A stretch of DNA of 64,000 nucleotides from Phycisphaeraceae bacterium (lineage in GTDB: Bacteria > Planctomycetota > Phycisphaerae > Phycisphaerales > UBA1924), in the NCBI GenBank assembly GCA_019636795.1, contig JAHBWW010000004.1, forward strand, positions 1-64,000, written 5' to 3'. Below are positions 1-64,000 of this stretch, one piece after another. Within the stretch, counting starts at the first letter, position 1, and each line of letters starts with the position of its first letter. A program made the translations under genes and the position numbers. The notes under the pieces are model-generated. The model did not search any database. It had not been told where the DNA came from and was given only the letters and a program-made list of their open reading frames with translations.

Positions 1-588
1 TTCCGCGAGGCGGTGGAGAAATCCCGCCGCGTGCTGGGTGAGGAGCATCCGAACACGCTCATCTTCATCCACAATATGGGCGCTCTTCTCCGGGCCCAGG
101 GCAAACTCGATCAGGCCGAGCCGTTATTCCGCGAGGCCATGGAGAATTCCCGCCGCATGCTGGGCGAGGAGCACCCGAACACGCTCACCTTCATAAGCAA
201 CATGGGTTTGCTGCTCCGCCAGCAAGGCAGGCACCAAGATGCCATCGACATGCTTGTTCCCGCCGAGCCCGCGGTCCGCAAGCAGTTCACCGGTGGCAAC
301 GCGCCGCGCCTTGGCCTGCTCCTGACCACCCTTGGCCGCGCCCGCGTTGGGTTTGGCTACGACGCGGAACGCTTCGCCCTCGCCGAGGCGAATCTCCTCG
401 AGGCGAACGCGATCTATGTTGATGCCAAGGACCGCGGCCCGGCGCACAAGGACACGCTCGAATGCGTGCAGGCCCTCGTCGATCTCTACACAGCGTGGGA
501 CGAAGCCCAGCCCGATGCCGGGCATGACAAGAAAGCCGCCGAGTGGAGCGCCATGCTCGAACAGATCCAACCAGCCGAATCCGAATGA
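1..588 (+). CDS. TPR-repeat protein, C-terminal part
   Basis: The frame is open from the first base, so the gene begins upstream and only its C terminus is seen. Two successive kinesin-light-chain-like TPR units are visible, each containing LGEEHPNTL followed about ten residues later by (N)MG and a LFREA helix. The last 100 residues lose the repeat pattern. In planctomycetes such arrays are often the C terminus of a serine/threonine kinase or a stand-alone scaffold; the N terminus needed to decide is missing. It is unrelated in theme to the metal genes that follow and is probably chromosomal backbone. Confidence 0.8.
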   Translation, partial: FREAVEKSRRVLGEEHPNTLIFIHNMGALLRAQGKLDQAEPLFREAMENSRRMLGEEHPNTLTFISNMGLLLRQQGRHQDAIDMLVPAEPAVRKQFTGGNAPRLGLLLTTLGRARVGFGYDAERFALAEANLLEANAIYVDAKDRGPAHKDTLECVQALVDLYTAWDEAQPDAGHDKKAAEWSAMLEQIQPAESE

Positions 589-964
589 CAAGTTTCCCCG
601 CAGTAACCCGCCAAGACGGTCCCCTGTCTCCGAGTCCTCGCCCCCAAGCCGACATCGCTGGCCCGATGGGCGGTCAACAGAAACTTTACCGCGGGAGGTA
701 TCTCTCGTCGGCCCGGTCCAAAAACCACAAAGCCGGCTGCTTTCGCAACCGGCTAGGGAATAGTGCTGGCTGGACTTTGGTCGCGACGCGATTTTCTCTT
801 GACTTGGTTGCACAACTACCCGGGAGTAATCGGCAGTTTCATGAGCCATTCGAGAGCCCATACCCCCACGCTGTTCGCATTTTACTTGGGGATCTCTTTT
901 GTCAAGTCCAGCCCCCTTGTCATCCGGAAGCCTGGGGTCGGAGAAGCTCTTAAGACGGAAGTGC
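589..964. other. Intergenic region without a convincing gene
   Basis: About 375 bases between the TPR gene and the ArsR-type gene. I see a minus-strand terminator-like hairpin (720-754) and an orphan promoter-like stretch at 799-830: TTGACT, then about 20 bases, then AGTAAT. That long spacing is characteristic of promoters controlled by MerR-family activators, but no gene follows on the plus strand. No coding frame here looks real. Confidence 0.5.
720..754 (-). terminator. Terminator-like hairpin downstream of the ArsR-type gene
   Basis: On the minus strand AGCCGGTTGC and GCAGCCGGCT form a 10-bp stem with one G-U pair, closed by a GAAA tetraloop and followed by TTTGTGGTTTTT. It lies about 210 bases past the stop of the ArsR-type gene. 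The T-tract is interrupted, so efficiency is uncertain. Confidence 0.55.
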
Positions 965-1339
965 TCATCGGATGTCCCGTTGATCGGCGGATGTAAAACC
1001 TGCTTCGACGTACTCATCCACATGGCACCAAGCGCGTTCCAGCAGCACGGGAACGCATGGATCGATCACGCAGTAGATTGCCTGAAGCCCATTGCGACGC
1101 TTGCCAACTACGCCGATCTCAGCAAGTCGTTGCAACTGGTTCGACACCGCCTGAACCGACATCCCGCTTTCATCCGCGAGATCTCCCACGCTGAGTTCGT
1201 CCACCCGGATTAGGGCGTGAAGCAGACGGAGTCGGGTTGGATGGGCCAAGCTCTTAAAGAGGATGCCGACCCGCTCGGCTTCGAGAGCCCCAATGAGCGG
1301 GCGCGCGGCCAGAGGCAGTTTTGGGCGGCAAGACTCCAT
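965..1339 (-). CDS. ArsR/SmtB-family metal-responsive repressor
   Basis: A 124-residue winged-helix protein. The hallmark LFKSLAHPTRLRLLHAL helix is followed by a DELSVGDLADESGMS...VSNQLQRLAEIGVV recognition region and a wing (GKRRNGLQAIYCV), the usual ArsR/SmtB layout and length. Known family members bind DNA as apo-dimers and release it on binding metal. A C-terminal DPCVPVLLERAWCH segment carries two Cys and a His that could contribute ligands. I chose the ATG at 1339 because the homology begins directly after it; an upstream in-frame extension would cross the operator. It is divergent from the efflux operon and probably represses both itself and that operon through the 1380-1411 palindrome. 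Confidence 0.85.
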   Translation of the reverse strand: MESCRPKLPLAARPLIGALEAERVGILFKSLAHPTRLRLLHALIRVDELSVGDLADESGMSVQAVSNQLQRLAEIGVVGKRRNGLQAIYCVIDPCVPVLLERAWCHVDEYVEAGFTSADQRDIR

Positions 1340-1379
1340 GTGAGACCCTTTCGGATTTGTGAAAAGCGATGAACCGCGC

Positions 1380-1411
1380 TTGACTATTACACGACATGGT
1401 GTAATAGTCAA
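1380..1411. promoter_or_regulatory. Palindromic operator with overlapping divergent promoters
   Basis: TTGACTATTACAC, six bases, then its exact reverse complement: 13-bp arms without a mismatch. Each arm begins with TTGACT, a good -35 box, and the opposite arm supplies TAATAG about 16 bases away as a -10. The element can therefore drive transcription both ways while being covered by one ArsR-type dimer. The AT-rich dyad resembles known SmtB/CzrA-class operators in form. It lies 41 bases from the repressor start and 38 from the first efflux gene. Confidence 0.8.
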
Positions 1412-1448
1412 GATGTCGCTGGCCTGATTGACCCGCATCCCCGCATCC

Positions 1449-1889
1449 ATGAAACACCGCCAAGCCATCTCGATCCTGCTCACCCTCTTGTTGGCCGTGG
1501 GAGCTGGCCTCGGCCCGCGGTTTCTCTGCATTTGTGCTGATGGGACCGCAACCACCCAGTTTGGCGACCAATTCTGCTGCGACGGGCCGGGTGAGGACCC
1601 GTGCCCGGTTCCCTCAGAGCACAGCGAAGAATCGAGTCACCGCATTGCCTGCCCCGACGGCGGATGCCAGTCCACCGAGGTGGAATCCGAGTTGATCGTC
1701 GCCGTTGACCGCTTCGAGAAAGACGCGGTAGAAGACTGGTCTCTCGGTGGGCCTGATGATCTGCCCTTCCCTTGGTTCGAGTTCCTCACTGACAGATCGG
1801 CAAAAACGTCCTCCGCCGTCCGACCTCCGGTGCTATCGGGAGTCGGATTCTCTGCTTGCCATCTTCGCAGCGTAATTCTGCTCGTTTAG
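1449..1889 (+). CDS. Small secreted Cys-rich protein leading efflux operon 1
   Basis: A protein of 146 residues with a hydrophobic signal segment (ISILLTLLLAVGAGLG) followed by Cys-rich stretches (FLCICADG, FCCDG, DPCPVP, CPDGGCQS). The number and spacing of Cys suggest a periplasmic metal-binding or sensing role; no family was recognised. I took the ATG at 1449 (MKHRQ) over one 21 bases upstream because it directly precedes the signal peptide. It is first after the ArsR-type operator and has a counterpart in the same position of operon 2 (8935-9360), although the two sequences share only their general plan. Confidence 0.7.
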   Translation: MKHRQAISILLTLLLAVGAGLGPRFLCICADGTATTQFGDQFCCDGPGEDPCPVPSEHSEESSHRIACPDGGCQSTEVESELIVAVDRFEKDAVEDWSLGGPDDLPFPWFEFLTDRSAKTSSAVRPPVLSGVGFSACHLRSVILLV

Positions 1890-1906
1890 GACGACCTGGG
1901 ATTCTG

Positions 1907-1924
1907 CGCAGTACGTGTACTGCG
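1907..1924. repeat. Short perfect inverted repeat upstream of the outer-membrane factor gene
   Basis: CGCAGTAC, GT, GTACTGCG in the 93-base gap before the next gene. It may be an operator or an RNA hairpin tuning expression between the leader gene and the efflux genes. No T-tract follows, so it is not a typical terminator. Confidence 0.45.
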
Positions 1925-1982
1925 TTCGTATTTCCCAAAGGCTCGGTGTGCGCCGGGCAATGTCTCTATCCGAGTAGAACAC

Positions 1983-3389
1983 ATGAGATTTACTGAAACA
2001 AAGCTGTTTTGCTGCCTGGGCGTCGTCACTCTGTTGGGCGGTTGCGCGCCGTCACCATTCGACTTCGACCCCCCCGCCGCAAGGCCTCTCTTGCGCGATA
2101 TGCCTCGTTACGAAGCACCGGAGGATCCTGATCGAGTCGGACCAGGATCAGATGTGGTCACCATCGGTGAGCAGTTGACCCTTCGCCAGGCTCTCGCGGC
2201 TGCGCTCGTACGCAACCCGCGACTTCGATCGCTTGCCTGGGAGCCGAGGATTGCGGAAGCGCGTCGTCTGCAAGCCGGGCTCTCCCCCAATCCAAGCGTC
2301 GGAATCGAGGTCGAAGACTTCGCGGGCTCTGGAAGCTTGAGTGGCTTTGATTCTGTCGAGACCACCATAGCCTTTAGCCAGCTTCTTGAGCTTGGCGGGA
2401 AGCGAGACCGCCGCGTGCGGGTCGCCGAGGGGCAGTGGACTGTTTCTGCTCTCGACTACGAAGCACAGCGGCTGGCCGTGCTCACCGACACCGCGTCCCG
2501 CTTCGTGCGGGTACTGGAGCTCCAGCAGCGTGTTGAGTTCGCCGTTCGCGCGCAAGTACTCGCAGAGGAGTACCGGCGCGTCATCGATCGGAGGGTGCAG
2601 GCCGGAGATGTTTCACCCATCGACGAGATCAAGGCCCGGCTCGAAAGCGAATCCACCCGCATCGCCGCAGATCGACTCAGCCGGGAACTTGAGGCCGCGA
2701 GGCGTGAACTCAGTGCGATGTGGGATGCAACCGACCCCGGCTTTGACACGGCCATCGGATCGCTGGATGACCTCATGCCTGTGCCGTTGCTCGATGCTCT
2801 GACGGATCTCGTTGAGCACCATCCGGAAGTTCAGCGTTGGATCGCAGAGACCGAGCGACGATCATCGGTGGTCGCTCTCGAACGGGCTCTAGCCGTCTCC
2901 GACGTGACGGCTAGTGCTGGCATTCGGTATGCCGAAGAGAGCGAAGATGTCGGTCTCGTCGTGGCCGTGTCCGTGCCATTGGCGATCTTCGATCGCAATC
3001 AGGGAGGAGTACTGGCCGCCCGGCTCCGAGCAGCACAAGCGATCGACGAGGGGCGGGCTTCCCGACGCGATTTGGCCACCCGACTTGTTCGGGCACACGC
3101 CCGATTGACCGCCGCGTATCACGAGGCCCAGGCGATTGATGCCGCCCTACTCCCCGCGGCGAAGGACGCATACGACGCGACGCGTCGGGCCTACGACGAA
3201 GGCAAGCTCCCGTACCTCGATGTCCTCGATGCGCAGCGCACCCTTTTCGATACTGAAACCCAAAGGCTCGAAGCTCTCGCCGAATACCACGCCGCGAAGG
3301 TGCAGGTTGAGGGGCTCATCTCAGAGCCGCTGGACACCCATTCGCTCCACGAACATTCTGATCACCCCAATCAAGGAGACACACCGTGA
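1983..3389 (+). CDS. czcC: CzcC/TolC-family outer-membrane efflux lipoprotein
   Basis: A protein of 468 residues with a lipoprotein signal (VVTLLGGC), then two TolC-type halves rich in long helices. The segment LTLRQALAAALVRNPRLRSL is the usual start of an outer-membrane efflux domain, and KLPYLDVLDAQRTLFDTETQ is the usual second-half signature. The protein forms the outer-membrane duct of a tripartite metal pump. A His-rich tail (HSLHEHSDHP) at the C terminus may bind metal. Its stop overlaps the GTG start of the adaptor gene, indicating translational coupling. Confidence 0.88.
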   Translation: MRFTETKLFCCLGVVTLLGGCAPSPFDFDPPAARPLLRDMPRYEAPEDPDRVGPGSDVVTIGEQLTLRQALAAALVRNPRLRSLAWEPRIAEARRLQAGLSPNPSVGIEVEDFAGSGSLSGFDSVETTIAFSQLLELGGKRDRRVRVAEGQWTVSALDYEAQRLAVLTDTASRFVRVLELQQRVEFAVRAQVLAEEYRRVIDRRVQAGDVSPIDEIKARLESESTRIAADRLSRELEAARRELSAMWDATDPGFDTAIGSLDDLMPVPLLDALTDLVEHHPEVQRWIAETERRSSVVALERALAVSDVTASAGIRYAEESEDVGLVVAVSVPLAIFDRNQGGVLAARLRAAQAIDEGRASRRDLATRLVRAHARLTAAYHEAQAIDAALLPAAKDAYDATRRAYDEGKLPYLDVLDAQRTLFDTETQRLEALAEYHAAKVQVEGLISEPLDTHSLHEHSDHPNQGDTP

Positions 3390-4921
3390 GACCATCACGC
3401 GGCGTCATTTCACTCGTTTGCATGTTCACAACGACGCTCCTGCTTGGCGGGTGCGATGGCGAACAGGAAGCATCATCGTCATCCAACGGATCACGCGCAT
3501 CTGATGTGACACAGGTCGCTCACTCGCACGAGAACGGCGAGACTTGCTTCGTGTGCGACGCCACGAAGCGCGACGCCGGCCGCTTGTGGTGCAGCGAGCA
3601 TGCTCGCTATGAAGACCGGTGCTGGATCTGCCAACCACAGTTGGAAGACGCGGACCGGGCGTATTGCGAGGAGCACTTCCTTTACGAAGACGAATGCCAC
3701 CTGTGCAATCCCGCTCTGCTGGGGGACGCCTCGGCGACGCCCTCCCGCGATGGTGCCCCCTCTCTCTTCTGTCATGAGCACGGGGTCGATGAGATCGAAT
3801 GCGGAATCTGCCAGCCTCAGCTCGCTGGGACGCTTGAGGCTGGCGAGTCGCTGCTCGTCCGCATGCCCTCCGCGAGATCGGCAGAGCTTGCCGGGCTGAC
3901 GCTTGAGCGACCGACTCGAGGCGCTGCTTCAGCAACGATCAGCTTGTTGGGCGAGGTCCGCTACAACGGGAACAGATTGGCCAAGCTCACACCGTTGGCC
4001 CCCGGTGTAATCACTGATATCCGTGTCGATGTTGGCGACCAGGTTGAAGAAGGGCAAATTCTCGCGGTCATCAACTCCGTGGCGGTGGCACAAGCGAAGT
4101 CCGCGTACCTGTCCAAGATCGCAGAGGTCGAAGCGAGAACCACCGTGTTCGAGCGTGAGCAGAAGCTCGTCAACGAGAACATTGCTGCACGCCGGGACTT
4201 CCAGGATGCCCAGGCAGCGCTCAAGCTCGCTGAGCTGGAAGTGCGTCGCACGCATCAGCAGCTCATCAATCTCGGCTTCACTGAATCGGAAGTCGCGGAT
4301 ATCGCGGCGGAGCAGTCGTCATCCTCGGACCTTTACGTCAGGGCACCCTTCGCTGGCAGCGTCGTCGAGCGGACCGCGGTTCTTGGCGAGGCAGCGGATT
4401 CAGAGGGCTCACTCTTCGAGATCGCTGATTTGTCGACGATGTGGATCGAGCTCGCGGTCCCGGAAGAGCAGGCGTTTCAGATCGAGCGCGGCGGAGAGAT
4501 CATCGCGAGCGTCCGGGCTCTACCCGAGTTAGAGATCCCTGGGCAGATCACATGGATCAGCCCGCGTATCGATGAACGTACCCGGATGGTACGGGCCCGC
4601 GCGACGGTTCAAAATGATCGTGGCATCCTTCGCCACGGCATGTTCACCGAAGTCTCCGCGATGATCGGTGGCACCTCGAACTCGCTGCTTGTCCCTGGCG
4701 AAGCGGTGCATGAGATCGATGGCTCGCCTTTCGTTTTTGTGCGGCAGGAACCGGATCTGTTCGCGGTTCGGCGTGTTGATGTCGGGCCGCGCACGGTTTC
4801 CGGCACGATCGCCATTCTGGCGGGCCTCACAGAGACTGAGTCCGTCGTGACCGGCGGCAGCTTCACCATGAAGACCGAGTTCCTCAAGTCTCGCCTCGGT
4901 GCGGGATGTGTCGACGACTGA
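3386..4921 (+). CDS. czcB: RND periplasmic adaptor with an N-terminal Cys/His metal-binding array (CzcB type)
   Basis: A protein of 511 residues starting at a GTG that overlaps the previous stop. Lipobox LLLGGC gives a membrane-anchored periplasmic protein. Residues about 54-142 hold four CxxC pairs (CFVC, CWIC, CHLC, CGIC) alternating with CSEH, CEEH and CHEH, spaced like repeated zinc-ribbon units. The remainder is a normal membrane-fusion protein: barrel and lipoyl halves (PLAPGVITDIRVDVGDQVEEG), an alpha-hairpin, and a C-terminal barrel (FRHGMF-like segment ILRHGMFTEV). The adaptor links CzcA to CzcC. The Cys/His array is larger than in classical CzcB and could capture metal for the pump. 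Confidence 0.88.
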   Translation: MRPSRGVISLVCMFTTTLLLGGCDGEQEASSSSNGSRASDVTQVAHSHENGETCFVCDATKRDAGRLWCSEHARYEDRCWICQPQLEDADRAYCEEHFLYEDECHLCNPALLGDASATPSRDGAPSLFCHEHGVDEIECGICQPQLAGTLEAGESLLVRMPSARSAELAGLTLERPTRGAASATISLLGEVRYNGNRLAKLTPLAPGVITDIRVDVGDQVEEGQILAVINSVAVAQAKSAYLSKIAEVEARTTVFEREQKLVNENIAARRDFQDAQAALKLAELEVRRTHQQLINLGFTESEVADIAAEQSSSSDLYVRAPFAGSVVERTAVLGEAADSEGSLFEIADLSTMWIELAVPEEQAFQIERGGEIIASVRALPELEIPGQITWISPRIDERTRMVRARATVQNDRGILRHGMFTEVSAMIGGTSNSLLVPGEAVHEIDGSPFVFVRQEPDLFAVRRVDVGPRTVSGTIAILAGLTETESVVTGGSFTMKTEFLKSRLGAGCVDD

Positions 4922-4933
4922 TCCGGAGCCACC

Positions 4934-7900
4934 ATGCTGACCCGTCTTATCGAGATGTCGCTCAGGAACAGAGTGCTTGTCATTCTGCTGTTCGCGATCG
5001 CGTGCGCCGCCGGTGTGTACCGGATGATCCAGCTTCCGATCGACGCGTTTCCAGATACCACGCCGATCCAGGTGCAGATCAACACGGTGGCCCCCGCGCT
5101 CAGCCCGGAAGAAATCGAGCAACAGATCACCCTTCCTGTCGAACTCTCGATCGGCGGGCTGCCCGGGCTCCAGAACGTGCGGTCCGTCTCAAAGTTCGGC
5201 TTCTCACAGGTCGTGGCGACCTTCGATGATGACATCCGCATTATCGACGCGCGGCAGTACATTACCGAACGGCTCTCGGCAGTCGAACTGCCAGATGGTG
5301 TCGGAAGGCCGGAGCTCGGCCCGATCGCGACCGGTCTCGGTGAGGTCTTTCACTACGTCATCCGGTCGGAGACCGGCGAACACTCTATCGAAGAACTCCG
5401 GACCATCCATGATTGGGTGATCAAGCCCGAGCTTCGCAAGGTGCCGGGTGTGGCCGAGGTCAATTCATGGGGTGGCTTGGAGCGGCAGTATCACGTCGTC
5501 GTCAAACCTGAAGCACTGATCAAGTTTGGCTTCACGCTTGAGGATGTGCTGGATGCGCTGCGCCGCAACAACGCCAACGTCGGCGGCGGGCAGATCGTGA
5601 CCTCCGGTGAAGCGAGGGTGGTGCGGGGACTGGCGCGTGTTGCGACGATCGGTGAGATCGAGAACATCGTGGTTGCTTCCAGCGACGGCACGCCGGTGCG
5701 GATTCAAGATGTCGCGGAGGTTGAAATCGGTAGCGAGATCCGCCGCGGCGCGGTTTCGGCGTACGGCAAGGGCGAGGTCGTCCTCGGCCTGGCCTTCATG
5801 CTGATGGGTGAGAACAGTCGTGTGGTGACCGAGGAACTCCGCGAACGCCTTGAATCCCTCGCGCCGTCGCTGCCGCCCGATGTCGTCTTGGATGTGGTGT
5901 ACGACCGGACCCTGCTGGTCGAGCAGGTCATCAAGACGGTCGAGCACAACCTCGTGATCGGTGCCGTGCTGGTGATCGTCGTGTTGCTCATCATCTTGGG
6001 TAACATCCGAGCCGGTTTGCTCGTCGCGGTCGCCATCCCGATTTCAATGCTGTTCGCCGTGCAGGGCATGTACGAGTTCGCGATCGCAGCAAGCTTGCTC
6101 AGCCTCGGCGCGATCGACTTCGGCATCCTTGTCGATGGCTCGGTGGTCATGACGGAAGCCAATCTCCGCTCGCTGAAGGAACGCCAGAGAGAGCTTGGCC
6201 GGAAACTCTCGCCTTCCGAGCGGCTCGAATCGATCGCGAAATCCAGTGCGCGCGTGGTACGACCGATCGTGTTCGGGATGGGCATCATCACGCTCGTCTT
6301 TGCCCCCGTGCTGACGCTTGAAGGCATCGAGGGGAAGATGTTCCGGCCAATGGCGTGGACGTTCATATTCGCGCTCCTGGGAGCCCTGCTGGTCGCGGTG
6401 TTCCTGTCCCCGGTCTTGTCGTACTACTTCCTTCCGCGTCGCGCGAAACCCAAGGACGCCATTCTGCTACGTGGATTGGCCGGGGCATACGGCTGGGCCG
6501 TCGGCGGAGCGATTCGACTCCGGTGGGTCGTGATGCTGCTGGCCGTGGCTCTGCTAGGCGTCGCGGGCTACCGGAGCACGCAGATGGGCGGCGAGTTCAT
6601 CCCGCGCCTGAGCGAGGGCTCGATGGTCCTGAACACCATCCGCCTCGCTGGCGTCTCGATCGATGAGTCCGTGCGGTATAACACACGGATCGAGGAGGTC
6701 CTACTCGATGAGTTCCCAGATGAAATAGAGCACATCTGGAGCCGGATCGGGACCGCCGAGGTGGCGACCGATCCGATGGGGATCGAGCTGACGGATATCT
6801 TTTTGACGCTCAAGCCGCGTGCAGAGTGGGCGAGAGCGGACACGCAGGCTGGGCTCGTGATCGAAATGGAGAAGATCATCTCGCAGTTCCCCGGCGTCAA
6901 TATGGTGTTCACGCAGCCGATCGAGATGCGCATGAACGAGATGGTCTCGGGCATCCGATCAGACATCGGGATCAAGATCTTTGGCGACGACTTCGACGAG
7001 CTGCTTCGGATCGCTGACGACGTGCAGCGCGTGCTGCTGGACATTCCAGGTGCGTCAGACATCTCGGTCGATCAGATCACGGGGCAACCGTCGCTGACTG
7101 TCTCCGTCGACCAGTCCCGCGTTGCCCGCTACGGCGTCGCGGCCAGCGAGGTGCTGGATTTCGTTGAGGCGATCGGTGGGATCCGCGTCGGCGAGGTGTT
7201 TGAGGGCCAGCGTGTCTTTCCGCTTGTCGTCAGACTTCCGCAGACATTTAGAGAGGATGTCGCAGCCGTGTCTTCGGTTCGTATCCCGACCGAGGGGGGT
7301 GTCGCGGTTCCGCTCTCGTCCCTGGCCTCGGTCGATCTCTCGGAAGGATCGGCCACGATCAACCGCGAGTGGAGCAGAAGACTCATCCGTGTGCAGTCGA
7401 ACGTCAGCGGAAGAGACCCCGCATCGTTTGTCAGTGAAGCAAGGGCAGCCATTGATGAACGGGTCACATTGCCCGAGGGCTATGTGCTTGAGTGGGGTGG
7501 GCAGTTTGAGAACTTGGAACGCGCCAGGACTCGCCTGATCATCGTCGTGCCCGCGGTCTTGCTTATGGTGTTTTTTCTGCTGTACTTCAGCCTGAAAAAC
7601 CTACGGGATGTCGTCATCATCTACACCTGCATCCCGTTTGCGGCCGTCGGTGCCATCTTCGCGTTGTGGTGGCGCGACATCCCTTTCAGCGTCAGCGCCG
7701 CCGTCGGGTTTATCGCTCTCACGGGCATCGCCGTGCTCAACGGGCAGATCCTCATCACCGCGATCCGCGACACACTCAACACCGGCCAGCAGAGCAAGGA
7801 CGCGATCATTGCGGCCTCGAAGACCCGCCTCCAGCCGGTGCTCGCGACGGCGATCACTGATATCGCTGGGTTCGTCCCGATGGCGATTGCAACGGGGGTG

Positions 7901-8047
7901 GGGAGCGAGATCCAGCGACCGCTGGCGACGGTGGTAATCGGCGGCATGGTCACGTCGACGCTACTCACCTTGTTTGTGCTTCCGGTCATCGCATCCGTCT
8001 TCATGAAAGAAAGTGCGCAGGTTGCTGACTCGGAGCGTGATCAGTGA
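4934..8047 (+). CDS. czcA: Heavy-metal RND efflux pump, CzcA type
   Basis: 1037 residues, the usual length for the family. The N terminus (NRVLVILLFAIACAAGVY...LPIDAFPDTTP) and the transmembrane-4 motif DFGILVDGSVVM match the CzcA branch of the heavy-metal-efflux RND pumps, where the Asp residues carry the proton relay; this branch usually handles Zn, Co and Cd. Twelve membrane segments are arranged in two sets of six, with two large periplasmic loops. It uses the proton gradient to expel periplasmic metal through CzcB and CzcC. Its stop overlaps the GTG of the CDF-like gene. Metal specificity is inferred from the motif only. Confidence 0.9.
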   Translation: MLTRLIEMSLRNRVLVILLFAIACAAGVYRMIQLPIDAFPDTTPIQVQINTVAPALSPEEIEQQITLPVELSIGGLPGLQNVRSVSKFGFSQVVATFDDDIRIIDARQYITERLSAVELPDGVGRPELGPIATGLGEVFHYVIRSETGEHSIEELRTIHDWVIKPELRKVPGVAEVNSWGGLERQYHVVVKPEALIKFGFTLEDVLDALRRNNANVGGGQIVTSGEARVVRGLARVATIGEIENIVVASSDGTPVRIQDVAEVEIGSEIRRGAVSAYGKGEVVLGLAFMLMGENSRVVTEELRERLESLAPSLPPDVVLDVVYDRTLLVEQVIKTVEHNLVIGAVLVIVVLLIILGNIRAGLLVAVAIPISMLFAVQGMYEFAIAASLLSLGAIDFGILVDGSVVMTEANLRSLKERQRELGRKLSPSERLESIAKSSARVVRPIVFGMGIITLVFAPVLTLEGIEGKMFRPMAWTFIFALLGALLVAVFLSPVLSYYFLPRRAKPKDAILLRGLAGAYGWAVGGAIRLRWVVMLLAVALLGVAGYRSTQMGGEFIPRLSEGSMVLNTIRLAGVSIDESVRYNTRIEEVLLDEFPDEIEHIWSRIGTAEVATDPMGIELTDIFLTLKPRAEWARADTQAGLVIEMEKIISQFPGVNMVFTQPIEMRMNEMVSGIRSDIGIKIFGDDFDELLRIADDVQRVLLDIPGASDISVDQITGQPSLTVSVDQSRVARYGVAASEVLDFVEAIGGIRVGEVFEGQRVFPLVVRLPQTFREDVAAVSSVRIPTEGGVAVPLSSLASVDLSEGSATINREWSRRLIRVQSNVSGRDPASFVSEARAAIDERVTLPEGYVLEWGGQFENLERARTRLIIVVPAVLLMVFFLLYFSLKNLRDVVIIYTCIPFAAVGAIFALWWRDIPFSVSAAVGFIALTGIAVLNGQILITAIRDTLNTGQQSKDAIIAASKTRLQPVLATAITDIAGFVPMAIATGVGSEIQRPLATVVIGGMVTSTLLTLFVLPVIASVFMKESAQVADSERDQ

Positions 8048-8646
8048 GCGGCTGCGACTGTGGAAAGGATGCCGTTGGTCTGGAGCAGCGAACGCTCATA
8101 GCGCTACTCACGATCAACGGCGTGATGTTCGTTGCCGAGGTGATGGTTGGATGGATCGCGGAGTCCACCGCGCTGCTGGCCGACTCGCTTGACATGCTGG
8201 CAGATGCCACGGTGTACGGCATCGCGTTGTACGCGGCGAGCCGGTCCGGCGGCGCACAGCGGACTGCAGCGCGAGTGAGCGGCGTCCTTCAAATCGCGCT
8301 GGGTCTTGGAGTTTTGGTCGAGGTAATCCGCCGGGCGGTGTTCGGCAGCGAGCCGACGAGTCATCTGATGATTGGAGCTGGGACTGTCGCGCTTGTTGCG
8401 AATCTGATCTGTCTCCGGCTTATCGCAAAGCATCGCGAGGGCGGTGCGCATATGCGAGCGTCTTGGATCTTCTCGAAGAACGATGTCATCGCGAACACTG
8501 GCGTGATCGTAGCGGGGCTTCTCGTGATGGCATTGGGTAGCCGCGTTCCTGATCTCTTGGTCGGTTCGATTGTCGCCGCGGTTGTGATTCGTGGGGGCGT
8601 TCAAATCTGGGCGGACTCAAGCAGAGACGCAGGGGTCCGGAACTGA
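8044..8646 (+). CDS. Short cation diffusion facilitator-like membrane protein
   Basis: A protein of 200 residues from a GTG overlapping the czcA stop. Hydrophobic segments and LLADSLDMLADAT match the second transmembrane helix of CDF metal transporters, with Asp residues in the metal-site spacing. The fifth-helix motif is NDVIANTGV rather than the usual HxxxD, and the C-terminal cytoplasmic domain is missing, so it is shorter than CzcD (about 300 residues). The N terminus begins MSGCDCGK, a possible metal-binding CxC. Altered metal specificity or an accessory role are both possible. Confidence 0.78.
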   Translation: MSGCDCGKDAVGLEQRTLIALLTINGVMFVAEVMVGWIAESTALLADSLDMLADATVYGIALYAASRSGGAQRTAARVSGVLQIALGLGVLVEVIRRAVFGSEPTSHLMIGAGTVALVANLICLRLIAKHREGGAHMRASWIFSKNDVIANTGVIVAGLLVMALGSRVPDLLVGSIVAAVVIRGGVQIWADSSRDAGVRN

Positions 8647-8899
8647 TTTCTGCTGTAGGTACATCCTCTCACGGTTTCAGGTAGGTGTCCCCCCTCACCC
8701 CCGGGTGCCCGACGGGCATGGCTGGCCTTGGTGGTGAGACTCGGGCACCGGATGGCGGGTCCTGCGAACGGGCTCCCCGAGGCCCCGGCAATCCCTTGAA
8801 CGGTCCAACCGCACTGAACCTCGGTAACCCCCAATAATCTTGGCAGTGTCAGGGATGTCCCGGCAATCGATCCGTCTCGGTCAGGTCTCCGGATCTCAA

Positions 8900-8934
8900 G
8901 CAACGCTCGGCAAGAGCCGAGGTATACTAAACGC
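8900..8934 (+). promoter_or_regulatory. Probable promoter of efflux operon 2
   Basis: TATACT at 8923-8928 is a good -10 box; the -35 region is poor. The expected transcription start, six or seven bases on, coincides with the GTG at 8935, so the mRNA could be leaderless. The rest of the 288-base gap (8647-8934) shows no convincing gene on either strand. Confidence 0.45.
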
Positions 8935-9360
8935 GTGAAGTATCGCCCGCTCGCCATCCTGCTCACCGCGATCATCGCCTTTAACGCCCTCGCTGGCGGT
9001 GTTGGCGGCGTGGCTGTACTGTGCTTCGGAGGCGGCCATCAACACGCACCCGCAGAGTTCGATCACTGCGAATCCTCGTGCAGCCACGATGCGTCATGGC
9101 CACTCCCCGTGCCCGCGGGAGAGCATGAGCACGACTGCGGTTGTACCGATGTCGAGATCACGACCGCGGAACTCCTGACACTGCCCCGGAGTGACACTGG
9201 GAGCGATGTGCCGCCCGCGATCGTCATGTCTCCCTCGTGGGGCGTCATCCTTGCGGAGACCGGCCTTGGTCGCCGCGGCCCGCCGATGCCGCCGCCTTGG
9301 TTTGACCCCGGCGGGGTCCACAGGCTCGCGATCGTGGCGAGCGTTCGTCTGACCATCTGA
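8935..9360 (+). CDS. Small secreted Cys/His-rich protein leading efflux operon 2
   Basis: A protein of 141 residues with a signal-like hydrophobic N terminus (LAILLTAIIAFNALAGG). A His/Cys segment follows: GGGHQHAP, DHCESSCSHD and GEHEHDCGCTD. These are plausible metal ligands facing the periplasm. It has the same position and design as the protein at 1449-1889: short, secreted, Cys-rich, and ahead of an outer-membrane factor gene. No named family was recognised. The GTG start follows a -10 box so closely that a leaderless message is possible. Confidence 0.7.
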   Translation: MKYRPLAILLTAIIAFNALAGGVGGVAVLCFGGGHQHAPAEFDHCESSCSHDASWPLPVPAGEHEHDCGCTDVEITTAELLTLPRSDTGSDVPPAIVMSPSWGVILAETGLGRRGPPMPPPWFDPGGVHRLAIVASVRLTI

Positions 9361-9445
9361 TTTCTGTCTGTTCCTTCGCGCGTGCCGCGGCGGCGTTGTC
9401 CGTTGCGGCTGTCATCGCTTTGGACCCAGACAGGAATCACAAACA

Positions 9446-10930
9446 ATGGACAATCTGAAACGCCCGCGTCGAACGCGGGTCATGCTGCCGGGCCTCGGCT
9501 CGACATTCGCCCTGATCGCGCTGGCGGGCTGCCAGTCCTACGAGCGGGTACCGCTGGAGTTGGCCGACCATCGGGCCGCGCTCGACGCACGGCTCGCTGC
9601 CACTGAACCCATCTCGGATTTCGTTGAGCGGCTCTCCGAGGCCGGCAACCAGGTGCCAGAGCGGTTCGACCCGAACGACGGGCTCTCACCCGCCGAGGGC
9701 GAAGTGCTCGCCCTGTTCTATAACCCCGACCTCCGGCTCGCTCGCCTCGATGCCGGTGTCGCACTCGCGACCTTCGAGACGGCGGGGCTGTGGGAGGACC
9801 CGCAGTTCGGTTTCGACGGGGCGGAAATCCTCTCGCCGTCGGGGCCGTTCGAATACGGGCTCACGCTGAGCCTGACGATCCCGATTTCGGGTCGGCTCGG
9901 CGTCGAGAAGGATCGGGCCGGAGCGGCGTACGAGGCCGAGCTCCGCCGGATCGTGGACGCCGAGTGGAGCACGCGGGCCGCGGTTCGCTCGGCCTGGGCG
10001 TCCTGGTCCGCGGAATCCGAGCGGCTCCGCCTGCTGCGAGAGGTGATCGGTCAGGTCGAGCGGATATCCGCCATAACCGACCGGCTGGAGACGGCGGGAG
10101 AACTCACGCGGGTCGAGGCTCGGCTCCTGCGGGCCGAGTTGGTCGAGACCCGTGCGGATGTCGCCGAGGCGGTGTTCGCAGAAGCCCGGGCCCGTGTCGA
10201 ACTTCTCGGTTTGATGGGGCTTCCGCCGGACGCCCCGGTGGAGTTGCTGCCGGCGCTTCCGCCCGCGTCGATCGCCGAGATCGCCGATGCGATCGAGCGA
10301 CTCATCGAGGCGAACACCACCCTCGCGGTGCGGCGGGCCGAGTATCAGGTCGCCGAGGAGACACTCCGCCTGGAAGTCCGCAAGCAGTATCCGGACATCA
10401 CCATCGGCACGGGCTATGGGAGCGAGGACAACGACGACCGACTCTTGCTTGGCGTGTCGATTCCGATACCGATTCTCAACGCCAACCGGGCGGGCATCGC
10501 GGAAGCAAAGGCTCGCCGCGAGGTGGCTCGGGCCGCGGCGGAGACCACCTTCGAGCGCCTGACTCGCGAGCTCTCGATGGCCCGTGCCGCGTACGACGCC
10601 TCGCGAACGCAGCGAGATGCGTTCGAGCGTGACCTTGTGCCGATGCTCGACGAGCAGGCATCCGAAGTTGAGCAACTGATCGACCTTGGCGAGGTCAACA
10701 CGCTGCTCTTGCTCGAAACCGTCACGCGACGGTTCGAGGCCAAGAGCCGTCTGCTCGATCTTCGTCTGGCCGAGACCGACGCGGCGATTGAGATCACTCG
10801 CCTGCTCGGCCCGGACGAGCCGGAAATGCCGGCTGCTGTCGAGCCCGCGACCGACGATGACACCACATCCTTAACCACACCACACACCGCGGCGCGAGGC
10901 GACACGCCCGCCGAGGAGGCATCCCGATGA
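9446..10930 (+). CDS. TolC-family outer-membrane efflux lipoprotein of operon 2
   Basis: A protein of 494 residues with lipobox IALAGC near residue 30. Two long helical halves carry the efflux-domain features (EVLALFYNPDLRLARLDAGVA; SLTIPISGRLG; DLGEVNTLLLLETVTRRFEA). It probably forms the outer-membrane channel for the RND pump encoded two genes downstream. The ATG overlap with the adaptor gene supports coexpression. It is only distantly similar to the CzcC-like protein at 1983, so operon 2 is not a recent duplication. Confidence 0.86.
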   Translation: MDNLKRPRRTRVMLPGLGSTFALIALAGCQSYERVPLELADHRAALDARLAATEPISDFVERLSEAGNQVPERFDPNDGLSPAEGEVLALFYNPDLRLARLDAGVALATFETAGLWEDPQFGFDGAEILSPSGPFEYGLTLSLTIPISGRLGVEKDRAGAAYEAELRRIVDAEWSTRAAVRSAWASWSAESERLRLLREVIGQVERISAITDRLETAGELTRVEARLLRAELVETRADVAEAVFAEARARVELLGLMGLPPDAPVELLPALPPASIAEIADAIERLIEANTTLAVRRAEYQVAEETLRLEVRKQYPDITIGTGYGSEDNDDRLLLGVSIPIPILNANRAGIAEAKARREVARAAAETTFERLTRELSMARAAYDASRTQRDAFERDLVPMLDEQASEVEQLIDLGEVNTLLLLETVTRRFEAKSRLLDLRLAETDAAIEITRLLGPDEPEMPAAVEPATDDDTTSLTTPHTAARGDTPAEEASR

Positions 10931-12402
10931 ACATCATGGAACGGGCGATCGCGATCGCCCTCGCGGCAGTTCTGCCGCTGACACTGGCCGCCTGCGATGG
11001 CGGATCTCCGAAGACATCCGGCGAGGCCGAGCACGGCGAGGCGGATGGGCACGACCACTCGTCAGAGGCCGAGGCCGAGGCAACCGGGTCCGACCGTGTC
11101 GCGATCCCGGCCGCGGTGCGGTCGAACCTCGGCATCAGCTTCGTCAAGGTCGAGCGCCGGCGGGTTGAGCAGACCCTCCGCGTGCCGGGTCGGTTCGAGT
11201 ATCTGCCCACGGCGCGACGCGAGTACCGGACCGCCGTCCCCGGTCGTGTTGAGCTCCTCGTCGAGCAGTTCGACCGGGTCGAAGCGGGCCAACCGCTCTA
11301 TCGGCTCGATTCGCCGTCATGGCGGGAGATGCAGCAGCAACTGGCCGACGCCGAGGCCCAGATCGAGCGTCTGGATGCACGGCTAGAGACCTTCGAGCCG
11401 CTTCTCGCGGCGCACCAGCAGCACGAGGACAGCCTCCACGAGAGTGTCGCCGTCTGGAACGAGCGGGTCGAGCAGTTGCAGTCGGTCCGCGAGGCGGGCG
11501 GGGGCCGCGTCGATGAGTTCGCCCAGGCCCGTGCGTCGCTCGCGAGCACCCGAGCCGACCTCGCCAACGTGATGGAAAAGAAGGCGGAACTCGGAGCGGA
11601 CCGGCAGCAGACCGTTGCTGATCTCCGTGCGGCCCGGTCACGCCTGGACTATCTGCTCGATGCCGCCTCATCGGTCGTTTCTCGTTCGAGGGACGAACTC
11701 GCCCGGACCGTGGAGACGCCTCATGGGACCGAGCCCGTTTGGGCCACGATCGCCGCGATCGAGGTCACTGCGTCCGAAGCCGGCGTCGTGGAGATGCTGG
11801 GCCTGACCAACGGCTCGTGGGCGGATGAGAAGACACCCGTCGTCACCGTCGTGCAGCCCGACCGGCTCCGCTTCCGGGCGTCCGGGCTCCAAAGCGATCT
11901 GGGCGTGCTGCGGGACGGGCTCACGGCCCGGATCGTCCCGCCGACGCCGACCGCCGCGGGACGCGCTGTGCCTCTGACCGAGACGATGGACGGCACGATC
12001 ACACTCGGACTTGCCGGCGATCCAAACGACCGCACGCTCGAACTGTTCGTCGTACCCGATGAACTCAAGCCCTGGGCCCGACCGGGCGTCTCGGCTCAGC
12101 TCGAGATCGTGACCGACTCGACGGCTTCGCCCGAACTCGCCATCCCGCTCGCCGCGGTGCAGCGTGATGGGCTCTCGCCCGTCATCTTCCGTCGCAACCC
12201 GAGCAACCCGAACGAGGCGATCCGCATGGAGGCCGACCTCGGTCTCGACGATGGGCGTTGGGTCGCCCTGCTCAGCGGTCTTCGTGACGGCGACGAGGTC
12301 GTCCTCGACGGTGCTTTTCAGCTGATGCTCGCCACCAGCGGTTCGATCCAGAAGGGTGGCCACTTCCACTCCGATGGCACGTTCCACGAAGGGGAGGATT
12401 GA
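10927..12402 (+). CDS. RND periplasmic adaptor of operon 2
   Basis: A protein of 491 residues with a lipoprotein signal (LPLTLAAC) and a His-rich stretch (EHGEADGHDHSSE) directly after it, as in many CusB/CzcB relatives. The rest is a membrane-fusion layout: a barrel starting near VEQTLRVPGRFEY, a long coiled-coil hairpin of about 190 residues (EMQQQLADAEAQIERLDARL onward), and return barrels. A second His cluster (GGHFHSDGTFHEGED) closes the protein. The hairpin is longer than in the operon 1 adaptor, suggesting a different pump geometry. Confidence 0.86.
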   Translation: MNIMERAIAIALAAVLPLTLAACDGGSPKTSGEAEHGEADGHDHSSEAEAEATGSDRVAIPAAVRSNLGISFVKVERRRVEQTLRVPGRFEYLPTARREYRTAVPGRVELLVEQFDRVEAGQPLYRLDSPSWREMQQQLADAEAQIERLDARLETFEPLLAAHQQHEDSLHESVAVWNERVEQLQSVREAGGGRVDEFAQARASLASTRADLANVMEKKAELGADRQQTVADLRAARSRLDYLLDAASSVVSRSRDELARTVETPHGTEPVWATIAAIEVTASEAGVVEMLGLTNGSWADEKTPVVTVVQPDRLRFRASGLQSDLGVLRDGLTARIVPPTPTAAGRAVPLTETMDGTITLGLAGDPNDRTLELFVVPDELKPWARPGVSAQLEIVTDSTASPELAIPLAAVQRDGLSPVIFRRNPSNPNEAIRMEADLGLDDGRWVALLSGLRDGDEVVLDGAFQLMLATSGSIQKGGHFHSDGTFHEGED

Positions 12403-12405
12403 GCC

Positions 12406-15400
12406 ATGTTGAAAGCCGTTATCCGCTTCTCGCTCCGCTATTCCACGCTCGTGCTCATCGCGGCGGTCATGATCGTCGGCTACGCCGGTTATCGCCTGCC
12501 GAGGATGAGCGTCGATGTGTTCCCCGAACTCAACGCCCCGACCGTGACCATCATGGCCGAGGCAGGCGGGCTCGCCGCCGACGAGGTCGAGCAGTACGTC
12601 ACCTTTCCCATCGAGACCGCCGTCAACGGCATGTCCGGCGTGCGGCGGGTCCGCAGTGCCAGCGCGATCGGCCTAGGCATCGTCTGGGTGGACCTTGAAT
12701 GGGGCTCGGATCTGTTCGATGCCCGGCAGCTCGTGGCCGAACGGCTCGTGACCGCTCGCGAGAACCTTCCCGATGAGGTTGAACCCTTCATCACCCCGAT
12801 CACCTCCATCGCGGGCGAGATCATGCTGATCTCCCTGTCGTCACCCGACGGTTCCGTCAGCCCGATGCAGCTCCGCTCATACGGCGAGTTCGACCTGCGG
12901 ACCAAGATTCTCGCGGTGCCCGGCGTCGCCCAGGTCGTCGCGATCGGCGGCGAGCTGCCCGAGTACCAGGTCAATGTCGATCAGGAGCGGCTGAGGCTCT
13001 ACGACCTGACCATCACGGACGTGGTCGAGGCCGCGGGCGGCGCGCACAGCACCGCGAGCGGTGGCTATCTGGTGAATGTGGATAACTTCGAGATCCCGAT
13101 CCGCCAGCAGAGCCGGGTGACGCGACCGGAAGACATCGCGAACACGGTCATCAAGTACCACGAAGGCGTCCCCGTGACGATCGGTCAGGTTGCCGAGGTC
13201 ATCCTCGGGCCGGCGATCAAGCGGGGTACTGCTTCTGAGGGGGGGGAGCCCGCCGTCGTGCTGTCCATCCAGAAGTCACCGGGCACCAACACGCTTGCCC
13301 TGACCGACAGTCTTGATGCGCTGTTCGATCAGATCGAGCCGACGCTTCCCGGAGGTGTCCTGCTCAACCGAGATGTTGTCCGCCAGTCGCACTTCATTGA
13401 CCGAGCGGTCCACAACGTCACCAAGGTGCTTGGCGAGGCGGTCATCATCGTGCTCGTCGTCCTTGTCCTGTTCCTGATGAATCTGCGGACAACGCTCATC
13501 ACGCTCACCGCGATCCCGATCTCACTGGCCGTTGGGCTCCTGATGATGGACGCGATGAACCTCGGTCTCAACGTCATGACGCTCGGCGGCCTCACGGTCG
13601 CGATCGGCGTGCTTGTCGATGACGCGATCATCGATGTGGAGAATGTCTTCCGACGCCTAAAACAGAACCGGGCCATGCCCGAGGCCGACAAGCGTCCCTT
13701 TACGGAGGTCATTTTCGACGCCAGCAACGAGATCCGACCGGCGATGGTCTTCGCCACGGTCATCATCGTCATGGTGTTCGTGCCGCTTCTCTTCCTGCAA
13801 GGGCTCGAAGGCCGCTTCTTCCAGCCCTTGGCACTCACCTACATGATCTCGATCCTCGCTTCACTGGTCGTCGCGCTGACGGTCGTGCCCGCGATGTGCC
13901 GGTTCCTGCTCAAGGGCAAACTCGGCGGCAAGCACGAGGACCGGGACGGATTCCTGGTCCGCCTTCTGAAGCGGGCGTACGAGCCGTCACTCCGGGCGGC
14001 CATTCGGTACCGGGCGTGGGTGCTCGGCACCGCCGGTGCCGTAACCGCCGCCGCACTCTTGCTGGCGAGCACGTTCGGAAGCTCGTTCCTCCCGTCGTTC
14101 AACGAGGGCACGTTCACGGTCTTCCTGCTCGCTCCTCCCGGCACCTCGATCGTCGAGAGCGATCGGCTCGCGACGGAGGTCGAGAAGCAACTCGTCCAGA
14201 TCGAGGGGGTCCGGTCTGTCTCCCGGCGCACCGGCCGGGCCGAGCGTGATGAGCACGCCGAGCCGGTCAGCAACTCCGAGATCGAGGTCACCGTTGATGC
14301 GGGGAGCGACCGATTCGAGGTGCGCGAGCAGATCGATCGCATCCTCGGGGCGGTCCCTGGCATCACGACGATGGTCGGCCAGCCCATCGAGCACCGCCTC
14401 AGCCATGTGCTTTCCGGTACGCCCGCGGCGATCGCCATCAATGTCTTCGGTGAGGACCTGACCGAGCTTCGCGATGTCGCCAAGGCGATCGAGGCCGAAC
14501 TCCAGGGCCTGCCGGGCGCTCGCGATGTCAACGCAAACCGCGAGGTCCTGATCACCACGCTTCCCATCCGATACCGACACGCCGAGCTCGCGGCGGTCGG
14601 TCTCAGCCCCGCCGACGCCGCGGAGCAGGTCCGCGAAGCTCTCTACGGCGAGGTCGTGGATACGGTGAACCAAGGAGTGCGGCAGTACGACCTCGTCGTG
14701 CGGCTCGCACCCGAGGAACGCGAGTCCATCCGGCAGGTCCGCGACCTGCTGCTCAGGGGCCGGGGAGGGGCCACCGTTCGATTGAGCGATGTCGCCGACA
14801 TCGGCCCCGAGCGATCGAGCAACCTCATCACCCGCGAGAACGCACAGCGCAAGGCGGTGGTGTCGCTCAATGTGGCCGAAGGGTCCAACTTGGGCGACTT
14901 GGTGGCCCAGGTGCAGGAGCGTGTCGATCCGATTGTCCAGCGGGCCGGCATGACCGTGTCCTACGGCGGGCAGTTCGAAGCGCAGCAGTCGGCCTCCCGG
15001 ACCATTCTCGTGGCGGGCGTTGCGGTGGTGCTCATCATGCTCATGCTGCTCCAGATCTCGACGGGATCAATGCGGGCCGCTGTGCTTGTGATGCTCAACA
15101 TGCCCCTCGCGCTCATCGGCGGCATTGCGGCGATCTATATCACCGAGGGGGGTGGGCTGGTCCACAACACCTTGGCGTTGATCGGCATCGGTGGCCCGTA
15201 CATCCCGCCCGTGGTGTCCATCGCCAGCCTTGTCGGCTTCATCACCCTCTTCGGGATCGCGGTTCGTAACGGCATCCTGCTCATCAATCACTACAACCAC
15301 CTCATGGAAGCCGAGGGTGTCCCCCTCGGCGAGGCCATCGTCCAAGGGTCCATGGAGCGGCTCGTGCCGATCCTGATGACCGCGATCTCGGCGGTGCTCG

Positions 15401-15642
15401 GGCTCGTGCCGCTGGCGCTGGCCGCGGGTGAACCGGGCAGCGAACTGCTCGCGCCCCTCGCCATCGTCACCCTCGGAGGACTGCTGACCTCCACGTTCCT
15501 GAATCTCATTGTCGTCCCGGCGGGATACTCGCTTGTCTTCGGCCACAAGCCCGAGCGTCGTCCTGCTGGCCATCCATCCGTGCTTTCCCGGCTCGTCGGT
15601 GTGTTCCGCCGACCCAAAGCCATCACCTCAAAGGAGTCCTGA
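12406..15642 (+). CDS. Heavy-metal/cation RND efflux pump of operon 2
   Basis: 1078 residues, CzcA/CusA superfamily. The N-terminal signature (YAGYRLPRMSVDVFPELNAPTV) is clear. The transmembrane-4 motif reads AIGVLVDDAIIDVEN, different from the DFGILVDG motif of the pump at 4934, so the two pumps belong to separate branches and probably differ in substrate. Two six-helix bundles and two periplasmic docking loops are present. Four bases separate it from the adaptor gene and three from the His-rich lipoprotein gene. Confidence 0.88.
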   Translation: MLKAVIRFSLRYSTLVLIAAVMIVGYAGYRLPRMSVDVFPELNAPTVTIMAEAGGLAADEVEQYVTFPIETAVNGMSGVRRVRSASAIGLGIVWVDLEWGSDLFDARQLVAERLVTARENLPDEVEPFITPITSIAGEIMLISLSSPDGSVSPMQLRSYGEFDLRTKILAVPGVAQVVAIGGELPEYQVNVDQERLRLYDLTITDVVEAAGGAHSTASGGYLVNVDNFEIPIRQQSRVTRPEDIANTVIKYHEGVPVTIGQVAEVILGPAIKRGTASEGGEPAVVLSIQKSPGTNTLALTDSLDALFDQIEPTLPGGVLLNRDVVRQSHFIDRAVHNVTKVLGEAVIIVLVVLVLFLMNLRTTLITLTAIPISLAVGLLMMDAMNLGLNVMTLGGLTVAIGVLVDDAIIDVENVFRRLKQNRAMPEADKRPFTEVIFDASNEIRPAMVFATVIIVMVFVPLLFLQGLEGRFFQPLALTYMISILASLVVALTVVPAMCRFLLKGKLGGKHEDRDGFLVRLLKRAYEPSLRAAIRYRAWVLGTAGAVTAAALLLASTFGSSFLPSFNEGTFTVFLLAPPGTSIVESDRLATEVEKQLVQIEGVRSVSRRTGRAERDEHAEPVSNSEIEVTVDAGSDRFEVREQIDRILGAVPGITTMVGQPIEHRLSHVLSGTPAAIAINVFGEDLTELRDVAKAIEAELQGLPGARDVNANREVLITTLPIRYRHAELAAVGLSPADAAEQVREALYGEVVDTVNQGVRQYDLVVRLAPEERESIRQVRDLLLRGRGGATVRLSDVADIGPERSSNLITRENAQRKAVVSLNVAEGSNLGDLVAQVQERVDPIVQRAGMTVSYGGQFEAQQSASRTILVAGVAVVLIMLMLLQISTGSMRAAVLVMLNMPLALIGGIAAIYITEGGGLVHNTLALIGIGGPYIPPVVSIASLVGFITLFGIAVRNGILLINHYNHLMEAEGVPLGEAIVQGSMERLVPILMTAISAVLGLVPLALAAGEPGSELLAPLAIVTLGGLLTSTFLNLIVVPAGYSLVFGHKPERRPAGHPSVLSRLVGVFRRPKAITSKES

Positions 15643-15644
15643 AC

Positions 15645-16163
15645 ATGAACGATCTCATCAAGATGCTCGCCGTTGCCGGTACGGCTATCGCACTGTCGGT
15701 CTCGCTGCCCGGCTGCGGGGAGTCCTCAGAATCAAAGTCCGCGGGAACGCACTCCGCGGACGACGGTCATGATCACGCTGGTGATGGCGACGACCATGAG
15801 GGGCACGACCATGCCGAGGGTGAGCACGGCGAGCACGACGATCATGACCACGGCGAGATGCGGTCGCTTGGCAGCGTGACGATCGCCGGAACGACGCTGG
15901 CGGTCTCGGTATCCAGCGACATCAAGCCTTCTTCCGAAGTGCATCTCGATCTCGAAGTCGAGTCCGGGCCGATCCCCGCTGCCGTGCGTTTCTGGATCGG
16001 CGATGAGGCCGGGACGGGCGCGCTGAAATCGAAGGCTGACGCTCACGACGATCACTTTCACGGCCAGACCGAAGCGCTCGCTACCATGGCCGGTGCGAGC
16101 CTGTGGATCGAGATCGAGACCGCCAGAGGCGAGCGGCAGGCCGCGGCCGTATCCCTCGAATAG
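15645..16163 (+). CDS. His-rich metal-binding lipoprotein
   Basis: A protein of 172 residues with a lipobox (SLPGC). A run of about 45 residues is dominated by His, Asp, Glu and Gly (DDGHDHAGDGDDHEGHDHAE and onward), followed by a small beta-rich domain (GSVTIAGTTLAVSVSSDIKP) and a further HDDHFHGQT. It probably buffers metal in the periplasm next to the pump. The family is unnamed to me; similar proteins accompany cation exporters in planctomycetes. Position and spacing place it in operon 2. Confidence 0.72.
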   Translation: MNDLIKMLAVAGTAIALSVSLPGCGESSESKSAGTHSADDGHDHAGDGDDHEGHDHAEGEHGEHDDHDHGEMRSLGSVTIAGTTLAVSVSSDIKPSSEVHLDLEVESGPIPAAVRFWIGDEAGTGALKSKADAHDDHFHGQTEALATMAGASLWIEIETARGERQAAAVSLE

Positions 16164-16172
16164 GCATCCTCT

Positions 16173-17108
16173 ATGAGCGGCCATGACCATCATCACGGCT
16201 CCGATCTCGGAACCCGCCGGCTCGCCTGGGCCGTCGCCATCAACCTCCTGTTGACGGCGGCCCAGGTGATCGGTGGCGTGCTGTCTGGCAGCCTATCTCT
16301 GGTCGCCGACGCGTTGCACAACTTCAGTGATGCCGCCGGATTGTTGCTCGCGTTGGTCGCTCGGCGGATCTCCAAGCGGCCCGCGGACGAGCAGCGTACC
16401 TTCGGCTACGGGCGAGCCGAAGTGGTCGGCGGACTGATCAACCTCACATCCATCATGGTCATCGCGGGTTATCTGCTCATCGAGGCCGTCACCCGCACAT
16501 TCGACCGGCCAGAGGTCGATGGATGGATGGTGGTGATCGTGGCCGGTTTCGCCTTGGTCGTTGATGCGGCTACCGCGTTGCTCACATACTCGATGTCCAA
16601 GGGCAGTGTGAACATCAAGGCCGCGTTCCTGCACAACATCGCCGACGCGCTGGCCTCGGTGGCGGTCATCATCACCGGCACCTTGATCATCCTGTTTGAC
16701 TGGTACTGGACCGACATCGTCGCGACCATTGGAATCTCGGTCTACATCGTGTGGGTGTCGTGGTCGCCGATGAAGCGTTGCATCCGGATTCTGATGCAAA
16801 GCACACCAGAGCATCTGTCGATCAATTTGATCGCGGAGTCGCTCAGCCTAATCGAGGGGGTAGATGCCGTTACCCATCTGCATGTCTGGCCGATCGACGA
16901 GCGGACCACTTCTTTGGAGGTATCGGTTGGTGTCGCAGAAAATGCAACCATTCAAGATATCGAGCGGATTCGCCGCGATGCCATCGATCTGTTGACCAAG
17001 CGTTACGGCATCCACCACGTCACGTTCGAAGCTAGGCTGCTCGTACAGGTGGCCGATCGTGGGCTGATCCAGGATCACAGTCCACCGAGTACTGATCGAA
17101 ATCAATGA
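16173..17108 (+). CDS. czcD: Zinc/cadmium/cobalt CDF exporter, CzcD type
   Basis: A protein of 311 residues with a His-rich N terminus (MSGHDHHHG), six hydrophobic segments and the CDF metal-site pair: LVADALHNFSDA (HxxxD in helix 2) and FLHNIADAL (HxxxD in helix 5). A C-terminal cytoplasmic domain follows (HLHVWPIDERTTSLEV). HxxxD/HxxxD is the zinc-type site. The transporter exchanges cytoplasmic metal for protons and delivers it to the periplasm, where the RND pumps can take over. It is the last gene of the island; the prophage starts 95 bases further on. Confidence 0.92.
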   Translation: MSGHDHHHGSDLGTRRLAWAVAINLLLTAAQVIGGVLSGSLSLVADALHNFSDAAGLLLALVARRISKRPADEQRTFGYGRAEVVGGLINLTSIMVIAGYLLIEAVTRTFDRPEVDGWMVVIVAGFALVVDAATALLTYSMSKGSVNIKAAFLHNIADALASVAVIITGTLIILFDWYWTDIVATIGISVYIVWVSWSPMKRCIRILMQSTPEHLSINLIAESLSLIEGVDAVTHLHVWPIDERTTSLEVSVGVAENATIQDIERIRRDAIDLLTKRYGIHHVTFEARLLVQVADRGLIQDHSPPSTDRNQ

Positions 17109-17202
17109 TCCACATAAGTCGATCATCGAAGCCCGATTCATCCCATGCAGTCTGATGACTGCGTGAGTATCGGCCGCGCACTCGATCCCATTGCCCGTGC
17201 TT

Positions 17203-18543
17203 CTACTTCTTCGCTGAGTTGGTGATCTGACTTGCCTCGGTCAGAGCGCCGCTCTGACTGCTCGCGGTTGCGGAGAAGCCCGGGCCGCTGCTGGAGGCGG
17301 AGGCGCTGGCCGAGCCACTGGACGAGCCCGACGACGAGAAGGACGAGGACCCGCTCGACTTCCCAGATGAGGCCGAGCCACTGCTGGAGCCCGATCCGGA
17401 GCCGGATGCGGACGCCGAGATGCCGCTGCCCGAGCCAGAGGAGGCGGCGGTGGCGGGCAGGTCGTTGTGGACCCAGACACCCTCAGCAAGCAGGGTGTTG
17501 GTGCCCGGGATGTGGATGGCCACGGTCCTCGTGGGCGCTTCCACCCGATCGACCCGTTCGACCGGCTCCTCATTGAACTGTTCGTCGACAAGGCGGTCGC
17601 CCGGCTGGACGAACTCGGCGGATGCGAAGCCCCACTCATCGCCTCGGCGGATGAGGATCGGGTGCTCGGGCGTGGCCTTGATGCGGCGGTTGATGACCAC
17701 GAAGCCCTGGTGCTCGCCCAGGGTCACGCTGGCGACGCGGGCCTCCGTGCGTTCGGCACCGTGCAGGCCGTGGTGCGAGAGCCAGTTGTACTGGGCGCGG
17801 TAGGGCACATCGACCTCGAGGCTGGGGACGCGGACGGAGGCGACCAGATCGCCGGGCTTGAGGTTCTCGATGGGCGTCACGCGGCCGTCGGCCAGACGGA
17901 CGAGGGTGCCGAAGAGCAGGCAGTTGCCGCTCGACCCGCCCCCGGAGGAGCCACCACCACCCGACGACCCACCGCCCCCGGACGAACCGCCTCCGCCACT
18001 GGAGCCACCGCCGCCAGAGGATCCGCCTCCGCCCGACGACCCGCCGCCTCCGGACGAGCCGCCACCGCCGGAGGAACCCCCGCCGCCCGAAGATCCGCCC
18101 CCGCTGGAGCCGCCGCCGCTCGACCCACCACCAGATGAGCCACCCGAGGAGCCCCCGGACGAACCGCCCGACGACTGCCCGCTGCTCAAGCCGGAACTGC
18201 CGCCCGACGAACTCGCGCTGCCGCTCGACTCGGTCGGTTGGCTGGAAGCGGTCTCGGTCGGCGTGCCGCTGCCCGACGGCGTGGTGCCGCTGTTGCTAGT
18301 GAACGCATCCGTCGTGTAGGTCGTCAGCGTGGGCGTACCGCCTGGCCCGGTGGTGTAGATCACGTCGCCGGTCGTCGAGTAACTCGACGGCTCGCTCGAC
18401 GGCATCGACGGCGATGACGACGGCGTCTCGCTGGGCGCGGAGCCAGAGCCCGACGAGTACTGGCTCGACCCGCCGCCCTGGGGCGGCGTGCCCGTCGCCC
18501 AGACGGGGATGTAGAGGTAGTAGCGCGTCGGGCCGTCGCTCAT
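17203..18543 (-). CDS. Gly/Ser-rich phage protein with a Hint (intein-like) domain
   Basis: A protein of 446 residues. After about 100 Ser/Thr/Pro-rich residues comes a (G)GGSS tract of roughly 90 residues, then a Hint domain. The Hint domain starts at Cys in NCLLFGTLVRLADGRV, has the usual IENLKPGDLV strand and an ATPEHPILI block, and ends at TLLAEGVWVHND. A second Ser/Gly tail of about 75 residues follows. The final HN with Asp next, instead of Cys/Ser/Thr, is typical of bacterial intein-like (BIL) domains, which cleave or ligate rather than splice cleanly. I chose the ATG at 18543, which overlaps the previous stop; the longer frame has no support. It is last in the structural operon, a usual place for adhesion or decoration proteins. 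Confidence 0.8.
   Translation of the reverse strand: MSDGPTRYYLYIPVWATGTPPQGGGSSQYSSGSGSAPSETPSSSPSMPSSEPSSYSTTGDVIYTTGPGGTPTLTTYTTDAFTSNSGTTPSGSGTPTETASSQPTESSGSASSSGGSSGLSSGQSSGGSSGGSSGGSSGGGSSGGGSSGGGSSGGGGSSGGGGSSGGGGSSGGGGSSGGGGSSGGGGSSGGGGSSGGGGSSGGGSSGNCLLFGTLVRLADGRVTPIENLKPGDLVASVRVPSLEVDVPYRAQYNWLSHHGLHGAERTEARVASVTLGEHQGFVVINRRIKATPEHPILIRRGDEWGFASAEFVQPGDRLVDEQFNEEPVERVDRVEAPTRTVAIHIPGTNTLLAEGVWVHNDLPATAASSGSGSGISASASGSGSGSSSGSASSGKSSGSSSFSSSGSSSGSASASASSSGPGFSATASSQSGALTEASQITNSAKK
17929..18180 (-). repeat. Tandem 15-18-bp repeats encoding (G)GGSS
   Basis: Degenerate tandem units coding Gly-Gly-Gly-Ser-Ser and Gly-Gly-Gly-Gly-Ser-Ser. Third positions vary between units, which suggests selection on the protein rather than a very recent expansion. 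Copy number may vary between strains by slippage, changing linker length in front of the Hint domain. Confidence 0.75.
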
Positions 18544-19451
18544 CGGGCGGCCTCCTTCGCGGGTGTCTTCTCGGGCGAGGGATTCGGCTCGTACCAGCCC
18601 TGCGAACTGACGCGCTTCGCGCATTCGGCGCTCGCAGCCGCCACCGCGTCCTCGTAGGTCATCGTCTCGAACGCCCGCAACTCGCTGCCCGGCGAGCAGT
18701 TGACCACGCGGAACTTGTGCTGGTCGAAGTGTGGCCGCAGGGCCTCGAAGCGCCGGGCCAGCGAGTCGTAGAGCACGTTGTTGTGTCGGATGGCGTCCTT
18801 GGAACGGTGCTCGTCGAAGGCGTAGCGCCGGTCCGGGGCCATCTTGAAGTCGCAGCCGAGCAGGTACACCGTCCCGAACCCCAGGTAGTGCAGCAGGCGC
18901 AGGGCCACCAGCATCACGCTCCGTTTGCCGACGATCCCGAGCGAATCAGCAGTCTTGCCGTCGTTGCCCCAGGGGATCGAGTCACCGGTCAGGAACCGCT
19001 CGTGGTCGAAGTGGTCGGCCCGGCGAAAGAACAGCAGCGAGGGCATCTGATGGACCTTGAAGGCGCTGTCGCGCATGGTCCCGTCCGGGTTCTGGATGCG
19101 CAGCCGCTTGGACCACATGCACGTCGGAACGATCTTGAGGATGCCCGGATCCTTCCAGCCGGTGTCGATGAACCGGCCCGGGTCGTCCACGCAGGTCCAC
19201 AGCGTCGGCCGGTGGATTGTCCACGAGTTGTTCACGCCCATGGTGACGATGCCGCGCCGATTGAGCAGCGAGAGATCGACCTGGTTGAGCGACGGGCCAG
19301 AGAGGATCAGGAACGCCGAGCGGCCGCGGTAGAACCGCGCGAGCGACACCGAGTCGAAGTCGGCGGTATACAAGCGCAGCCCGTCCCGGGCGGGCCGGCG
19401 TGATTTGAGCCCGTGTTGGAGCGCCGCGATGTCCGACTGGTTCTCGCGCAT
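18540..19451 (-). CDS. DUF115/MptE-like protein, possible sugar-phosphate or glycan enzyme
   Basis: A protein of 303 residues. The segment SAFLILSGPSLNQVDLSLL followed by GIVTMGVNNSW resembles the nucleotide-binding start of the 6-hydroxymethylpterin pyrophosphokinase MptE-like (DUF115) family, members of which are also found in flagellin glycosylation loci as Maf proteins. Later motifs include YLGFGTVYLLGCDF. The ATG at 19451 overlaps the methyltransferase stop (TGATG). Between tail genes and a surface-type protein, a role in modifying a virion or cell-surface molecule is plausible but not shown. Confidence 0.55.
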   Translation of the reverse strand: MRENQSDIAALQHGLKSRRPARDGLRLYTADFDSVSLARFYRGRSAFLILSGPSLNQVDLSLLNRRGIVTMGVNNSWTIHRPTLWTCVDDPGRFIDTGWKDPGILKIVPTCMWSKRLRIQNPDGTMRDSAFKVHQMPSLLFFRRADHFDHERFLTGDSIPWGNDGKTADSLGIVGKRSVMLVALRLLHYLGFGTVYLLGCDFKMAPDRRYAFDEHRSKDAIRHNNVLYDSLARRFEALRPHFDQHKFRVVNCSPGSELRAFETMTYEDAVAAASAECAKRVSSQGWYEPNPSPEKTPAKEAAR

Positions 19452-20011
19452 CAGCGGGTGAACCTCCCGATGATGTAGCGACTGCCCGCCCGGCGATCGG
19501 TCACCGCGCCCACGCGCCCGATGCGGTCGAGCCACCAGTTCATGGGCCGCACGGTCGGGTGCAGGTTCTCGCCCAGGGCGGTGATGCGGCTGGGACGCGT
19601 GCACACCGAGACGCAGAACCACCCGCGCGGCCGGGCGACGCGGCGCATCTCGGCCAGCACTGGGTTCACGTCCTCGGGCAACAGGTGCTCGAGCGCGTCG
19701 AAGCAGGTGACCACGTCGGCCACGCCTTCCACGAGCCCAGTCGCGTGCATGGGCTTGACGACATCAGCGTCGTCGAACGCGAAGTCCACGCCCAGCCCGT
19801 CGATGCCCAGCCGGCGCAGGTGCCGGATGAAGTCGTTGCGGCCGCAGCCGAAGTCGACGACGAAGCGAGGCTTCCACGCACGCACGATCGGGACCGCCTG
19901 GCGGCCGTGATTCGTCGAGCCGTACGCCGAGCCCGGCCGCGCGGCCAGATCGAGGTACTTGGCCCGCTCGTGGTCACGGCGCGTGTCGAGGTTGTTCGCG
20001 GTCGTGCTCAT
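19451..20011 (-). CDS. SAM-dependent class I methyltransferase
   Basis: A protein of 186 residues with a Rossmann motif I (VVDFGCGRNDFIRHLRRLG), an acidic residue closing strand 2 (LGVDFAFDDAD) and a post-I block VVTCFDALEHLLPED, as in small-molecule or sugar methyltransferases (Methyltransf_11 type). No target-recognition domain for DNA is present. The ATG at 20011 overlaps the upstream stop; the longer frame has no homology. With the DUF115-like gene after it, it forms a two-enzyme set at the end of the tail operon. Confidence 0.72.
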   Translation of the reverse strand: MSTTANNLDTRRDHERAKYLDLAARPGSAYGSTNHGRQAVPIVRAWKPRFVVDFGCGRNDFIRHLRRLGIDGLGVDFAFDDADVVKPMHATGLVEGVADVVTCFDALEHLLPEDVNPVLAEMRRVARPRGWFCVSVCTRPSRITALGENLHPTVRPMNWWLDRIGRVGAVTDRRAGSRYIIGRFTR

Positions 20012-21036
20012 GCCCCGCCCTCCACGAAGAGGTTGAACTTGCGGTCGCCGTCGGCGGGATCGGCCAGTTCCATCAGCGTCATCGCTTCGAAGACCCAGAC
20101 GGGCCGCCCCTTGCTGTTGCGCTCGCAGGTGAGCTGCACGCACACGCCCTCGGGGATGGGGACGAGCTTGGGCCGAAGCGACCGCGCGGGAGGACACTTG
20201 GGCAGCACGCCGGGCAGGTCGCACACGGGGCCAAGTCCCAGCAGTCCTTCGAAGCCCGAGCCCGGCTGGGTCGTGTTCATGTGGTGCGCTTCGAAGCGGT
20301 TGATCGCCAGTAGCGTGGGGTCTTCACCGCCACTGGGCAACTGCGACGACAGGCCGTCGGGCAGCGCCACGTAGCGGAGGTAGGTCTCGCTGCCGGGGTC
20401 GCCGTCGAGGCGGGCCTCCTGCCAAGGGTAGCGCCAGCGGTTGTGCTCGCTGGGGATCGGCTGGGCCGTGCCGAGGATCGCGGTCACGCGTCCCGACGAC
20501 GGCCGGCCCATCTCGATCACTGCCCACTTCTCGCCGACGCCCACTTCCTTCCACAGGATCGGGACGCCGCCCATGGGCGTGCTGGTGAGCACGGTCTCGT
20601 CGGGCGCGAGGTCGCAGGTGGTGTCGAGCTCGTTGTTGACGAACACCCGCGCGGGTGTCACGCCGGTGAGCACGCACCGCCCAAGTTCGCCCGCCTTGAT
20701 CGGCTGGGTTGCCAGCACGAACGCCATCGGGCTCGAGCCCTCGGTCGCGACCACGCCGGTCAGCGGCGTGCGGCTATGGAACGTCCGCTCCTGATCGTTC
20801 TCACCCGGCTCGACCAGCACGCCCGAGATCGCGAGCACGTCGTACGGCTCGATCGTCTGGTCCGAGTCGTTGCGCACGAGTACCAGTCCGCGCGGCATGG
20901 TGTCGGCCAGAGGCCCGCCGCCCCGGGTCTGTTCGCGCCGGCGCTCGGCCACGGCCGCATCGACGAAGGCGTTGTACGCCCGAGCGGGGATCACCAGCGG
21001 TTGACCGGATCGGACTTTGCGGAAGGCGTCAGCCAT
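20008..21036 (-). CDS. Phage structural protein of unknown function
   Basis: A protein of 342 residues, unknown family. It starts MADAFRKVRSGQPLVIPARAYNAFVDAA, a common opening for late proteins of planctomycete prophages, and continues with many short beta-type segments (VLVRNDSDQTIEPYDVLAISG; GVTPARVFVNNELDTTCDLA). It lies between the protein at 21040 and the methyltransferase, downstream of the tape measure gene, where distal tail or fibre proteins are normally encoded. No enzymatic motif was seen. Confidence 0.6.
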   Translation of the reverse strand: MADAFRKVRSGQPLVIPARAYNAFVDAAVAERRREQTRGGGPLADTMPRGLVLVRNDSDQTIEPYDVLAISGVLVEPGENDQERTFHSRTPLTGVVATEGSSPMAFVLATQPIKAGELGRCVLTGVTPARVFVNNELDTTCDLAPDETVLTSTPMGGVPILWKEVGVGEKWAVIEMGRPSSGRVTAILGTAQPIPSEHNRWRYPWQEARLDGDPGSETYLRYVALPDGLSSQLPSGGEDPTLLAINRFEAHHMNTTQPGSGFEGLLGLGPVCDLPGVLPKCPPARSLRPKLVPIPEGVCVQLTCERNSKGRPVWVFEAMTLMELADPADGDRKFNLFVEGGA

Positions 21037-21039
21037 GCA

Positions 21040-21849
21040 TCAGATCCCCAGCGCCGAGAAGTTGCCCTGGTCGTACACCCGCTCGACGTACGCCGCGACC
21101 GGGCGCTTCACGATCGCCTGCGAGCCCGCATCCTCCGCGTCGGCGTAGCGGACCCAGAGGTACTCCCAGCCCTTCTTGCTGATCCCGCTGATCGACCCGA
21201 CCGCGATCCCCGAGGCGTTGGGACTCGCCGCGAAGCGGAAGGTGATCTCCCAGTCGGAGTCCACGCCTGTGCCGCGACGCGAGCCGGACGCGCCCAGGAA
21301 CAGCACCTCGCCGGGCGCAAAGCCCTTCCACGAGCCGTTGTTGACCTTGCCGGTGAGGTTGAACAGCGTGCCTTTGTACGCCTGCGTGACCTGACTGGCC
21401 GGCAGGTAGTGCGTCTCGGAGAACTGGTAGACCGGGACGGTGATGTCCACGCCCTCGACGCCGTCACCCGTCACGCCGATCGCGCCCTTGAAGTCGGGCG
21501 CGGTCGTCCCCGATGCCGCGTGGCTGCTGATCGTCTGCTTGCTCTGGGTGATGTGCTGGGTGCCGCCGCCGGTGTCGAAGCTGAAGACGCTCTCGCCGGT
21601 CTGCGGGAACCCGCCGCCCTGGGCCTGCGCGTACCGGGCCGTCGCTTCCCACAGCTCGAAGCCCACCGGCTCGACCGACACCGTCTGCCGGGGCAGGCCG
21701 TCGTAGGTGGACGGGCTCTCGGCCTCGGCGGCGGACCGGGCCGCGAGGTCGTCGTTGGTGCCGCGCACGGTGTAGACGAGCCCCGCCGAAGGGTTGTCTC
21801 CCTTCGTGGACCGGCGGCTCTCGAACTTCTCCGTCACAGTGATCGGCAC
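21040..21849 (-). CDS. Phage tail-associated protein of unknown function
   Basis: A protein of 269 residues beginning MPITVTEKFESRRST. It is beta-rich, with a GGGTQHITQSKQTI stretch and the segment DWEITFRFAASPNAS. It follows the tape measure gene by about 30 bases and precedes the 342-residue protein, so a distal tail role is likely by position. No family name can be supported from the sequence alone. Confidence 0.6.
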   Translation of the reverse strand: MPITVTEKFESRRSTKGDNPSAGLVYTVRGTNDDLAARSAAEAESPSTYDGLPRQTVSVEPVGFELWEATARYAQAQGGGFPQTGESVFSFDTGGGTQHITQSKQTISSHAASGTTAPDFKGAIGVTGDGVEGVDITVPVYQFSETHYLPASQVTQAYKGTLFNLTGKVNNGSWKGFAPGEVLFLGASGSRRGTGVDSDWEITFRFAASPNASGIAVGSISGISKKGWEYLWVRYADAEDAGSQAIVKRPVAAYVERVYDQGNFSALGI

Positions 21850-21878
21850 GGGGTGTTGCTCCTACGCGAAGGTCCTGT

Positions 21879-23867
21879 TCATGCGAAAGTCAGGCCGCCA
21901 CTCATGGCGGCGTCGGCGAGTTGGCGGGTGTGCTTGGCGGTCTGCTCGGTAGCCTTGGCCGTCCGCTCGGCGACGGCGTCGTCGGAGGCCAGCCCCTGCA
22001 CGGCGCTGGCGTTGAAGGTGCCGCGCACCGAGATACCCTCGGCCACGAGGTCGCCGATGCCGCGCAGGCGGTCTTCGAACTCGGCCAGCAGGTTGCGCGG
22101 GCGGCTGTCGGGCTCGGCCTCGGCTTCCTCGCGACGCTTGCGGGCCTCTTCGATGGCGTCGTCGAGGCGCTTGCGGGCGGCTTCGAGCTCGCGCTGCGCA
22201 TCGGTGACCCGCTCATCGGTCTGGGCATCGAGCGCCTTCTGGGCCTCCTCGTACTGCTTGCCGATCTCCGACAGCGTGGTGTCGTTGAGCTCGCTGGATC
22301 GGTCGCGCTCGGACGATCGCCGGGCCTCGCGATCGGCCAGGGCCGCGCGGGTGCGGTCGTCGATCTCGCCCAGCCGCTGCTCGAGCTGCTCGTCCACAGC
22401 CTTCTTGGCCGCTTCGACGTCCAGCCCATCGTCGAACAGCCCCTGGATCTCCAGCATCCGCTTGGCGACGAACGACGAGGCCGACTCCCATGCCTTCTGG
22501 AACCCGCCCGTGAAGCGTGACCATGTCTTGGAGAGAAACGCCGTCGTCTCGATCCAGCCGACCTCGAGCGCGTGCAGCACGATCTGAGCGGCTGCGAGCG
22601 CGCCGTACCACATCGATTGGGCGGTCGAGACGAAGAACCGACGCGCCTCGAGCCACGCGGAGTTCAACGCCGCCACACCCTTCTGCCAGATGACCTTCAG
22701 CGACAGCCAGAGGATCTCGGCCGCGAGCGCGATGTCGCCGGCGGCGAGAGCGTCGGAGATGCCGCGGGTGACCTTGGACACCCAGTCGCGCAGGCGCGTG
22801 AACTGCTCCATGAGCCAAGCGAGCGCCTCGCCGCCCTTGCCTGAGGTGACCAGCAGCGTGCCGCCGAGCCCGACGACCGCCGCCACCACCAGCCCGATGG
22901 GCGAGAGCAGCGCGCCCAGGGCCGCGCCGACGATGCCCAGCGCTGTGCCGACGCCGGTGATGATGCTCGCAAGCAGGCCGAAGATCGCCGCGACACCCGC
23001 CACCAGCACGCCCAGCCCGATCAGGACCAGGCCCGCCAACGCCACCGCGGCGGCGATCTTGAGCGCCGAGACGACCACGGCCCGGTTCTGGCGGATCCAG
23101 TCCGATGCGCCGACGATGACCCGGGTGATGCGCTCGGCCAGGTCCTTGAGCACCGGCGCGAGCGCCGAGCCGATGACGAACACGCCCTGCTTGATGACCC
23201 GCCAGAGGATGTTGAGCGTGTCGTTGAGCTCCGCGGCGTCCTTGGCGGTCTGTGTCGAGACGGTCAGTCCCAGCCGACGGGCCTGCTCCTGAAGTTCCTC
23301 GATACCCGCGACCCCGCCCTCCATGAGCGGCAGGAGTTGCGAGCCCGCACGGCCGAAGATCTGCATCGCGATCGCGGCGCGTCGGCTGGGATCTTCAATC
23401 TGGCTGAGCCGCTCGGCGATGAGCTTGAACTGGGCCTCAGGGGAGAGCCCGTCGAGGTCGGCCATCGTCAGCCCAAGCGCCGCGAACGCGTCAGTCTGTG
23501 TGGAAAGCCCGCGTCCAAGGTCGTTGATCGACCGCTGCATGGACCGCACGCCCTTCTCGAAGGTCGCCAGGTCTGCACCCGACTGCTCGGCCGCGAAGCC
23601 GAGCTCGCTGAGCGATTCGACGCTCACGCCGGTGCGCTTGCTCATCTTGTCGAGCGTGTCGCCCATGGCCGTGAACACCTTGACCGTGCTCAGCAGCGAG
23701 GCGACCGCGCCAGCCCCGATCGCCGTCAGCCTGGTGCCGACGCTGCGGAGCCCGTCCCCAAACGCTTTGAGCTGTTTCTGGGCGCGCCGCAGCCCGGCCG
23801 ACAGCTTGTCGCTGACGCCCAGCTCGACGAAGGCACGTCCAGCTCGGATGCCTCGGGTGTCGGCCAT
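21879..23867 (-). CDS. Phage tail tape measure protein
   Basis: A protein of 662 residues. The N terminus (LGVSDKLSAGLRRAQKQLKAFGDGLR...TRLTAIGAG) and the block MGDTLDKMSKRTGVSVESLSELGFAAEQSG are the TP901-type tape measure core. Hydrophobic segments around residues 270-370 and long charged helices (EEAQKALDAQTDERVTDAQR) complete the picture. The protein sets tail length inside the tube and helps DNA entry. At 662 residues it predicts a tail of roughly 100 nm by the usual 1.5 Å per residue rule. It directly follows the opposite-strand GIY-YIG gene. Confidence 0.9.
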   Translation of the reverse strand: MADTRGIRAGRAFVELGVSDKLSAGLRRAQKQLKAFGDGLRSVGTRLTAIGAGAVASLLSTVKVFTAMGDTLDKMSKRTGVSVESLSELGFAAEQSGADLATFEKGVRSMQRSINDLGRGLSTQTDAFAALGLTMADLDGLSPEAQFKLIAERLSQIEDPSRRAAIAMQIFGRAGSQLLPLMEGGVAGIEELQEQARRLGLTVSTQTAKDAAELNDTLNILWRVIKQGVFVIGSALAPVLKDLAERITRVIVGASDWIRQNRAVVVSALKIAAAVALAGLVLIGLGVLVAGVAAIFGLLASIITGVGTALGIVGAALGALLSPIGLVVAAVVGLGGTLLVTSGKGGEALAWLMEQFTRLRDWVSKVTRGISDALAAGDIALAAEILWLSLKVIWQKGVAALNSAWLEARRFFVSTAQSMWYGALAAAQIVLHALEVGWIETTAFLSKTWSRFTGGFQKAWESASSFVAKRMLEIQGLFDDGLDVEAAKKAVDEQLEQRLGEIDDRTRAALADREARRSSERDRSSELNDTTLSEIGKQYEEAQKALDAQTDERVTDAQRELEAARKRLDDAIEEARKRREEAEAEPDSRPRNLLAEFEDRLRGIGDLVAEGISVRGTFNASAVQGLASDDAVAERTAKATEQTAKHTRQLADAAMSGGLTFA

Positions 23868-23896
23868 CAGATCCGACTCCCCCGTACACTGGCCGC

Positions 23897-24364
23897 ATGG
23901 ATGCGACCTTCAAGCAGCACATCGATGCGCTGCCCGATCTCATGGAGCAGTTGCTGTCGGCGACGCCCGCACGAGTTGCGCAAGTCACTGCGAGCATGCC
24001 CGCGTGCGGGGTGTACCTGCTCTCGGAGGGACCAACGCATCTCTACGTCGGTCGATCGAACCGACTTCGATCGCGGATGCGAGATCACGGGAACGCCTCG
24101 TCGGCGCACACCAAGTCCGCCTTCGCGTTCCGCCTGGCTCGTGAGGCGACCGGACGAGTGAAGGCCTCCTACAAACCGGAAGGATCTCGGAAGCAACTGA
24201 TGCAGGACCCGGTATTTTCTGCTGCCTTCGTCGCAGCGAAGGAACGCATTTCGCAGATGGATGTGCGGTGTATCGAGGTTGCCGATCCCGTCCGGCAGGC
24301 GCTTCTTGAGATGTACGCAGCCTTGGCCTTGAAGACGCCGTACAACGCGTTCGAGAATCATTGA
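23897..24364 (+). CDS. GIY-YIG endonuclease-domain protein inserted in the tail operon
   Basis: A protein of 155 residues on the opposite strand to all its neighbours, with 29 bases to the tape measure start and five to the gp10-like stop. Residues 38-65 carry the GIY-YIG signature GVYLLSEGPTHLYVGRSNRL followed by SRMRDHG, with a catalytic-type Arg and Tyr; a Glu further on (ALLEMYAA) fits the metal site. No DNA-binding domain of homing enzymes is evident. It may be a selfish or cargo gene of the phage, or a nuclease against competitors. Confidence 0.75.
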   Translation: MDATFKQHIDALPDLMEQLLSATPARVAQVTASMPACGVYLLSEGPTHLYVGRSNRLRSRMRDHGNASSAHTKSAFAFRLAREATGRVKASYKPEGSRKQLMQDPVFSAAFVAAKERISQMDVRCIEVADPVRQALLEMYAALALKTPYNAFENH

Positions 24365-24369
24365 ACCGC

Positions 24370-24801
24370 TCATGACCCCCTCCGCACGCTGTTGCGCCAC
24401 AGCACCGGCAGCTTCGGCCGCTCGCGCTCAAGCGCCGGGGCCATGTAGGGTCGGGCGGCGATCTTGACCTTCCGGCTCTGCAGCCGACCGCGCTGGCGTG
24501 AGACAACGACGGTTGCGCCGCCATGCTCGAGCGCTCGCGGCGCAACGCTCTTCTTGAAGCCCACCGGTCCGACCACCACGCTGTCGGACCTGCGGTCGTA
24601 GCCGAACAGGATCAGCCGCCGCAGCGAGCCTTCGTGCGAGTGCGGTGGCTTGCCGGGCGGGGCCGTGCCCTTGCGCTTGCGGATGCTGGTCCGGGCGGCG
24701 GTGCGGATGAACGCGCCGCCCTTGCTCAGCACGCGGCGCGTGGCGGCGTCCACCGACCGTTTCACCGCGGGCCGGTCGAAGAACACGTCCTTGATCCGCA
24801 T
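24370..24801 (-). CDS. HK97 gp10-like tail completion/neck protein
   Basis: A protein of 143 residues. A basic N-terminal helix (AVKRSVDAATRRVLSKGGAF), the loop APPGKPPHSHEG and a C-terminal ARPYMAPALERERPKL match the HK97 gp10/minor tail family, whose members end with ARPF(M)xPAL. I chose the ATG at 24801 (MRIKDVFF); the longer frame upstream overlaps the lipoprotein gene and has no similarity. The family normally joins head and tail, so its position after the tail chaperone genes is slightly unusual. Confidence 0.65.
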   Translation of the reverse strand: MRIKDVFFDRPAVKRSVDAATRRVLSKGGAFIRTAARTSIRKRKGTAPPGKPPHSHEGSLRRLILFGYDRRSDSVVVGPVGFKKSVAPRALEHGGATVVVSRQRGRLQSRKVKIAARPYMAPALERERPKLPVLWRNSVRRGS

Positions 24802-24806
24802 GGTGA

Positions 24807-25271
24807 TCACGCGGGCGATCCTCCGCTTGGCACTACGCGGCCCTCCTTCAGCCCCTTGTTGAACGACGCCTCCTTCTCCTTGCGCAGTCGCCCGGCACCG
24901 ATGAACAGCCCCGCCAAGCCGGTTAGCGCCGGCAGGGCCGGACCCGCGATGGGCACGCCCGCGAGCGTGGGGCCGAAGTCGTCGAGGGCCGAGAGGGTGA
25001 TCTGCCCCAGGAGTCCGCGGATCTCGCCGCCGCGTTCGATCGACGCCTTCCACTGGGCCCCGACCCGCTGGGTGTCCTCGAACCAGGCCCGGTACTCGGC
25101 CTCGGCCTCGTTGAGCGTGGTGGTGCGCGGCAGGCCGCGTGTCTGCTGGATGCCACTCGGCGTCTTGACCTTGACGACGTCGCCCAGGTCAAAGCCCGCG
25201 CACGCGCCGAGCCCGAGCGAGAGCATCACCACGCCGAAGCCGAAGGCCAGATGCTTGGGATCAATCTTCAC
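24807..25271 (-). CDS. Phage-encoded lipoprotein/membrane protein
   Basis: A protein of 154 residues with signal FGFGVVMLSLGLGAC, a standard lipobox, then a charged middle (NEAEAEYRAWFEDTQRVGAQWKA is cut here to its start, NEAEAEYRAW) and a second hydrophobic stretch (VPIAGPALPALTGLAGLFIG). It overlaps the small tail gene by 11 bases. A phage lipoprotein in the late operon could act in superinfection exclusion or as an outer spanin-like lysis protein. With no lysin seen nearby, neither can be chosen. Confidence 0.6.
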   Translation of the reverse strand: MKIDPKHLAFGFGVVMLSLGLGACAGFDLGDVVKVKTPSGIQQTRGLPRTTTLNEAEAEYRAWFEDTQRVGAQWKASIERGGEIRGLLGQITLSALDDFGPTLAGVPIAGPALPALTGLAGLFIGAGRLRKEKEASFNKGLKEGRVVPSGGSPA

Positions 25272-25491
25272 GTGTGCCTCCTTGCTGCTTCTGGTTCCTG
25301 ATGAACACGTCTTTGAGCACCGACACGGGGGCCGGGATGACCTGCGTTCGCTTGTCAGCGGCCCGGGCGAACGGGTCGAAGTCGCCGGGCCGGAACGGGC
25401 GGGTCTTCTTGGGATTGCGCTGGGTGTTGGCCACCAGCGCCATGACGGAACTCGTTCGGCTCCACTCGTCGCGCTGCCGGGCCTCGGCCAT
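25261..25491 (-). CDS. Tail assembly chaperone, second frame (GT extension)
   Basis: A 76-residue stretch from an internal ATG, but the frame is open far upstream. Bases 25492-25570 translate to a Trp-rich lead (WRLVWQCAGILGIDPAPLTL), typical of phage tail-chaperone extensions and continuing into RELVAMAEARQRDEW. I found no ATG, GTG or TTG in this frame back to about 25680 and no ribosome site before the internal ATG. Expression therefore probably needs a -1 frameshift from the gene at 25512-26030, as with lambda G/GT. The product helps load the tape measure protein. Confidence 0.65.
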   Translation of the reverse strand: MAEARQRDEWSRTSSVMALVANTQRNPKKTRPFRPGDFDPFARAADKRTQVIPAPVSVLKDVFIRNQKQQGGTRED

Positions 25492-25511
25492 CGCGACCAG
25501 CTCGCGCAGCG

Positions 25512-26030
25512 TCAGGGGGGCTGGATCGATGCCGAGGATGCCGGCGCACTGCCAGACGAGCCGCCAGCCGCCGCCTCGACCGTCGGAGGCACCGCTTCGA
25601 GCACCGCCCGCTCCAGCGCACCGCCGTCGATCAGTTCGTCGATCCGGCGTTCCACCACGTCCCGGGCCTTGTCCATCACGTCGCGTGTGGCCTTGAGCAC
25701 CCGCCCGAGGTTGGCCCGGTCCCTCGGGCTCGGGCAGAAATCCACCAGTTCCTCCAGCAGCGCTGCCGTCGCGTGCTCGATCGCGTCCCCGGCCATCGAT
25801 GCGCCGAACGTCTCGTCAGTGATCTGGCGCTCGTCCGCCTGCGGCTTGCACGCGGCGTAGATCACGTCGCACAGCAGGACGGGGTCGCGCACGAGCTTCT
25901 CGATGAGCCCGTTTGAGCCTTCGAGCACCTCCATGAGGTCGACGCCCGCGAGCCCGCGCACGCGTTTGATCGCCGCGACAGTGATCTCAACGGTCCACTC
26001 GCGGCCCTGGTTGTCCTTGAACGTGTGCAT
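25512..26030 (-). CDS. Tail assembly chaperone, first frame (G-like)
   Basis: A protein of 172 residues. It starts MHTFKDNQGREWTVEITVAA, usual for tail chaperones of siphophages infecting planctomycetes and proteobacteria, and continues with alpha-helical segments (VDLMEVLEGSNGLIEKLVRD; LIDGGALERAVLEAV). The last 20 residues are a Ser/Ala-rich tail. It lies between the tail tube gene and the tape measure gene, the position of lambda G. Its 3' end overlaps the extension frame (25261-25491). Confidence 0.72.
   Translation of the reverse strand: MHTFKDNQGREWTVEITVAAIKRVRGLAGVDLMEVLEGSNGLIEKLVRDPVLLCDVIYAACKPQADERQITDETFGASMAGDAIEHATAALLEELVDFCPSPRDRANLGRVLKATRDVMDKARDVVERRIDELIDGGALERAVLEAVPPTVEAAAGGSSGSAPASSASIQPP
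25515..25520 (-). other. Candidate -1 ribosomal frameshift site (run of six C before a stop)
   Basis: On the minus strand the first-frame gene ends CAG CCC CCC TGA. A one-base slip back on the C-run yields CTG ACG CTG and continues in the extension frame. A slip earlier, near the GGC-rich stretch about 45 bases upstream, would retain the conserved Trp-containing lead and is also possible. The site is inferred from frame overlap only. Confidence 0.45.
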
Positions 26031-26046
26031 CGCTGCCTCCGATCCG

Positions 26047-26475
26047 TTATCCGCCGATCCAGCTCGGTGCCGTGTCCGAGTAGGTCACCTTGGCCGTTAC
26101 CGAGACGGTGATGGCCTCCTCGAGCGCCTCGTTGCGGCTGAAGTTCGTGATCGAGAAGTCGGCCTGCAGCCCCTGGCCGTCGGCCTCGTCGAGGATCTGC
26201 AGCCCGATCAGGTCGTTGTTGAAGAACGCGTTCTTGATGGCGGTGAACCCCGCGTCGGCGGTGTCCCACACCATCTCCCACTCGACGCTCGCCTCCTTGA
26301 GCGTGGCGACCGTCGCGCGCCAGCCCGCGTTGGCACGGGTGGTCACGTCGGCCTCGCCCGCTTCGAGGCTGAGGGTCACGTCCCGGACGTTGTCCATCGC
26401 CGTCCACGAGCCGGCCCCACCCTGGCCGCCGACCAGGTAGAGCAGCTTGGCCTCCATGCCGAGCTTGATTGCCAT
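26047..26475 (-). CDS. Major tail tube protein
   Basis: A protein of 142 residues, all-beta. It begins MAIKLGMEAKLLYLVGGQGG and includes DNVRDVTLSLEAGEADVTTR and FFNNDLIGLQILD, the arrangement of TP901-1/HK97 tail tube monomers. Position fits: next to the tail terminator and before the chaperone genes. It assembles into the tail tube around the tape measure protein. Confidence rests on position and the conserved VTTRANAGW block. Confidence 0.75.
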   Translation of the reverse strand: MAIKLGMEAKLLYLVGGQGGAGSWTAMDNVRDVTLSLEAGEADVTTRANAGWRATVATLKEASVEWEMVWDTADAGFTAIKNAFFNNDLIGLQILDEADGQGLQADFSITNFSRNEALEEAITVSVTAKVTYSDTAPSWIGG

Positions 26476-26478
26476 CGG

Positions 26479-26910
26479 TTACCTCCTCACCCGGTAGGTG
26501 ACGCTCAGAACACTGGTGAATACGCGGTGCTGCTCGAGGCTCTCGCTGGAGACGACCGGCTCGTGCGCAAGGCCAGCCCACGCCGCTTCCGGGAAGTCCG
26601 CCAGCCGCGTGTGCCGCAGGCGGTCGCCGATGGCCTCGGTGAGTTCAAGCAGCTCGTCGATCGCGGCCCGATCGTCTTCCGCCGGCAGCTTCTTCTGCAC
26701 GCCCACATCGAGCACATGCTCGAACGTGCTGCTCTCGCGGCTCGCGGCGGCCACGGTGGTCGTCCTCGGCACGACCGACACCCGCAGCTCGCCGAGCTCT
26801 TCGAGCGTGAACGCGGGCTGGTAGGTGCGGACGGCCGACACCGGCTGGGCGTAGGTGCCCGCGTTGATGTGTTCGGCCACCGCGTCGGCGAGGTTGCTGA
26901 TCGTGCTCAT
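26479..26910 (-). CDS. Tail terminator/neck protein
   Basis: A protein of 143 residues. It starts MSTISNLADAVAEHINAG and has LGELRVSVVPRTTTVAAASR and DVGVQKKLPAEDDRAAIDEL, a pattern seen in small tail-terminator proteins (lambda U-like) upstream of tail tube genes. The final strand LSVTYRVRR follows FTSVLS. It overlaps the membrane-protein gene upstream by the ATGA junction. Role by position and general shape. Confidence 0.62.
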   Translation of the reverse strand: MSTISNLADAVAEHINAGTYAQPVSAVRTYQPAFTLEELGELRVSVVPRTTTVAAASRESSTFEHVLDVGVQKKLPAEDDRAAIDELLELTEAIGDRLRHTRLADFPEAAWAGLAHEPVVSSESLEQHRVFTSVLSVTYRVRR

Positions 26911-27179
26911 GGTCCCTTCGCGCCTCCGATGAAGCGGCCTTCGAGGTAGGACACCCGGCGCTCGATCGCCTGGTACTCGGCCCGCAGCGACCGGGCCTCG
27001 ACGATGAGCTCATCGAGCCGCCTCTCGACGTGGTCGAGCTTGGTGGTCACAACACCCCACTGGACGGTGACGGCGAGCGCCGCCATGCCGATGGTCAGCG
27101 CGATCGCGGCCCAGCGGTGCCCGGCGCTCGGCGGGGGCGTAGGCCTGGCGGGATGTCCGTTCGTGGGAACACTGGTCAC
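26907..27179 (-). CDS. Single-pass membrane protein with a coiled coil
   Basis: A 90-residue protein from a GTG that overlaps the upstream stop (GTGA). It has a Pro-rich N terminus, one membrane helix (AAIALTIGMAALAVTVQWGVV) truncated here to its core, and a charged coiled coil (KLDHVERRLDELIVEARSL). This layout resembles XhlA-type or Bdr-like phage membrane proteins that assist holins. No separate holin or lysin was found, so a lysis role is a guess; an entry-exclusion role is also possible. Confidence 0.6.
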   Translation of the reverse strand: MTSVPTNGHPARPTPPPSAGHRWAAIALTIGMAALAVTVQWGVVTTKLDHVERRLDELIVEARSLRAEYQAIERRVSYLEGRFIGGAKGP

Positions 27180-27562
27180 GGCTGGTCCTCGGTGGCGATG
27201 TGCTTGGTGTGGATGCGGAGCGCCCTGCGGTACGGGTCGCTGTACCGCCACGGCGGCTGACCGCCAGGGGCGTTGACCTCATAGATGAAGAGACGTGTCC
27301 CGACGGTTTCGCGGACGCGGTCGCCGGCCTTGGGGAGCGCAGGGCCATCGCCCAGATCCAAATCAGCCGTGCGGACCAGGAAGTCCCGTGACTCGATCCG
27401 GTGGATGAGCCCGGCCTCGTCGGCCTGCTCGAACTCTGTGCGGCCGATGGTGGCGTGAATCCCGACCTGCGTAGCGCCCCGCTGGTACACCACCGGGCGC
27501 GTCATGTGCGCGTGCCGCTGGGTATCGAGAAACGATGCGCCTTGTTCGAGCAGGTCCGCCAC
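27176..27562 (-). CDS. Head-tail joining protein
   Basis: A protein of 128 residues. It begins MADLLEQGASFLDTQRHAHM with the segment TIGRTEFEQADEAGLIHRIESRDFLV shortened here to ESRDFLV, a pattern shared by small head-tail connector proteins in planctomycete prophages. Length and position, between the DUF2190-like gene and the terminator, fit. It probably closes the portal or adaptor ring. Confidence 0.6.
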   Translation of the reverse strand: MADLLEQGASFLDTQRHAHMTRPVVYQRGATQVGIHATIGRTEFEQADEAGLIHRIESRDFLVRTADLDLGDGPALPKAGDRVRETVGTRLFIYEVNAPGGQPPWRYSDPYRRALRIHTKHIATEDQP

Positions 27563-27589
27563 GGTTCATCCTCCGATCGATGCGGCCAG

Positions 27590-27922
27590 TTACTGGGACA
27601 GCCGGATGCGGACGGTCGCGTCGGCTTCCGCCGCGGCCCGCACCGCCTTGCCGATGAGCTTGTTCCCCGTCGCGGTCTTGGTCGCCACGTCGTTGGTGTT
27701 GTCCCAGTAGGCGAGCTGCCCGGCGGTGAAGCCGTTGCCGGTGCCGGTGGCCTTGGGGAAGTCGAAGACCCCCTCGGCCGCCAGCGCCCCGAGCTGGCCC
27801 GCCTTGAGATCCACCCGGGTGACCCCGACCAGATCGCCCTGCACGACGACCGTGCCCGCGGGCGTGTCCGCCCCCGGCGTGTAGTCGATCGCCGCGCCCT
27901 GCTGTACGAATGTGGTTGCCAT
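27590..27922 (-). CDS. DUF2190-like capsid decoration protein
   Basis: A protein of 110 residues. MATTFVQQGAAIDYTPG and later GDLVGVTRVDLKAGQLG match the DUF2190 family, small trimeric-type proteins encoded next to major capsid genes. I selected the ATG at 27922 because it is preceded by GGAGG with seven bases of spacing. A longer in-frame start at 27997 overlaps the capsid stop but adds only a Gly-rich leader. It probably stabilises the head. Confidence 0.72.
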   Translation of the reverse strand: MATTFVQQGAAIDYTPGADTPAGTVVVQGDLVGVTRVDLKAGQLGALAAEGVFDFPKATGTGNGFTAGQLAYWDNTNDVATKTATGNKLIGKAVRAAAEADATVRIRLSQ

Positions 27923-27993
27923 CGCTGTGCCTCCGTTGCCGTTGCCTGTGTCACCGGGGTCGACAGGGTCGAACCCGCCGCCGCCGATCTGGC

Positions 27994-30018
27994 TCATGCC
28001 TCACCCTTGCTCTTCACGCCGCCTCGCGGGTCCTGCAGCGCCACACCGAAGTCGTGGTAGCCGCGCATCTGGATCCCCAGCCGGTTGAAGCTCTGCTCGG
28101 CGGTCTCGATGGTCGGGGCCTCTTGACCGTTGAGGAACGCCACCTCGATGACCGGCAGATCCGCTGGGGAGGCGAGCATGTACCAGGCCTTGCTCGAGTG
28201 GCCCGGGTAGGCCGCGTTGCCCAGGTAGCGGCTGACCTCGACGCGGAACTTGCCCTGGTGCGGGTTGGTCACCGGGTACTTGGCGCTCGAGGTGTTGTCA
28301 CGCAGTTCCATGCTCTTGAAGAGCTGGCTGCCCAGCGCCGACAGCGCTGTGGGCACCAGCAGCACCTGCGGCATCACCCCCAGCGGCTTGCCGTCAGAGT
28401 CCACCTGGTCCATGAAGGCGACCTCGGCCTTGGTCAGCCCGTCGATCGACAGGGCGGTGTCCGCGCCAGCGAGGTAGTTCTTGTTGCCCGCCGTGTAGAA
28501 GCCCGAGTTCGCCAGGAAGGTCTTCCAGAAGATGTCGTTGATCGTCTTGCCCGAACCAGCGCCGAGCTTGCGGGGCACGCTGGTGATCGCGCCCAGATCG
28601 TCGTTGATGATGTCGGTGCGGTCGATCGAGAGCATCAGGCCATAGGTCTCGGCCCGGTTGGTGTAGGTCTCCTCACCCAGCGTGCCGTGCTTGATCTCGC
28701 CGCCGGGCGCGATGCGCTCGTACTGGTCGTTGCCCGTCAGGCGGTAGCTGGTGACGGCCTTGAAGTCCGTCACGCTGCGCACGGCGGTGATGTTCCGCCA
28801 GGTGCGCTCGACGCTGAAGAATCCTTCGAGCAGGAACTTGTTGGCGACGTTCGAGAGGATCCCGCCGATGCTGATCGTGCTGTTGGATGCCTCGATGCCG
28901 CCGGGGGGGCGTCCGAAGGCGGCGTCCATCACGCCGTGCCAGTCGCGGAACGTCCGGCCGGTGTAGCCGTTGGCCCAGGCGGCGTGCAGCAACAGTTCCT
29001 GGAGCCCGATCGACTGCCCGAAGGCCCGCGCCGCGGCTTCCAGATCCTGCTCCGCACAGTGTCGCTCGGGAGTGGTCAACCGGCCCGAGAGCACGCACGC
29101 GGCTTCGAGAACCCGCTGGTTGACCGCCGGCGCGGCCGGGGCGTGGATGGCAGGGGCCTTGGGTCGGCTGGCCCGCAGGACCTCCAGTTCGGTCTTGGTC
29201 GCGTCCCAGCCCTCGCGGATCGAGCGGGCCTCGATCTCGGGGTGCTGGCCCGCGCACAGCCGTCGCACGGCGGCGATCCGCTCGCTCTCGGCGGCGATCT
29301 GCTGCCGCATGGCCTGCACCGGATCGGTGATCGCGGGCTGGTTCGCTTCGGGCGCAGGATTGCCCGCGCCCTGGACGGGATCGGATGCATCGCCCCCGGC
29401 GGCAGCGCCCGCAGCGATGGTCGCCGAGGTCGAGCCGTCGGCCCCGAGGTCGACGAAGCTGATCTCGCCGAGCGTGGACTTGCGCACGATGTTCAAGGGG
29501 CCGGCGACCTCGCGTCCGTTGACGGTCGCGGTCTGGTTCTCGCGGAGGAACTCGAACGCCTCGACGCTCGCGCCCACGGATGCCTGCCAGGGGAAGCCGT
29601 TGCGCGCTGAAACCACGACCTCGCGGGCCGCGGGCGTGTCGCGGGAGATCATCCCGGTGGCCACCAGCCGACCGTCTTCGACCATCACCTGGTCGGTGTG
29701 CCCGACGCCCGCCGTCGCGTCGTGCCCGAACCGGATCGGCCGCGACGGCGAGGGGATCGCCAGTCCGGCCAGGTCGATCACGACCGGGTGCCGCCAGCCG
29801 GCGACGCGCATGGGCCCGCCGCTGTAGGCCATCATCCGGAACCGCGGCAGGGGAGCGGCAGCGCCACCGTCGCCGCTGACCGTGTCAGCGCCCTCGATCT
29901 CGAACTCCGCCTGCGCCGTGAGCGCGAGCGTCTTGGGGTGCGAACCGGGGTTCGGCTGGGCAAGGGCAGTGGGCTGCGCGGGGGCAGCAGACGCCTGGAT
30001 CATGCGGTGGTGTGACAT
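27994..30018 (-). CDS. Prohead protease fused to major capsid protein
   Basis: 674 residues with two modules. Residues about 55-215 look like an HK97-class (S78) serine protease: His in IRFGHDATAG, Ser in PWQASVGAS and an acidic residue in LGEISFVDLGADGST. A Pro/Ala linker and a helical stretch (residues about 225-330) resemble a delta/scaffolding region. From about 370 on the protein reads as a Mu gpT-like major capsid fold (SNSTISIGGILSNVANKFLL; KLGAGSGKTINDIFW). The protease would cut itself free after assembly. The fusion merges three functions usually encoded apart. Confidence 0.85.
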   Translation of the reverse strand: MSHHRMIQASAAPAQPTALAQPNPGSHPKTLALTAQAEFEIEGADTVSGDGGAAAPLPRFRMMAYSGGPMRVAGWRHPVVIDLAGLAIPSPSRPIRFGHDATAGVGHTDQVMVEDGRLVATGMISRDTPAAREVVVSARNGFPWQASVGASVEAFEFLRENQTATVNGREVAGPLNIVRKSTLGEISFVDLGADGSTSATIAAGAAAGGDASDPVQGAGNPAPEANQPAITDPVQAMRQQIAAESERIAAVRRLCAGQHPEIEARSIREGWDATKTELEVLRASRPKAPAIHAPAAPAVNQRVLEAACVLSGRLTTPERHCAEQDLEAAARAFGQSIGLQELLLHAAWANGYTGRTFRDWHGVMDAAFGRPPGGIEASNSTISIGGILSNVANKFLLEGFFSVERTWRNITAVRSVTDFKAVTSYRLTGNDQYERIAPGGEIKHGTLGEETYTNRAETYGLMLSIDRTDIINDDLGAITSVPRKLGAGSGKTINDIFWKTFLANSGFYTAGNKNYLAGADTALSIDGLTKAEVAFMDQVDSDGKPLGVMPQVLLVPTALSALGSQLFKSMELRDNTSSAKYPVTNPHQGKFRVEVSRYLGNAAYPGHSSKAWYMLASPADLPVIEVAFLNGQEAPTIETAEQSFNRLGIQMRGYHDFGVALQDPRGGVKSKGEA

Positions 30019-30020
30019 CG

Positions 30021-31529
30021 CTACGCGGCCTCCTTGGTGGCTTCGTCGGTGACGGTCTCGTCGGTGTCGGGGTTGGTGTCGTCGCTTTCGCCCGCGGTGC
30101 CGCCGGTCTTGATGGTGACCGGCAGCCCGAGCTCGCGCATGAGGGCCAGTTCCTTGGCCCGCTGGCGGAGCTCGTCCTCCCAGTCGCGTCCCTGGCGTGC
30201 GAACTCGTGCGCGAGCGTTGTGGTGTGGTTGGCCAGGCGCGTCGCCTGCGCGCTGGCTTCCTTGGCCGGGTCGACATGCTCAACGCCATCCCAGAACCAG
30301 ACGTGCGGTGTGGCTGCGCCGCGCACACGCATCGCCTGCGGCAGTAGCCCCTCGACCAGCGCGGCCTCATCGAGCCAGGCGCGGAGCAAGCGGTCCAGCA
30401 CCGTCTGCTGGAGGCGGTGCTGCTCGACGCGGATGCTCTTGAAGTAGGTCTGGTGGTCCAGGCGGCCCGAGGCGTAGTTGTAGCCCGAGCTGTTCCCGGC
30501 CGCGACGTTGAAGGGCATGTTCAGGCAGCGGGCGATCTCGTTGAGGATCTCGCGTTTGAACTCGCCGTAGGTCGTCGAGGGGTGCTCGGCGTGGACCTGC
30601 CCGAGCTTCCAGCCGCCGGGCAGGACGGTGGCCATCCGCTTCTCGAGCTCGACCTCGTCCATCGGCTCGAGCGGGTCGGCCTCACCGTTGGCGGGCGCAT
30701 CGGTGTAGAGCACCGCCGCGAAGTCCGCGGCCGTCTCGGCGGCGGCGATCACCGCCAGCGTGTAGCGACGGAGTTGTGCAAAGAGGGGAAGTGCGGGTGT
30801 GATGTCCGGGATGCCGCGCCATTGCCCCGGCCGGTCGGGCCGGAAGTAGTGCAGCACGGAGGCGGCCGGGTAGGTGTCGTGGTCGCGAACGGCATACCAA
30901 GCCCCGTCGCCGGGGTGGTGCCGCAGCACGTGGTACGCCACCGGCAGCCCGCTGGCGTCAAAGACGATGCCGTCGGCATCGGTCACTGCCTGACCGGTGG
31001 GCGTGCGCCCGAACCACGGCGTGCAGACCTGATCAGGTTCGAGCAGGCGCAGGTCGAGCTTGACGGGTGTGTCGAGCCCGGGGCTGGAGATCAGAAGGCC
31101 GAACGCCTCGCCGCTCTCGGCCCGGGCCATCCGCATGCTGCGGAGCTTGCCGGGCAGGTCGATCGCCGCCGACCAGGCCTCGAACGCTTCCTCGACGCGG
31201 GCATTGACCGAGGCGTCGGGCGTGAGCATCTGCAGCCGCGGCCCGGTGCCGATGGTGTCGTTGGCCAGCGTGAGGACGATGCCCTTGGCGTAGGAGTTGT
31301 TCGCTACCTCGTAGCGGGCGCGGTTGCGCAGGATGCGGCGCACCTCGGGGCTGACGGCCGCGTTGGGCGAGAGCCCGTCGGCCGCGGCCCAGTGGCGGCG
31401 GTTGTCGGCGGTGGTCTGTGCCGAGTCGAACCGCGCCCGGACCATCCGTGTCCGCTGAGGCACGATCGCCGTGGCGGCCCGGACCGGGTCGGTCTGGCGC
31501 GAGAGCGGGGCGAGCAGACGCTTCAGCAT
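30021..31529 (-). CDS. Portal protein, lambda family
   Basis: A protein of 502 residues. MLKRLLAPLSRQTDPV opens it; RARYEVANNSYAKGIVLTLANDTIG and DPVCTPWF-like EPDQVCTPWF are diagnostic of the lambda-type portal family, as is AAGNSSGYNYASGRLDHQTY. The dodecameric portal is the DNA gate and docks the terminase. I chose the ATG at 31529 since it follows GGGAGGGTGG; the longer frame upstream covers the gpW-like gene. It overlaps that gene by seven bases. Confidence 0.9.
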   Translation of the reverse strand: MLKRLLAPLSRQTDPVRAATAIVPQRTRMVRARFDSAQTTADNRRHWAAADGLSPNAAVSPEVRRILRNRARYEVANNSYAKGIVLTLANDTIGTGPRLQMLTPDASVNARVEEAFEAWSAAIDLPGKLRSMRMARAESGEAFGLLISSPGLDTPVKLDLRLLEPDQVCTPWFGRTPTGQAVTDADGIVFDASGLPVAYHVLRHHPGDGAWYAVRDHDTYPAASVLHYFRPDRPGQWRGIPDITPALPLFAQLRRYTLAVIAAAETAADFAAVLYTDAPANGEADPLEPMDEVELEKRMATVLPGGWKLGQVHAEHPSTTYGEFKREILNEIARCLNMPFNVAAGNSSGYNYASGRLDHQTYFKSIRVEQHRLQQTVLDRLLRAWLDEAALVEGLLPQAMRVRGAATPHVWFWDGVEHVDPAKEASAQATRLANHTTTLAHEFARQGRDWEDELRQRAKELALMRELGLPVTIKTGGTAGESDDTNPDTDETVTDEATKEAA

Positions 31530-31747
31530 CCACCCTCCCGTCCGCCGGTGCCGCCTGCCACGATCTTGAACAGCCGGAACCCCAGCCCGCGCCGGCGCGT
31601 GGCCCGCTTGGACTCGAGGTAGCGGTCCGCCTCGATCTGGTCGCGGATCGCGTGCTGCTCGACCGACTGCCCGTCCACCGAGGCCTTGGCGGGTCTGGCG
31701 GCGTTGTCGGCGATCGCCTGTTCGAGATTGGGGTTGGGATCCGGCAC
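31523..31747 (-). CDS. gpW-like head-tail joining protein
   Basis: 74 residues from a GTG start. MPDPNPNLEQAIADNAARPA and GQSVEQHAIRDQIEADRYL are strongly patterned helices often found in the small gene before the portal of planctomycete prophages, comparable in place and size to lambda gpW. The C terminus is basic (ATRRRGLGF). It is the first gene of the structural operon, following the leader repeat (31780-31801) and an 8-bp GC-rich hairpin at 31761-31781. Confidence 0.65.
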   Translation of the reverse strand: MPDPNPNLEQAIADNAARPAKASVDGQSVEQHAIRDQIEADRYLESKRATRRRGLGFRLFKIVAGGTGGREGGC

Positions 31748-31779
31748 GGCAACCTCGCGTGCCCCCGCACCTCGCGGGG

Positions 31780-31801
31780 GCCTCTCGGGTCACCTATGCC
31801 G
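31780..31801 (-). repeat. 22-nt leader element, copy 1 (before the structural operon)
   Basis: On the minus strand: CGGCATAGGTGACCC, then R AGA R GC. A second copy at 49124-49145 is identical at 20 of 22 positions. Both precede a minus-strand operon and both are followed by a GC-rich hairpin. Each contains a GTG that opens a frame starting VTxEAP. It could be a phage promoter part, a regulator site or a leader-peptide start. Confidence 0.6.
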
Positions 31802-31921
31802 TTGCCACGCTCAATGACCGCGTGCCAATTCTAAAGGCTGATCTTGCTGGTACGGCCTCTATGCCAACGGGCTACCCGCAGGCCACCACAGATCGAAGTC
31901 GCTAGCTAGAATGACGCCTCC

Positions 31922-33379
31922 ATGAATGCACCCGACGCCGACAGTATGAAGCACCGGTCACACGCTACATCTTCCGAAGACGTGGTGGACCGGCTTTCTG
32001 CCGCGGTGAGTCTCACGGTGCTCGAGATTGATGCCGATGCGCAAAGGCTTGTCCCAGCTTTTCTGCTTGCGAACCTGATGTCTCCGGCTCTCTGGGCATG
32101 GCGGGAAGAAAAGCGGGCGCATGCCCCGGACCACAAGCTCCGAAGCACCAAAAGCCGGCTGGACGCGCTTCAGCGATTTTTTCACCACTACACATTCACT
32201 ATCATGCCAGAGCAGCCTGGCGGCGATGTTTGGGGGTTGATGGACTTTGAGGAGGAGGAGCGACGTTTCTCCCCAGGCTTCGTGGCGAGCATTCGAGCCG
32301 AGTACGACGCCACGTTCCGGAAGCTCCTCGCCGAGAACCCCGAGTCGCAATTCGGACAGATCGTGAACCAGCCGTATTACCGCCACGGCCTCTTCCCCCG
32401 GCTCAAGAACGAGACCCTGGAGGTGATGAATGCGATGGCGACAGTCAATCCGCAGGGCAAGCCTTCTGGAAAATGCATTGGTCTGGGGATGTTGTGGGCT
32501 GCGGCCGCGGCGGTCTGGGGGAGGATTCCGCTCGATCGCATTATCATTACCGGCAATCGCGCGCACATGTTTGTGTACCTCGATATCGACGACGGGCACC
32601 TACTCAACAACACCAAGTGGTTCAGCAGCACACGGATCAACAACCAGTCCGATCTCTCAGAGTTTGCCAAGACCGTCGCTTCAGGCACCGATACCACGTT
32701 CTTCTACAATCCGGAGATGGGGATGTGCCATTGCACCTCGAAGACATCGCAGATTCCCCGCGAACGAGTCACGGAAATATACCAACAAATCGGTGGTTTT
32801 GTTTCCAATCGCCTCAAGCACCCGACACCTGAGCACATCCGCTTCGTAGACCCCAACGATCCGATTCCCGACCCCGCGGAGCACGAAACGGCGGAGAGTT
32901 ATCAAGCCGAGGTCGCAAACCTCTCGCAGGAGAAACCGGGCTCAATCTATGAGTACGCTTTGTATGCGTTCCGGAGCCTTAAAGTCGCGCACCCACAGGC
33001 GTATGTGCGAGCCGCCCTGCGGGAGGCGCGGGCGCGGGAGCTTGGGCGTGATGTGAATGACTTGTCTTCCGTACTGGCGATCGTCAGCAGTATTGAGGGG
33101 AATGAGTCGATCTTTGCAAGTCGCGAACGTATTGCTATGCCCGACGAAACGCTGCTTTTCAGCAGGGGCAGCGATCGGGATCGGGCACTACTCCTCTTTG
33201 CACTACTGGCGAACTCGCCAATCAAAGATCCGAGAAGCTGCATCGGTCTTTCCCCTGACAGAAGTTTCGTCCGCTATCGCGGCTCGTGGATCGACGTCGG
33301 CACAATGACGATTGCCGAGACCGAGCCTGCAGGGCTGTCGCTCGTCTTTGATCGGCATGGCTCAGAATGGGCACCATAG
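31922..33379 (+). CDS. Unknown cargo protein with a transglutaminase-like Cys-His-Asp core
   Basis: A protein of 485 residues, not recognised as a named family. Around residues 175-235 the order GKCIGLGMLWAAAAAVWGR, then NRAHMFVYLD, then DDGHLLNNTKWF gives a Cys, a His about 40 residues on and an Asp a few residues later, the layout of the transglutaminase/peptidase catalytic core. The N-terminal 170 residues are helical; the rest is mixed. It lies on the opposite strand between terminase and portal genes and by eye is less GC-rich than they are. This cargo position is commonly used by lysogen-expressed genes. It overlaps the HTH gene by 13 bases. Confidence 0.7.
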   Translation: MNAPDADSMKHRSHATSSEDVVDRLSAAVSLTVLEIDADAQRLVPAFLLANLMSPALWAWREEKRAHAPDHKLRSTKSRLDALQRFFHHYTFTIMPEQPGGDVWGLMDFEEEERRFSPGFVASIRAEYDATFRKLLAENPESQFGQIVNQPYYRHGLFPRLKNETLEVMNAMATVNPQGKPSGKCIGLGMLWAAAAAVWGRIPLDRIIITGNRAHMFVYLDIDDGHLLNNTKWFSSTRINNQSDLSEFAKTVASGTDTTFFYNPEMGMCHCTSKTSQIPRERVTEIYQQIGGFVSNRLKHPTPEHIRFVDPNDPIPDPAEHETAESYQAEVANLSQEKPGSIYEYALYAFRSLKVAHPQAYVRAALREARARELGRDVNDLSSVLAIVSSIEGNESIFASRERIAMPDETLLFSRGSDRDRALLLFALLANSPIKDPRSCIGLSPDRSFVRYRGSWIDVGTMTIAETEPAGLSLVFDRHGSEWAP

Positions 33380-33741
33380 CTAGGTCTGGAGGATCGAAGC
33401 GGCGATTCGGTGCATGCCACATCACGAACAACGCAGCTCTGAACTCGCTCGGCGTGCGATCGACCGGCCGATTGGAGCAGAACCCCACCCAGGCCGAACT
33501 TGCCGACGAGGCGGGGATGTCGAAACGGACGATCGAGCGGTTGGAGGGCGGGGAATCGATCCACACCACCAATCTGGTTCGTGTGCTGCGTGTCCTCGGC
33601 TTGCTCGCCAATCTCAACGAACTGGTGCCCACGCCGGTTCCCAGCCCGCTTGAGGTCCTGCGGTCGAAGCAGAAGCGTCGCAAGCGGGCGAGCGGGCGTT
33701 CTCAGCAAGCACCTGACACGGAGTCCGGAGGGTGGACTTGA
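33367..33741 (+). CDS. XRE/HipB-type HTH regulator, probably frameshifted at the N terminus
   Basis: The frame contains NPTQAELADEAGMSKRTIER then LEGGES and VLRVLGLLANLNELVP, a clear XRE helix-turn-helix of the HipB kind, with a basic C terminus. The N terminus is odd. An ATG at 33414 in another frame encodes MPHHEQRSSEL, the expected family start. A 4-bp tandem duplication (CTCG CTCG, 33444-33451) separates it from the HTH frame; removing one copy gives one continuous normal protein. Either the gene is broken or it is now read from the upstream ATG at 33367 coupled to the preceding gene. No HipA toxin gene is nearby. Confidence 0.65.
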   Translation: MGTIARSGGSKRRFGACHITNNAALNSLGVRSTGRLEQNPTQAELADEAGMSKRTIERLEGGESIHTTNLVRVLRVLGLLANLNELVPTPVPSPLEVLRSKQKRRKRASGRSQQAPDTESGGWT

Positions 33742-33802
33742 GGTGACGATCCGAAGCCTGAGGCGTGATCGGCGGAGTGAGTGAGTGGATCCGCTCCCCC
33801 GG

Positions 33803-33863
33803 ACTTGATCCTGATTGCAGAAACCATGCCCGTTGGACGGAGTTTCTGCAGTCAGAATCAAGT
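33803..33863. repeat. Long inverted repeat between convergent genes
   Basis: Arms of 22 bases (33803-33824 and 33842-33863) with two mismatches and a 17-base loop. One mismatch becomes a G-U pair in RNA. It sits between the HTH gene and the convergent terminase gene, where a bidirectional terminator would be expected, but no T-run follows. Alternatives are an operator for the HTH protein or a mark of insertion of the 31.9-33.8 kb cargo. Confidence 0.6.
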
Positions 33864-33906
33864 CACGATAGAGATCGATCGCTTCACCGAGATTGCCGCG
33901 GGCTGA

Positions 33907-36198
33907 TCACGAGCGAGACTTCCTCAGAGCCGACAGCCGCACACGAGGCCTCACCGCGACTTTGTGGTCCGTCCCGAACAGCACCGCCCCCTGCAATGAG
34001 GCCGCCACCGCCGAGCCGACCAGGCAGTCCAGCCAGTGGTTGTCGAGGCCCGCGACCCGCAGCTTCCACTCGTCGACCGTCCGGCCGCGGCCCTCGGTCT
34101 TCACCCGGTACTCGCTGGTCAGGTGGTCGGCCAGCAGGCGGTGCCGTGAGGCCTCGCGGCCGAAGAGCGGCAGGCAGCCCGGGTCGCCCATGGGCACGCC
34201 CAGCCGCGCGTGAGCAAAGCTCTTCCAGTAGTTGGTGTCGTAGACCACGTGCCGCACGGCCCGCTTGCCGTTCACCAGCGGCACGCGCCAGTTGAGCCCG
34301 ACCCGCTCGCCGCGTTTACGCTTGTAGTCGCTGAACGGGATGCTGCTCGCGCCCACGTACCGTCCGTGGCTGGGCATGACGATCCCGGCGTGGGGCGACT
34401 GGCGGCAGAACTGGTACACCACGTCCGACGACTGGCCCCAGTTCGCGTCGATGAGGCAACGCTCGATGCGCAGGTCCGTCCCATCGTCGCGCCGCCACGC
34501 TTTACCGAGCAGGTCGCCGGTCAGGGCCTCGAGCCCCGCGTAGATCGCGCCCTCCTGGCCCGCCCGTGGGAACTCGGTCAGCAGCGTCCGCCGAGCATCG
34601 CGCAGCGAGAAGTACTGCTGCTTCGGGTCCGGCCACGCCCCGTAATCAAGCACGTAGCCGGTGAAGTCGTCCTCCCAGCCCGCGACGAGCCAGAACAGCA
34701 GCTTGCCCTGCACGTCGATGAACGCCGTCGCACGCGTGCAGCCGATGGGCACAACACCCCGGGGCATGCCGTTGGTCTTCGCCGCGATCTGCTCGGGCGT
34801 GAGCAGGTCGTCGTCGGCCGCGACTTCGGGCAGCGGCTCGTTCTGGTACTCGGCCCAGAACGCGGCCTCGTCCTGGAGCTTGAGGTTCATCGCGTGCTGG
34901 ACGGCGCTGAGCTCGTCGTGGTTGAACCGGGCTGGCCAGGCGATCGATGCGCCGGCGTCCATCTTCCTGCGGTTCCGCTTGTAGAACGCCGTCGCCTGCG
35001 AGAGACCCCGGTCGGCCCGCAGGCCCTCGGCGCGGATCTCGGCGTACCTCGCCCACAGCGCCTCGTCGGCCGGGAAGGCGTAGACCATCTTCGTCCGCTC
35101 GCCCTGCCACTGGGGGTGCTTGTCGCGGTCGAGCAGCCGGTCGGCCAGGTCGTCGGGCCGCACGACCGTGACCGTCATCAGCCCCGCGATCTTCTGGCCT
35201 GGCCCGGCGAGGCCGAGGATGGCCCCCGCGAGCACGCGCTCCCGGGCTGCGCACTGGCTGGGGCTCCGGGCCGACTCGTCGGTCTGCGGATCGTCGATGA
35301 GCACGAGCGACGGGCGGACGCTCTGGCCGTCCGGACGCTTGCGCTTCATACCGCGGATGCGCCCGGTGATCCCCGCAACGGCGATGATGGCACCCGACGC
35401 GGCGGATCCTTCGATGGTGGGAAGGACGATCTCCTTGGCGGTCCAACCGATGTGCGTCGGCTCGCCCTTGTAGAGCTGACCCGAAGCCCGCTGGTGGATG
35501 CTTTCCAGGCTGCGGATCGGGTAGCACGCTTCCGGGAAGTCGTCGGCCAGCAGGTCATTGTTCTCCAGCTCGCTCTTGATGCTCTCCAGCATCGAGGCCG
35601 CGTGCTCCTCGTCCGAGCCGATCAGGCACACGAACGGCCGGGCCCCGATCAGGATGGCCCAGAGGCAGGCGGTCTCGCAGAGCGTGGTCTTCCCGCTGCC
35701 GCGCGGCATGGCCATCGCGAACAGGCCGCCCTCGAGCACCGCCGTCTCCAGCTTGGCGATGACCTTGAGGTGATCGTCCGACCACGGCAGGTGGAAGGTC
35801 TGGGGGAAGTAGGTGTCGCAGAAGGCTTTGAACGACTGGGTGCAGCGTCGCTTGCGCTCGGGGTTGCCGACCGGCGGAAGCTCGCCGATGTTCCGGCCCG
35901 AGAGCGAGAGGGCTTTGTTCCTCTCGCGGGCCCGCTCGCGCACCGCGTCGTAGCCCGATAGTTCATCCTCCGCTGGCTCTGGCTTCGGCTCGTGGCGCGT
36001 CGCCACCAGCCAGGCGGTGTATCGAAACAGGTCGACGGTCTTCCCGTCTCCAATCCGAAACCCCGCCCGCGTGCGGTGGCGGTGCAGCTGCCGCTCGTTG
36101 ATCACCTCGCCCAGCGGGGTCGAGTTCAGAAGCCGGCACGTCTCCGACGGCTTGAGCGAGCGCGGGTCGATCTTGGGTGAGTCACTCGCCACGGCCAC
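33907..36198 (-). CDS. Terminase large subunit
   Basis: A protein of 763 residues. Walker A MPRGSGKTTLCETA and Walker B LVLIDDPQTDE define the packaging ATPase. The second half has conserved Asp positions of the RNase H-like nuclease (ATAFIDVQGKLLFW; CLIDANWGQSSDVV). The length and sequence favour the GpA-like group that packages from cohesive or defined ends. The N-terminal 60 residues resemble a small DNA-binding module (KPSETCRLLNSTPLGEVI). It pumps DNA into the head through the portal. Confidence 0.9.
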   Translation of the reverse strand: MAVASDSPKIDPRSLKPSETCRLLNSTPLGEVINERQLHRHRTRAGFRIGDGKTVDLFRYTAWLVATRHEPKPEPAEDELSGYDAVRERARERNKALSLSGRNIGELPPVGNPERKRRCTQSFKAFCDTYFPQTFHLPWSDDHLKVIAKLETAVLEGGLFAMAMPRGSGKTTLCETACLWAILIGARPFVCLIGSDEEHAASMLESIKSELENNDLLADDFPEACYPIRSLESIHQRASGQLYKGEPTHIGWTAKEIVLPTIEGSAASGAIIAVAGITGRIRGMKRKRPDGQSVRPSLVLIDDPQTDESARSPSQCAARERVLAGAILGLAGPGQKIAGLMTVTVVRPDDLADRLLDRDKHPQWQGERTKMVYAFPADEALWARYAEIRAEGLRADRGLSQATAFYKRNRRKMDAGASIAWPARFNHDELSAVQHAMNLKLQDEAAFWAEYQNEPLPEVAADDDLLTPEQIAAKTNGMPRGVVPIGCTRATAFIDVQGKLLFWLVAGWEDDFTGYVLDYGAWPDPKQQYFSLRDARRTLLTEFPRAGQEGAIYAGLEALTGDLLGKAWRRDDGTDLRIERCLIDANWGQSSDVVYQFCRQSPHAGIVMPSHGRYVGASSIPFSDYKRKRGERVGLNWRVPLVNGKRAVRHVVYDTNYWKSFAHARLGVPMGDPGCLPLFGREASRHRLLADHLTSEYRVKTEGRGRTVDEWKLRVAGLDNHWLDCLVGSAVAASLQGAVLFGTDHKVAVRPRVRLSALRKSRS

Positions 36199-36421
36199 CC
36201 CCGGCGCTCATCTGCTGCACAAGCCACGCGGCGTACTGCACGAGGTTGATGCTTCCGTCCGCGTTGGTCGGCGCGCCGGCATCGATGTCCGCCCGGAGCA
36301 TGTCTTCGGTGACGGGGCTTCCGCCCACGCGCGTGAGTACCCGGGCCGCGTCGGCCGGGGACATCGCCGCCGGATTGAGGCGCTGCGGCCCGCCGTCGCT
36401 AGGCGCGTGTTCGGGAGTCAT
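36182..36421 (-). CDS. Small protein upstream of terminase, possible small-subunit function
   Basis: A protein of 79 residues from the ATG at 36421 (MTPEHAPSD). The segment MSPADAARVLTRVGG and DMLRADIDAGAPTNADG resembles a short HTH-like fold; the same type of gene commonly precedes terminase in planctomycete prophages. It overlaps the terminase start by 17 bases. It may recognise the packaging site, but this is by position only. A divergent promoter region of about 170 bases follows. Confidence 0.55.
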   Translation of the reverse strand: MTPEHAPSDGGPQRLNPAAMSPADAARVLTRVGGSPVTEDMLRADIDAGAPTNADGSINLVQYAAWLVQQMSAGGGRGE

Positions 36422-36591
36422 CGCGCACCTCCCGGACCTTGCCGCCACATCGCCACCCACATCACCCCAGAATCTCGAAAACATCTGCAAATGCAGGCCA
36501 AAACGCCTTCCCTTCGGCCGGATGTCATGGCTTCATGTGTCACACGCGGAGCGAGTGCCCGCGGCATAGACCACCCGAAGGAGACCACGCA

Positions 36592-36861
36592 ATGACCGAC
36601 GCCAAGACGACCACGAACGAGACCGCCAGCCAGGCCTACGCGAAGCGCCGCAGCGACATCGCCCGCCTGATCGATGTCCTGCAGATGGAACTGGACGCCC
36701 ACGCCAAGCGGGCCGCGCTCGCCGATACGCACTGGGGCTACCCGGGCGACCTCGGCCGCATCCGCGAGGGGCTGATCGAGCTGGTGATGAGCATGAGCGG
36801 GATGGAGCGCGAGCGCATCGAGGACTTCCTGGCCGAAGCGGACGACGCCGACGCCAACTGA
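36592..36861 (+). CDS. Small phage protein of unknown function
   Basis: 89 residues starting at an ATG preceded by GAAGGAG. It is mostly helical with IARLIDVLQMELDAHAKRA and ERERIEDFLAEAD. First of four plus-strand genes that run away from the structural operon. No family name known to me. Confidence 0.65.
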   Translation: MTDAKTTTNETASQAYAKRRSDIARLIDVLQMELDAHAKRAALADTHWGYPGDLGRIREGLIELVMSMSGMERERIEDFLAEADDADAN

Positions 36862-36891
36862 ACGCACCGCACCCCGAAGGAGCAGACGACC

Positions 36892-37116
36892 ATGAGCAAA
36901 GCACGCGACACCGCCATCAACCGCATCGCCCGCGAGGCCCTCGGCCTCGAAACCCTCGATGCCCGCAACATGGACAGCCTCGACTTCCACGACCTCTCGG
37001 TCTGGTCGGTCAAGGAAGCGCTCGAACGGGCGTACGAAGCGGGCCGCAAATCGGCCCCGCCAACACGAACCACATGCCCGGCCTGCAACCGGGACATTGA
37101 GATCCGACCCCTCTGA
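36892..37116 (+). CDS. DUF6900-like small protein
   Basis: 74 residues after a GAAGGAG ribosome site. The block IAREALGLETLDARNMDSLD and FHDLSVWSVKEALERAYEAG is the pattern of the DUF6900 domain, of unknown function, common in planctomycete and other phages. A C-terminal CPACNRD might bind metal. It ends in an intrinsic terminator that begins inside its stop codon. Confidence 0.68.
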   Translation: MSKARDTAINRIAREALGLETLDARNMDSLDFHDLSVWSVKEALERAYEAGRKSAPPTRTTCPACNRDIEIRPL

Positions 37117-37146
37117 AGCCCGCTCGTCGCGGGCTTCGCTGTTTTT
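37115..37146 (+). terminator. Intrinsic terminator after the DUF6900-like gene
   Basis: GAAGCCCGC, TCGTC, GCGGGCTTC forms a perfect 9-bp stem, then GCTGTTTTT. The stem starts within the stop codon of the preceding gene, so it probably limits expression of the HARE-HTH gene downstream. Confidence 0.8.
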
Positions 37147-37167
37147 GCAACACGAAGGAGTACCGAC

Positions 37168-37683
37168 ATGACGAAGAAGACCACCACAAAGAAGACGACC
37201 CCCAAGAAAGCCAGCAGCAAGACGGCTGCGAAGAAGACCCCGGCCAAGAAGACGCCCCGCATGTCCGCCAGCGCCGCCCGTGCCGAGGGCGCGGCCAAGA
37301 CCAAGCGGGCCCAACAGGCCAAAGCCGCTCCGCAGGACCACGAGGTGCCCAGCCCGAAGGAGATCGCCAACGACGCGAACCTGGAGGCGTACGCGAAGGG
37401 CAAAGCCCCCAAGCAGCCGCGCCCGAAGAAGCCCGCGACGGATCGCAAGCCGAGCGGCCTCGACCTCGCCGCCAAGGTCCTCGCCGAGGCGGGCGAGCCA
37501 CTGGCCGCCAAGGCCATCGCCGAGCGTGCGATCGCGGCGGGCTGGAAGACTAGCGGCAAGACGCCGCACGCCACGCTCTACGCCGCGATCATCCGGGAGA
37601 TCTCCAAGAAGGGCGACGCGGCCCGCTTCAAGAAGACCGACCGAGGCCTCTTCGTCGCGGCGGATGCGAAGGGAGGGCGCTGA
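37168..37683 (+). CDS. HARE-HTH protein with a histone H1-like Lys/Ala tail
   Basis: A protein of 171 residues. The N-terminal 80 residues are Lys/Ala/Thr-rich ([20 protein letters not shown]), as in bacterial histone H1-like proteins. Residues about 95-160 are a HARE-HTH winged helix ([20 protein letters not shown], then [20 protein letters not shown] and the final RGLFVAA). The combination suggests a chromatin or DNA-compaction protein. It is preceded by GAAGGAG. Many planctomycetes encode chromosomal copies of this type. Confidence 0.8.
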
Positions 37684-38058
37684 ATGGAACGGCCCGACCA
37701 AGAGCCCCGGCCCGAGCGCACCGAGTCGTTCCGCGTCGATGCCGACGGCAGCCTGGTGCGCAGCGTCGTCCCCAGGGTCGGCTCGCCCTACGAGCACCGA
37801 TGCACGATGTGGGCATTCAAACGCGTCTGCTGGCGCTTCGATGAGCACGGCGAGGGCGACACCGTCGAGACGCTCGCCGCCGCGGCGCAGATCCCGGTCA
37901 CCCAGGCCGCGACGGCCCTGGCGTTCCTGCTCGAGCGCGGCATCGTCACCACCGAGCGCCGGAAGAACTTCCCCGCGACCATCGATGTCCACCTCGACGG
38001 GATGACCGAGTACCACGCCTTGAGGGAGAAGGGCCCGGAGCCAGCCGACGCCGATTGA
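37684..38058 (+). CDS. Small protein with a possible winged-helix region
   Basis: A protein of 124 residues that starts immediately after the HARE-HTH stop. The segment DTVETLAAAAQIPVTQAATA followed by FLLERGIVTTERRKNFPA looks like a winged helix, and a conserved CTMWAFKRVCWRF lies before it. It ends just before a terminator. No family assignment. Confidence 0.6.
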   Translation: MERPDQEPRPERTESFRVDADGSLVRSVVPRVGSPYEHRCTMWAFKRVCWRFDEHGEGDTVETLAAAAQIPVTQAATALAFLLERGIVTTERRKNFPATIDVHLDGMTEYHALREKGPEPADAD

Positions 38059-38085
38059 CCCGCTCCGGACCGCCAGATCCCGCTT

Positions 38086-38107
38086 CCCCGGCCCTTGGCC
38101 GGGGTTT
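38086..38107 (+). terminator. Terminator-like hairpin after the plus-strand small-gene cluster
   Basis: CCCCGGCC, CTT, GGCCGGGG followed by TTTCTC. The stem is strong and GC-only; the T-tract is short. It separates the small-gene cluster from the Fic promoter. Confidence 0.6.
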
Positions 38108-38134
38108 CTCGTCGAAGCGGGGCTCTCAGAACAA

Positions 38135-38187
38135 AGAAACGATCGTTTTCTACCGATCTTGACTGAGAAACGATCGATTCGTAGTAT
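38135..38187 (+). promoter_or_regulatory. Fic gene promoter with two operator copies
   Basis: TTGACT (38159-38164), 17 bases and TAGTAT (38182-38187) make a near-ideal sigma-70 promoter. AGAAACGATCG occurs twice, at 38135-38145 and 38166-38176, 31 bases apart, or three helical turns. The first copy extends to the palindrome AAACGATCGTTT; the second lies between the -35 and -10 boxes. A repressor bound to both sites would face the same side and block polymerase. The Fic protein itself has a C-terminal winged helix and is a candidate. Confidence 0.8.
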
Positions 38188-38217
38188 GGAGCCCTCGGAA
38201 CGGAGCGTTTCATAGCC

Positions 38218-39369
38218 ATGACCCGCCAGACCGGCACATATCGAACGCGCACCACCCACGGCGAGACCGTGAAGGCGTTCGTGCCGCACCCGCTGCCGCC
38301 ATCGGATCCACCGCTGGTGATCGAGGGCGACCTGGCAGCTCTGCACGCCAAGGCCGTCGCCGCCATCGGTCTTCTCCGCGTGGCGGGGGCGATGGTGCCA
38401 GACCCCGGCTGGTTCCTCTACGGCTTCGTCCGCAAGGAGGCCGTGCTGTCCTCGCAGATCGAGGGCACCCAGGCGACGCTCCGCGATGTCGCCACCTTCG
38501 AGGCCACCAGCACCACCGACCGCCCCGACGATGTCGAGGAGGTCTGCAATTACGTTGACGCGCTCAACCATGCCCGCGCCACGATCGCCGACCGCGCCGG
38601 TCTGCCGCTCAGCACGCGCCTCCTCTGCGATGTGCATCGCCTGCTCATGCGGGGTGTCCGCGGCGAGGACAAACTCCCCGGCGAGATCCGCCGCAGCCAG
38701 AACTGGATCGGCGGTTCGCGTCCCGGCAACGCCCGCTTCGTCCCGCCGCCCCACGAGGAGGTCGCGCCCGCGCTGGCCGCGCTCGAGAAGTGGATCCATT
38801 CGGACGATCCGCTGCCGCCGCTGGTCAAGGCCGGGCTCGCGCATGTGCAGTTCGAGACTATCCACCCGTTTCTCGATGGCAATGGCCGCATCGGCCGCAT
38901 GCTGATCACGCTGCTCGTTGAGCACTGGGGCCTGCTCGATCAGCCGCTCTTGTACCTGAGCGTCGCGTTCAAGCGCCGCCAGCCGGAGTACTACGCGCGG
39001 CTCGCCGCCGTGCGCACCGAGGGCGACTGGGAGGGTTGGACCGCGTTCTTCCTCGAGTGCGTCAAGGATGCGGCCGATGACGGCGTGCGCATCGCGCAAG
39101 CCATCCACACGCTGATGGGTCACGACCGTGCCCGTGTCGTTCGCCACGAACGAGCGACCATCACGGTGGTGCAGCTCCTCGATCTGCTGCCCTCGAACCC
39201 GGTCCTGACTGTTCCGCGGGCCAGTGAACTGCTGGGCATCACCGCGCCACCGGCGCGCAAGGCCATCGATCTGCTCGAAGAGCTCGGCGTGCTCCGCGAG
39301 ACCACCGGCAAGCAGCGCGACCGGGTCTACGCCTACCACGCCTACCTCGAACTGCTGACCGAGCCGTAG
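38218..39369 (+). CDS. fic: Fic-domain protein with inhibitory helix and winged-helix tail
   Basis: A protein of 383 residues. Order: Fic N-terminal domain, inhibitory helix motif SSQIEG (the (S/T)xxxE(G/N) motif, class II), Fic core with HPFLDGNGRIGR, and a C-terminal winged helix (TVPRASELLGITAPPARKAI). The core transfers AMP or another nucleotide to a hydroxyl group of a target, and the inhibitory Glu keeps it inactive until relieved. Its own promoter carries two operator copies. On the plus strand inside a minus-strand prophage it is likely cargo: a growth control or anti-phage factor. Confidence 0.9.
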   Translation: MTRQTGTYRTRTTHGETVKAFVPHPLPPSDPPLVIEGDLAALHAKAVAAIGLLRVAGAMVPDPGWFLYGFVRKEAVLSSQIEGTQATLRDVATFEATSTTDRPDDVEEVCNYVDALNHARATIADRAGLPLSTRLLCDVHRLLMRGVRGEDKLPGEIRRSQNWIGGSRPGNARFVPPPHEEVAPALAALEKWIHSDDPLPPLVKAGLAHVQFETIHPFLDGNGRIGRMLITLLVEHWGLLDQPLLYLSVAFKRRQPEYYARLAAVRTEGDWEGWTAFFLECVKDAADDGVRIAQAIHTLMGHDRARVVRHERATITVVQLLDLLPSNPVLTVPRASELLGITAPPARKAIDLLEELGVLRETTGKQRDRVYAYHAYLELLTEP

Positions 39370-39374
39370 CGCCA

Positions 39375-40724
39375 TCACACTCCGCTCCCGATATGGACTG
39401 GCTCCGTCGCATCCGCTGGAACCCGCTCGGCCTTCTTCCCCGTGAACGCCTCCCACCGCTGCACGATCACATCGCAATACAGCGGGTCGAGCTCCATCAG
39501 GAACCCGCGCCGTCCGTGCTGCTCGCAGGCAATCAGCGTCGAACCCGAGCCGCCGAAGAGGTCCAGCACGTTCTCGCCGGGCTTCGACGAGTACTCGATC
39601 GCGCGGGCCGCGAGCTCGACGGGCTTCTCGGTCAGGTGGACCATGCTCTGCGGGTTGACCTTCTTGACGTGCCAGAGGTCGGTGGCGTTGTTGGGGCCGT
39701 AGAAGTGGTGCCCCGCGCCCTCCTTCCAGCCATAGAAGCAGATCTCGAATGCGCCCATGAAGTCCTTGCGGGTCAGCACCGGGTGCTGCTTGTCCCACAC
39801 GATGCCCTGGCTGAAGTACAGCCCGCAGGCCTCGAGGGGGCCGGGGTAGTTGCCCAGGTTCGCGTAGCCGCCCCAGATGTAGAACGAGCCGCCCGGCTTG
39901 AGCGCCCGCGCCGCGTTGCCGAACCACGCCAGCAGCAGCGCGTCGAAGGCGTCGTCGGTCACGAAGTCGTTGGCCAGCGGCCGGTCCTTGGCGCGCATCT
40001 TGGTGCCCGTCGGCTTGGCCTTCTCCGGGTGCCGGGCGAGGTCGAGCTTCTGGTGGTGGGTCTGGGCCCTGCCGGTCTGCTTGCTGAACGAGCTGTTACC
40101 CGCCGCGATGGCGTTGTTGCTCCGCGGCTCGACCTTCACGTTGTACGGCGGGTCGGTGTTCACGAGGTCGATGACCTGCCCGTCGAGCAGTCGATCGAGA
40201 TCCACCTCGTTGCTGCTGTCGCCGCAGAGCAGCCGGTGCTTGCCGAGGATCCACAGGTCGCCCGGGCGCGTGGTCGCCTCGTCGGGCGGTGAGGGCACCT
40301 CGTCGGGATCGGTCAGCCCGGCGTTCCCGCCGGCGTTGAGGAGCTTCGTGAGTTCCTTCTCGTCGAAGCCCAGCGACGCGAGGTCGAAGTCCATCGCCTG
40401 CAGCTCGCCGAGCTCGATGGGCAGCAGGTCGAAGTTCCACTCGGCCAGCTCGCCGCTCTTGTTGTCGGCGATGCGGTACGCCTTGATCTGCGCCGTGCTC
40501 AGGTCCTTGGCGACATGCACCGGGACCTTCTCCAGCCCGAGCTTCATCGCCGCCTTGTACCGCGTGTGGCCGCAGACGATGACGCCCTCGGTGTCGACCA
40601 CGATCGGCTGGCGGAAGCCGAACTCCCGCAGCGATGTAGCGACGGCATCGACCGCGCCGTCGTTGAGGCGGGGGTTGTTCTCGTACGGGGTGATGTCCGC
40701 GAGGGGACGCAGTTCGATCTTCAT
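39375..40724 (-). CDS. ParB/Srx-domain DNA methyltransferase fusion
   Basis: A protein of 449 residues. The N terminus is ParB/Srx-like (LRPLADITPYENNPRLNDG and the catalytic-type VIVCGHTRYKAAMKLG). A DNA N4-cytosine/N6-adenine methyltransferase of the DPPY-first order follows: VNTDPPYNVKV before LDLFGGSGSTLIACE. I chose the ATG at 40724 (MKIELRPL), which has GGAGG upstream. Such fusions are common in phages and protect the genome from host restriction. Target sequence unknown. Confidence 0.9.
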   Translation of the reverse strand: MKIELRPLADITPYENNPRLNDGAVDAVATSLREFGFRQPIVVDTEGVIVCGHTRYKAAMKLGLEKVPVHVAKDLSTAQIKAYRIADNKSGELAEWNFDLLPIELGELQAMDFDLASLGFDEKELTKLLNAGGNAGLTDPDEVPSPPDEATTRPGDLWILGKHRLLCGDSSNEVDLDRLLDGQVIDLVNTDPPYNVKVEPRSNNAIAAGNSSFSKQTGRAQTHHQKLDLARHPEKAKPTGTKMRAKDRPLANDFVTDDAFDALLLAWFGNAARALKPGGSFYIWGGYANLGNYPGPLEACGLYFSQGIVWDKQHPVLTRKDFMGAFEICFYGWKEGAGHHFYGPNNATDLWHVKKVNPQSMVHLTEKPVELAARAIEYSSKPGENVLDLFGGSGSTLIACEQHGRRGFLMELDPLYCDVIVQRWEAFTGKKAERVPADATEPVHIGSGV

Positions 40725-40944
40725 GGCAGGAGCCTCCGTGCTTCGGGGTTGGGGATCGGGGTGAACAGGCCGGCGCACTGGCGGGCGACGTTCGCCCGTG
40801 CGGGGCCAGTTGGCGGGATCGGGGGTTGGATGGGGAAACCGCCGCCGGGCGCGACACGGGCCAACGTGGGGCGACCCGTGGCCGGGCGGGCGAGGGGTGC
40901 TTGGTGCGTAAGTTCGGACCGGATTGGTTGCATACGGGAGTTCA

Positions 40945-41313
40945 TCACACGGACTCGCCGCGCATCGCACGCAGAATGTTCGCGTAGCGGCATCCCATCG
41001 CCTCGCACATGGCTGCGAACGGCAAGAAGATCTGGCAAGCATCGAAGTGCTCGGCCGCCGCGTTCACATCCGACCGCGTCCAGATGTCGGGCTGCGAGAG
41101 GCTGACCACTCCATGCTCAATGAGCATGTCGAGCATCGGGGGACGGCAGTCGTAGCCGCGCGACCGCAGGTGATTCGAAGCGGCCGCCTTTGTCATTGGA
41201 AACATCCGATCACGCTCCGCCTCGGCCGCGGCATGGAAGTCCCGGCTGGTCTCCGCTGGCGGCTTGAGACACAACTCAACGTACTCGTCAAATGTCAGTC
41301 CGGTCTTCATCAT
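40945..41313 (-). CDS. Phage protein of unknown function
   Basis: A protein of 122 residues. It starts MMKTGLTFDEYVELCLKPP and carries DRMFPMTKAAASNHLRSRGY and GCRYANILRAMRGE. The helical pattern is compatible with a small DNA-binding protein, not proven. It overlaps the HNH stop by 26 bases, so the two are translationally linked. About 220 bases without a gene follow before the methyltransferase. Confidence 0.55.
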   Translation of the reverse strand: MMKTGLTFDEYVELCLKPPAETSRDFHAAAEAERDRMFPMTKAAASNHLRSRGYDCRPPMLDMLIEHGVVSLSQPDIWTRSDVNAAAEHFDACQIFLPFAAMCEAMGCRYANILRAMRGESV

Positions 41314-41908
41314 CGATTGATCCTTCACGCTCAGCGCACACCGACCACCGAACGACCTCGCCGCACATCGCGACAAACGCCTCGTTGGTCATCGAGTTCT
41401 TGGCCCGGTTCACATCCTTGTGCAGCACCTGTGTGTTCTCGATCAGGTGCTCGCCGCCGAAGCGAAGCGGCACGATGTGATCGAGCGCAGCGGTTTCTGG
41501 TGTCAGCAGCCTCCCCGTCATGGCGCATCGATAACCTTGGTGTTCGAGCAGCGCAAGCACATTCGCCGTCGAGACCGGCCCCGTCACCATGTTCGATCCG
41601 CCTCTTTGACATACCGAAGGGGCGTTCGAACCCGCGCCGCCGCCCACCGGTCCCATGGACCGATCCGATACCTCCGCGCCACCGTGCCGCTGTTCGCGAC
41701 CGACTTCGTTGCGAACGCGGTCCATGTCGCTGCGGGCGGAGCCAGTGCGTGTCGCGGCGGTCTTTGGCTGAGACGGATCCGCCACCCCGTCGCCATGCTT
41801 GTCGCCGCCCTGGGCCACGGTAAGGCGAAGATCCGCGCATTCCTCGCGTCCGCGCCGTACACCCTGACCATCGTCGTCGCGGATTCTCTCCATACTGCGT
41901 CCATGCAT
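41288..41908 (-). CDS. HNH endonuclease-domain protein, start uncertain
   Basis: The C-terminal 90 residues are a clear HNH nuclease: GYRCAMTGRLLTPETAALDH, then IVPLRFGGEHLIENTQVLHK and DVNRAKNSM. The ATG at 41908 lies five bases from AAAGGAG, giving 206 residues with an unusual N-terminal half. A second ATG at 41904, in another frame, uses the same ribosome site and encodes a 106-residue peptide ending at 41584. A shorter HNH protein from 41590 (100 residues) would have AGAGG ten bases upstream. Which start is used cannot be told here. HNH proteins next to replication genes may assist packaging or act as homing enzymes. Confidence 0.65.
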   Translation of the reverse strand: MHGRSMERIRDDDGQGVRRGREECADLRLTVAQGGDKHGDGVADPSQPKTAATRTGSARSDMDRVRNEVGREQRHGGAEVSDRSMGPVGGGAGSNAPSVCQRGGSNMVTGPVSTANVLALLEHQGYRCAMTGRLLTPETAALDHIVPLRFGGEHLIENTQVLHKDVNRAKNSMTNEAFVAMCGEVVRWSVCAEREGSIDDEDRTDI

Positions 41909-42036
41909 CGCCTCTCCTTTCGAGACTCGGACAGATGAAACAAACTCAAACGGGGATTGCGGCTGTTCCCGCGGGCGTCGGCTGGCCATCCCCCCTGGGA
42001 AGTACCTACGCCGCCTGCCTTTGCCCTGCCCCTGGC

Positions 42037-42210
42037 GAACTCGGAGCGCGAACTTGGAGCGCGCACGCGCTTCGAGTTCCCGCGGGCGAAGCGTGAGCGC
42101 ACGCCCGCGGGGGGGTATGGGGGGGTGCGCGCGCTTCGAGTTCAACTTGAAGCGCGCACACATTTCGGGGTGAACTCCGTGCGCTCCGAGTTCGCGGCGC
42201 TCCGAGTTCG
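42037..42210. repeat. Cluster of 13-15-bp direct and inverted repeats with G-tracts, candidate origin
   Basis: Copies of GCGCTYCGAGTTC, or its reverse complement, occur at 42037, 42050, 42067, 42129, 42144 (inverted), 42181 and 42197, with another partial one at 42172. Two of them form a 29-base near-perfect palindrome (42129-42157). In the centre GGGGGGG TAT GGGGGGG (42109-42125) could fold into a G-quadruplex. The cluster fills the 328-base gap (41909-42237) beside the primase gene, a normal place for an iteron-type phage origin. Confidence 0.7.
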
Positions 42211-42237
42211 AGCCCAGATCGAACAAGTATCGGCGGG

Positions 42238-44403
42238 TCATGACGACACCTCCCCGCCCGGCAGCGCGTAGCCCCAGCGCCCGCCCCGGCCCGGCAGGCG
42301 GACGCGCTCGATCCGCCCCTCGCCCTCGGCGATGTCCAGCAGGTCCGCCACGCGACGCCAGGACAGCCCGGGCTCGCCCTTGGCGTCCTCGCGGATCTCG
42401 GCCTTCCCGACGGGCTCGGCGGAGATGAACTCCGCCACGAACCGCTCCACGCCCCACGACGGCTCCGCGGGCTTGTCGGCCTTGGGCGCGGCATCCTTCT
42501 TCTTGCCGGGCCGCTCGTTCTTGAGCGACGCCGGGTCGAGCGTGTCGTCGACCGACCACACCGGGAAGTCCCAGCGCAGGCAGGTCGGGTCGATGGGCGG
42601 CCAGGACCGTACGGCCGCGTCGAGCACGACCACGCCGTCCTCCTCGTGCGGCCGCAGGACCAGGTGCGTGTCGGTGGCCCGGCTCTGCGCGCCCGCCCCG
42701 GCCCCGACATCGGTCACGCTCTTGCCGCTCTGGCTGCCCTTGGTCGAGTGGTGGATGAGCACGAAGCAGCAGCCGAGCCGGTCGGCGAAGGCGTCGATCC
42801 GGTTGTAGATGTTGGCCATCGTGCCGTTGTCGTTCTCGTCGCCGCCGGCGGGCATGAAGCGGTAGAAGGCGTCGAGCACGATGACCTTGAACCGCCCGGG
42901 CTCGAGGGCCTCGAAGTACGGCGCGAGCGTGAAGATGTCCTGGAGCCGCCCGCGCAGGTTGTCCACGAAGATCCGCTCGGCGATCTCGCGCATCGCCACG
43001 CCCCGGGCCTGGGCGACCTTCGGCAGGCGGTGGGCGCTGGTCTCGCGGTGAAGCTCGTTGTCGATGATGAGCACCGGCCCGGCCTCGGTCTGGTAGCGCC
43101 CAAGCCACGGCCGACCGGTGGCGACGGCGATCGCCAGGTCGAGCGTGAGCCAGCTCTTGCCGGTCTTGGGACTGGCGATCACGTTCATGGTCTCGCCAGC
43201 GCGGAGCAGGCCGTGGATCACGGGCTCGCGCAGCTGCGGGTACGCCGCGACGAGCTCGCCCACCGGCACGGGACAGGGCTCGAGCGGCCCGGTCGCTGGC
43301 GGCGTGTCGGTCATGAACGCCGAGAGGTCAACGCCGGTCGTGTGCTCGCGCGAGCCGTAGCCCTCGGTCGCGAGCGCCGACGCCGCGGCCGCGAAGTCGC
43401 CGTGGTGCTCAAGCAGCGCGTAGACCGCGAACGGCGAATAGCCCTTGTGCGCCTCGAACGGCGCGGCGTTGGTGCTGAAGACGTAGAAGACCCGGTCCTT
43501 GAGCGTCGCGCTCGTGCCCGCCGACTTGCCGGGCCGACGCCAGTGCTCGTTCCCCCCCAACTCGCCGGAGCGAACGAGAGCCCAGCCGTGCCGGAGCAGG
43601 ACCTCGCGCGGGTCGCCCCGGTCGTTGAAGTCGTCGCCGGGGCGGGAGAGGCAACCGTTCGGAAATGCCGAAGAGTTGGAGGATGCGAGATCACCGCCGA
43701 CCACCGGCTGGGGCGTTTCGTCTAGTGCCCACGCGCAGCCGAGCAGCACGTCCCGCTCGTCGGCGGTGATCAGCGGCGGCTCGCACAGGTCGCCCTGGAC
43801 GACCTCGTAGCCCGGCGAGGGGTCGCAGAGGAACAGCCCGCCCTCGCCCCGCGTCTCGATGATGGTCACCGTGACGACCAACGCGCCCGACGCGTCGCGC
43901 CTCGGCGCGTACTCCTTGCTGCCCACGACGACCGGTTCGTCGGTATCGACGTCGATTCGGCGCTGAGCGAGCTTGGTGTTGCCCGACACGGGCGTCTCGC
44001 AGCGGTAGACGACGTGCCTGCCACCCGACGGCGTCGTCTCGATGACCAGCCGCTCCAGCAGTCCCGGCGCTGCCGCCTCGACCGCTTCGCGCCACGCCTC
44101 GAAGGCCTCGCCGCCGCCGCCGTCCCAGTTGTCGAAGTCGATCATCTCCAGGTGGCCCGACACCGCCCCGCACACGAGGCACATCGCGGTTGGCGACGAT
44201 TCGGGATTGAACCACGATCCCAGTTCGTCGCCAGACGGCAGCCGCGTCTGGTACGGCTTCCACGAGGACAGGGCGACGCGCTTCTCCTCGCCGCGGCGGA
44301 TCGCGGGCAGGGCGCAGAGCCCCGCGGCCACGCAAGCCGACGCGTGCGAAGCGAGCGTGCCGTTGCGACGAGTCGAATCGGATGGGTGCGGCGCGTCCTG
44401 CAT
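42238..44403 (-). CDS. Primase-polymerase fused to a RecA-like helicase/ATPase
   Basis: A protein of 721 residues. The N-terminal half is an archaeo-eukaryotic-type primase-polymerase: EMIDFDNWDGG holds the acidic metal pair and TPSGGRHVVYR the conserved His strand. The C-terminal half is a RepA/DnaB-like ATPase with Walker A SPKTGKSWLTLD and Walker B-type FKVIVLDAFYRF, then HHSTKGSQSGKSVTD. A final winged-helix-like region (SWRRVADLLDIAEGEGRIER) closes it. The enzyme can prime, extend and unwind at the phage origin. It overlaps the helicase stop by one base. Confidence 0.85.
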   Translation of the reverse strand: MQDAPHPSDSTRRNGTLASHASACVAAGLCALPAIRRGEEKRVALSSWKPYQTRLPSGDELGSWFNPESSPTAMCLVCGAVSGHLEMIDFDNWDGGGGEAFEAWREAVEAAAPGLLERLVIETTPSGGRHVVYRCETPVSGNTKLAQRRIDVDTDEPVVVGSKEYAPRRDASGALVVTVTIIETRGEGGLFLCDPSPGYEVVQGDLCEPPLITADERDVLLGCAWALDETPQPVVGGDLASSNSSAFPNGCLSRPGDDFNDRGDPREVLLRHGWALVRSGELGGNEHWRRPGKSAGTSATLKDRVFYVFSTNAAPFEAHKGYSPFAVYALLEHHGDFAAAASALATEGYGSREHTTGVDLSAFMTDTPPATGPLEPCPVPVGELVAAYPQLREPVIHGLLRAGETMNVIASPKTGKSWLTLDLAIAVATGRPWLGRYQTEAGPVLIIDNELHRETSAHRLPKVAQARGVAMREIAERIFVDNLRGRLQDIFTLAPYFEALEPGRFKVIVLDAFYRFMPAGGDENDNGTMANIYNRIDAFADRLGCCFVLIHHSTKGSQSGKSVTDVGAGAGAQSRATDTHLVLRPHEEDGVVVLDAAVRSWPPIDPTCLRWDFPVWSVDDTLDPASLKNERPGKKKDAAPKADKPAEPSWGVERFVAEFISAEPVGKAEIREDAKGEPGLSWRRVADLLDIAEGEGRIERVRLPGRGGRWGYALPGGEVSS

Positions 44404-46112
44404 CAGAACGGCACCTCGTCGTCGCTGTAGCCGAGCGCCGCGAGGGCGTGCTCAGGCCCAACATCAGGAAGGCTGTCGGGATCCTCCAACCGGGGTGGCT
44501 TGTCGCCGAGCGCGTAGCCGACGATCCGTTCCCATTCGTCGCCGGGCTTCTTCTCCAGCGTGATGCGCTCGGTCCGGGCCACCGCGCCCGCGTTGGCCCA
44601 CTCGACGGCTTCCTCGACCGAAGACGGGGGCGGGTCATTGGAACGCTCTCGCCACCACTGCTCGGCTTTCCGGCGGGCGTATCCGCCCTCGGGGTGCTCC
44701 AGGCAGATCCACTCGCGGGCCCAGCGGTTGAAGCCGATGCGGTACTCGACGCGCATCGTCGGCTTGGCCAGCGGGTCGTTGCGCTTGTGGTGGACGTAGT
44801 ACGCGACCTCGATGACGCGCTCGTCGCGCCGGGCCGGGCCTTCCGAGCCGCTGACGACCTCTTCGTCGGAGGCGACCGCCGCGTGCTTGACCTGCCGCGG
44901 CGGGAACTTGTGCCCGCACTCGGGGCAGACGGCATACGCCGCGTGGATCAGCGCATCGCACTCGGGGCACTGCTTGGCGGGGGCGTCGGGGGGGGCACCC
45001 GAGGCGTCCTTGGTGTCCGCCAGGCGGATCGCGTCCACCGGGCCGTGCCGGAGGACGTTGCCGCCGAAGTCCAGCACGAGGCAGTCGGTCTTCCCATCGG
45101 CCAGGCGGAATCCCCGCCCGACCATCTGGTAGTAGAGCCCGGGGCTCATCGTCGGGCGCAGCATCGCCACGCAGTCGACATTCGGGGCGTCGAAGCCCGT
45201 CGTCAGCACGTTCATGTTCGCCAGGTACTTCAGGTCGCCCGACTTGAACCGGGCGATCAGCGCGTCGCGCTCCTTGGCCGGAGTCCCGCCCTCGACGAAC
45301 CCGCACTCAACGCCGTGCTTCTCGCGCAGCACCCGGACCACGTGCTCGCCATGCCGAGCGCCCGAGCAGAACAGAAGCACGCTGCGCCGGTCGGCCGTAG
45401 CGGCGACGACCTCCGCGCACGCCGCCTCGACCAACCCGTCCTCTTCCATGCGGTCCTCGAGCTCGCCTGCGACGAACTCCCCGCCCCGCACATGGATGTC
45501 GCTTGTGTCGACGACCGCCTTCCCGGCCCGGCTCTTGAGCGGGCACAGGTAGCCCTGCACGATCAGCTCGCGCACGCCCGCCTCGAAGCACACCCCGTGC
45601 AGCACAGACTCGGGGCCGCAGATCGTGCCGGTCTTCATGCGGTACGGCGTCGCCGTCAGCCCGATGACCCGCTGGTGGTCGCACAGGTCCCTCGCGTCGG
45701 CCAGGAAGCGGCGGTACATCCCCTCGCCGTCCGGCGGGATCAGGTGCGCCTCGTCGGCGATGACCAGATCGAGCGGCCCGAGGTCGTGCGCCCGCTGGTA
45801 GACCGACTGGATGCCCGCGATCGTCACGGCGTACCCGAGATCCCGCCGACCAAGCCCGGCGCTGAACACGCCCACTGGTAGGTCCGGCGCGACGGCCTGC
45901 AGCTTGCCCGCCGCCTGCTCGATCAGCTCCTTCACATGGGCGACCACGATCACCCGCCCGTTCCACTTCTGCACCGCGTCGCGGCATAGCTCGGCGATGA
46001 CGTGCGTCTTGCCCGAGCCGGTCGGAAGAACCACCGCGGGGTTCGTATCGCTGGCGGCGATGTGGTTCCACACGGCATCGACCGCGTCGCGTTGGTATGG
46101 CCTGAGTCCCAT
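44403..46112 (-). CDS. Superfamily 2 DEAD/DEAH helicase with a zinc ribbon
   Basis: A protein of 569 residues. Motif I LPTGSGKTHVIAELC, motif II VIADEAHLIPPDG, motif III LTATPYRM, and motif VI QMVGRGFRLADG. After the helicase domains comes a Cys4 ribbon (CPECDALIHAAYAVCPECG) and about 140 residues of unknown fold. It resembles phage helicases of the UvsW/RadD group that handle branched DNA. It is in the replication operon between RusA and the primase gene. Confidence 0.87.
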   Translation of the reverse strand: MGLRPYQRDAVDAVWNHIAASDTNPAVVLPTGSGKTHVIAELCRDAVQKWNGRVIVVAHVKELIEQAAGKLQAVAPDLPVGVFSAGLGRRDLGYAVTIAGIQSVYQRAHDLGPLDLVIADEAHLIPPDGEGMYRRFLADARDLCDHQRVIGLTATPYRMKTGTICGPESVLHGVCFEAGVRELIVQGYLCPLKSRAGKAVVDTSDIHVRGGEFVAGELEDRMEEDGLVEAACAEVVAATADRRSVLLFCSGARHGEHVVRVLREKHGVECGFVEGGTPAKERDALIARFKSGDLKYLANMNVLTTGFDAPNVDCVAMLRPTMSPGLYYQMVGRGFRLADGKTDCLVLDFGGNVLRHGPVDAIRLADTKDASGAPPDAPAKQCPECDALIHAAYAVCPECGHKFPPRQVKHAAVASDEEVVSGSEGPARRDERVIEVAYYVHHKRNDPLAKPTMRVEYRIGFNRWAREWICLEHPEGGYARRKAEQWWRERSNDPPPSSVEEAVEWANAGAVARTERITLEKKPGDEWERIVGYALGDKPPRLEDPDSLPDVGPEHALAALGYSDDEVPF

Positions 46113-46504
46113 CAGTTGGTCGCCTCCATGCTGGTGATCCGGACGACCACCTTGCCCCCGGGCACGACCGATCCGCGCTCGATCTCGAGCCGATCGATCT
46201 GGCCGTCGTCCTCGTACACCCCGCCGTGCCCAAGGGCGTCGAGCAGGGCCTTCATCGCGTTGTCCAGGTCCCGCCGACGCCGGTCGGGCGGGTGGGCGGT
46301 GACATGCACCGCCACGCGTCCCGACATGGGCTCTGCCGTTCGCCTGGCGAGCCGGGCGCAGACCCGTTTGCGGAACTTCCGTCCCTCGCGGCTGATCAGC
46401 GTCCGATCGCCGACGCGACGCCAGTAGTGGTTCACGCTGGGCGGGTACGGCAGCTCGACGACGAACGCGCCATCGTCCGCCGCCGCGGCGGTCAGCGCTT
46501 CCAC
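46112..46504 (-). CDS. rusA: RusA-family Holliday junction resolvase
   Basis: A 130-residue protein from the GTG at 46504, which follows GGGAGGG by eight bases and overlaps the DUF669 stop. ELPYPPSVNHYWRR and PDRRRRDLDNAMKALLDALG are the RusA signature, with Asp residues of the catalytic metal site. The enzyme cuts four-way junctions produced during recombination-dependent replication and packaging. Confidence 0.88.
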   Translation of the reverse strand: MEALTAAAADDGAFVVELPYPPSVNHYWRRVGDRTLISREGRKFRKRVCARLARRTAEPMSGRVAVHVTAHPPDRRRRDLDNAMKALLDALGHGGVYEDDGQIDRLEIERGSVVPGGKVVVRITSMEATN

Positions 46505-46953
46505 GGCGGCGTCCCTCCCGAGGCAGCCGCCATCGGGCGCTGCGGCGCGACGCCGGTGTCCCGCTTCGCGTAGCCCTTGATGGTGTTGGTTGGCTCGCCG
46601 TTGTCCTCGCGAGTCTTGATCGCGACGCTGACCACCAGCGGCAGGTTGTGCAGCTCGACCGAGTCGCGGGGCCGCAGCACGTTCACCGCCCGGCAGATCG
46701 CCGACAGCGTGCCCTTGGCGATCTCGACCGTCTGCGTGTTGGGGTGCTTGAGGGTCAGGCGGTCCCAGAGCTTGCGGCCCTTGAACGGCCCCTCCAGAAC
46801 CTCCATCTCGAGTTCCAAGTACTCGCCCTTGCCGTTCTTGGTCGGCTTCATGGCGCTGGCCGTGATGGCGGCCACGTACTTGCCGGCGGGGATGGGATCG
46901 AAGCCGGCATTGGGCTCCACATTGGTCGCGTCGAATCCGTTCAGATCTGCCAT
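46492..46953 (-). CDS. DUF669 phage protein, ssDNA-binding type
   Basis: A protein of 153 residues. It begins MADLNGFDATNVEPNAGFDP and contains GKGEYLELEMEVLEGPFKGR, the usual blocks of DUF669 proteins encoded between recombinases and helicases in many phages. The predicted beta-barrel fits a single-strand DNA-binding role; this is by family association. It overlaps RusA by 13 bases. Confidence 0.82.
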   Translation of the reverse strand: MADLNGFDATNVEPNAGFDPIPAGKYVAAITASAMKPTKNGKGEYLELEMEVLEGPFKGRKLWDRLTLKHPNTQTVEIAKGTLSAICRAVNVLRPRDSVELHNLPLVVSVAIKTREDNGEPTNTIKGYAKRDTGVAPQRPMAAASGGTPPWKR

Positions 46954-46956
46954 GGG

Positions 46957-47769
46957 TCAGGCTCCTTGCTCTTGGGTGGTCTGGTTGATCTCGTTCTGGT
47001 TGGCGTTCTCGATGGCTGCGCCGGGATCGCCCTCGCCGCGCGCCAGCGCCGCGAACACGCGGTAATCCAGCGGCAGCTCGTCGGGCAGGTTCAGGCGGTT
47101 CTTTGCGACGTGGGCGGGCCGCTCGGTCGTGCGGAGGATCCGCTCGCCCGTGCCGATGCCCTGCGTGCGCTTGCGGTCGAAGCCCTCGCTCTGGGTCTTC
47201 GTGTGGACGCGGTAGGTGGCGAAGAGCACCTCGTCGCACCACTCCTGGATCAGCGCCGAGGCCTGCTTCTGCAGGCGGGGCACGTAGCGGTCGTAGGTGT
47301 CGGTCTCGGGGTTGGCGAATTTCTCGATCGCCGCGTGCGCGATCAGGACAACCTGCATCCCGCGCTCGGTCCGCAGCGCGTCGAGGCCCGCCAGCACCTC
47401 GCGCCATTGCGTGAGCGCGAAGACGTACCCCTTGGCGTAGCCGATGTCCTCGATGGTCTCGACGCCGCGCTTCGCGCAGACCTCGGCCCAGATCAGCCGC
47501 TCGAGCCAGTCGAGGCTGTCGATGACCACCGTCTGGTAGCCGTGATCTTCGCTGTAGAGCGCCGACAGCGCCCCGAGCACGTTGGCGTACTTGGTCGCCA
47601 GCGGGAAGCGGTCGCAGTCGATGTCGTTCGTACCCTCTTCGGTCGTGATGAAGACGGGCGTCTCGGCCATCGCGCCGAAGGTGGACTTGCCGACGCCGTG
47701 GACGCCGTAGAGCATCACGCGACGCGGCATCAGCGTGCGGCCCTTCTGGATGTGTGCGAGTGCGGTCAT
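46957..47769 (-). CDS. AAA/RecA-like NTP-binding protein of the recombination module
   Basis: A protein of 270 residues from the ATG at 47769 (MTALAHIQK). Walker A YGVHGVGKSTFG, an early Asp in TVVIDSLDWLERL (Walker B) and QVVLIAHAAIEKF as the sensor match the AAA_24 family, typical of phages, often with a DUF669 gene beside it. It probably acts as a recombination mediator or annealing ATPase with the exonuclease encoded upstream. Confidence 0.82.
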   Translation of the reverse strand: MTALAHIQKGRTLMPRRVMLYGVHGVGKSTFGAMAETPVFITTEEGTNDIDCDRFPLATKYANVLGALSALYSEDHGYQTVVIDSLDWLERLIWAEVCAKRGVETIEDIGYAKGYVFALTQWREVLAGLDALRTERGMQVVLIAHAAIEKFANPETDTYDRYVPRLQKQASALIQEWCDEVLFATYRVHTKTQSEGFDRKRTQGIGTGERILRTTERPAHVAKNRLNLPDELPLDYRVFAALARGEGDPGAAIENANQNEINQTTQEQGA

Positions 47770-47831
47770 GATCGATGGGTCTCCTTGCGGTTGGTGGTGC
47801 GGGTTCGGGACTGGGTGCCCTGGTGCGACGG

Positions 47832-48677
47832 TCAGTTGGGCAGGCGGTCGTACAGCCGCAGGGACTCGAACCCCGTGGGCCACTGGCCGGTCTCCCGGCA
47901 GCGGATGAGCTCTTCGATCGCGCGGTCGTTCTCGGCCTGGGCGGCATCAAGGCACCGCGGCGCGATCTGCCACACGCCGCAGCGGAACGGCTCGCGCTTC
48001 TCGACCGCGACGATGTGGACGGGCAACGTGACACCGCTCACGACGGCGAGCAGCGCCCGGTAGAACGCGAGCTGGTGCAGGTACTTGAACGCGTCGATGT
48101 GCCACTCGAACGAGTCGATCGAGTCGCAGGTCTTCAGATCAACGAGCCCGCGGCCGTCCTTGGGGTTGATCCAATCGAACCGGGCCTGGCACAGCACCCC
48201 GTTCATCCGGCCGCGGACGACGCCCTCCGCGACACCCTCGGCCAGCAGCTCGCGGGCGAACAGATGCTCGCGCACGCTCGCCGCCATCTGCTCGACCGTC
48301 GCGGCGTCGGTGTCGGCCAGTACGGGCTTGCCGCGCTTCTCGGCCCACTCGGCGAACGCCTTCGTGCTCGATCCGTACGGCTTGCCTGTCTTCTCGTTGA
48401 TCGGCCCGCCGACCGCGTACTCGGCCTCGTAGCGCCCGCGACCCTCAAGGATGAGCGTGTGCGCCGCCCGCCCGACGAGGAACGCGTGGCTGTCCCGATC
48501 CGGGATCAGCCCCATCTCCTTGCGCCGGAACAGCAGCGGGCACGAGCGGAACTCCGCCAGCCGGTGCGAGGTCAAGCAATCGCTGCGACGGGCGTGGTAG
48601 GTCTCGGCGGGCTCGCGGATGAGCACGCGGGCGAGGCAAGAGTGGAGGTCGTCTGTGTTCTGGGGTATCGCGCTCAT
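47832..48677 (-). CDS. PD-(D/E)XK exonuclease, RecE/exoVIII-like
   Basis: A protein of 281 residues. FLVGRAAHTLILEG, GVLCQARFDWINPKDGRGLV and DLKTCDSIDSFEW match the DUF3799/RecE C-terminal nuclease: Asp and Glu/Asp-x-Lys in ARFDWI and VDLKTC form the metal site. It would resect double-stranded ends for annealing by partner proteins. It starts one base before the next stop, so it is part of the same early operon. Confidence 0.85.
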   Translation of the reverse strand: MSAIPQNTDDLHSCLARVLIREPAETYHARRSDCLTSHRLAEFRSCPLLFRRKEMGLIPDRDSHAFLVGRAAHTLILEGRGRYEAEYAVGGPINEKTGKPYGSSTKAFAEWAEKRGKPVLADTDAATVEQMAASVREHLFARELLAEGVAEGVVRGRMNGVLCQARFDWINPKDGRGLVDLKTCDSIDSFEWHIDAFKYLHQLAFYRALLAVVSGVTLPVHIVAVEKREPFRCGVWQIAPRCLDAAQAENDRAIEELIRCRETGQWPTGFESLRLYDRLPN

Positions 48678-48997
48678 CAGGCGGCCACCCCCTGCGGTGC
48701 GCGGACCTGACCGCTCCTGGGCCCGCCGCAGGGCATCCGCCGGACCGCGAACCCGTCGGCTCCGAACTCCTTAATCAGGAATGCCGTGAAGATCCGGACC
48801 ACGGCCGCCCCGCAGGGCGAGCCGCCATCGACCAGCAGCGCAGCGCGGGGCGGATCGGCGTGGTAGGACACATCGGTGCGGGTCCGGGCCTCACCGAAGA
48901 GGCCCTCCGCGGCCAGGATCGACAGGTGCAGCGTGGCCTCTGCCTCCGCCAGAGCGGCAGGGGAGGCGAATCGGAATCGAAACACATCGGTCAACAT
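48677..48997 (-). CDS. Small early phage protein of unknown function
   Basis: A protein of 106 residues starting MLTDVFRFRFASPAALAEAE. It has AlaGlu-rich helices and a strand VRIFTAFLIKEFG. It is preceded by AAGGAGCTCCTG and begins inside the TGATG junction with the short leader frame (48997-49137). It opens the replication operon. No family recognised. Confidence 0.6.
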   Translation of the reverse strand: MLTDVFRFRFASPAALAEAEATLHLSILAAEGLFGEARTRTDVSYHADPPRAALLVDGGSPCGAAVVRIFTAFLIKEFGADGFAVRRMPCGGPRSGQVRAPQGVAA

Positions 48998-49137
48998 CAG
49001 GAGCTCCTTTCACGGGCGCACCGACCGCCGCCCGTGAGACCCAGCCCCTCGAGCCGCGGCGTACACCGTGGTCGAGGGGCCGGGGCCTCCGGAGGGAAGA
49101 GAGAGAACCGGCGGTCCGGGGGCGCTTCTTGGGTCAC
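48997..49137 (-). CDS. Possible leader peptide of the early operon
   Basis: A frame of 46 codons beginning GTG in the 22-nt repeat (VTQEAP) and ending TGA in a TGATG overlap with the first early gene. The translation is Arg/Pro-rich with a few Cys. It spans a strong hairpin (CCCCTCGA stem, about 49045-49079). Translation of a leader through a hairpin could regulate the operon. No ribosome-binding site is seen, so confidence is low. Confidence 0.35.
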   Translation of the reverse strand: MTQEAPPDRRFSLFPPEAPAPRPRCTPRLEGLGLTGGGRCARERSS

Positions 49138-49145
49138 CTATGCCG
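49124..49145 (-). repeat. 22-nt leader element, copy 2 (before the early operon)
   Basis: Matches the 31780-31801 element at 20 of 22 positions on the same strand. It lies 20 bases past the sigma factor stop and about 130 before the first replication gene. See copy 1 for sequence and interpretation. Confidence 0.6.
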
Positions 49146-49165
49146 CCACCGCCGCCGGTGCGCGG

Positions 49166-49765
49166 TCAGGCCGGCCCAAACCCGGCCGCCTCGAAGCGGG
49201 CGCGGAACCGTTCGAGGGCGTTCTGGATCTGCCGGCGGCTCACCGCAGCGCCGGACCGGCGCGACCACTCGCGCGCGGCCGCCGCCTTGCCGTGCTCAGC
49301 GACCAGCCGAAGCAGGTCCCGGTCCTCCGGGTCGAGGGTGGCCATGACCGCCGCGACGGCCTCAGCGGTCTCGGCGGTATCGAACTGGCAAGCGGGGGCG
49401 GCTTGGCGGCGGCGCTGCTGGTCGGCAGGACCGAGGACGGTGCGAAGCGGGACGGCGTCGCCGTCGCACTCGACGAGCGTCCCCTCAAGGGAGATCGCCT
49501 CGTAATCGCCGCGCCGCTTGTGGCGGCCACGGAATCGCAGCTCCATCGCCACCCAGGAATCGATGGCGTTCGTGACGAACGCCTCGATGTTCCCCCGGGC
49601 GGGATCGAACAGGTGGGCCTTCTCCAGCAGATACAGCAGCATCTGCTGCGTCAGGTCGTCGCGGTCCGACCAGGAGAAGTCCGTGCGCCGGCAGAGCTGG
49701 GCGGCTTTGATGCGGATGAGGGTGGCGGTGAAGGGGTCAGAAACAATCTGGTTGGGGTTACCCAT
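49166..49765 (-). CDS. Phage-encoded sigma-70-family (ECF-like) sigma factor
   Basis: A protein of 199 residues. Region 2 is visible in DRDDLTQQMLLYLLEKAHLF and the following AFVTNAIDSWV. Region 4 is visible in LDPEDRDLLRLVAEHGKAAA and VSRRQIQNALERFRARF. The start follows GGAGG with six bases. A phage sigma factor would direct RNA polymerase to phage promoters. The 22-nt leader repeat, present in front of both the early and the structural operons, is a reasonable candidate for its target. Confidence 0.78.
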   Translation of the reverse strand: MGNPNQIVSDPFTATLIRIKAAQLCRRTDFSWSDRDDLTQQMLLYLLEKAHLFDPARGNIEAFVTNAIDSWVAMELRFRGRHKRRGDYEAISLEGTLVECDGDAVPLRTVLGPADQQRRRQAAPACQFDTAETAEAVAAVMATLDPEDRDLLRLVAEHGKAAAAREWSRRSGAAVSRRQIQNALERFRARFEAAGFGPA

Positions 49766-50135
49766 GACGGGCCTCCGAGACCGGAGGCAGCGCCTGGGGT
49801 GTCGCCATCAGTGCGCACGGATCGCGCCCGACCGTTTAGCGGCGGTTCGCGGAATCGTCGTTGACGACGACACCCGAACGGCACTGCTTCGCGGCCAGTT
49901 GCGAAGTTGATGATGGACTTAGACAACGATGATGGTCATGCACCTTGCGGTAGCCGCGACCATCGCGGAGGCCCCCGAGAGCGGGGCAAGACAGGCTCTC
50001 TCTGTTGGTTGGTGTGGGTCATGCGGCTTCCGACTCCTGGCCGTTAGGTGTCGGAGGAATGGTGCCGCTTAACTGGTTTTCAAGTGGGTAGTTACGGCGT
50101 CTTCAGCGCGTCATCAAGGCGTAAATAGTGGGTAA
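49766..50135. other. Regulatory-type intergenic region between the phage early genes and the defence island
   Basis: About 370 bases with no convincing gene, though several short overlapping minus-strand frames exist, one starting TTG at 49926 (MSKSIINFATG). Structure seen: two adjacent hairpins (CCGCGA-CCA-TCGCGG at 49954-49968, then GCCCC...GGGGC at 49971-49987) and a direct repeat, AGTGGGTAGTTA at 50083-50094 and AGTGGGTAATTA at 50127-50138, 44 bases apart. The latter fits two operator sites four helical turns apart. Confidence 0.5.
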
Positions 50136-51911
50136 TTAGTGTGCCGTCGCTTCCGCCAGATACGAACGGCCGCCTGGGGTGATGGCGGCACCGGAGCGCG
50201 GACCATCCGGGTAGCACACGAGGTCCATTTCCCTTAGCTCCTTTAGCGCGATGCCAATGGTCTTACGCGTTCGGTGATGCCCGTTGGCTTTCATGGCGTC
50301 AACCAAATCAGCTTGGGTCATCAACGCTCTTGCCTTAGACAGCACCGAAAGGACTAGCACTTGATTCTTATTCAATGGATGTGATGGGCGTAATCCGTCA
50401 TCACCCCCTGATGGCTGCGCGGCCTTGGGTGGCGCGGCCTTTGGATCACCACCGTTCGTCCCGAAGCCAAACGCAAGCATGGATCCGTCGGCGATCTTTC
50501 CGTGATACTGATCTTCGGCCGACGCCTGCATAGCCTCGATGATCACCGCGTTGACCTGTTCGGCATGCCGCCGATGCAGATCAAACACGCTGTCTATGAC
50601 CACGGTCGGCGCGAGCGACATGAATCGGGTAACTCGTGCCAGCTCAGCGGCGTACCGCTGAGCGAACTCGGCAGAGTCCTCTAATGCAGCGATTTCGCGC
50701 GCAAAGCCGAGAAATCGCTCGGCGATAATGCGGTCCTCGGTTTGCTTCCGGGGCTCCGTCAGCACATCGTGTCGATAAAGACTCGATGGCTCTAGCGTTC
50801 CGCCGTCTACACCGAGCGTTGCGAAGCGACGCGACACGCACTGTGAGCACACGCCACAGTGCGGGCTCGCCTTGGTCGTCTCCCGAGTGTGCATGCAACT
50901 CACGCTGGAAGCGATCAACTCTCCCTGACCTGCGTGTTTGATGATCTCTACCACGTCCTGCTTGGTCTTCGTCAGAAATTCGTTCCGAACCTGGAACTTC
51001 TGCTCGAACACCGCCGACAGGAGTTGGCTGTACCACGCCAAGGTCTGGGGATGTGTCGTCCGAGTTGCCCGTGCGCCGAGCTCATGCTCAGCCAGGGGGA
51101 GGTTGATGCTCACCACTCCGTTCTCGAAGAAGTCGACAGCATCCAAGCCGAAGATCCGCGCCACAACCGCCCCAAGCGTGACATAGAGGAAGGATCGTGT
51201 CCGCTGAGTGTGATCCTTCTCCACCAACCCCTTCTTGTTGCACCAGACGGATACTGGCAGCGGGGCATTGCCGGACACCGAAGCTCGTTTAACAAGCTCC
51301 TTCACGAGACTCTTCTGCAGCCCGGCCACATGACCCGCTGGCTTGTGGCTCACCATTGCAATGCGCCGCCCGGCAGAAAGCTCTTGCACGGCTCCGCCCA
51401 GGGAATCGATTCCGCCCGAGAAGAGGAGCACCTTCTCGATCCCTTCTGGATTCGGGTCACCGGAGCCGAATTCCAGGTAGGTCTCTACCGCAGGGGGTTC
51501 GTGTAGTTCAGCGAAGGCGAACTCGAAGTTGTCGCCGGAGATGAAGTTCAACATGCGGCACAGCAGGCCAGCAACGTCTTCCTGATTCCAAAAGTCCGGG
51601 TCCCGGACAGCGATCTCCATCCGGATGTCGCGGTACCATAAATCGCCGTAATCTTGGGTCTTTCGACCAGTTCGCTTGGACAATTGGTCAGCGACATACA
51701 CCGCCGCCGCGATCTCGATGAGATCGGCTGCTCGCTTCGGTACATTGGCCGTTAGTGACTTGGAGATCTCTGAGATCTTGATGACGACATTGCTTGCAGG
51801 GCCATCTGTGATGAGTTCTGTAGCCTTTAGCTCACGCCACAGTTTCCGCCGGCTAGAGAGGCCTGCGCCGTTGCACAAGAACAGATGCGGCTTGGGCCGA
51901 TCAGGAGGCAT
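50136..51911 (-). CDS. QueC-like PP-loop protein with C-terminal winged helix, candidate defence protein
   Basis: A protein of 591 residues. The PP-loop LLFSGGIDSLGGA (SGGIDS at 165-170) and a Cys4 zinc site (C339, then CGVCSQC at 352-358) are those of QueC, the 7-cyano-7-deazaguanine synthase. QueC is about 230 residues, and this protein adds about 160 at the N terminus and a C-terminal winged helix (NKNQVLVLSVLSKARALMTQ onward). QueC-like proteins appear in anti-phage systems such as Qat and some CBASS loci, where they may modify proteins or nucleic acids. It is co-transcribed with the unknown gene at 51901-52758. Confidence 0.8.
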   Translation of the reverse strand: MPPDRPKPHLFLCNGAGLSSRRKLWRELKATELITDGPASNVVIKISEISKSLTANVPKRAADLIEIAAAVYVADQLSKRTGRKTQDYGDLWYRDIRMEIAVRDPDFWNQEDVAGLLCRMLNFISGDNFEFAFAELHEPPAVETYLEFGSGDPNPEGIEKVLLFSGGIDSLGGAVQELSAGRRIAMVSHKPAGHVAGLQKSLVKELVKRASVSGNAPLPVSVWCNKKGLVEKDHTQRTRSFLYVTLGAVVARIFGLDAVDFFENGVVSINLPLAEHELGARATRTTHPQTLAWYSQLLSAVFEQKFQVRNEFLTKTKQDVVEIIKHAGQGELIASSVSCMHTRETTKASPHCGVCSQCVSRRFATLGVDGGTLEPSSLYRHDVLTEPRKQTEDRIIAERFLGFAREIAALEDSAEFAQRYAAELARVTRFMSLAPTVVIDSVFDLHRRHAEQVNAVIIEAMQASAEDQYHGKIADGSMLAFGFGTNGGDPKAAPPKAAQPSGGDDGLRPSHPLNKNQVLVLSVLSKARALMTQADLVDAMKANGHHRTRKTIGIALKELREMDLVCYPDGPRSGAAITPGGRSYLAEATAH

Positions 51912-52758
51912 CAGACCCCCCGAGATGCGTCAGCGCATCGCCCACCTTCTCCAAAGCATGACGGACAAAGCCAGCACTCTTCCGAGGCGTGATGCCGCCT
52001 TGAAAGTTGTGCTTGGAGTACCAAGTTCCCGAGAACTCTTTGAGCACAGACGACGCGGTTCGACAATGCGCTTCCATCGCCGATAGGAATGCATTGTGCT
52101 CGGACACGTCGGCGAATCTGCGGCCCGGCCCGACGTGGTTCGATAGCTCCTTGCTCAAGTGGTAGATGAGGAAGCCACTTGCCACACGACCGAAGAAGTC
52201 TTGGGTCAGGCGAGCGAATCCTGACTGCGTAGACAGCCGTCGCAGTGCATCTTGCACTGCGTCCGGACCCGTCCCAAAGAGGGTATTTGCGTACTCCTGG
52301 CCCAAGACGGTCAGGCTTTGAGCGGCGGCCCGTTGAGCGATCTCGCTCAGGTCCGAGCGAGATCGTGTGCTGGCCAGATGATCGTCGATGGCGTACGTGA
52401 AGTTGCCGACCAGGTCATAGATGGTGTTGGCAATGGAGGCACCATCCCCTTGGGAGAAACCGGATTCCCAGGCACCACCCGTGACCCCAAGCTCGGCCAG
52501 GCGTTCATTGAAGCGGTCTTCATCCCGGGCTGCCTGCGTGACCTGCGTGAGCAGGTAGAACGTATGAATCAGGCCTTCATCAGTCGCAGCACGCTCGAAC
52601 CCTGCGATCGCAGCGGCCAGCATCGCGTCAGCCACTTGTGCGAGCGCACCTTGCCCCACGCCGGGCAATCCCGCCATGCCAGCACCATCGCCCAGCATGG
52701 CGACAACGCGTCTGTGCGACCGCGTAACCGGTAGGCTTTCGACCTGATGGTGGCCCAT
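51901..52758 (-). CDS. Unknown partner of the QueC-like protein
   Basis: A protein of 285 residues, unrecognised. The N-terminal 50 residues are Gly/Ala-rich (GDGAGMAGLPGVGQGALAQV). The C-terminal block AFLSAMEAHCRTASSVLKEF, then SGTWYSKHNFQGGITPRKSA, looks conserved in type and could form a helical interface. It precedes and overlaps the QueC-like gene by 11 bases, so the products probably work together. In Qat loci a QatB of unknown function is paired with QatC (QueC-like); no direct sequence match could be confirmed. The first ATG has no good ribosome site, and a later one 20 codons in is possible. Confidence 0.65.
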   Translation of the reverse strand: MGHHQVESLPVTRSHRRVVAMLGDGAGMAGLPGVGQGALAQVADAMLAAAIAGFERAATDEGLIHTFYLLTQVTQAARDEDRFNERLAELGVTGGAWESGFSQGDGASIANTIYDLVGNFTYAIDDHLASTRSRSDLSEIAQRAAAQSLTVLGQEYANTLFGTGPDAVQDALRRLSTQSGFARLTQDFFGRVASGFLIYHLSKELSNHVGPGRRFADVSEHNAFLSAMEAHCRTASSVLKEFSGTWYSKHNFQGGITPRKSAGFVRHALEKVGDALTHLGGSDAS

Positions 52759-53018
52759 AGGGAGGGTTCTCCGCTAGAGGGCCGCCAAGCTATCCCGGAC
52801 ACGTCGCGATGGAGAGGCCCTATGCCGATGCCCGAAACGGCTGCCCATGTTGCCGTCCGAATACCGGACTGCATCGGCACTTGAAGTGCGGCTCATGAGT
52901 CAGAGCGAGTCGGGATCAGGATCGCCACGGAGAATCAATGCCAAGAAGAAGAGTTCGCTTTCACGAAGTGTCCTTATCGGAACTACGGGCATCACACATG
53001 GCCCCGTAGGCACAGAAG

Positions 53019-53882
53019 TCAGGCACCGTCTTCAGACATCCTCCGATAGACATCGTCCAGCGTCTGGCCCCTAGCATTCCGCCACTCGATCCAGCCGTTC
53101 GCACTGCTCCCGGTGACCAGACTCGCAGCAGCACTGGGTGAGCTGAAGACGACATCCCGCTCAAAGCGGTAGCCCTGAGGCGTTCGAGTAAGTAGGCCGC
53201 TGCCGATCATCTCTTCACGCTTCGGCCCGACGGTGTCATGAGACGACGAGGTGGTCTCTTGGCGAGCGATCGAGCCCTTGAGGACCACAAAGCCCTCTTC
53301 GTTGTAGACACCTCTCGCGTCAGACCCGCCGCGGCGGCACATGAACACCTGGTCCGCACTCGCGGCATCTCGCGATGAGGCTTCAAAGATCGGGTGCCCA
53401 AGAGTGCCAAGCAGAACCTCGAGCGTCTCAAAGATCTCCGCGACATCGGCTGCCATCCACTCCGGCACATTCGGTTTTCCCCCAGCGTTGCCGTTATCGA
53501 GGTCGTAGCGACCGGCGACTCTGGCCTTCTCGATCGCCATCCATTCGAGAAGTTTGGCGTGTGCCTTCGTGAAGCTGCCGGTCCGCGAGACGATCGCGAC
53601 ACCGATGTTCCAAAAGTCCTTGTTCTTGTTGTGCTGCTTGAAGCGGACGCCGCAGTCTTCGGCCTCACCGATGTAGGCGACCGGAAGGCCCGCAGCCTCT
53701 GATTCGCCGAAGAGGAAGTACACGCCGACGCCGGCCAACTCCTCACGCTTCACCGCCTCATCCAAGCGAGCGCGTGGGACCACGACCGCCTGGACAATGC
53801 GCGTGGTGATCTCTGCGATGCGGACGCCACGAGGGTCACCCGATGGGCAGTAGATCTGAATGGTCTTCCCGGCAGCGAGCAT
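53019..53882 (-). CDS. GIY-YIG nuclease with DUF4357 domain
   Basis: A 287-residue protein from the ATG at 53882, with AAGGG five bases upstream; the GTG 18 bases earlier has none. The N-terminal half carries GVGVYFLFGESEA...VAYIGEAEDCGVRFKQH, a GIY-YIG nuclease. The C-terminal part ends FSSPSAAASLVTGSSANGWI, then EWRNARGQTLDDVY, the DUF4357 signature. These fusions are frequent beside type I restriction genes. It lies directly downstream of hsdM and may cut foreign DNA or assist restriction. Confidence 0.85.
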   Translation of the reverse strand: MLAAGKTIQIYCPSGDPRGVRIAEITTRIVQAVVVPRARLDEAVKREELAGVGVYFLFGESEAAGLPVAYIGEAEDCGVRFKQHNKNKDFWNIGVAIVSRTGSFTKAHAKLLEWMAIEKARVAGRYDLDNGNAGGKPNVPEWMAADVAEIFETLEVLLGTLGHPIFEASSRDAASADQVFMCRRGGSDARGVYNEEGFVVLKGSIARQETTSSSHDTVGPKREEMIGSGLLTRTPQGYRFERDVVFSSPSAAASLVTGSSANGWIEWRNARGQTLDDVYRRMSEDGA

Positions 53883-53915
53883 CGATTCCCTTTCTTGCAC
53901 GACCAGCGCCGAAAC

Positions 53916-55538
53916 TCACGGCAACGGCGTCAGGCCCAACTCCTCCAGAAACCCGTTGTGTGCCGTCTTCGCCTTATTGATCCTCTTCTCGATACCCATC
54001 AAATCGCCGTGCGTCGCCTGAAGGTCGATCTGCTCCTCGGGCTCCGCTGTGCTCACGTAGCGCGAGATGTTGAGGTTGAAGTCATTCGTTTCAATCTCAT
54101 CCATCTCGACCCGTCGGGCATACCGCTCAATCTCATCTGGGCGATCGCGGTAGGTATCGATGATTCGCTGAATGTGTTCCGGGCTCAGGAAGTTCTGTCG
54201 CTTGCCCTTGTCGAATCCCTTTTCGGCGTTGATGAACAAGACGTCATCGGATCGCTTGCACTTCTTGAGCACGAGGATGCAGACCGGGATACCGGTCGAA
54301 TAGAACAGGTTCGCGGGCAGACCGATGACGGTGTCAATGTGCCCGTCCTCCAGCAACTTCCGCCGGATCCTCGATTCGGCAGCGCCGCGGAACAGCACCC
54401 CGTGCGGCAGGATGATGGCCATGACGCCATCATCCTTGAGGTAGTGCAGCCCGTGCAGCAGGAACGCGAAGTCCGCCGCCGACTTGGGTGCGACGCCGTG
54501 ATCCTTGAACCGTGCGTCCTTGCTGGTCTCCTCCTTGGGCGTCCAGCGGTAACTGAACGGTGGATTGGCCACGACCGCGTCGAACTTCGGTCGGTTCGCC
54601 GGGTTGGGGTCTGTCAAGAGCTCCCAATCGTTGACGAGCGTATCGCCGTGGTGGATGTGGAACTCCGAGTCCTTCACGCCGTGCAGCAGCATGTTCATGC
54701 GGGCGAGGTTGTAGGTCGTGACGTTCTTCTCCTGCCCGTAGGTCATGCCGACCGTGCCGCCGGCGTCCGCGATGTGCCGCCGCACATTGAGCAAGAGCGA
54801 GCCGGAGCCGCACGCGAAGTCGTATACGGCTTCGAGCTTCTTTCGCGGCCCGCTCTCCGGCGCTTGGCTGTCAAGCGTGACGATCGCCGAGAGGATCGAA
54901 CTGATGGGCTGAGGCGTGTAGAACTCGCCGGCCTTCTTGCCGGATCCGGCGGCGAATTGGCCAATCAGATACTCGTAGGCGTCGCCAAGCGTGTCGGCGT
55001 CGGTCGAGAACTCCTTCAGGCCGTCGGCGATGCGGGTCACGACCGTGCACAGCTTCTGGTTCCGCTGTTTCAGGGTCTTGCCAAGCTTCTCAGAGACCAG
55101 GTTGATCTCCGAGAACAGTCCTCCGAAGGTGCTTTGGAATGAATCGTTCTCGATGTACTTAAACGCGGCCTGCAGCGTGTCGAGCAGGTAGTCATCCTGC
55201 TTGCGTGCGAGGTGGGCGATGTTCGTCCAGAGGTGTTCCGGCTTGATGACATAGTGCGCCTTCTTGCGCATCTGCGCCTCGAACGCCGGGACATCGGCCT
55301 CGTTCTCCGCGTACCAGACCGAGAGCGGCGTCCGTCCGCCGTTGCCGACCGCATCCGGGTCGGGGTAGTCGCGGCCCAGTTCCTTCTTGGCCGCTTCCTC
55401 GTAGTTGTCGGACAGGTAGCGCAGGAACAACAGCGCGAGCATGTAGTCGCGGAAGTCGTCCGCGTTCATCGCGCCGCGCAGGTCGTCGGCAATGGACCAG
55501 AGGACTTTGCCCAGTCGCTTTTGATCGTCGTTTGTCAT
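53916..55538 (-). CDS. hsdM: Type I restriction-modification methyltransferase subunit HsdM
   Basis: A protein of 540 residues. The N-terminal helical domain (LWSIADDLRGAMNADDFRDY) is followed by the N6-adenine methyltransferase core: motif I DFACGSGSLLLNVRRH and motif IV VVANPPFSYRW. It works with HsdS (2:1) to methylate the host recognition sequence. Its start overlaps the stop of the PrrC-like gene (ATGA), so the anticodon-nuclease candidate sits directly between S and M. Confidence 0.93.
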   Translation of the reverse strand: MTNDDQKRLGKVLWSIADDLRGAMNADDFRDYMLALLFLRYLSDNYEEAAKKELGRDYPDPDAVGNGGRTPLSVWYAENEADVPAFEAQMRKKAHYVIKPEHLWTNIAHLARKQDDYLLDTLQAAFKYIENDSFQSTFGGLFSEINLVSEKLGKTLKQRNQKLCTVVTRIADGLKEFSTDADTLGDAYEYLIGQFAAGSGKKAGEFYTPQPISSILSAIVTLDSQAPESGPRKKLEAVYDFACGSGSLLLNVRRHIADAGGTVGMTYGQEKNVTTYNLARMNMLLHGVKDSEFHIHHGDTLVNDWELLTDPNPANRPKFDAVVANPPFSYRWTPKEETSKDARFKDHGVAPKSAADFAFLLHGLHYLKDDGVMAIILPHGVLFRGAAESRIRRKLLEDGHIDTVIGLPANLFYSTGIPVCILVLKKCKRSDDVLFINAEKGFDKGKRQNFLSPEHIQRIIDTYRDRPDEIERYARRVEMDEIETNDFNLNISRYVSTAEPEEQIDLQATHGDLMGIEKRINKAKTAHNGFLEELGLTPLP

Positions 55539-56776
55539 TTGGTCACAGCCTCTTGATTGTCTTCCGGTTCACTCGTGGGGAGTCCAGGGAAGTGTTGCCG
55601 ACTGAACGCGTAGTCGCGGATAAACGCATGGAGCATCGCGCGGAACACACGCTTGTTGTCTTCCACCATCTCGGTGGGTTCGTAGACGGAGTAGCCGCCG
55701 TGACTGAGTAGATTCAGCAGACGCGTGTGCAGCACGCCGTCAAAGTCGTCTGCATTGCGCTTGATGCAATCAGAGAAGCTGTTGTACCCAAGGAAGCTGG
55801 CCGTCTTCTCCGCAACGGCCCGGAGCGAGTTGAAGTGGTATGTATCGAGGTTGCCGCTCCCGCCTCGCTCGTAGAGCTCCGCGAGGGTGGCAATGTGGTG
55901 AAAAAACGGCGTCGCCTCGGTATTGCGGATCAGATAGTCGTCCGTCGACAGGTCGCGGCTGAGAAAATACCTGCGAGAATGCTTCTTGAGTTCATTCCAG
56001 AGCACGTTGTGAAAGAGCGGGTGGTGTGTCGAAATCACCACGCCCGGCGGAGCACTCGTTCTTTCCCCGCTGGCGTGGCTTTGGTGCGCTTGCTTGAGGA
56101 GCATCGCGAGATGCGTCGCCACCTTGACCGCGTTCTGCTCGTCTAGCGATGAGATCGGGTCATCGATGTAGATGTACTTGACCCAGTCGTACGCATCCAG
56201 GTCGGGGTCGAGGGCGACCTCGACGATGGCCAGGAAGAAGCACCAGATGAAGATGTTCTCTTCGCCCCGCGAGACCTTGATGTGCTCAATGGTCTCTGAA
56301 CGATCCGAGCCATCGTCCTCCTTCACCAAGATCTCTCGGCTGAACGACACTCGGCCCTCATCGAGCATCGGCTTCTCGTCGTCCTTGCCAGGGGCGCGGT
56401 ACTTCAGGTCCACATCGATCGTGAAATCGGCGAAGTAGTTCAGAAGTGACTGCACCCGATTCGCGATCTCGAACTCGCCCAGTCCTGCGAAGAAGCGCGA
56501 CTTGGCGTTCAGCTCGAGGGTGCGGCGCTCATCATTGTCCAGGTCGTTGTCCCACGAAAACAGGTCCTCAGTGAAGGCGTTGAAGTAGAGCGTGTCGCCC
56601 GAGACGACATCATCCTCTTCGTTGAACTGCTTGCCGAGCCTGTTGAACTCGCGGGAGAGCCGGGTCTTCCCTGTGCCGTTGTAGGCATACAGCAGGATGT
56701 ACCGATGCTGCTGCAGCTCATTCCTGAGGTGCTCAGCCAAAACAGTGAGATCTGGAAAGGACTGACCCTGCGCCAT
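55535..56776 (-). CDS. prrC: PrrC-type anticodon nuclease candidate (ABC ATPase plus ACNase domain)
   Basis: A protein of 413 residues, close to PrrC (396). N-terminal ABC-type ATPase: Walker A NGTGKT (33-38), signature VSRGEENIF, Walker B YIYIDDPISSLDE and switch ISTHHPLFHN. The C terminus has R319-A-V-A-E323 and SHG with His359, the Arg-Glu-His order of the PrrC/RloC catalytic triad (R320, E324, H356 in PrrC). PrrC sits within a type I system, silenced by the complex until phage inhibition activates tRNA-Lys cleavage. The overlap with hsdS and hsdM fits this coupling. Substrate is unproven; other AAA proteins share this fold. Confidence 0.72.
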   Translation of the reverse strand: MAQGQSFPDLTVLAEHLRNELQQHRYILLYAYNGTGKTRLSREFNRLGKQFNEEDDVVSGDTLYFNAFTEDLFSWDNDLDNDERRTLELNAKSRFFAGLGEFEIANRVQSLLNYFADFTIDVDLKYRAPGKDDEKPMLDEGRVSFSREILVKEDDGSDRSETIEHIKVSRGEENIFIWCFFLAIVEVALDPDLDAYDWVKYIYIDDPISSLDEQNAVKVATHLAMLLKQAHQSHASGERTSAPPGVVISTHHPLFHNVLWNELKKHSRRYFLSRDLSTDDYLIRNTEATPFFHHIATLAELYERGGSGNLDTYHFNSLRAVAEKTASFLGYNSFSDCIKRNADDFDGVLHTRLLNLLSHGGYSVYEPTEMVEDNKRVFRAMLHAFIRDYAFSRQHFPGLPTSEPEDNQEAVTK

Positions 56777-58083
56777 CAGCCACCTCCATCGGCCGCGTCC
56801 GGCGTTGGGAAGAGCTGCTGCATGAGGCCGCGTTTGTGGTCGTGGAGAGCGACTAGCTTATCAGCGTGCGCCGTGATAAGGGCATCCAGCGACACGAGAC
56901 AATCAGCTATGCGCTCCTGCTCAGCAGGACCGGGTGCCGATAGCCTTAACTGCTTTACTTCGTCAGTGTCCAGTCGTCCGGTGCCGTGTCCAGCTATGTC
57001 TACGAGTGCCCGCAGATTCGGCTTATTGGCGATCAGGAGATAGGCAAGGAACTCACCGCGCGTCCCCTTCCGTGGGGTGAGAGCTTTGATATCCTGATTG
57101 AATGTCATGGGTCGTTGCAGCAGGCAAATCGGTACATCCTTCATCAATGTCATGCCACGTGTGAGCATGAGCAATGTGCCAGCAGGCACCAGCCTCGCAC
57201 CCTCGTCCACCGCAAGCTGGGTGATGTGGTCCTCGCTATCCTGCAATCTCAGTTTCTTCATGTCCTTCGCGGATACCCACGGGATCGAGCCGCCCCAGTA
57301 GGCGGGATTGCTCTTGGATGGCGTCCCACCAGACTTGAAGCTTGCGAGTTCGTCAATCGACTTTGGTTGCCACTGCCGCGTATCGCGGAACTCCGGAAAC
57401 CGAAGCCGCGGGCGGGATTCGCCCGGGCGGGGGAAGAGCTGTTGCATGAGGCCGGTCTTGTGCCGGCGGAGTGCCGCCAGGGCTTCCGTCTCGGCCGCGA
57501 TCCAGTCGTCCAGCGAGCCGAGGCACTCCGCGATCTTGCGCTGTTCGGCCGGCTCAGGCAGGAGCAGCGGTACGTCGCGAAACACTCCCTTCGAGATGTT
57601 GTACCGGGTTGCACCCTGAGCGCTGCGAGCGAGGTGCTTCCTGACTACCCCAGATCGGAGCGCATACCCCAAGAAGACCGGGTCTGGTGAGCGACCTTCA
57701 TGAAAGCGAAACAAGGCACAGAACGAGTTGAGGTAGCAGTCCTCGATGTCACCGAGGAGAACGCTCGACATGCCCGCGTCCTCTGGGGTCTCTGATGAAA
57801 CGGTGAAGAAAACGTCGCCTCGGGCGACGGCGTTCTGCGTCTCGCCCTCACCGACATCGACCGCACGCAGATCATGGAGATCCGTGAAAGTGTTCGAGAA
57901 GACGTTCATGTACGGGATAAACCTGGCGTCACCCGTATCGAAGTCAGCTGCAGACTTCCCTGTGAGTGAGGACAAGAACGCGCCGCGGGTACCAAGACGC
58001 TTGACATTCCAGCCCGCGGCATTCCGGAACTGCGGAAACCGAAGATGCGGTTTTGGCTTGGTTGTCTTGTCGTCCTTGCTCAT
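56776..58083 (-). CDS. hsdS: Type I specificity subunit HsdS
   Basis: A protein of 435 residues with two target-recognition domains and two conserved helical repeats. Repeat ends are EQRKIAECLGSLDDWIAAE, followed by LAALRRHKTGLMQQLFP, and EQERIADCLVSLDALITAH, followed by LVALHDHKRGLMQQLFP. Domain 1 (residues about 15-200) and domain 2 (about 235-410) each bind one half of a bipartite DNA site. Its stop overlaps the start of the PrrC-like gene. Confidence 0.93.
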   Translation of the reverse strand: MSKDDKTTKPKPHLRFPQFRNAAGWNVKRLGTRGAFLSSLTGKSAADFDTGDARFIPYMNVFSNTFTDLHDLRAVDVGEGETQNAVARGDVFFTVSSETPEDAGMSSVLLGDIEDCYLNSFCALFRFHEGRSPDPVFLGYALRSGVVRKHLARSAQGATRYNISKGVFRDVPLLLPEPAEQRKIAECLGSLDDWIAAETEALAALRRHKTGLMQQLFPRPGESRPRLRFPEFRDTRQWQPKSIDELASFKSGGTPSKSNPAYWGGSIPWVSAKDMKKLRLQDSEDHITQLAVDEGARLVPAGTLLMLTRGMTLMKDVPICLLQRPMTFNQDIKALTPRKGTRGEFLAYLLIANKPNLRALVDIAGHGTGRLDTDEVKQLRLSAPGPAEQERIADCLVSLDALITAHADKLVALHDHKRGLMQQLFPTPDAADGGG

Positions 58084-58108
58084 GGCCTGATCCTCTCTGT
58101 CGTCTCGT

Positions 58109-61100
58109 TCACTGCTCCCACGCAGCCAGTCCGTTGATCCGGCGTCCGGCGGCGCGCTGCTTGAGCAGCGGGATCAGGCCCGCCATCAGTTCTTGCTCCT
58201 TGCGTTGGCGATCCTTCCAGCCCAGTCCGAGCGGCGCGAGCAGGTCGGTGAGCTTCTCGCCGTCGAAGATCATGCGGTCGAGCACCTCGGCGGTGAAGGC
58301 TTCGAGGGCGTCCGTTTCGAGGCCGTGGACGGCGGCGAGGTCATGCATCGCCTGTTGCTGCTTCTCAGCCTTGAAACGGGCGTAGCCGGCCTCGACCTCC
58401 CGCACGCTGAGGCCCTTGCCGGCTTCGAGACTCCGGACATACGCGGCGATGTCGTCCTTCTCATCGAGGAACTTGGCGTCGGACTGGATGAGGGCGATCA
58501 GCTCCTCGCGGGTCATCCGGGTCTTTGTCGATTTGCCTGAAGCAGGGGCTTGGCTCATCTGGCTGATGAGCGTCATGATGTAGTCGTAGTCGATAGTGGC
58601 AGAGGCAAAGAGGACCAGCTCGAAATCGAGGTCGTCGACGGTTGGATCGGGCTCATCGCTGGATTGCGACTGGTCGCGGAGCTGCTTGGCCGTCTCGAGG
58701 TAGGCCCCGCGATAGCCGCGGAGGTCGTCCTTGGGCAGCGTCGCCTCGATCTCCTGCTTCTGCGCATCGGAGAGGTCGGTGTACTGGTCGAGCTGGACCT
58801 GAAGTCGCTGGACCTCCTTGAACTGCTGCACGAAGCCGGCGCGGGCGGCGTCGCCCTTGAGGTTGGCGATGCTGCTGGGCGCTGGGGGCAGGCCCTGGCC
58901 TTCGAGGAACGCGTCGAGGTCGGCCTTCGCGGCCTTAAGCTTCTCGATGACGACGGGGGCCGGATCCACGAGCCAGATCTTGCGGGATTCCTCGGCACCC
59001 TCGCCGGTGGCTTCGAGGCCGGAGAACATCCGGACGGCTTCGTCGACGTTGTCCTTCTGGCCCCGGAAGTCGAGGATCTGGCCGTGGGGCTTGGTGTCGT
59101 TGAGGACGCGGTTGGTGCGGCTGAAGGCCTGGATCAGGCCGTGGTGCTTGAGCTTCTTGTCGACGTAGAGAGTGTTGAGGTACTTGCTGTCGAAGCCGGT
59201 GAGGAGCATGTCGACGACGATGACGAGGTCGATCTTCCCGCCGCCGGGTGTGCCGTCCTTGCCGGGCATGTCGGCATCTGGGAACTTCTGGTTCTTGATG
59301 CGCTCCTGGACATCGCTGTAGTAGGCGTCGAACTCGGCGAGCTTGTGGTTCGTGCCGTACCGAGCGTTGTAGTCCGCGATGATGCGGGTGAGCGCGGCCT
59401 TCTTCTCGTCGGGCTGCTGCTGGTTGTCGGCCAGTTCCTGGGGGAGGTCTTCCTGGAGCTGACGGACATCGGCGTTGCCTTCGGCGGGCGGAGAGAAGAC
59501 GGCGGCGATCTTGAGAGGCTTGAAGTCGGGATCTTCAGCTTGCCGCTCAGCCTGCGCCTCGGCGAACAGATCGAAGTAGGCGATCGCGTCATTGATACTG
59601 GCGGTGGCCAAGAGTGCGTTGAAGCGTCGGCTGTTTGTGGCGGCGTCGTGCTTGTCGAGGATGTTGTCGACGATCGCACGCTTGACCGCGTCGGGGTTCG
59701 CTTTGCGGGCGTCCTCGCCGCCGTGCTGGAAGTAGTCGACGTTGAACTTCAGGACGTTGCGGTCTTCGATGGCGTCGGTGATGGTGTACTGGTGCAGGGG
59801 CTGCTGGAAGATGTCGGCGGTGGTCATCAAGGTCTGGACATCACCGTCGACCTTCCTGGCCGTGGCGTTCTCTTCGAAGATCGGTGTTCCGGTGAAGCCG
59901 AAGAACTGGGCCTTGGGGAAGAAGTCCTTGATGGTCTGGTGGGTCTGGCCGAACTGTGAGCGGTGGCACTCATCGAAGATGATGGCCATGCGCTTGTCGC
60001 GGAGGGGCGCGAGCAGGTCGGAATAGGTGTCTCGGCCGCGTTCGGCGCGTTGCTTGTTGCGCTTGCTCTGCTCATCGAGGGCGAGGCCGAGTTTCTGGAT
60101 CGTGGTGACGATGACCTTGTCGGCGTAGTTATCGCTCAGGAGACGCTTGACGAGCGCGGCGGTGTTTGTGTTCTCCTCAACGCAACCGGCCTGGAACCGG
60201 TTGAACTCATCGCGGGTCTGACGGTCGAGGTCTTTACGGTCGACCACGAACAGGCACTTGTGGATGTCGTCGTTGGTCTTGAGCAGCGTCGAGGCCTTGA
60301 AGCTGGTGAGGGTCTTGCCGCTGCCGGTGGTGTGCCAGATGTAGCCGTTGCCGGTGTTGTCCTTGATGCAATCGACGATCTGCTGGACGGCGTAGATCTG
60401 GTACGGGCGCATCATCAGCAACTGCTTCTCGCCGGCGACGAGAACCGTGTAGCGGCTGATCATGCGGCCGAGCGTGCACTTGGCGAGGAACGACTCGGCA
60501 AAGTCGTCCAGGTGGCTGATCTTCTCGTTCTTGGAATCCGCGAACTCGTAGACGGGCAGAAACCGCTCGTCGGCGTTGAACGCAAAGTGCTTCTTGTTAT
60601 TGTTGGTGAAGTAATACGTCCGATCGCGGTTGCTGACGACGAAGAGCTGGACGAAGCAGAGCAGCGTGTTGGTGTACCCGTTGCCCGGGTCGGACTTGTA
60701 GTCGACGATCTGCTGCATCGCCTTGCGGGGGCTGATGCCGAGGGTCTTCAGCTCGATCTGCACGGCCGGGATGCCGTTGATCAGCAGCATCACGTCGTAC
60801 CGATGGAAGCTGTTTGCGGTGTTGATGCGGAGCTGGCTGACGACCTCGAAGGTGTTCTTGCACCAGTCCTTGATGTTGACGAGCGAGTAGTTGAGCGGTG
60901 TGCCGTCGTCGCGGACAAAGCTGCTTCTCTCCCTCAACCGAACAGCGGCGTCGAAGACATCGGCGACAACGATCTCGTCGAGCAGGCGGCCGAACTCGCC
61001 ATCGGTCAGCTTGACACGATTGAGCGTCTCAAACTTCTCTCGGAAGTTGGCGTTCAACGCATCTCTGTCGCGGATGTCGGGCCGGTGCTCGTACTTCAGG

Positions 61101-61153
61101 CCGACGAGCCGGTCTATCAGAGCCTGCTCGAGTTCGCGTTCTGCTGAGGTCAT
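58109..61153 (-). CDS. hsdR: Type I restriction endonuclease subunit HsdR
   Basis: A protein of 1014 residues. An N-terminal PD-(D/E)XK nuclease (YDVMLLINGIPAVQIELKT), a superfamily 2 motor with Walker A HTTGSGKTLTSFK, DECHRSQFG and TGTPIF, then QAFSRTNRVLND as motif VI, and a helical C terminus. It translocates DNA and cuts at a distance when HsdM-HsdS meet an unmodified site. It starts inside the ATGA overlap with the HTH gene, so the complete operon reads HTH, R, S, PrrC-like, M, then GIY-YIG. Confidence 0.94.
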   Translation of the reverse strand: MTSAERELEQALIDRLVGLKYEHRPDIRDRDALNANFREKFETLNRVKLTDGEFGRLLDEIVVADVFDAAVRLRERSSFVRDDGTPLNYSLVNIKDWCKNTFEVVSQLRINTANSFHRYDVMLLINGIPAVQIELKTLGISPRKAMQQIVDYKSDPGNGYTNTLLCFVQLFVVSNRDRTYYFTNNNKKHFAFNADERFLPVYEFADSKNEKISHLDDFAESFLAKCTLGRMISRYTVLVAGEKQLLMMRPYQIYAVQQIVDCIKDNTGNGYIWHTTGSGKTLTSFKASTLLKTNDDIHKCLFVVDRKDLDRQTRDEFNRFQAGCVEENTNTAALVKRLLSDNYADKVIVTTIQKLGLALDEQSKRNKQRAERGRDTYSDLLAPLRDKRMAIIFDECHRSQFGQTHQTIKDFFPKAQFFGFTGTPIFEENATARKVDGDVQTLMTTADIFQQPLHQYTITDAIEDRNVLKFNVDYFQHGGEDARKANPDAVKRAIVDNILDKHDAATNSRRFNALLATASINDAIAYFDLFAEAQAERQAEDPDFKPLKIAAVFSPPAEGNADVRQLQEDLPQELADNQQQPDEKKAALTRIIADYNARYGTNHKLAEFDAYYSDVQERIKNQKFPDADMPGKDGTPGGGKIDLVIVVDMLLTGFDSKYLNTLYVDKKLKHHGLIQAFSRTNRVLNDTKPHGQILDFRGQKDNVDEAVRMFSGLEATGEGAEESRKIWLVDPAPVVIEKLKAAKADLDAFLEGQGLPPAPSSIANLKGDAARAGFVQQFKEVQRLQVQLDQYTDLSDAQKQEIEATLPKDDLRGYRGAYLETAKQLRDQSQSSDEPDPTVDDLDFELVLFASATIDYDYIMTLISQMSQAPASGKSTKTRMTREELIALIQSDAKFLDEKDDIAAYVRSLEAGKGLSVREVEAGYARFKAEKQQQAMHDLAAVHGLETDALEAFTAEVLDRMIFDGEKLTDLLAPLGLGWKDRQRKEQELMAGLIPLLKQRAAGRRINGLAAWEQ

Positions 61154-61401
61154 CTGTCATCTGCTCCCGGGCTCGGCCGGCGCGACCCTCCGCCCTCTCT
61201 ACTCCCATCCGAACTGAGCCACGCATCCACCGCAGACTTGTGGAACCGCCAATGCCTCCCGACCTTCTGGCCGGGCACCTTCCCGTCCTGCGCGAGTTTG
61301 TAGAGGGACGACTTCGAGACCTGCAGGTAGACCGCAAGCTCGTCGATGGTCATCACCTCCGGCGGGGGAGGCGGCGGGTTGCCCTGACGGAGTCCAGACA
61401 T
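61150..61401 (-). CDS. Excisionase/MerR-type small HTH protein
   Basis: An 83-residue protein with MTIDELAVYLQVSKSSLYKL and then KVPGQKVGRHWRFHKSAVDA, the helix-turn-helix of the excisionase (HTH_17) family. It heads the type I operon and overlaps hsdR by four bases. It may regulate the operon or be an excision factor of the element. The N terminus has a Pro-run (PPPPPPE). A start at its second ATG (residue 17) is possible. Confidence 0.78.
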   Translation of the reverse strand: MSGLRQGNPPPPPPEVMTIDELAVYLQVSKSSLYKLAQDGKVPGQKVGRHWRFHKSAVDAWLSSDGSREGGGSRRPSPGADDR

Positions 61402-61495
61402 GGAGTCGGAGGATAGCCGTTATTGACGGTCGATGCCGGCTGCTCTTCGAACTCACTGACAATATGCCGTCACTGGGTCGCCCCAGAACGAGGGT

Positions 61496-61903
61496 CTAAG
61501 CCGTTGCGCGGCGGATGTTTGAGCTGTCGAGGTCACGCCATGCTTCCCGCTGAGACGTCCAATCCCATAGCGTCACGATCCCCCGCAAATCCCTCTCCGT
61601 CACCGGATCCCGCCCCTCCGTCACCGGCGGCTGGAACAGGATCTCCTCCTGAATCTCCGGCGCAAGATGCAGCAGGTTCATGATCTGCGTCATTCGCGGC
61701 TGGGTCACTCGGGCCAGGTCCGCCAGGTCGGTCTGGCTGCCCACCACACCGTCCTGAAGCATCCTGTCGAACTTGATCGCCAGGGCCATCAGGCGGGCGA
61801 CTCGGGGCACCCGCCCCGGCGGAGGGGGCGGAGCGGGCTCGGTGACGATCAGCCGCCGGGTTTGGCGGACGCGGAAGTGGATGGGCCGGGTGACGGTGGT
61901 CAT
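61496..61903 (-). CDS. Small HTH-like protein linked to the recombinase
   Basis: A protein of 135 residues with a Pro-rich N terminus and SQTDLADLARVTQPRMTQIM and NLLHLAPEIQEEILF, a ParB/HTH-like segment. It overlaps the recombinase stop by the ATGA junction. This type of gene often accompanies large serine recombinases in planctomycete elements and may be a directionality factor or a DNA-bending partner; the role is not known. A gap of 94 bases follows before the HTH gene of the type I operon. Confidence 0.65.
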   Translation of the reverse strand: MTTVTRPIHFRVRQTRRLIVTEPAPPPPPGRVPRVARLMALAIKFDRMLQDGVVGSQTDLADLARVTQPRMTQIMNLLHLAPEIQEEILFQPPVTEGRDPVTERDLRGIVTLWDWTSQREAWRDLDSSNIRRATA

Positions 61904-63495
61904 GCCGCCTCCTTCTTGATGCGGTCGAGGAAGGCCCGGATACTCGTTGGGCGGAAGGTCACGCTGACGCTCGATTTCACGGCGTCGTACTCCACCGCCG
62001 AGACCAGCAGCCGGATCAGCCGGGCCTGCTCACGCGGGATCAGGTTCTCCCACACGGGGTCGAAGCCGCTGAATGCCGCCTCGGCCTGCGCTTGGGTGAT
62101 CGTCTCTGCGTCCAGTTCGCCGATCCGCTTCTCGACCTCGGGCAGCCGCTTGTCCCCGGCAGTGATCTGCTCATGCAGTTCTGCGATCCGCTGGGACACA
62201 TCTGTATCCGCGAGCCCTCCGGCCGCGAGAGTCTGGAGTTCGCGGTGGCAACGGTCCAGCGTCCGCCTCAGATCGGCACGCTCCGTGACCAGACCCTCGC
62301 GCTCCTCGGCGATCGTTGCTTGGGCGTCGGCCAGCACCTGCTTGAGCAAGGCTCGGTCGGAGCCCAACCCGCGGATCTCGTCGACCACCACCCGCTCGAT
62401 CTCCGCCGCCGGCAGCGTCCGCGACGGGCACTCGGATGCCCCGTTCTTGATAGCGTGCGTACACCGGTAGTAGCGGTAGAACCGCGGCCCGCCCTTCTTG
62501 TCCTTCGTGAATGTGTGCGTCATGGCATACCCGCATGCCTTGCAGGTGATCAGACCGCGTAGCAGGGCACCGTACTTGTTGCGGACCTCGAAACCGCCGG
62601 TCCGCCCGTTGTAGCGCAGCAGCTTCTGGACCCGCTCGAAGATCTCCGGGTCCACGATGGCCTCGTGCACGCCGTCGTAGATCTCGCCCTTGTGGGTGAT
62701 CTTCCCGACGTAGACCGGGTTTATGAGGTGATTGTGCAGCGTGGCCTTATTGAATGGCTTCCCGCCGATGACCTTGCCTGTCTTCTTCGTGACCCGCTTC
62801 TTGTTGGTCCACTCGCGGTGTCGCAGCTCGCGGACGACCGGCAACAGCGACTGCTTCTCCAGGTACAGATCGAACAGGGCACGGACCCGCACCGCCTCGC
62901 GGGCGTTCACCACCAGCCGCGGGCTCGGGCCGGAGCGGTCCACGTCGTAGCCCAGCACCGGCACGCCGCCGGCCCACTTGCCCTTGCGCTTCTGGGCCGC
63001 GATCTTGTCCCGGATCCGTTCGCCGATGATCTCACGCTCGAACTGTGCGAAAGAGAGCAGGATGTTGAGCGTCAGGCGTCCCATTGAGCTCGTCGTGTTG
63101 AACTGCTGGGTCACCGAGACGAACGACACGCCCTTACGGTCGAACGCCTCCATGATCCGAGCGAAGTCCATCAGCGAGCGGCTGAGCCGGTCCACCTTGT
63201 AAACCACGACGCAGTCGATCTTTCCCGCCTCGATATCGCGGAGCAGGTGCTCGAGCGCCGGCCGCTCCATGCTGCCACCGGAGAACCCGCCGTCGTCGTA
63301 GCGGTCCGGCAGGCAGACCCAACCCTCGGTCTTCTGGCTGGCGATGAACGCCTCGGCGCTCTCGCGCTGAGCATCAAGCGCGTTGAACTCCTGATCGAGA
63401 CCTTCTTCGCTGGACTTGCGGGTGTACACCGCACATCGCATGCGGCTGCCCGGGGCCGCGGCCTCCTTTGGCCGATCGCGTTTGCGTACCTTCAT
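61900..63495 (-). CDS. Large serine recombinase (integrase)
   Basis: A protein of 531 residues from the ATG at 63495 (MKVRKRDRP). The N-terminal resolvase domain has the catalytic Ser in YTRKSSEEGLDQEFNALDAQ and Arg in VYKVDRLSRSL. A recombinase domain follows (GYDVDRSGPSPRLVVNAREA; HNHLINPVYVGKITHKGE), then a zinc ribbon (CKACGYAMTHTF to CTH and C) and a coiled coil (ERADLRRTLDRCHREL). It integrates DNA at a specific att site without host factors. It is the only integrase seen and may serve the whole element. Confidence 0.9.
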   Translation of the reverse strand: MKVRKRDRPKEAAAPGSRMRCAVYTRKSSEEGLDQEFNALDAQRESAEAFIASQKTEGWVCLPDRYDDGGFSGGSMERPALEHLLRDIEAGKIDCVVVYKVDRLSRSLMDFARIMEAFDRKGVSFVSVTQQFNTTSSMGRLTLNILLSFAQFEREIIGERIRDKIAAQKRKGKWAGGVPVLGYDVDRSGPSPRLVVNAREAVRVRALFDLYLEKQSLLPVVRELRHREWTNKKRVTKKTGKVIGGKPFNKATLHNHLINPVYVGKITHKGEIYDGVHEAIVDPEIFERVQKLLRYNGRTGGFEVRNKYGALLRGLITCKACGYAMTHTFTKDKKGGPRFYRYYRCTHAIKNGASECPSRTLPAAEIERVVVDEIRGLGSDRALLKQVLADAQATIAEEREGLVTERADLRRTLDRCHRELQTLAAGGLADTDVSQRIAELHEQITAGDKRLPEVEKRIGELDAETITQAQAEAAFSGFDPVWENLIPREQARLIRLLVSAVEYDAVKSSVSVTFRPTSIRAFLDRIKKEAA

Positions 63496-64000
63496 CGCGT
63501 GCTCCTGTCCTGGCCGAGCCGGAAGAACCGGAAGCCGTTGATGTGGCTCCCGGTGATGTGTTTGGCCACCCCGCTGAGCGTCTTGAAACGCTCGCCGTCG
63601 CACTCGAAGCCCTCGCCGTAGGGGAGCACCAGCACCCGGATGGTCCGGCCTTGGTATTCGCGGACGATCGCTGAGCCGGGCGGCGGGACACGCGGGTCAC
63701 GCTCCGCCTCCGGGTTGAGTCCCCGCGTCACCGTGGCGGACCGCCCCGTCTGTGGCGGCGTGACAAGCGTCTTTGGGGCCATCACCCGAACCTCAGCGTC
63801 GTCTGCGAGCTCCTCGGCCCGCTTCCTCGCCCGCTCGCTGAGGTCACCCTCCTCGTTGGCCTGAAGCCGCCAGGCGATCTTGCGGATCAGGTACGTCCGG
63901 TGGCGCGTCCGGGTCTGGTAGCCGTGCAGCTCGACAAACCGCTCCACGAGCTCGTTGGTGGACATGTCTTTGAGCGAGTCGATCTCGTCCTCGATCCGTC
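63492..64000 (-). CDS. DUF2924 protein, N terminus outside the window
   Basis: The frame is open to the right edge, reading IEDEIDSLKDMSTNELVERF before the first internal ATG, as in DUF2924 proteins, so the true start lies beyond 64000. It contains RTYLIRKIAWRLQANEEG, the usual helix, and ends overlapping the recombinase start. DUF2924 genes sit directly upstream of serine recombinases in many elements. The function is unknown; regulation or assistance of recombination is inferred. Confidence 0.85.
   Translation of the reverse strand, partial: RIEDEIDSLKDMSTNELVERFVELHGYQTRTRHRTYLIRKIAWRLQANEEGDLSERARKRAEELADDAEVRVMAPKTLVTPPQTGRSATVTRGLNPEAERDPRVPPPGSAIVREYQGRTIRVLVLPYGEGFECDGERFKTLSGVAKHITGSHINGFRFFRLGQDRSTR

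What the first reader, a model, noticed from the sequence alone, without database searches (positions are those of the whole stretch)
50136..52758. Two-gene system: unknown protein plus QueC-like enzyme with winged helix
The QueC-like protein keeps the PP-loop and the Cys4 site but is more than twice the size of QueC and has extra domains. No preQ0 pathway genes are present, so it is not for queuosine. Its partner is unrecognised. In a defence island beside a type I system this is a strong candidate for an undescribed anti-phage module, perhaps distantly Qat-like but lacking the ATPase and TatD genes.
Basis: partly seen in the sequence, partly recalled or inferred. Interest (0 to 1): 0.68.

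Follow-up and report, generated by a model that had tools for sequence, protein, structure and literature searches.

The report
Prophage-carried two-gene QatBC-like module
A bacterial virus sleeping in this chromosome carries two genes that look like a stripped-down, rewired version of the core of a known anti-virus system (Qat), in which one enzyme probably tags the first amino acid of its partner protein; the pair is found in many other bacteria, often as cargo of such viruses, and I found no description of it.

Summary
Window 50136-52758 (-) carries two overlapping genes: a 591-aa QueC-family protein and a 285-aa partner. The enzyme is a complete QatC (predicted residues 7-486 match the QatC crystal structure, Z 34.6) plus an extra, winged-helix-like C-terminal domain. 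The unrecognised partner has the QatB fold (Z 14.2, 212 of 215 residues; next unrelated chain 5.7). Its N-terminus, MGH...LPxTxxW, replaces QatB's MGTS tail; the Gly follows the start codon in 55 of 55 readable GTDB loci and 28 of 29 viral loci. The enzyme is adjacent in 57 of 60 GTDB and 28 of 29 IMG/VR partner loci. No qatA or qatD hit lies in any of these stretches. Best reading: a phage-borne two-gene relative of the QatBC core that modifies the partner's N-terminal glycine and excludes competing phages, with exchangeable C-terminal domains on the enzyme. Homology is well supported; chemistry and defence are inferred, and a lysogeny-control role is not excluded. New variant of a known kind.

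The parts
50136..51911 (-). QatC-like enzyme (591 aa): full QatC (residues 7-486) plus C-terminal extra domain
   Evidence: NCBIfam QatC 2.7e-62, 211 bits, below its 280-bit cut-off; PADLOC QatC 1.4e-57; predicted model vs 9y01_B Z 34.6, 410 of 428 residues, rmsd 3.0
51402..51419 (-). SGGIDS pyrophosphate loop, residues 165-170
   Evidence: S165, G166, G167, D169, S170 in 40 of 40 rows
51048..51065 (-). TRTTHP, residues 283-288: the Thr-x-Thr of QatC (T278/T280) in place of the Tyr/Asp that reads CDG in QueC and Cap9
   Evidence: T283 is Thr in 27 and Ser in 13 of 40 rows, T285 Thr in 39, T286 and H287 in 40; T278/T280 from PMC13279940
50826..50897 (-). Cys4 zinc site C339, C352, C355, C358 and R361-R362
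   Evidence: 40 of 40 rows
50139..50453 (-). extra C-terminal domain (residues 487-591), winged-helix-like, beyond the part that matches QatC
   Evidence: predicted model, low confidence at 487-511 and after residue 560; structural match to QatC stops at 486; no convincing Pfam family (Mrr_N E 0.13)
51901..52758 (-). QatB-like partner, 285 aa, all-helical, putative substrate
   Evidence: predicted model pLDDT 74; best PDB match 9y01_A QatB; no convincing sequence family
52714..52758 (-). N-terminal motif, residues 1-15 (a common form in the family is MGHxRLGxLPRTRKW; the window reads MGHHQVESLPVTRSH, without the Trp)
   Evidence: M1 G2 H3 P10 invariant in 13 rows; Gly after the start codon in 55 of 55 readable GTDB loci
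61906..63603 (-). large serine recombinase (phage integrase) at the end of the prophage (coding part as scanned; the frame with stop reaches 61903)
   Evidence: Pfam Resolvase 1.4e-38, Recombinase 7e-13, zinc ribbon 6e-16
61499..61903 (-). conserved 135-aa ORF after the integrase, marks one side of the cargo slot
   Evidence: tblastn hit in 76 of 80 integrase loci; no Pfam family of note
53019..61153 (-). type I restriction-modification cassette (HsdR, HsdS, PrrC-like AAA protein, HsdM, GIY-YIG/DUF4357) sharing the slot
   Evidence: Pfam and PADLOC; no hsd hit in L033 or L034, where the enzyme is 92-93% and the partner about 95% identical
42241..49765 (-). phage early module: sigma-like, DUF3799 exonuclease, AAA_24, DUF669, RusA, helicase, AAA_25
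   Evidence: Pfam, PHROGs
21885..36198 (-). phage structural genes: terminase 33913-36198, portal about 30027-31793, protease/capsid about 28000-30018 (by eye only), tape measure 21885-23885
   Evidence: PF05136 at 30423-31382, 2.8e-60; terminase; tape measure

Best explanation
The pair is a phage-borne two-gene relative of the QatB-QatC core of the Qat anti-phage system. Shown here (by sequence and predicted structure): the enzyme has the QatC fold, active site and zinc site; the partner has the QatB fold; the two genes travel together without qatA or qatD beside them; the partner's N-terminus is fixed as Met-Gly, nearly always Met-Gly-His; in the window the pair is cargo of a prophage. Inferred: the initiator Met is removed, the enzyme binds ATP, adenylates the carboxyl group of a small molecule (7-carboxy-7-deazaguanine or something similar) and joins it to the N-terminal glycine of the partner within a stable complex. 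The modified complex then stops a competing phage. The enzyme's exchangeable C-terminal domain (winged-helix-like in the window, OmpR-type winged helix or DpnII/MboI-type nuclease domain in some relatives) brings the complex to DNA or acts on DNA, in place of the separate QatA and QatD proteins. The prophage gains because it protects its host from rivals.
For: QatC homology by sequence, structure and active-site residues. QatB fold of the partner from an alignment that held no QatB sequence. Enzyme adjacent in 57 of 60 GTDB and 28 of 29 IMG/VR partner loci, 0 of 89 with a qatA or qatD hit, while the same HMMs find both in 5 of 5 qat loci not used to build them. Gly after the start codon in 55 of 55 readable GTDB loci and 28 of 29 IMG/VR loci; the exception (L151, MDH) is also the one IMG/VR locus without the enzyme. 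Published: QatBC alone gives defence against lambda-vir; QatB G2 and tail residues 16-22, the SGGxDS serines and T278/T280 are needed (PMC13279940, read in part). 16 of 80 sister-integrase stretches also hold genes related to the window's type I restriction genes. Domain swapping at the enzyme's C-terminus.
Against: No defence activity is shown. The chemistry of QatC itself has not been reconstituted (PMC13279940). The first predicted helix of the partner starts at residue 13, against a tail of 30-90 residues in many QatB, so reach to the active site is not assured. Profile-profile comparison of partner and QatB is weak (hhalign P 0.008, probability 5%). Helical folds can give a high Z by chance (note). 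T283 is Ser in 13 of 40 relatives although its QatC counterpart is called invariant. Some pair-bearing genomes show no match to the QueD, canonical QueC and QueE models used, so CDG may not be the small molecule. The slot also holds repressor-like genes in sister phages.
Confidence: 0.6

Rival explanations
1. The pair is the prophage's own lysogeny or immunity regulator: the winged helix binds phage operators and the QatC/QatB chemistry switches it. It sits between integrase and early genes, where repressors often lie.
For: In sister phages the same slot holds clusters whose example sequences I read as ImmA/IrrE-like (10 loci) and LexA-like (5 loci), and single HTH genes (by eye, no family search). 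In four pair phages looked at (L141, L158, L161, L166) I saw no recognisable repressor beside the pair in the slot (by eye).
Against: Only 3 of 80 closest-integrase stretches carry the pair, so it is not core. The enzyme's tail is a DpnII/MboI-type nuclease domain in L105 and L112. 23 of 44 GTDB loci with at least 2.6 kb upstream show no hit to the window's integrase there, and the Leptospira plasmid stretch shows no hit to the window's phage genes.
Confidence: 0.17
2. Generic QatBC-type defence without protein modification: the enzyme uses ATP as a sensor or switch and the complex acts by binding DNA or phage protein.
For: QatC chemistry is unresolved in print (PMC13279940); Thr-x-Thr replaces the CDG-reading Tyr/Asp (window 51048-51065); Tropicimonas sp. 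IMCC6043 carries the pair but shows no match to the QueD and two QueE models and no QueC over the cut-off.
Against: The MG(H) start is conserved far better than the body of the partner, which is what a modified N-terminus predicts; the Cys4 site and PP-loop are invariant.
Confidence: 0.15
3. An anti-restriction or counter-defence module that protects the phage from host systems.
For: Phage-borne, near the integrase.
Against: The closest characterised relative, QatBC, restricts phages (PMC13279940); the slot is shared with restriction genes.
Confidence: 0.05
4. A queuosine or preQ0 enzyme with an accessory subunit.
For: QueC family.
Against: The genome already has canonical queC and a QueE-like gene; QatC fails to restore Q in a queC mutant (PMC13329287); Thr-x-Thr replaces the CDG-reading residues; partner has the QatB fold.
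Confidence: 0.02

Closest known systems
qatABCD (Qat) anti-phage system, QatB-QatC core
   Same: QatC fold, SGGxDS, TRTTHP, Cys4 plus RR; QatB fold; partner gene directly before and overlapping the enzyme gene; MG start followed by a conserved Pro and, in many members, a Trp
   Different: no qatA or qatD beside it; MGH instead of MGTS; first helix at residue 13 instead of after a 30-90-residue tail; extra variable C-terminal domain on the enzyme; separate branch in the tree (100/98 together with L113 and L116); often phage cargo
Type IV CBASS Cap9 and its CD-NTase
   Same: QueC-family enzyme beside a protein with an N-terminal MG; N-terminal deazaguanylation is the proposed chemistry
   Different: partner has the QatB fold; no CBASS family in the PADLOC scan of the four window proteins tested; CDG-reading Tyr/Asp replaced
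Canonical QueC (preQ0 synthase)
   Same: PP-loop and Cys4 fold core; 3bl5 and 2pg3 Z 13.4
   Different: N- and C-terminal extensions, partner gene, Thr-x-Thr; genome has a separate queC

Membership tests
qatABCD (Qat) | QatC fold including N- and C-terminal extensions of QatC | tested here: met
   Z 34.6 to 9y01_B over 410 of 428 residues
qatABCD (Qat) | QatC motifs: D63, SGGxDS, RxRxxxF/Y, ExG, Thr-x-Thr-Thr-His-Pro, Cys4 with RR | tested here: met
   in the window and in 38-40 of 40 rows at most positions. Departures: T283 is Ser in 13 of 40; position 243 is Tyr or Phe in 39; the Pro of P(x)4TK is Glu in the window (Pro in 33 of 40); D75-R80-W92-R94 are in 40 of 40 but 11 residues separate R80 and W92 in the window where the published pattern has 7. 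Motif list from PMC13329287 and PMC13279940
qatABCD (Qat) | QatC equivalog score over the curated cut-off | tested here: not met
   NF041925: 210.9 bits against 280
qatABCD (Qat) | QatB fold in the adjacent gene | tested here: met
   Z 14.2, 212 of 215 residues, next unrelated chain 5.7; sequence-profile comparison weak
qatABCD (Qat) | QatB N-terminal MGTS on a 30-90-residue disordered tail | tested here: not met
   MGH in 53 of 55 readable GTDB loci; first predicted helix at residue 13
qatABCD (Qat) | qatA (KAP NTPase) in the operon | tested here: not met
   0 of 60 GTDB and 0 of 29 IMG/VR stretches; none in the window
qatABCD (Qat) | qatD (TatD) in the operon | tested here: not met
   0 of 60 and 0 of 29; none in the window
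qatABCD (Qat) | phage restriction in vivo | not testable with these tools
   needs plaque assays
Type IV CBASS (Cap9) | CD-NTase partner | tested here: not met
   partner: no PADLOC family up to E 1 and best fold match QatB
Canonical QueC | Tyr/Asp CDG-recognition residues and QueC equivalog score | tested here: not met
   TRTTHP instead (sequence); TIGR00364 22.5 bits against 150.3
N-terminal deazaguanylation enzymes | covalent 7-deazaguanine on the partner's glycine | not testable with these tools
   needs intact-mass spectrometry

The most novel reading that the evidence does not exclude
There is a separate, compact branch of QueC-based immunity, often carried by temperate phages: one enzyme that conjugates a small carboxylate, not necessarily de novo CDG, to the N-terminal glycine of a QatB-fold partner marked by MGH. 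DNA-binding or nuclease effectors are swapped on the enzyme's own C-terminus instead of being separate genes, and the module serves as prophage-encoded exclusion.
Probability: 0.45. Interest if true: 0.75.

Novelty: new variant of a known kind. Interest (0 to 1): 0.62.

Why it matters
What QatC does and how modified QatB stops a phage are stated open questions (PMC13279940). This branch gives a natural minimal version, two genes without QatA or QatD, with a sharply conserved N-terminus (MGH) and effector-like domains fused to the enzyme. That makes the chemistry and the effector step directly testable in one complex. Pair-bearing genomes in which no CDG pathway was detected offer an independent way to ask what the small molecule is. 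It also shows that QueC-family modules of this kind occur in bacteria of at least eight phyla (by record titles, many of them metagenome bins) and often as phage cargo beside restriction systems.

Tried and rejected
Close-relative search of viral contigs with the enzyme alone found nothing; the partner profile then found 29 loci. tblastn of the enzyme against named phages found only two Listeria phage records at 28% identity. tblastn of the window partner against plasmids: no match. The Leptospira plasmid pair was found through the enzyme, and its partner matched no other plasmid. The Tropicimonas partner matched no named phage. Sequence profile of the partner against PDB sequences: only chance hits. 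hhalign partner vs QatB: weak, so the QatB claim rests on structure and context. BFVD search with the partner model: nothing convincing. The window's extra domain alone has no convincing Pfam family. The VIA list for the enzyme covers the QatC part only, so the tail fold was not tested by itself. The idea that the pair is a core phage regulator was tested by asking how often the closest integrases carry it: 3 of 80. The idea of a chromosomal defence island was dropped when terminase, portal and tape-measure genes were found. PADLOC tallies of 235 neighbours against 117 control proteins suggest more defence genes near the pair, but they count families rather than proteins, list at most 25 families, and the control regions end at QueD-like genes, so no ratio is claimed.

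Rows left out: L046 (1 of 14 long enzyme hits in 200 relatives) lacks the partner and has a different, DUF2924-like N-terminus by eye, apparently a chimera. L107, L109 and L110 have no enzyme hit (contig edge or broken frames). Five of 60 GTDB N-termini could not be read: L087 and L107 (contig edge), L105 (contig start), L102 (fused to another reading frame), L108 (broken frame, an LGHFRPGDLPQTRKW stretch is visible in another frame). A first count by pattern (55 of 60, one of them, L107, a false hit) was repeated without a pattern. Two of 47 enzymes in the tail count are cut short by a stop (L058, L103); in L058 the same frame goes on after the stop with a further match, so I do not count them as tail-less. 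Neighbour tables used 50 of 60 loci. Control proteins used 117 of 146 (limit on residues). Queuosine searches used 50 pair genomes for QueD and 12-13 selected ones for QueC, QueE and TGT. E. coli-type and other QueE models were not tried, and QueD was not searched in the window's own genome.
Full report
OBSERVATION. Two genes lie on the minus strand at 50136-51911 (591 aa) and 51901-52758 (285 aa) and overlap by 11 nt. The larger matches Pfam QueC only in its zinc-site part (28.6 bits), but matches the QatC models along residues 52-393 and 52-416 (NCBIfam 2.7e-62, PADLOC 1.4e-57). The smaller matches no Pfam, NCBIfam or PADLOC family up to E 1 and only a chance PHROG (E 0.4). The genome has its own canonical queC elsewhere (C1:61598-62227) and a QueE-like gene next to it (C1:60867-61559, 77.5 bits, below that model's cut-off), so the pathway absent from the window seems present in the cell.

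THE ENZYME. A predicted model of the 591-aa protein from an alignment of 40 pair enzymes (mean pLDDT 81) matches the QatC chain of the QatB-QatC crystal structure over residues 7-486 (9y01_B, Z 34.6, rmsd 3.0, 410 of 428 residues), far above QueC (13.4) and Cap9 (13.3). Of the QatC features named in PMC13279940 (parts 1-3 of 6 read, and passages) and PMC13329287 (parts 1-3 of 5 read), the following are in 40 of 40 rows: D63, the SGGxDS letters, both Arg of RxR, E263 and G265 of ExG, T286-H287, the four Cys and RR. The Thr-x-Thr that replaces the CDG-reading Tyr/Asp in QatC is present in the window (T283, T285); the first is Ser in 13 of 40 rows, the second Thr in 39. The Pro of P(x)4TK is Glu in the window. 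Residues 487-591 lie beyond QatC. The model shows three helices and a short strand pair, winged-helix-like, with low confidence after residue 560. Among 47 pair enzymes the tail falls into groups that do not match each other at E 1e-4: 21 with one long type, 7, 6, 3, 2 of the window type, 2 (L105 and the Leptospira plasmid protein L112), 4 singletons and 2 cut short by a stop. Pfam gives Trans_reg_C (OmpR-type winged helix) to 7 of the 47 and DpnII-MboI nuclease to 2; the listing does not name the members, but a direct search places DpnII-MboI in L112 (5.4e-12) and in the genome of L105 (4.7e-9) at what matches the 3' part of the enzyme gene. That the 7 Trans_reg_C members are the group of 7, and that other groups bind DNA, is my reading.

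THE PARTNER. A model from 13 family members, none of them QatB (pLDDT 74), has QatB as its first Foldseek hit (probability 0.99, E 0.13, no hit below 0.001). VIA-align gives Z 14.2, rmsd 3.5 and 212 of 215 residues, against 5.7 for the best unrelated chain. The tool warns that helical models can reach such Z by chance. The gap to the next chain, full coverage and operon position make me accept it. Sequence-profile comparison with seven QatB proteins is weak (P 0.008, probability 5%). QatB keeps MGTS and Pro16/Trp18 in a long tail, and G2D or loss of residues 16-22 abolishes defence (PMC13279940). Here a common form of the first residues is MGHxRLGxLPRTRKW; the window itself reads MGHHQVESLPVTRSH. 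In all 53 GTDB loci whose tblastn match starts at residue 1 the start codon (48 ATG, 3 TTG, 2 GTG) is followed by Gly: 51 GH, 1 GQ, 1 GN. Two more read from the ORF (L062, L098) are MGH, which makes 55 of 55 readable; 5 of 60 could not be read. In IMG/VR 28 of 29 have the Gly (26 GH, one with an internal stop further on, 1 GT, 1 GN). The exception, L151 with MDH, is also the only IMG/VR locus without the enzyme. The Leptospira noguchii plasmid partner, not found by tblastn from the window, still begins MGHERLGILPKTRSW.

CO-OCCURRENCE. Among 200 related genomes, 14 long enzyme hits were found, 13 with the partner directly upstream; four other hits are ordinary qatABCD operons. In GTDB, 57 of 60 partner loci have an enzyme hit next to the partner (one, L108, only an 80-aa remnant), most overlapping by 4-14 nt if the start codon nearest the partner's stop is taken. 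In IMG/VR it is 28 of 29. HMMs made from four qat loci find qatA and qatD in 5 of 5 other qat loci but in 0 of 60 and 0 of 29 pair stretches; 29 of the 60 have at least 4 kb upstream and 6 kb downstream of the partner. A tree of 62 proteins puts the 50 pair enzymes with L113 and L116 on one branch (100/98), apart from the QatC of qatABCD; several long branches make inner details unsure. Hosts, by record title, include Planctomycetota, Pseudomonadota, Myxococcota, Acidobacteriota, Bacteroidota, Thermodesulfobacteriota, Zixiibacteriota and Spirochaetota (many are metagenome bins).

CONTEXT. The window holds a prophage on the minus strand: tape measure, protease/capsid (by eye), portal (PF05136, 2.8e-60), terminase, AAA_25/primase, helicase, RusA, DUF669, AAA_24, exonuclease and sigma-like genes. 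Then come the pair, a type I restriction cassette, a 135-aa ORF and a large serine recombinase at 61906-63603. Whether it can be induced is unknown. In L033 and L034 no hsd gene is found and only a 45-46-aa stretch of the GIY-YIG gene remains beside the pair. Of 235 neighbours of the pair in 50 loci, 15 are serine recombinases (9 of 127 and 6 of 108); none is among the 25 of 75 families shown for 117 control proteins. Of 44 GTDB loci with at least 2.6 kb upstream, 21 have a hit to the window's recombinase there; of 36 with at least 6 kb downstream, 16 have genes of the same early module. In the 80 viral contigs with the closest recombinases, 76 have the 135-aa ORF and 44 the AAA_24 or DUF669 gene in the stretch held, but only 3 carry the pair, while 16 hold genes related to the window's type I restriction genes. 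Slots that could be closed on both sides (40 of 76) measure 992-6229 bases, median 3175; ORF clusters in them include one I read as HsdM (14 loci), ImmA/IrrE-like (10) and LexA-like (5), by eye from example sequences, and single HTH genes. So the pair is variable cargo in a slot that holds both restriction and lysogeny-control genes.

MECHANISM. QatB and QatC alone protect against lambda-vir, form a 1:1 complex, and need the QatB glycine and the QatC active site; the reaction is unresolved (PMC13279940). Cap9 of type IV CBASS joins CDG to an N-terminal glycine (start of the abstract of PMC11996544 seen, and PMC13279940). By homology I infer an ATP-dependent conjugation to Gly2 of the partner, with the C-terminal domain as DNA-facing part. 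On the small molecule: 44 of 50 pair genomes have a QueD-family hit. Tropicimonas sp. IMCC6043, a named strain genome, shows no QueD hit, no QueC over the cut-off and no hit to two QueE models, while having TGT; two bins (G247, G249) look the same. Against leaning on this: another genome (G220) has canonical QueC yet no QueD or QueE hit with the same models, so models or assemblies miss genes, and other QueE types were not searched. The short N-terminal stretch of the partner is a further open point.

NOVELTY. Searches for QueC, QatC, QatB, deazaguanylation and combinations with winged helix, prophage and defence island list no paper whose title or abstract start describes this pair; long listings were capped (15 of 31, 20 of 137) and the library holds open-licence PMC papers only. 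A second structural paper on QatBC is not held. The PF06508 survey (PMC13329287) treats QatC as one cluster with a median length of about 400 aa and does not mention such a pair in the parts read. A term search of the DefensePredictor main text finds no QueC or Qat; a review lists QueC only for qatABCD and type IV CBASS (PMC10952713, one passage). I file it as a new variant of a known kind: QatBC-like by fold and active site, not a member of qatABCD by operon, N-terminal motif, tail and score.

Noticed in passing
window 53019-61153: The type I restriction cassette has a PrrC-like AAA protein (55535-56776; PADLOC PrrC 8.4e-122) between hsdS and hsdM, and a GIY-YIG/DUF4357 gene (PDC-S14, 1.5e-101). 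The PrrC anticodon-nuclease motif was not checked.
   Followed up: partly
L112:5129-7773 (Leptospira noguchii plasmid): A diverged MGH pair whose enzyme ends in a DpnII/MboI-type nuclease domain, annotated as hypothetical proteins.
   Followed up: partly
L116:2004-7616 (Mesorhizobium sp. AR10 plasmid): Another QueC-like variant: CHAT-domain gene, a 229-aa protein starting MGS, a QatC-like enzyme and an ASCH gene in a row; perhaps a further N-terminal-glycine system.
   Followed up: no
L151:10001-10765: A partner homologue in a viral contig with no enzyme hit begins MDH, so both the enzyme and the glycine are missing; the start codon is not certain.
   Followed up: partly
window 61499-61903 and sister phages: A conserved 135-aa ORF directly after the serine integrase, with a helix-turn-helix-like stretch (by eye), marks a cargo slot with diverse occupants in these phages.
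   Followed up: partly
L047-L050: Ordinary qatABCD operons with MGTS QatB occur in genomes of the window's own bacterial family.
   Followed up: partly
L113:4736-7278 (Rhodobacteraceae SC52 plasmid): A pair-type enzyme with IS3-family elements directly upstream and no partner hit in the stretch.
   Followed up: no
window 1983-17105: Genes that look by eye like RND-type metal efflux and cation-transport clusters lie outside the prophage.
   Followed up: no
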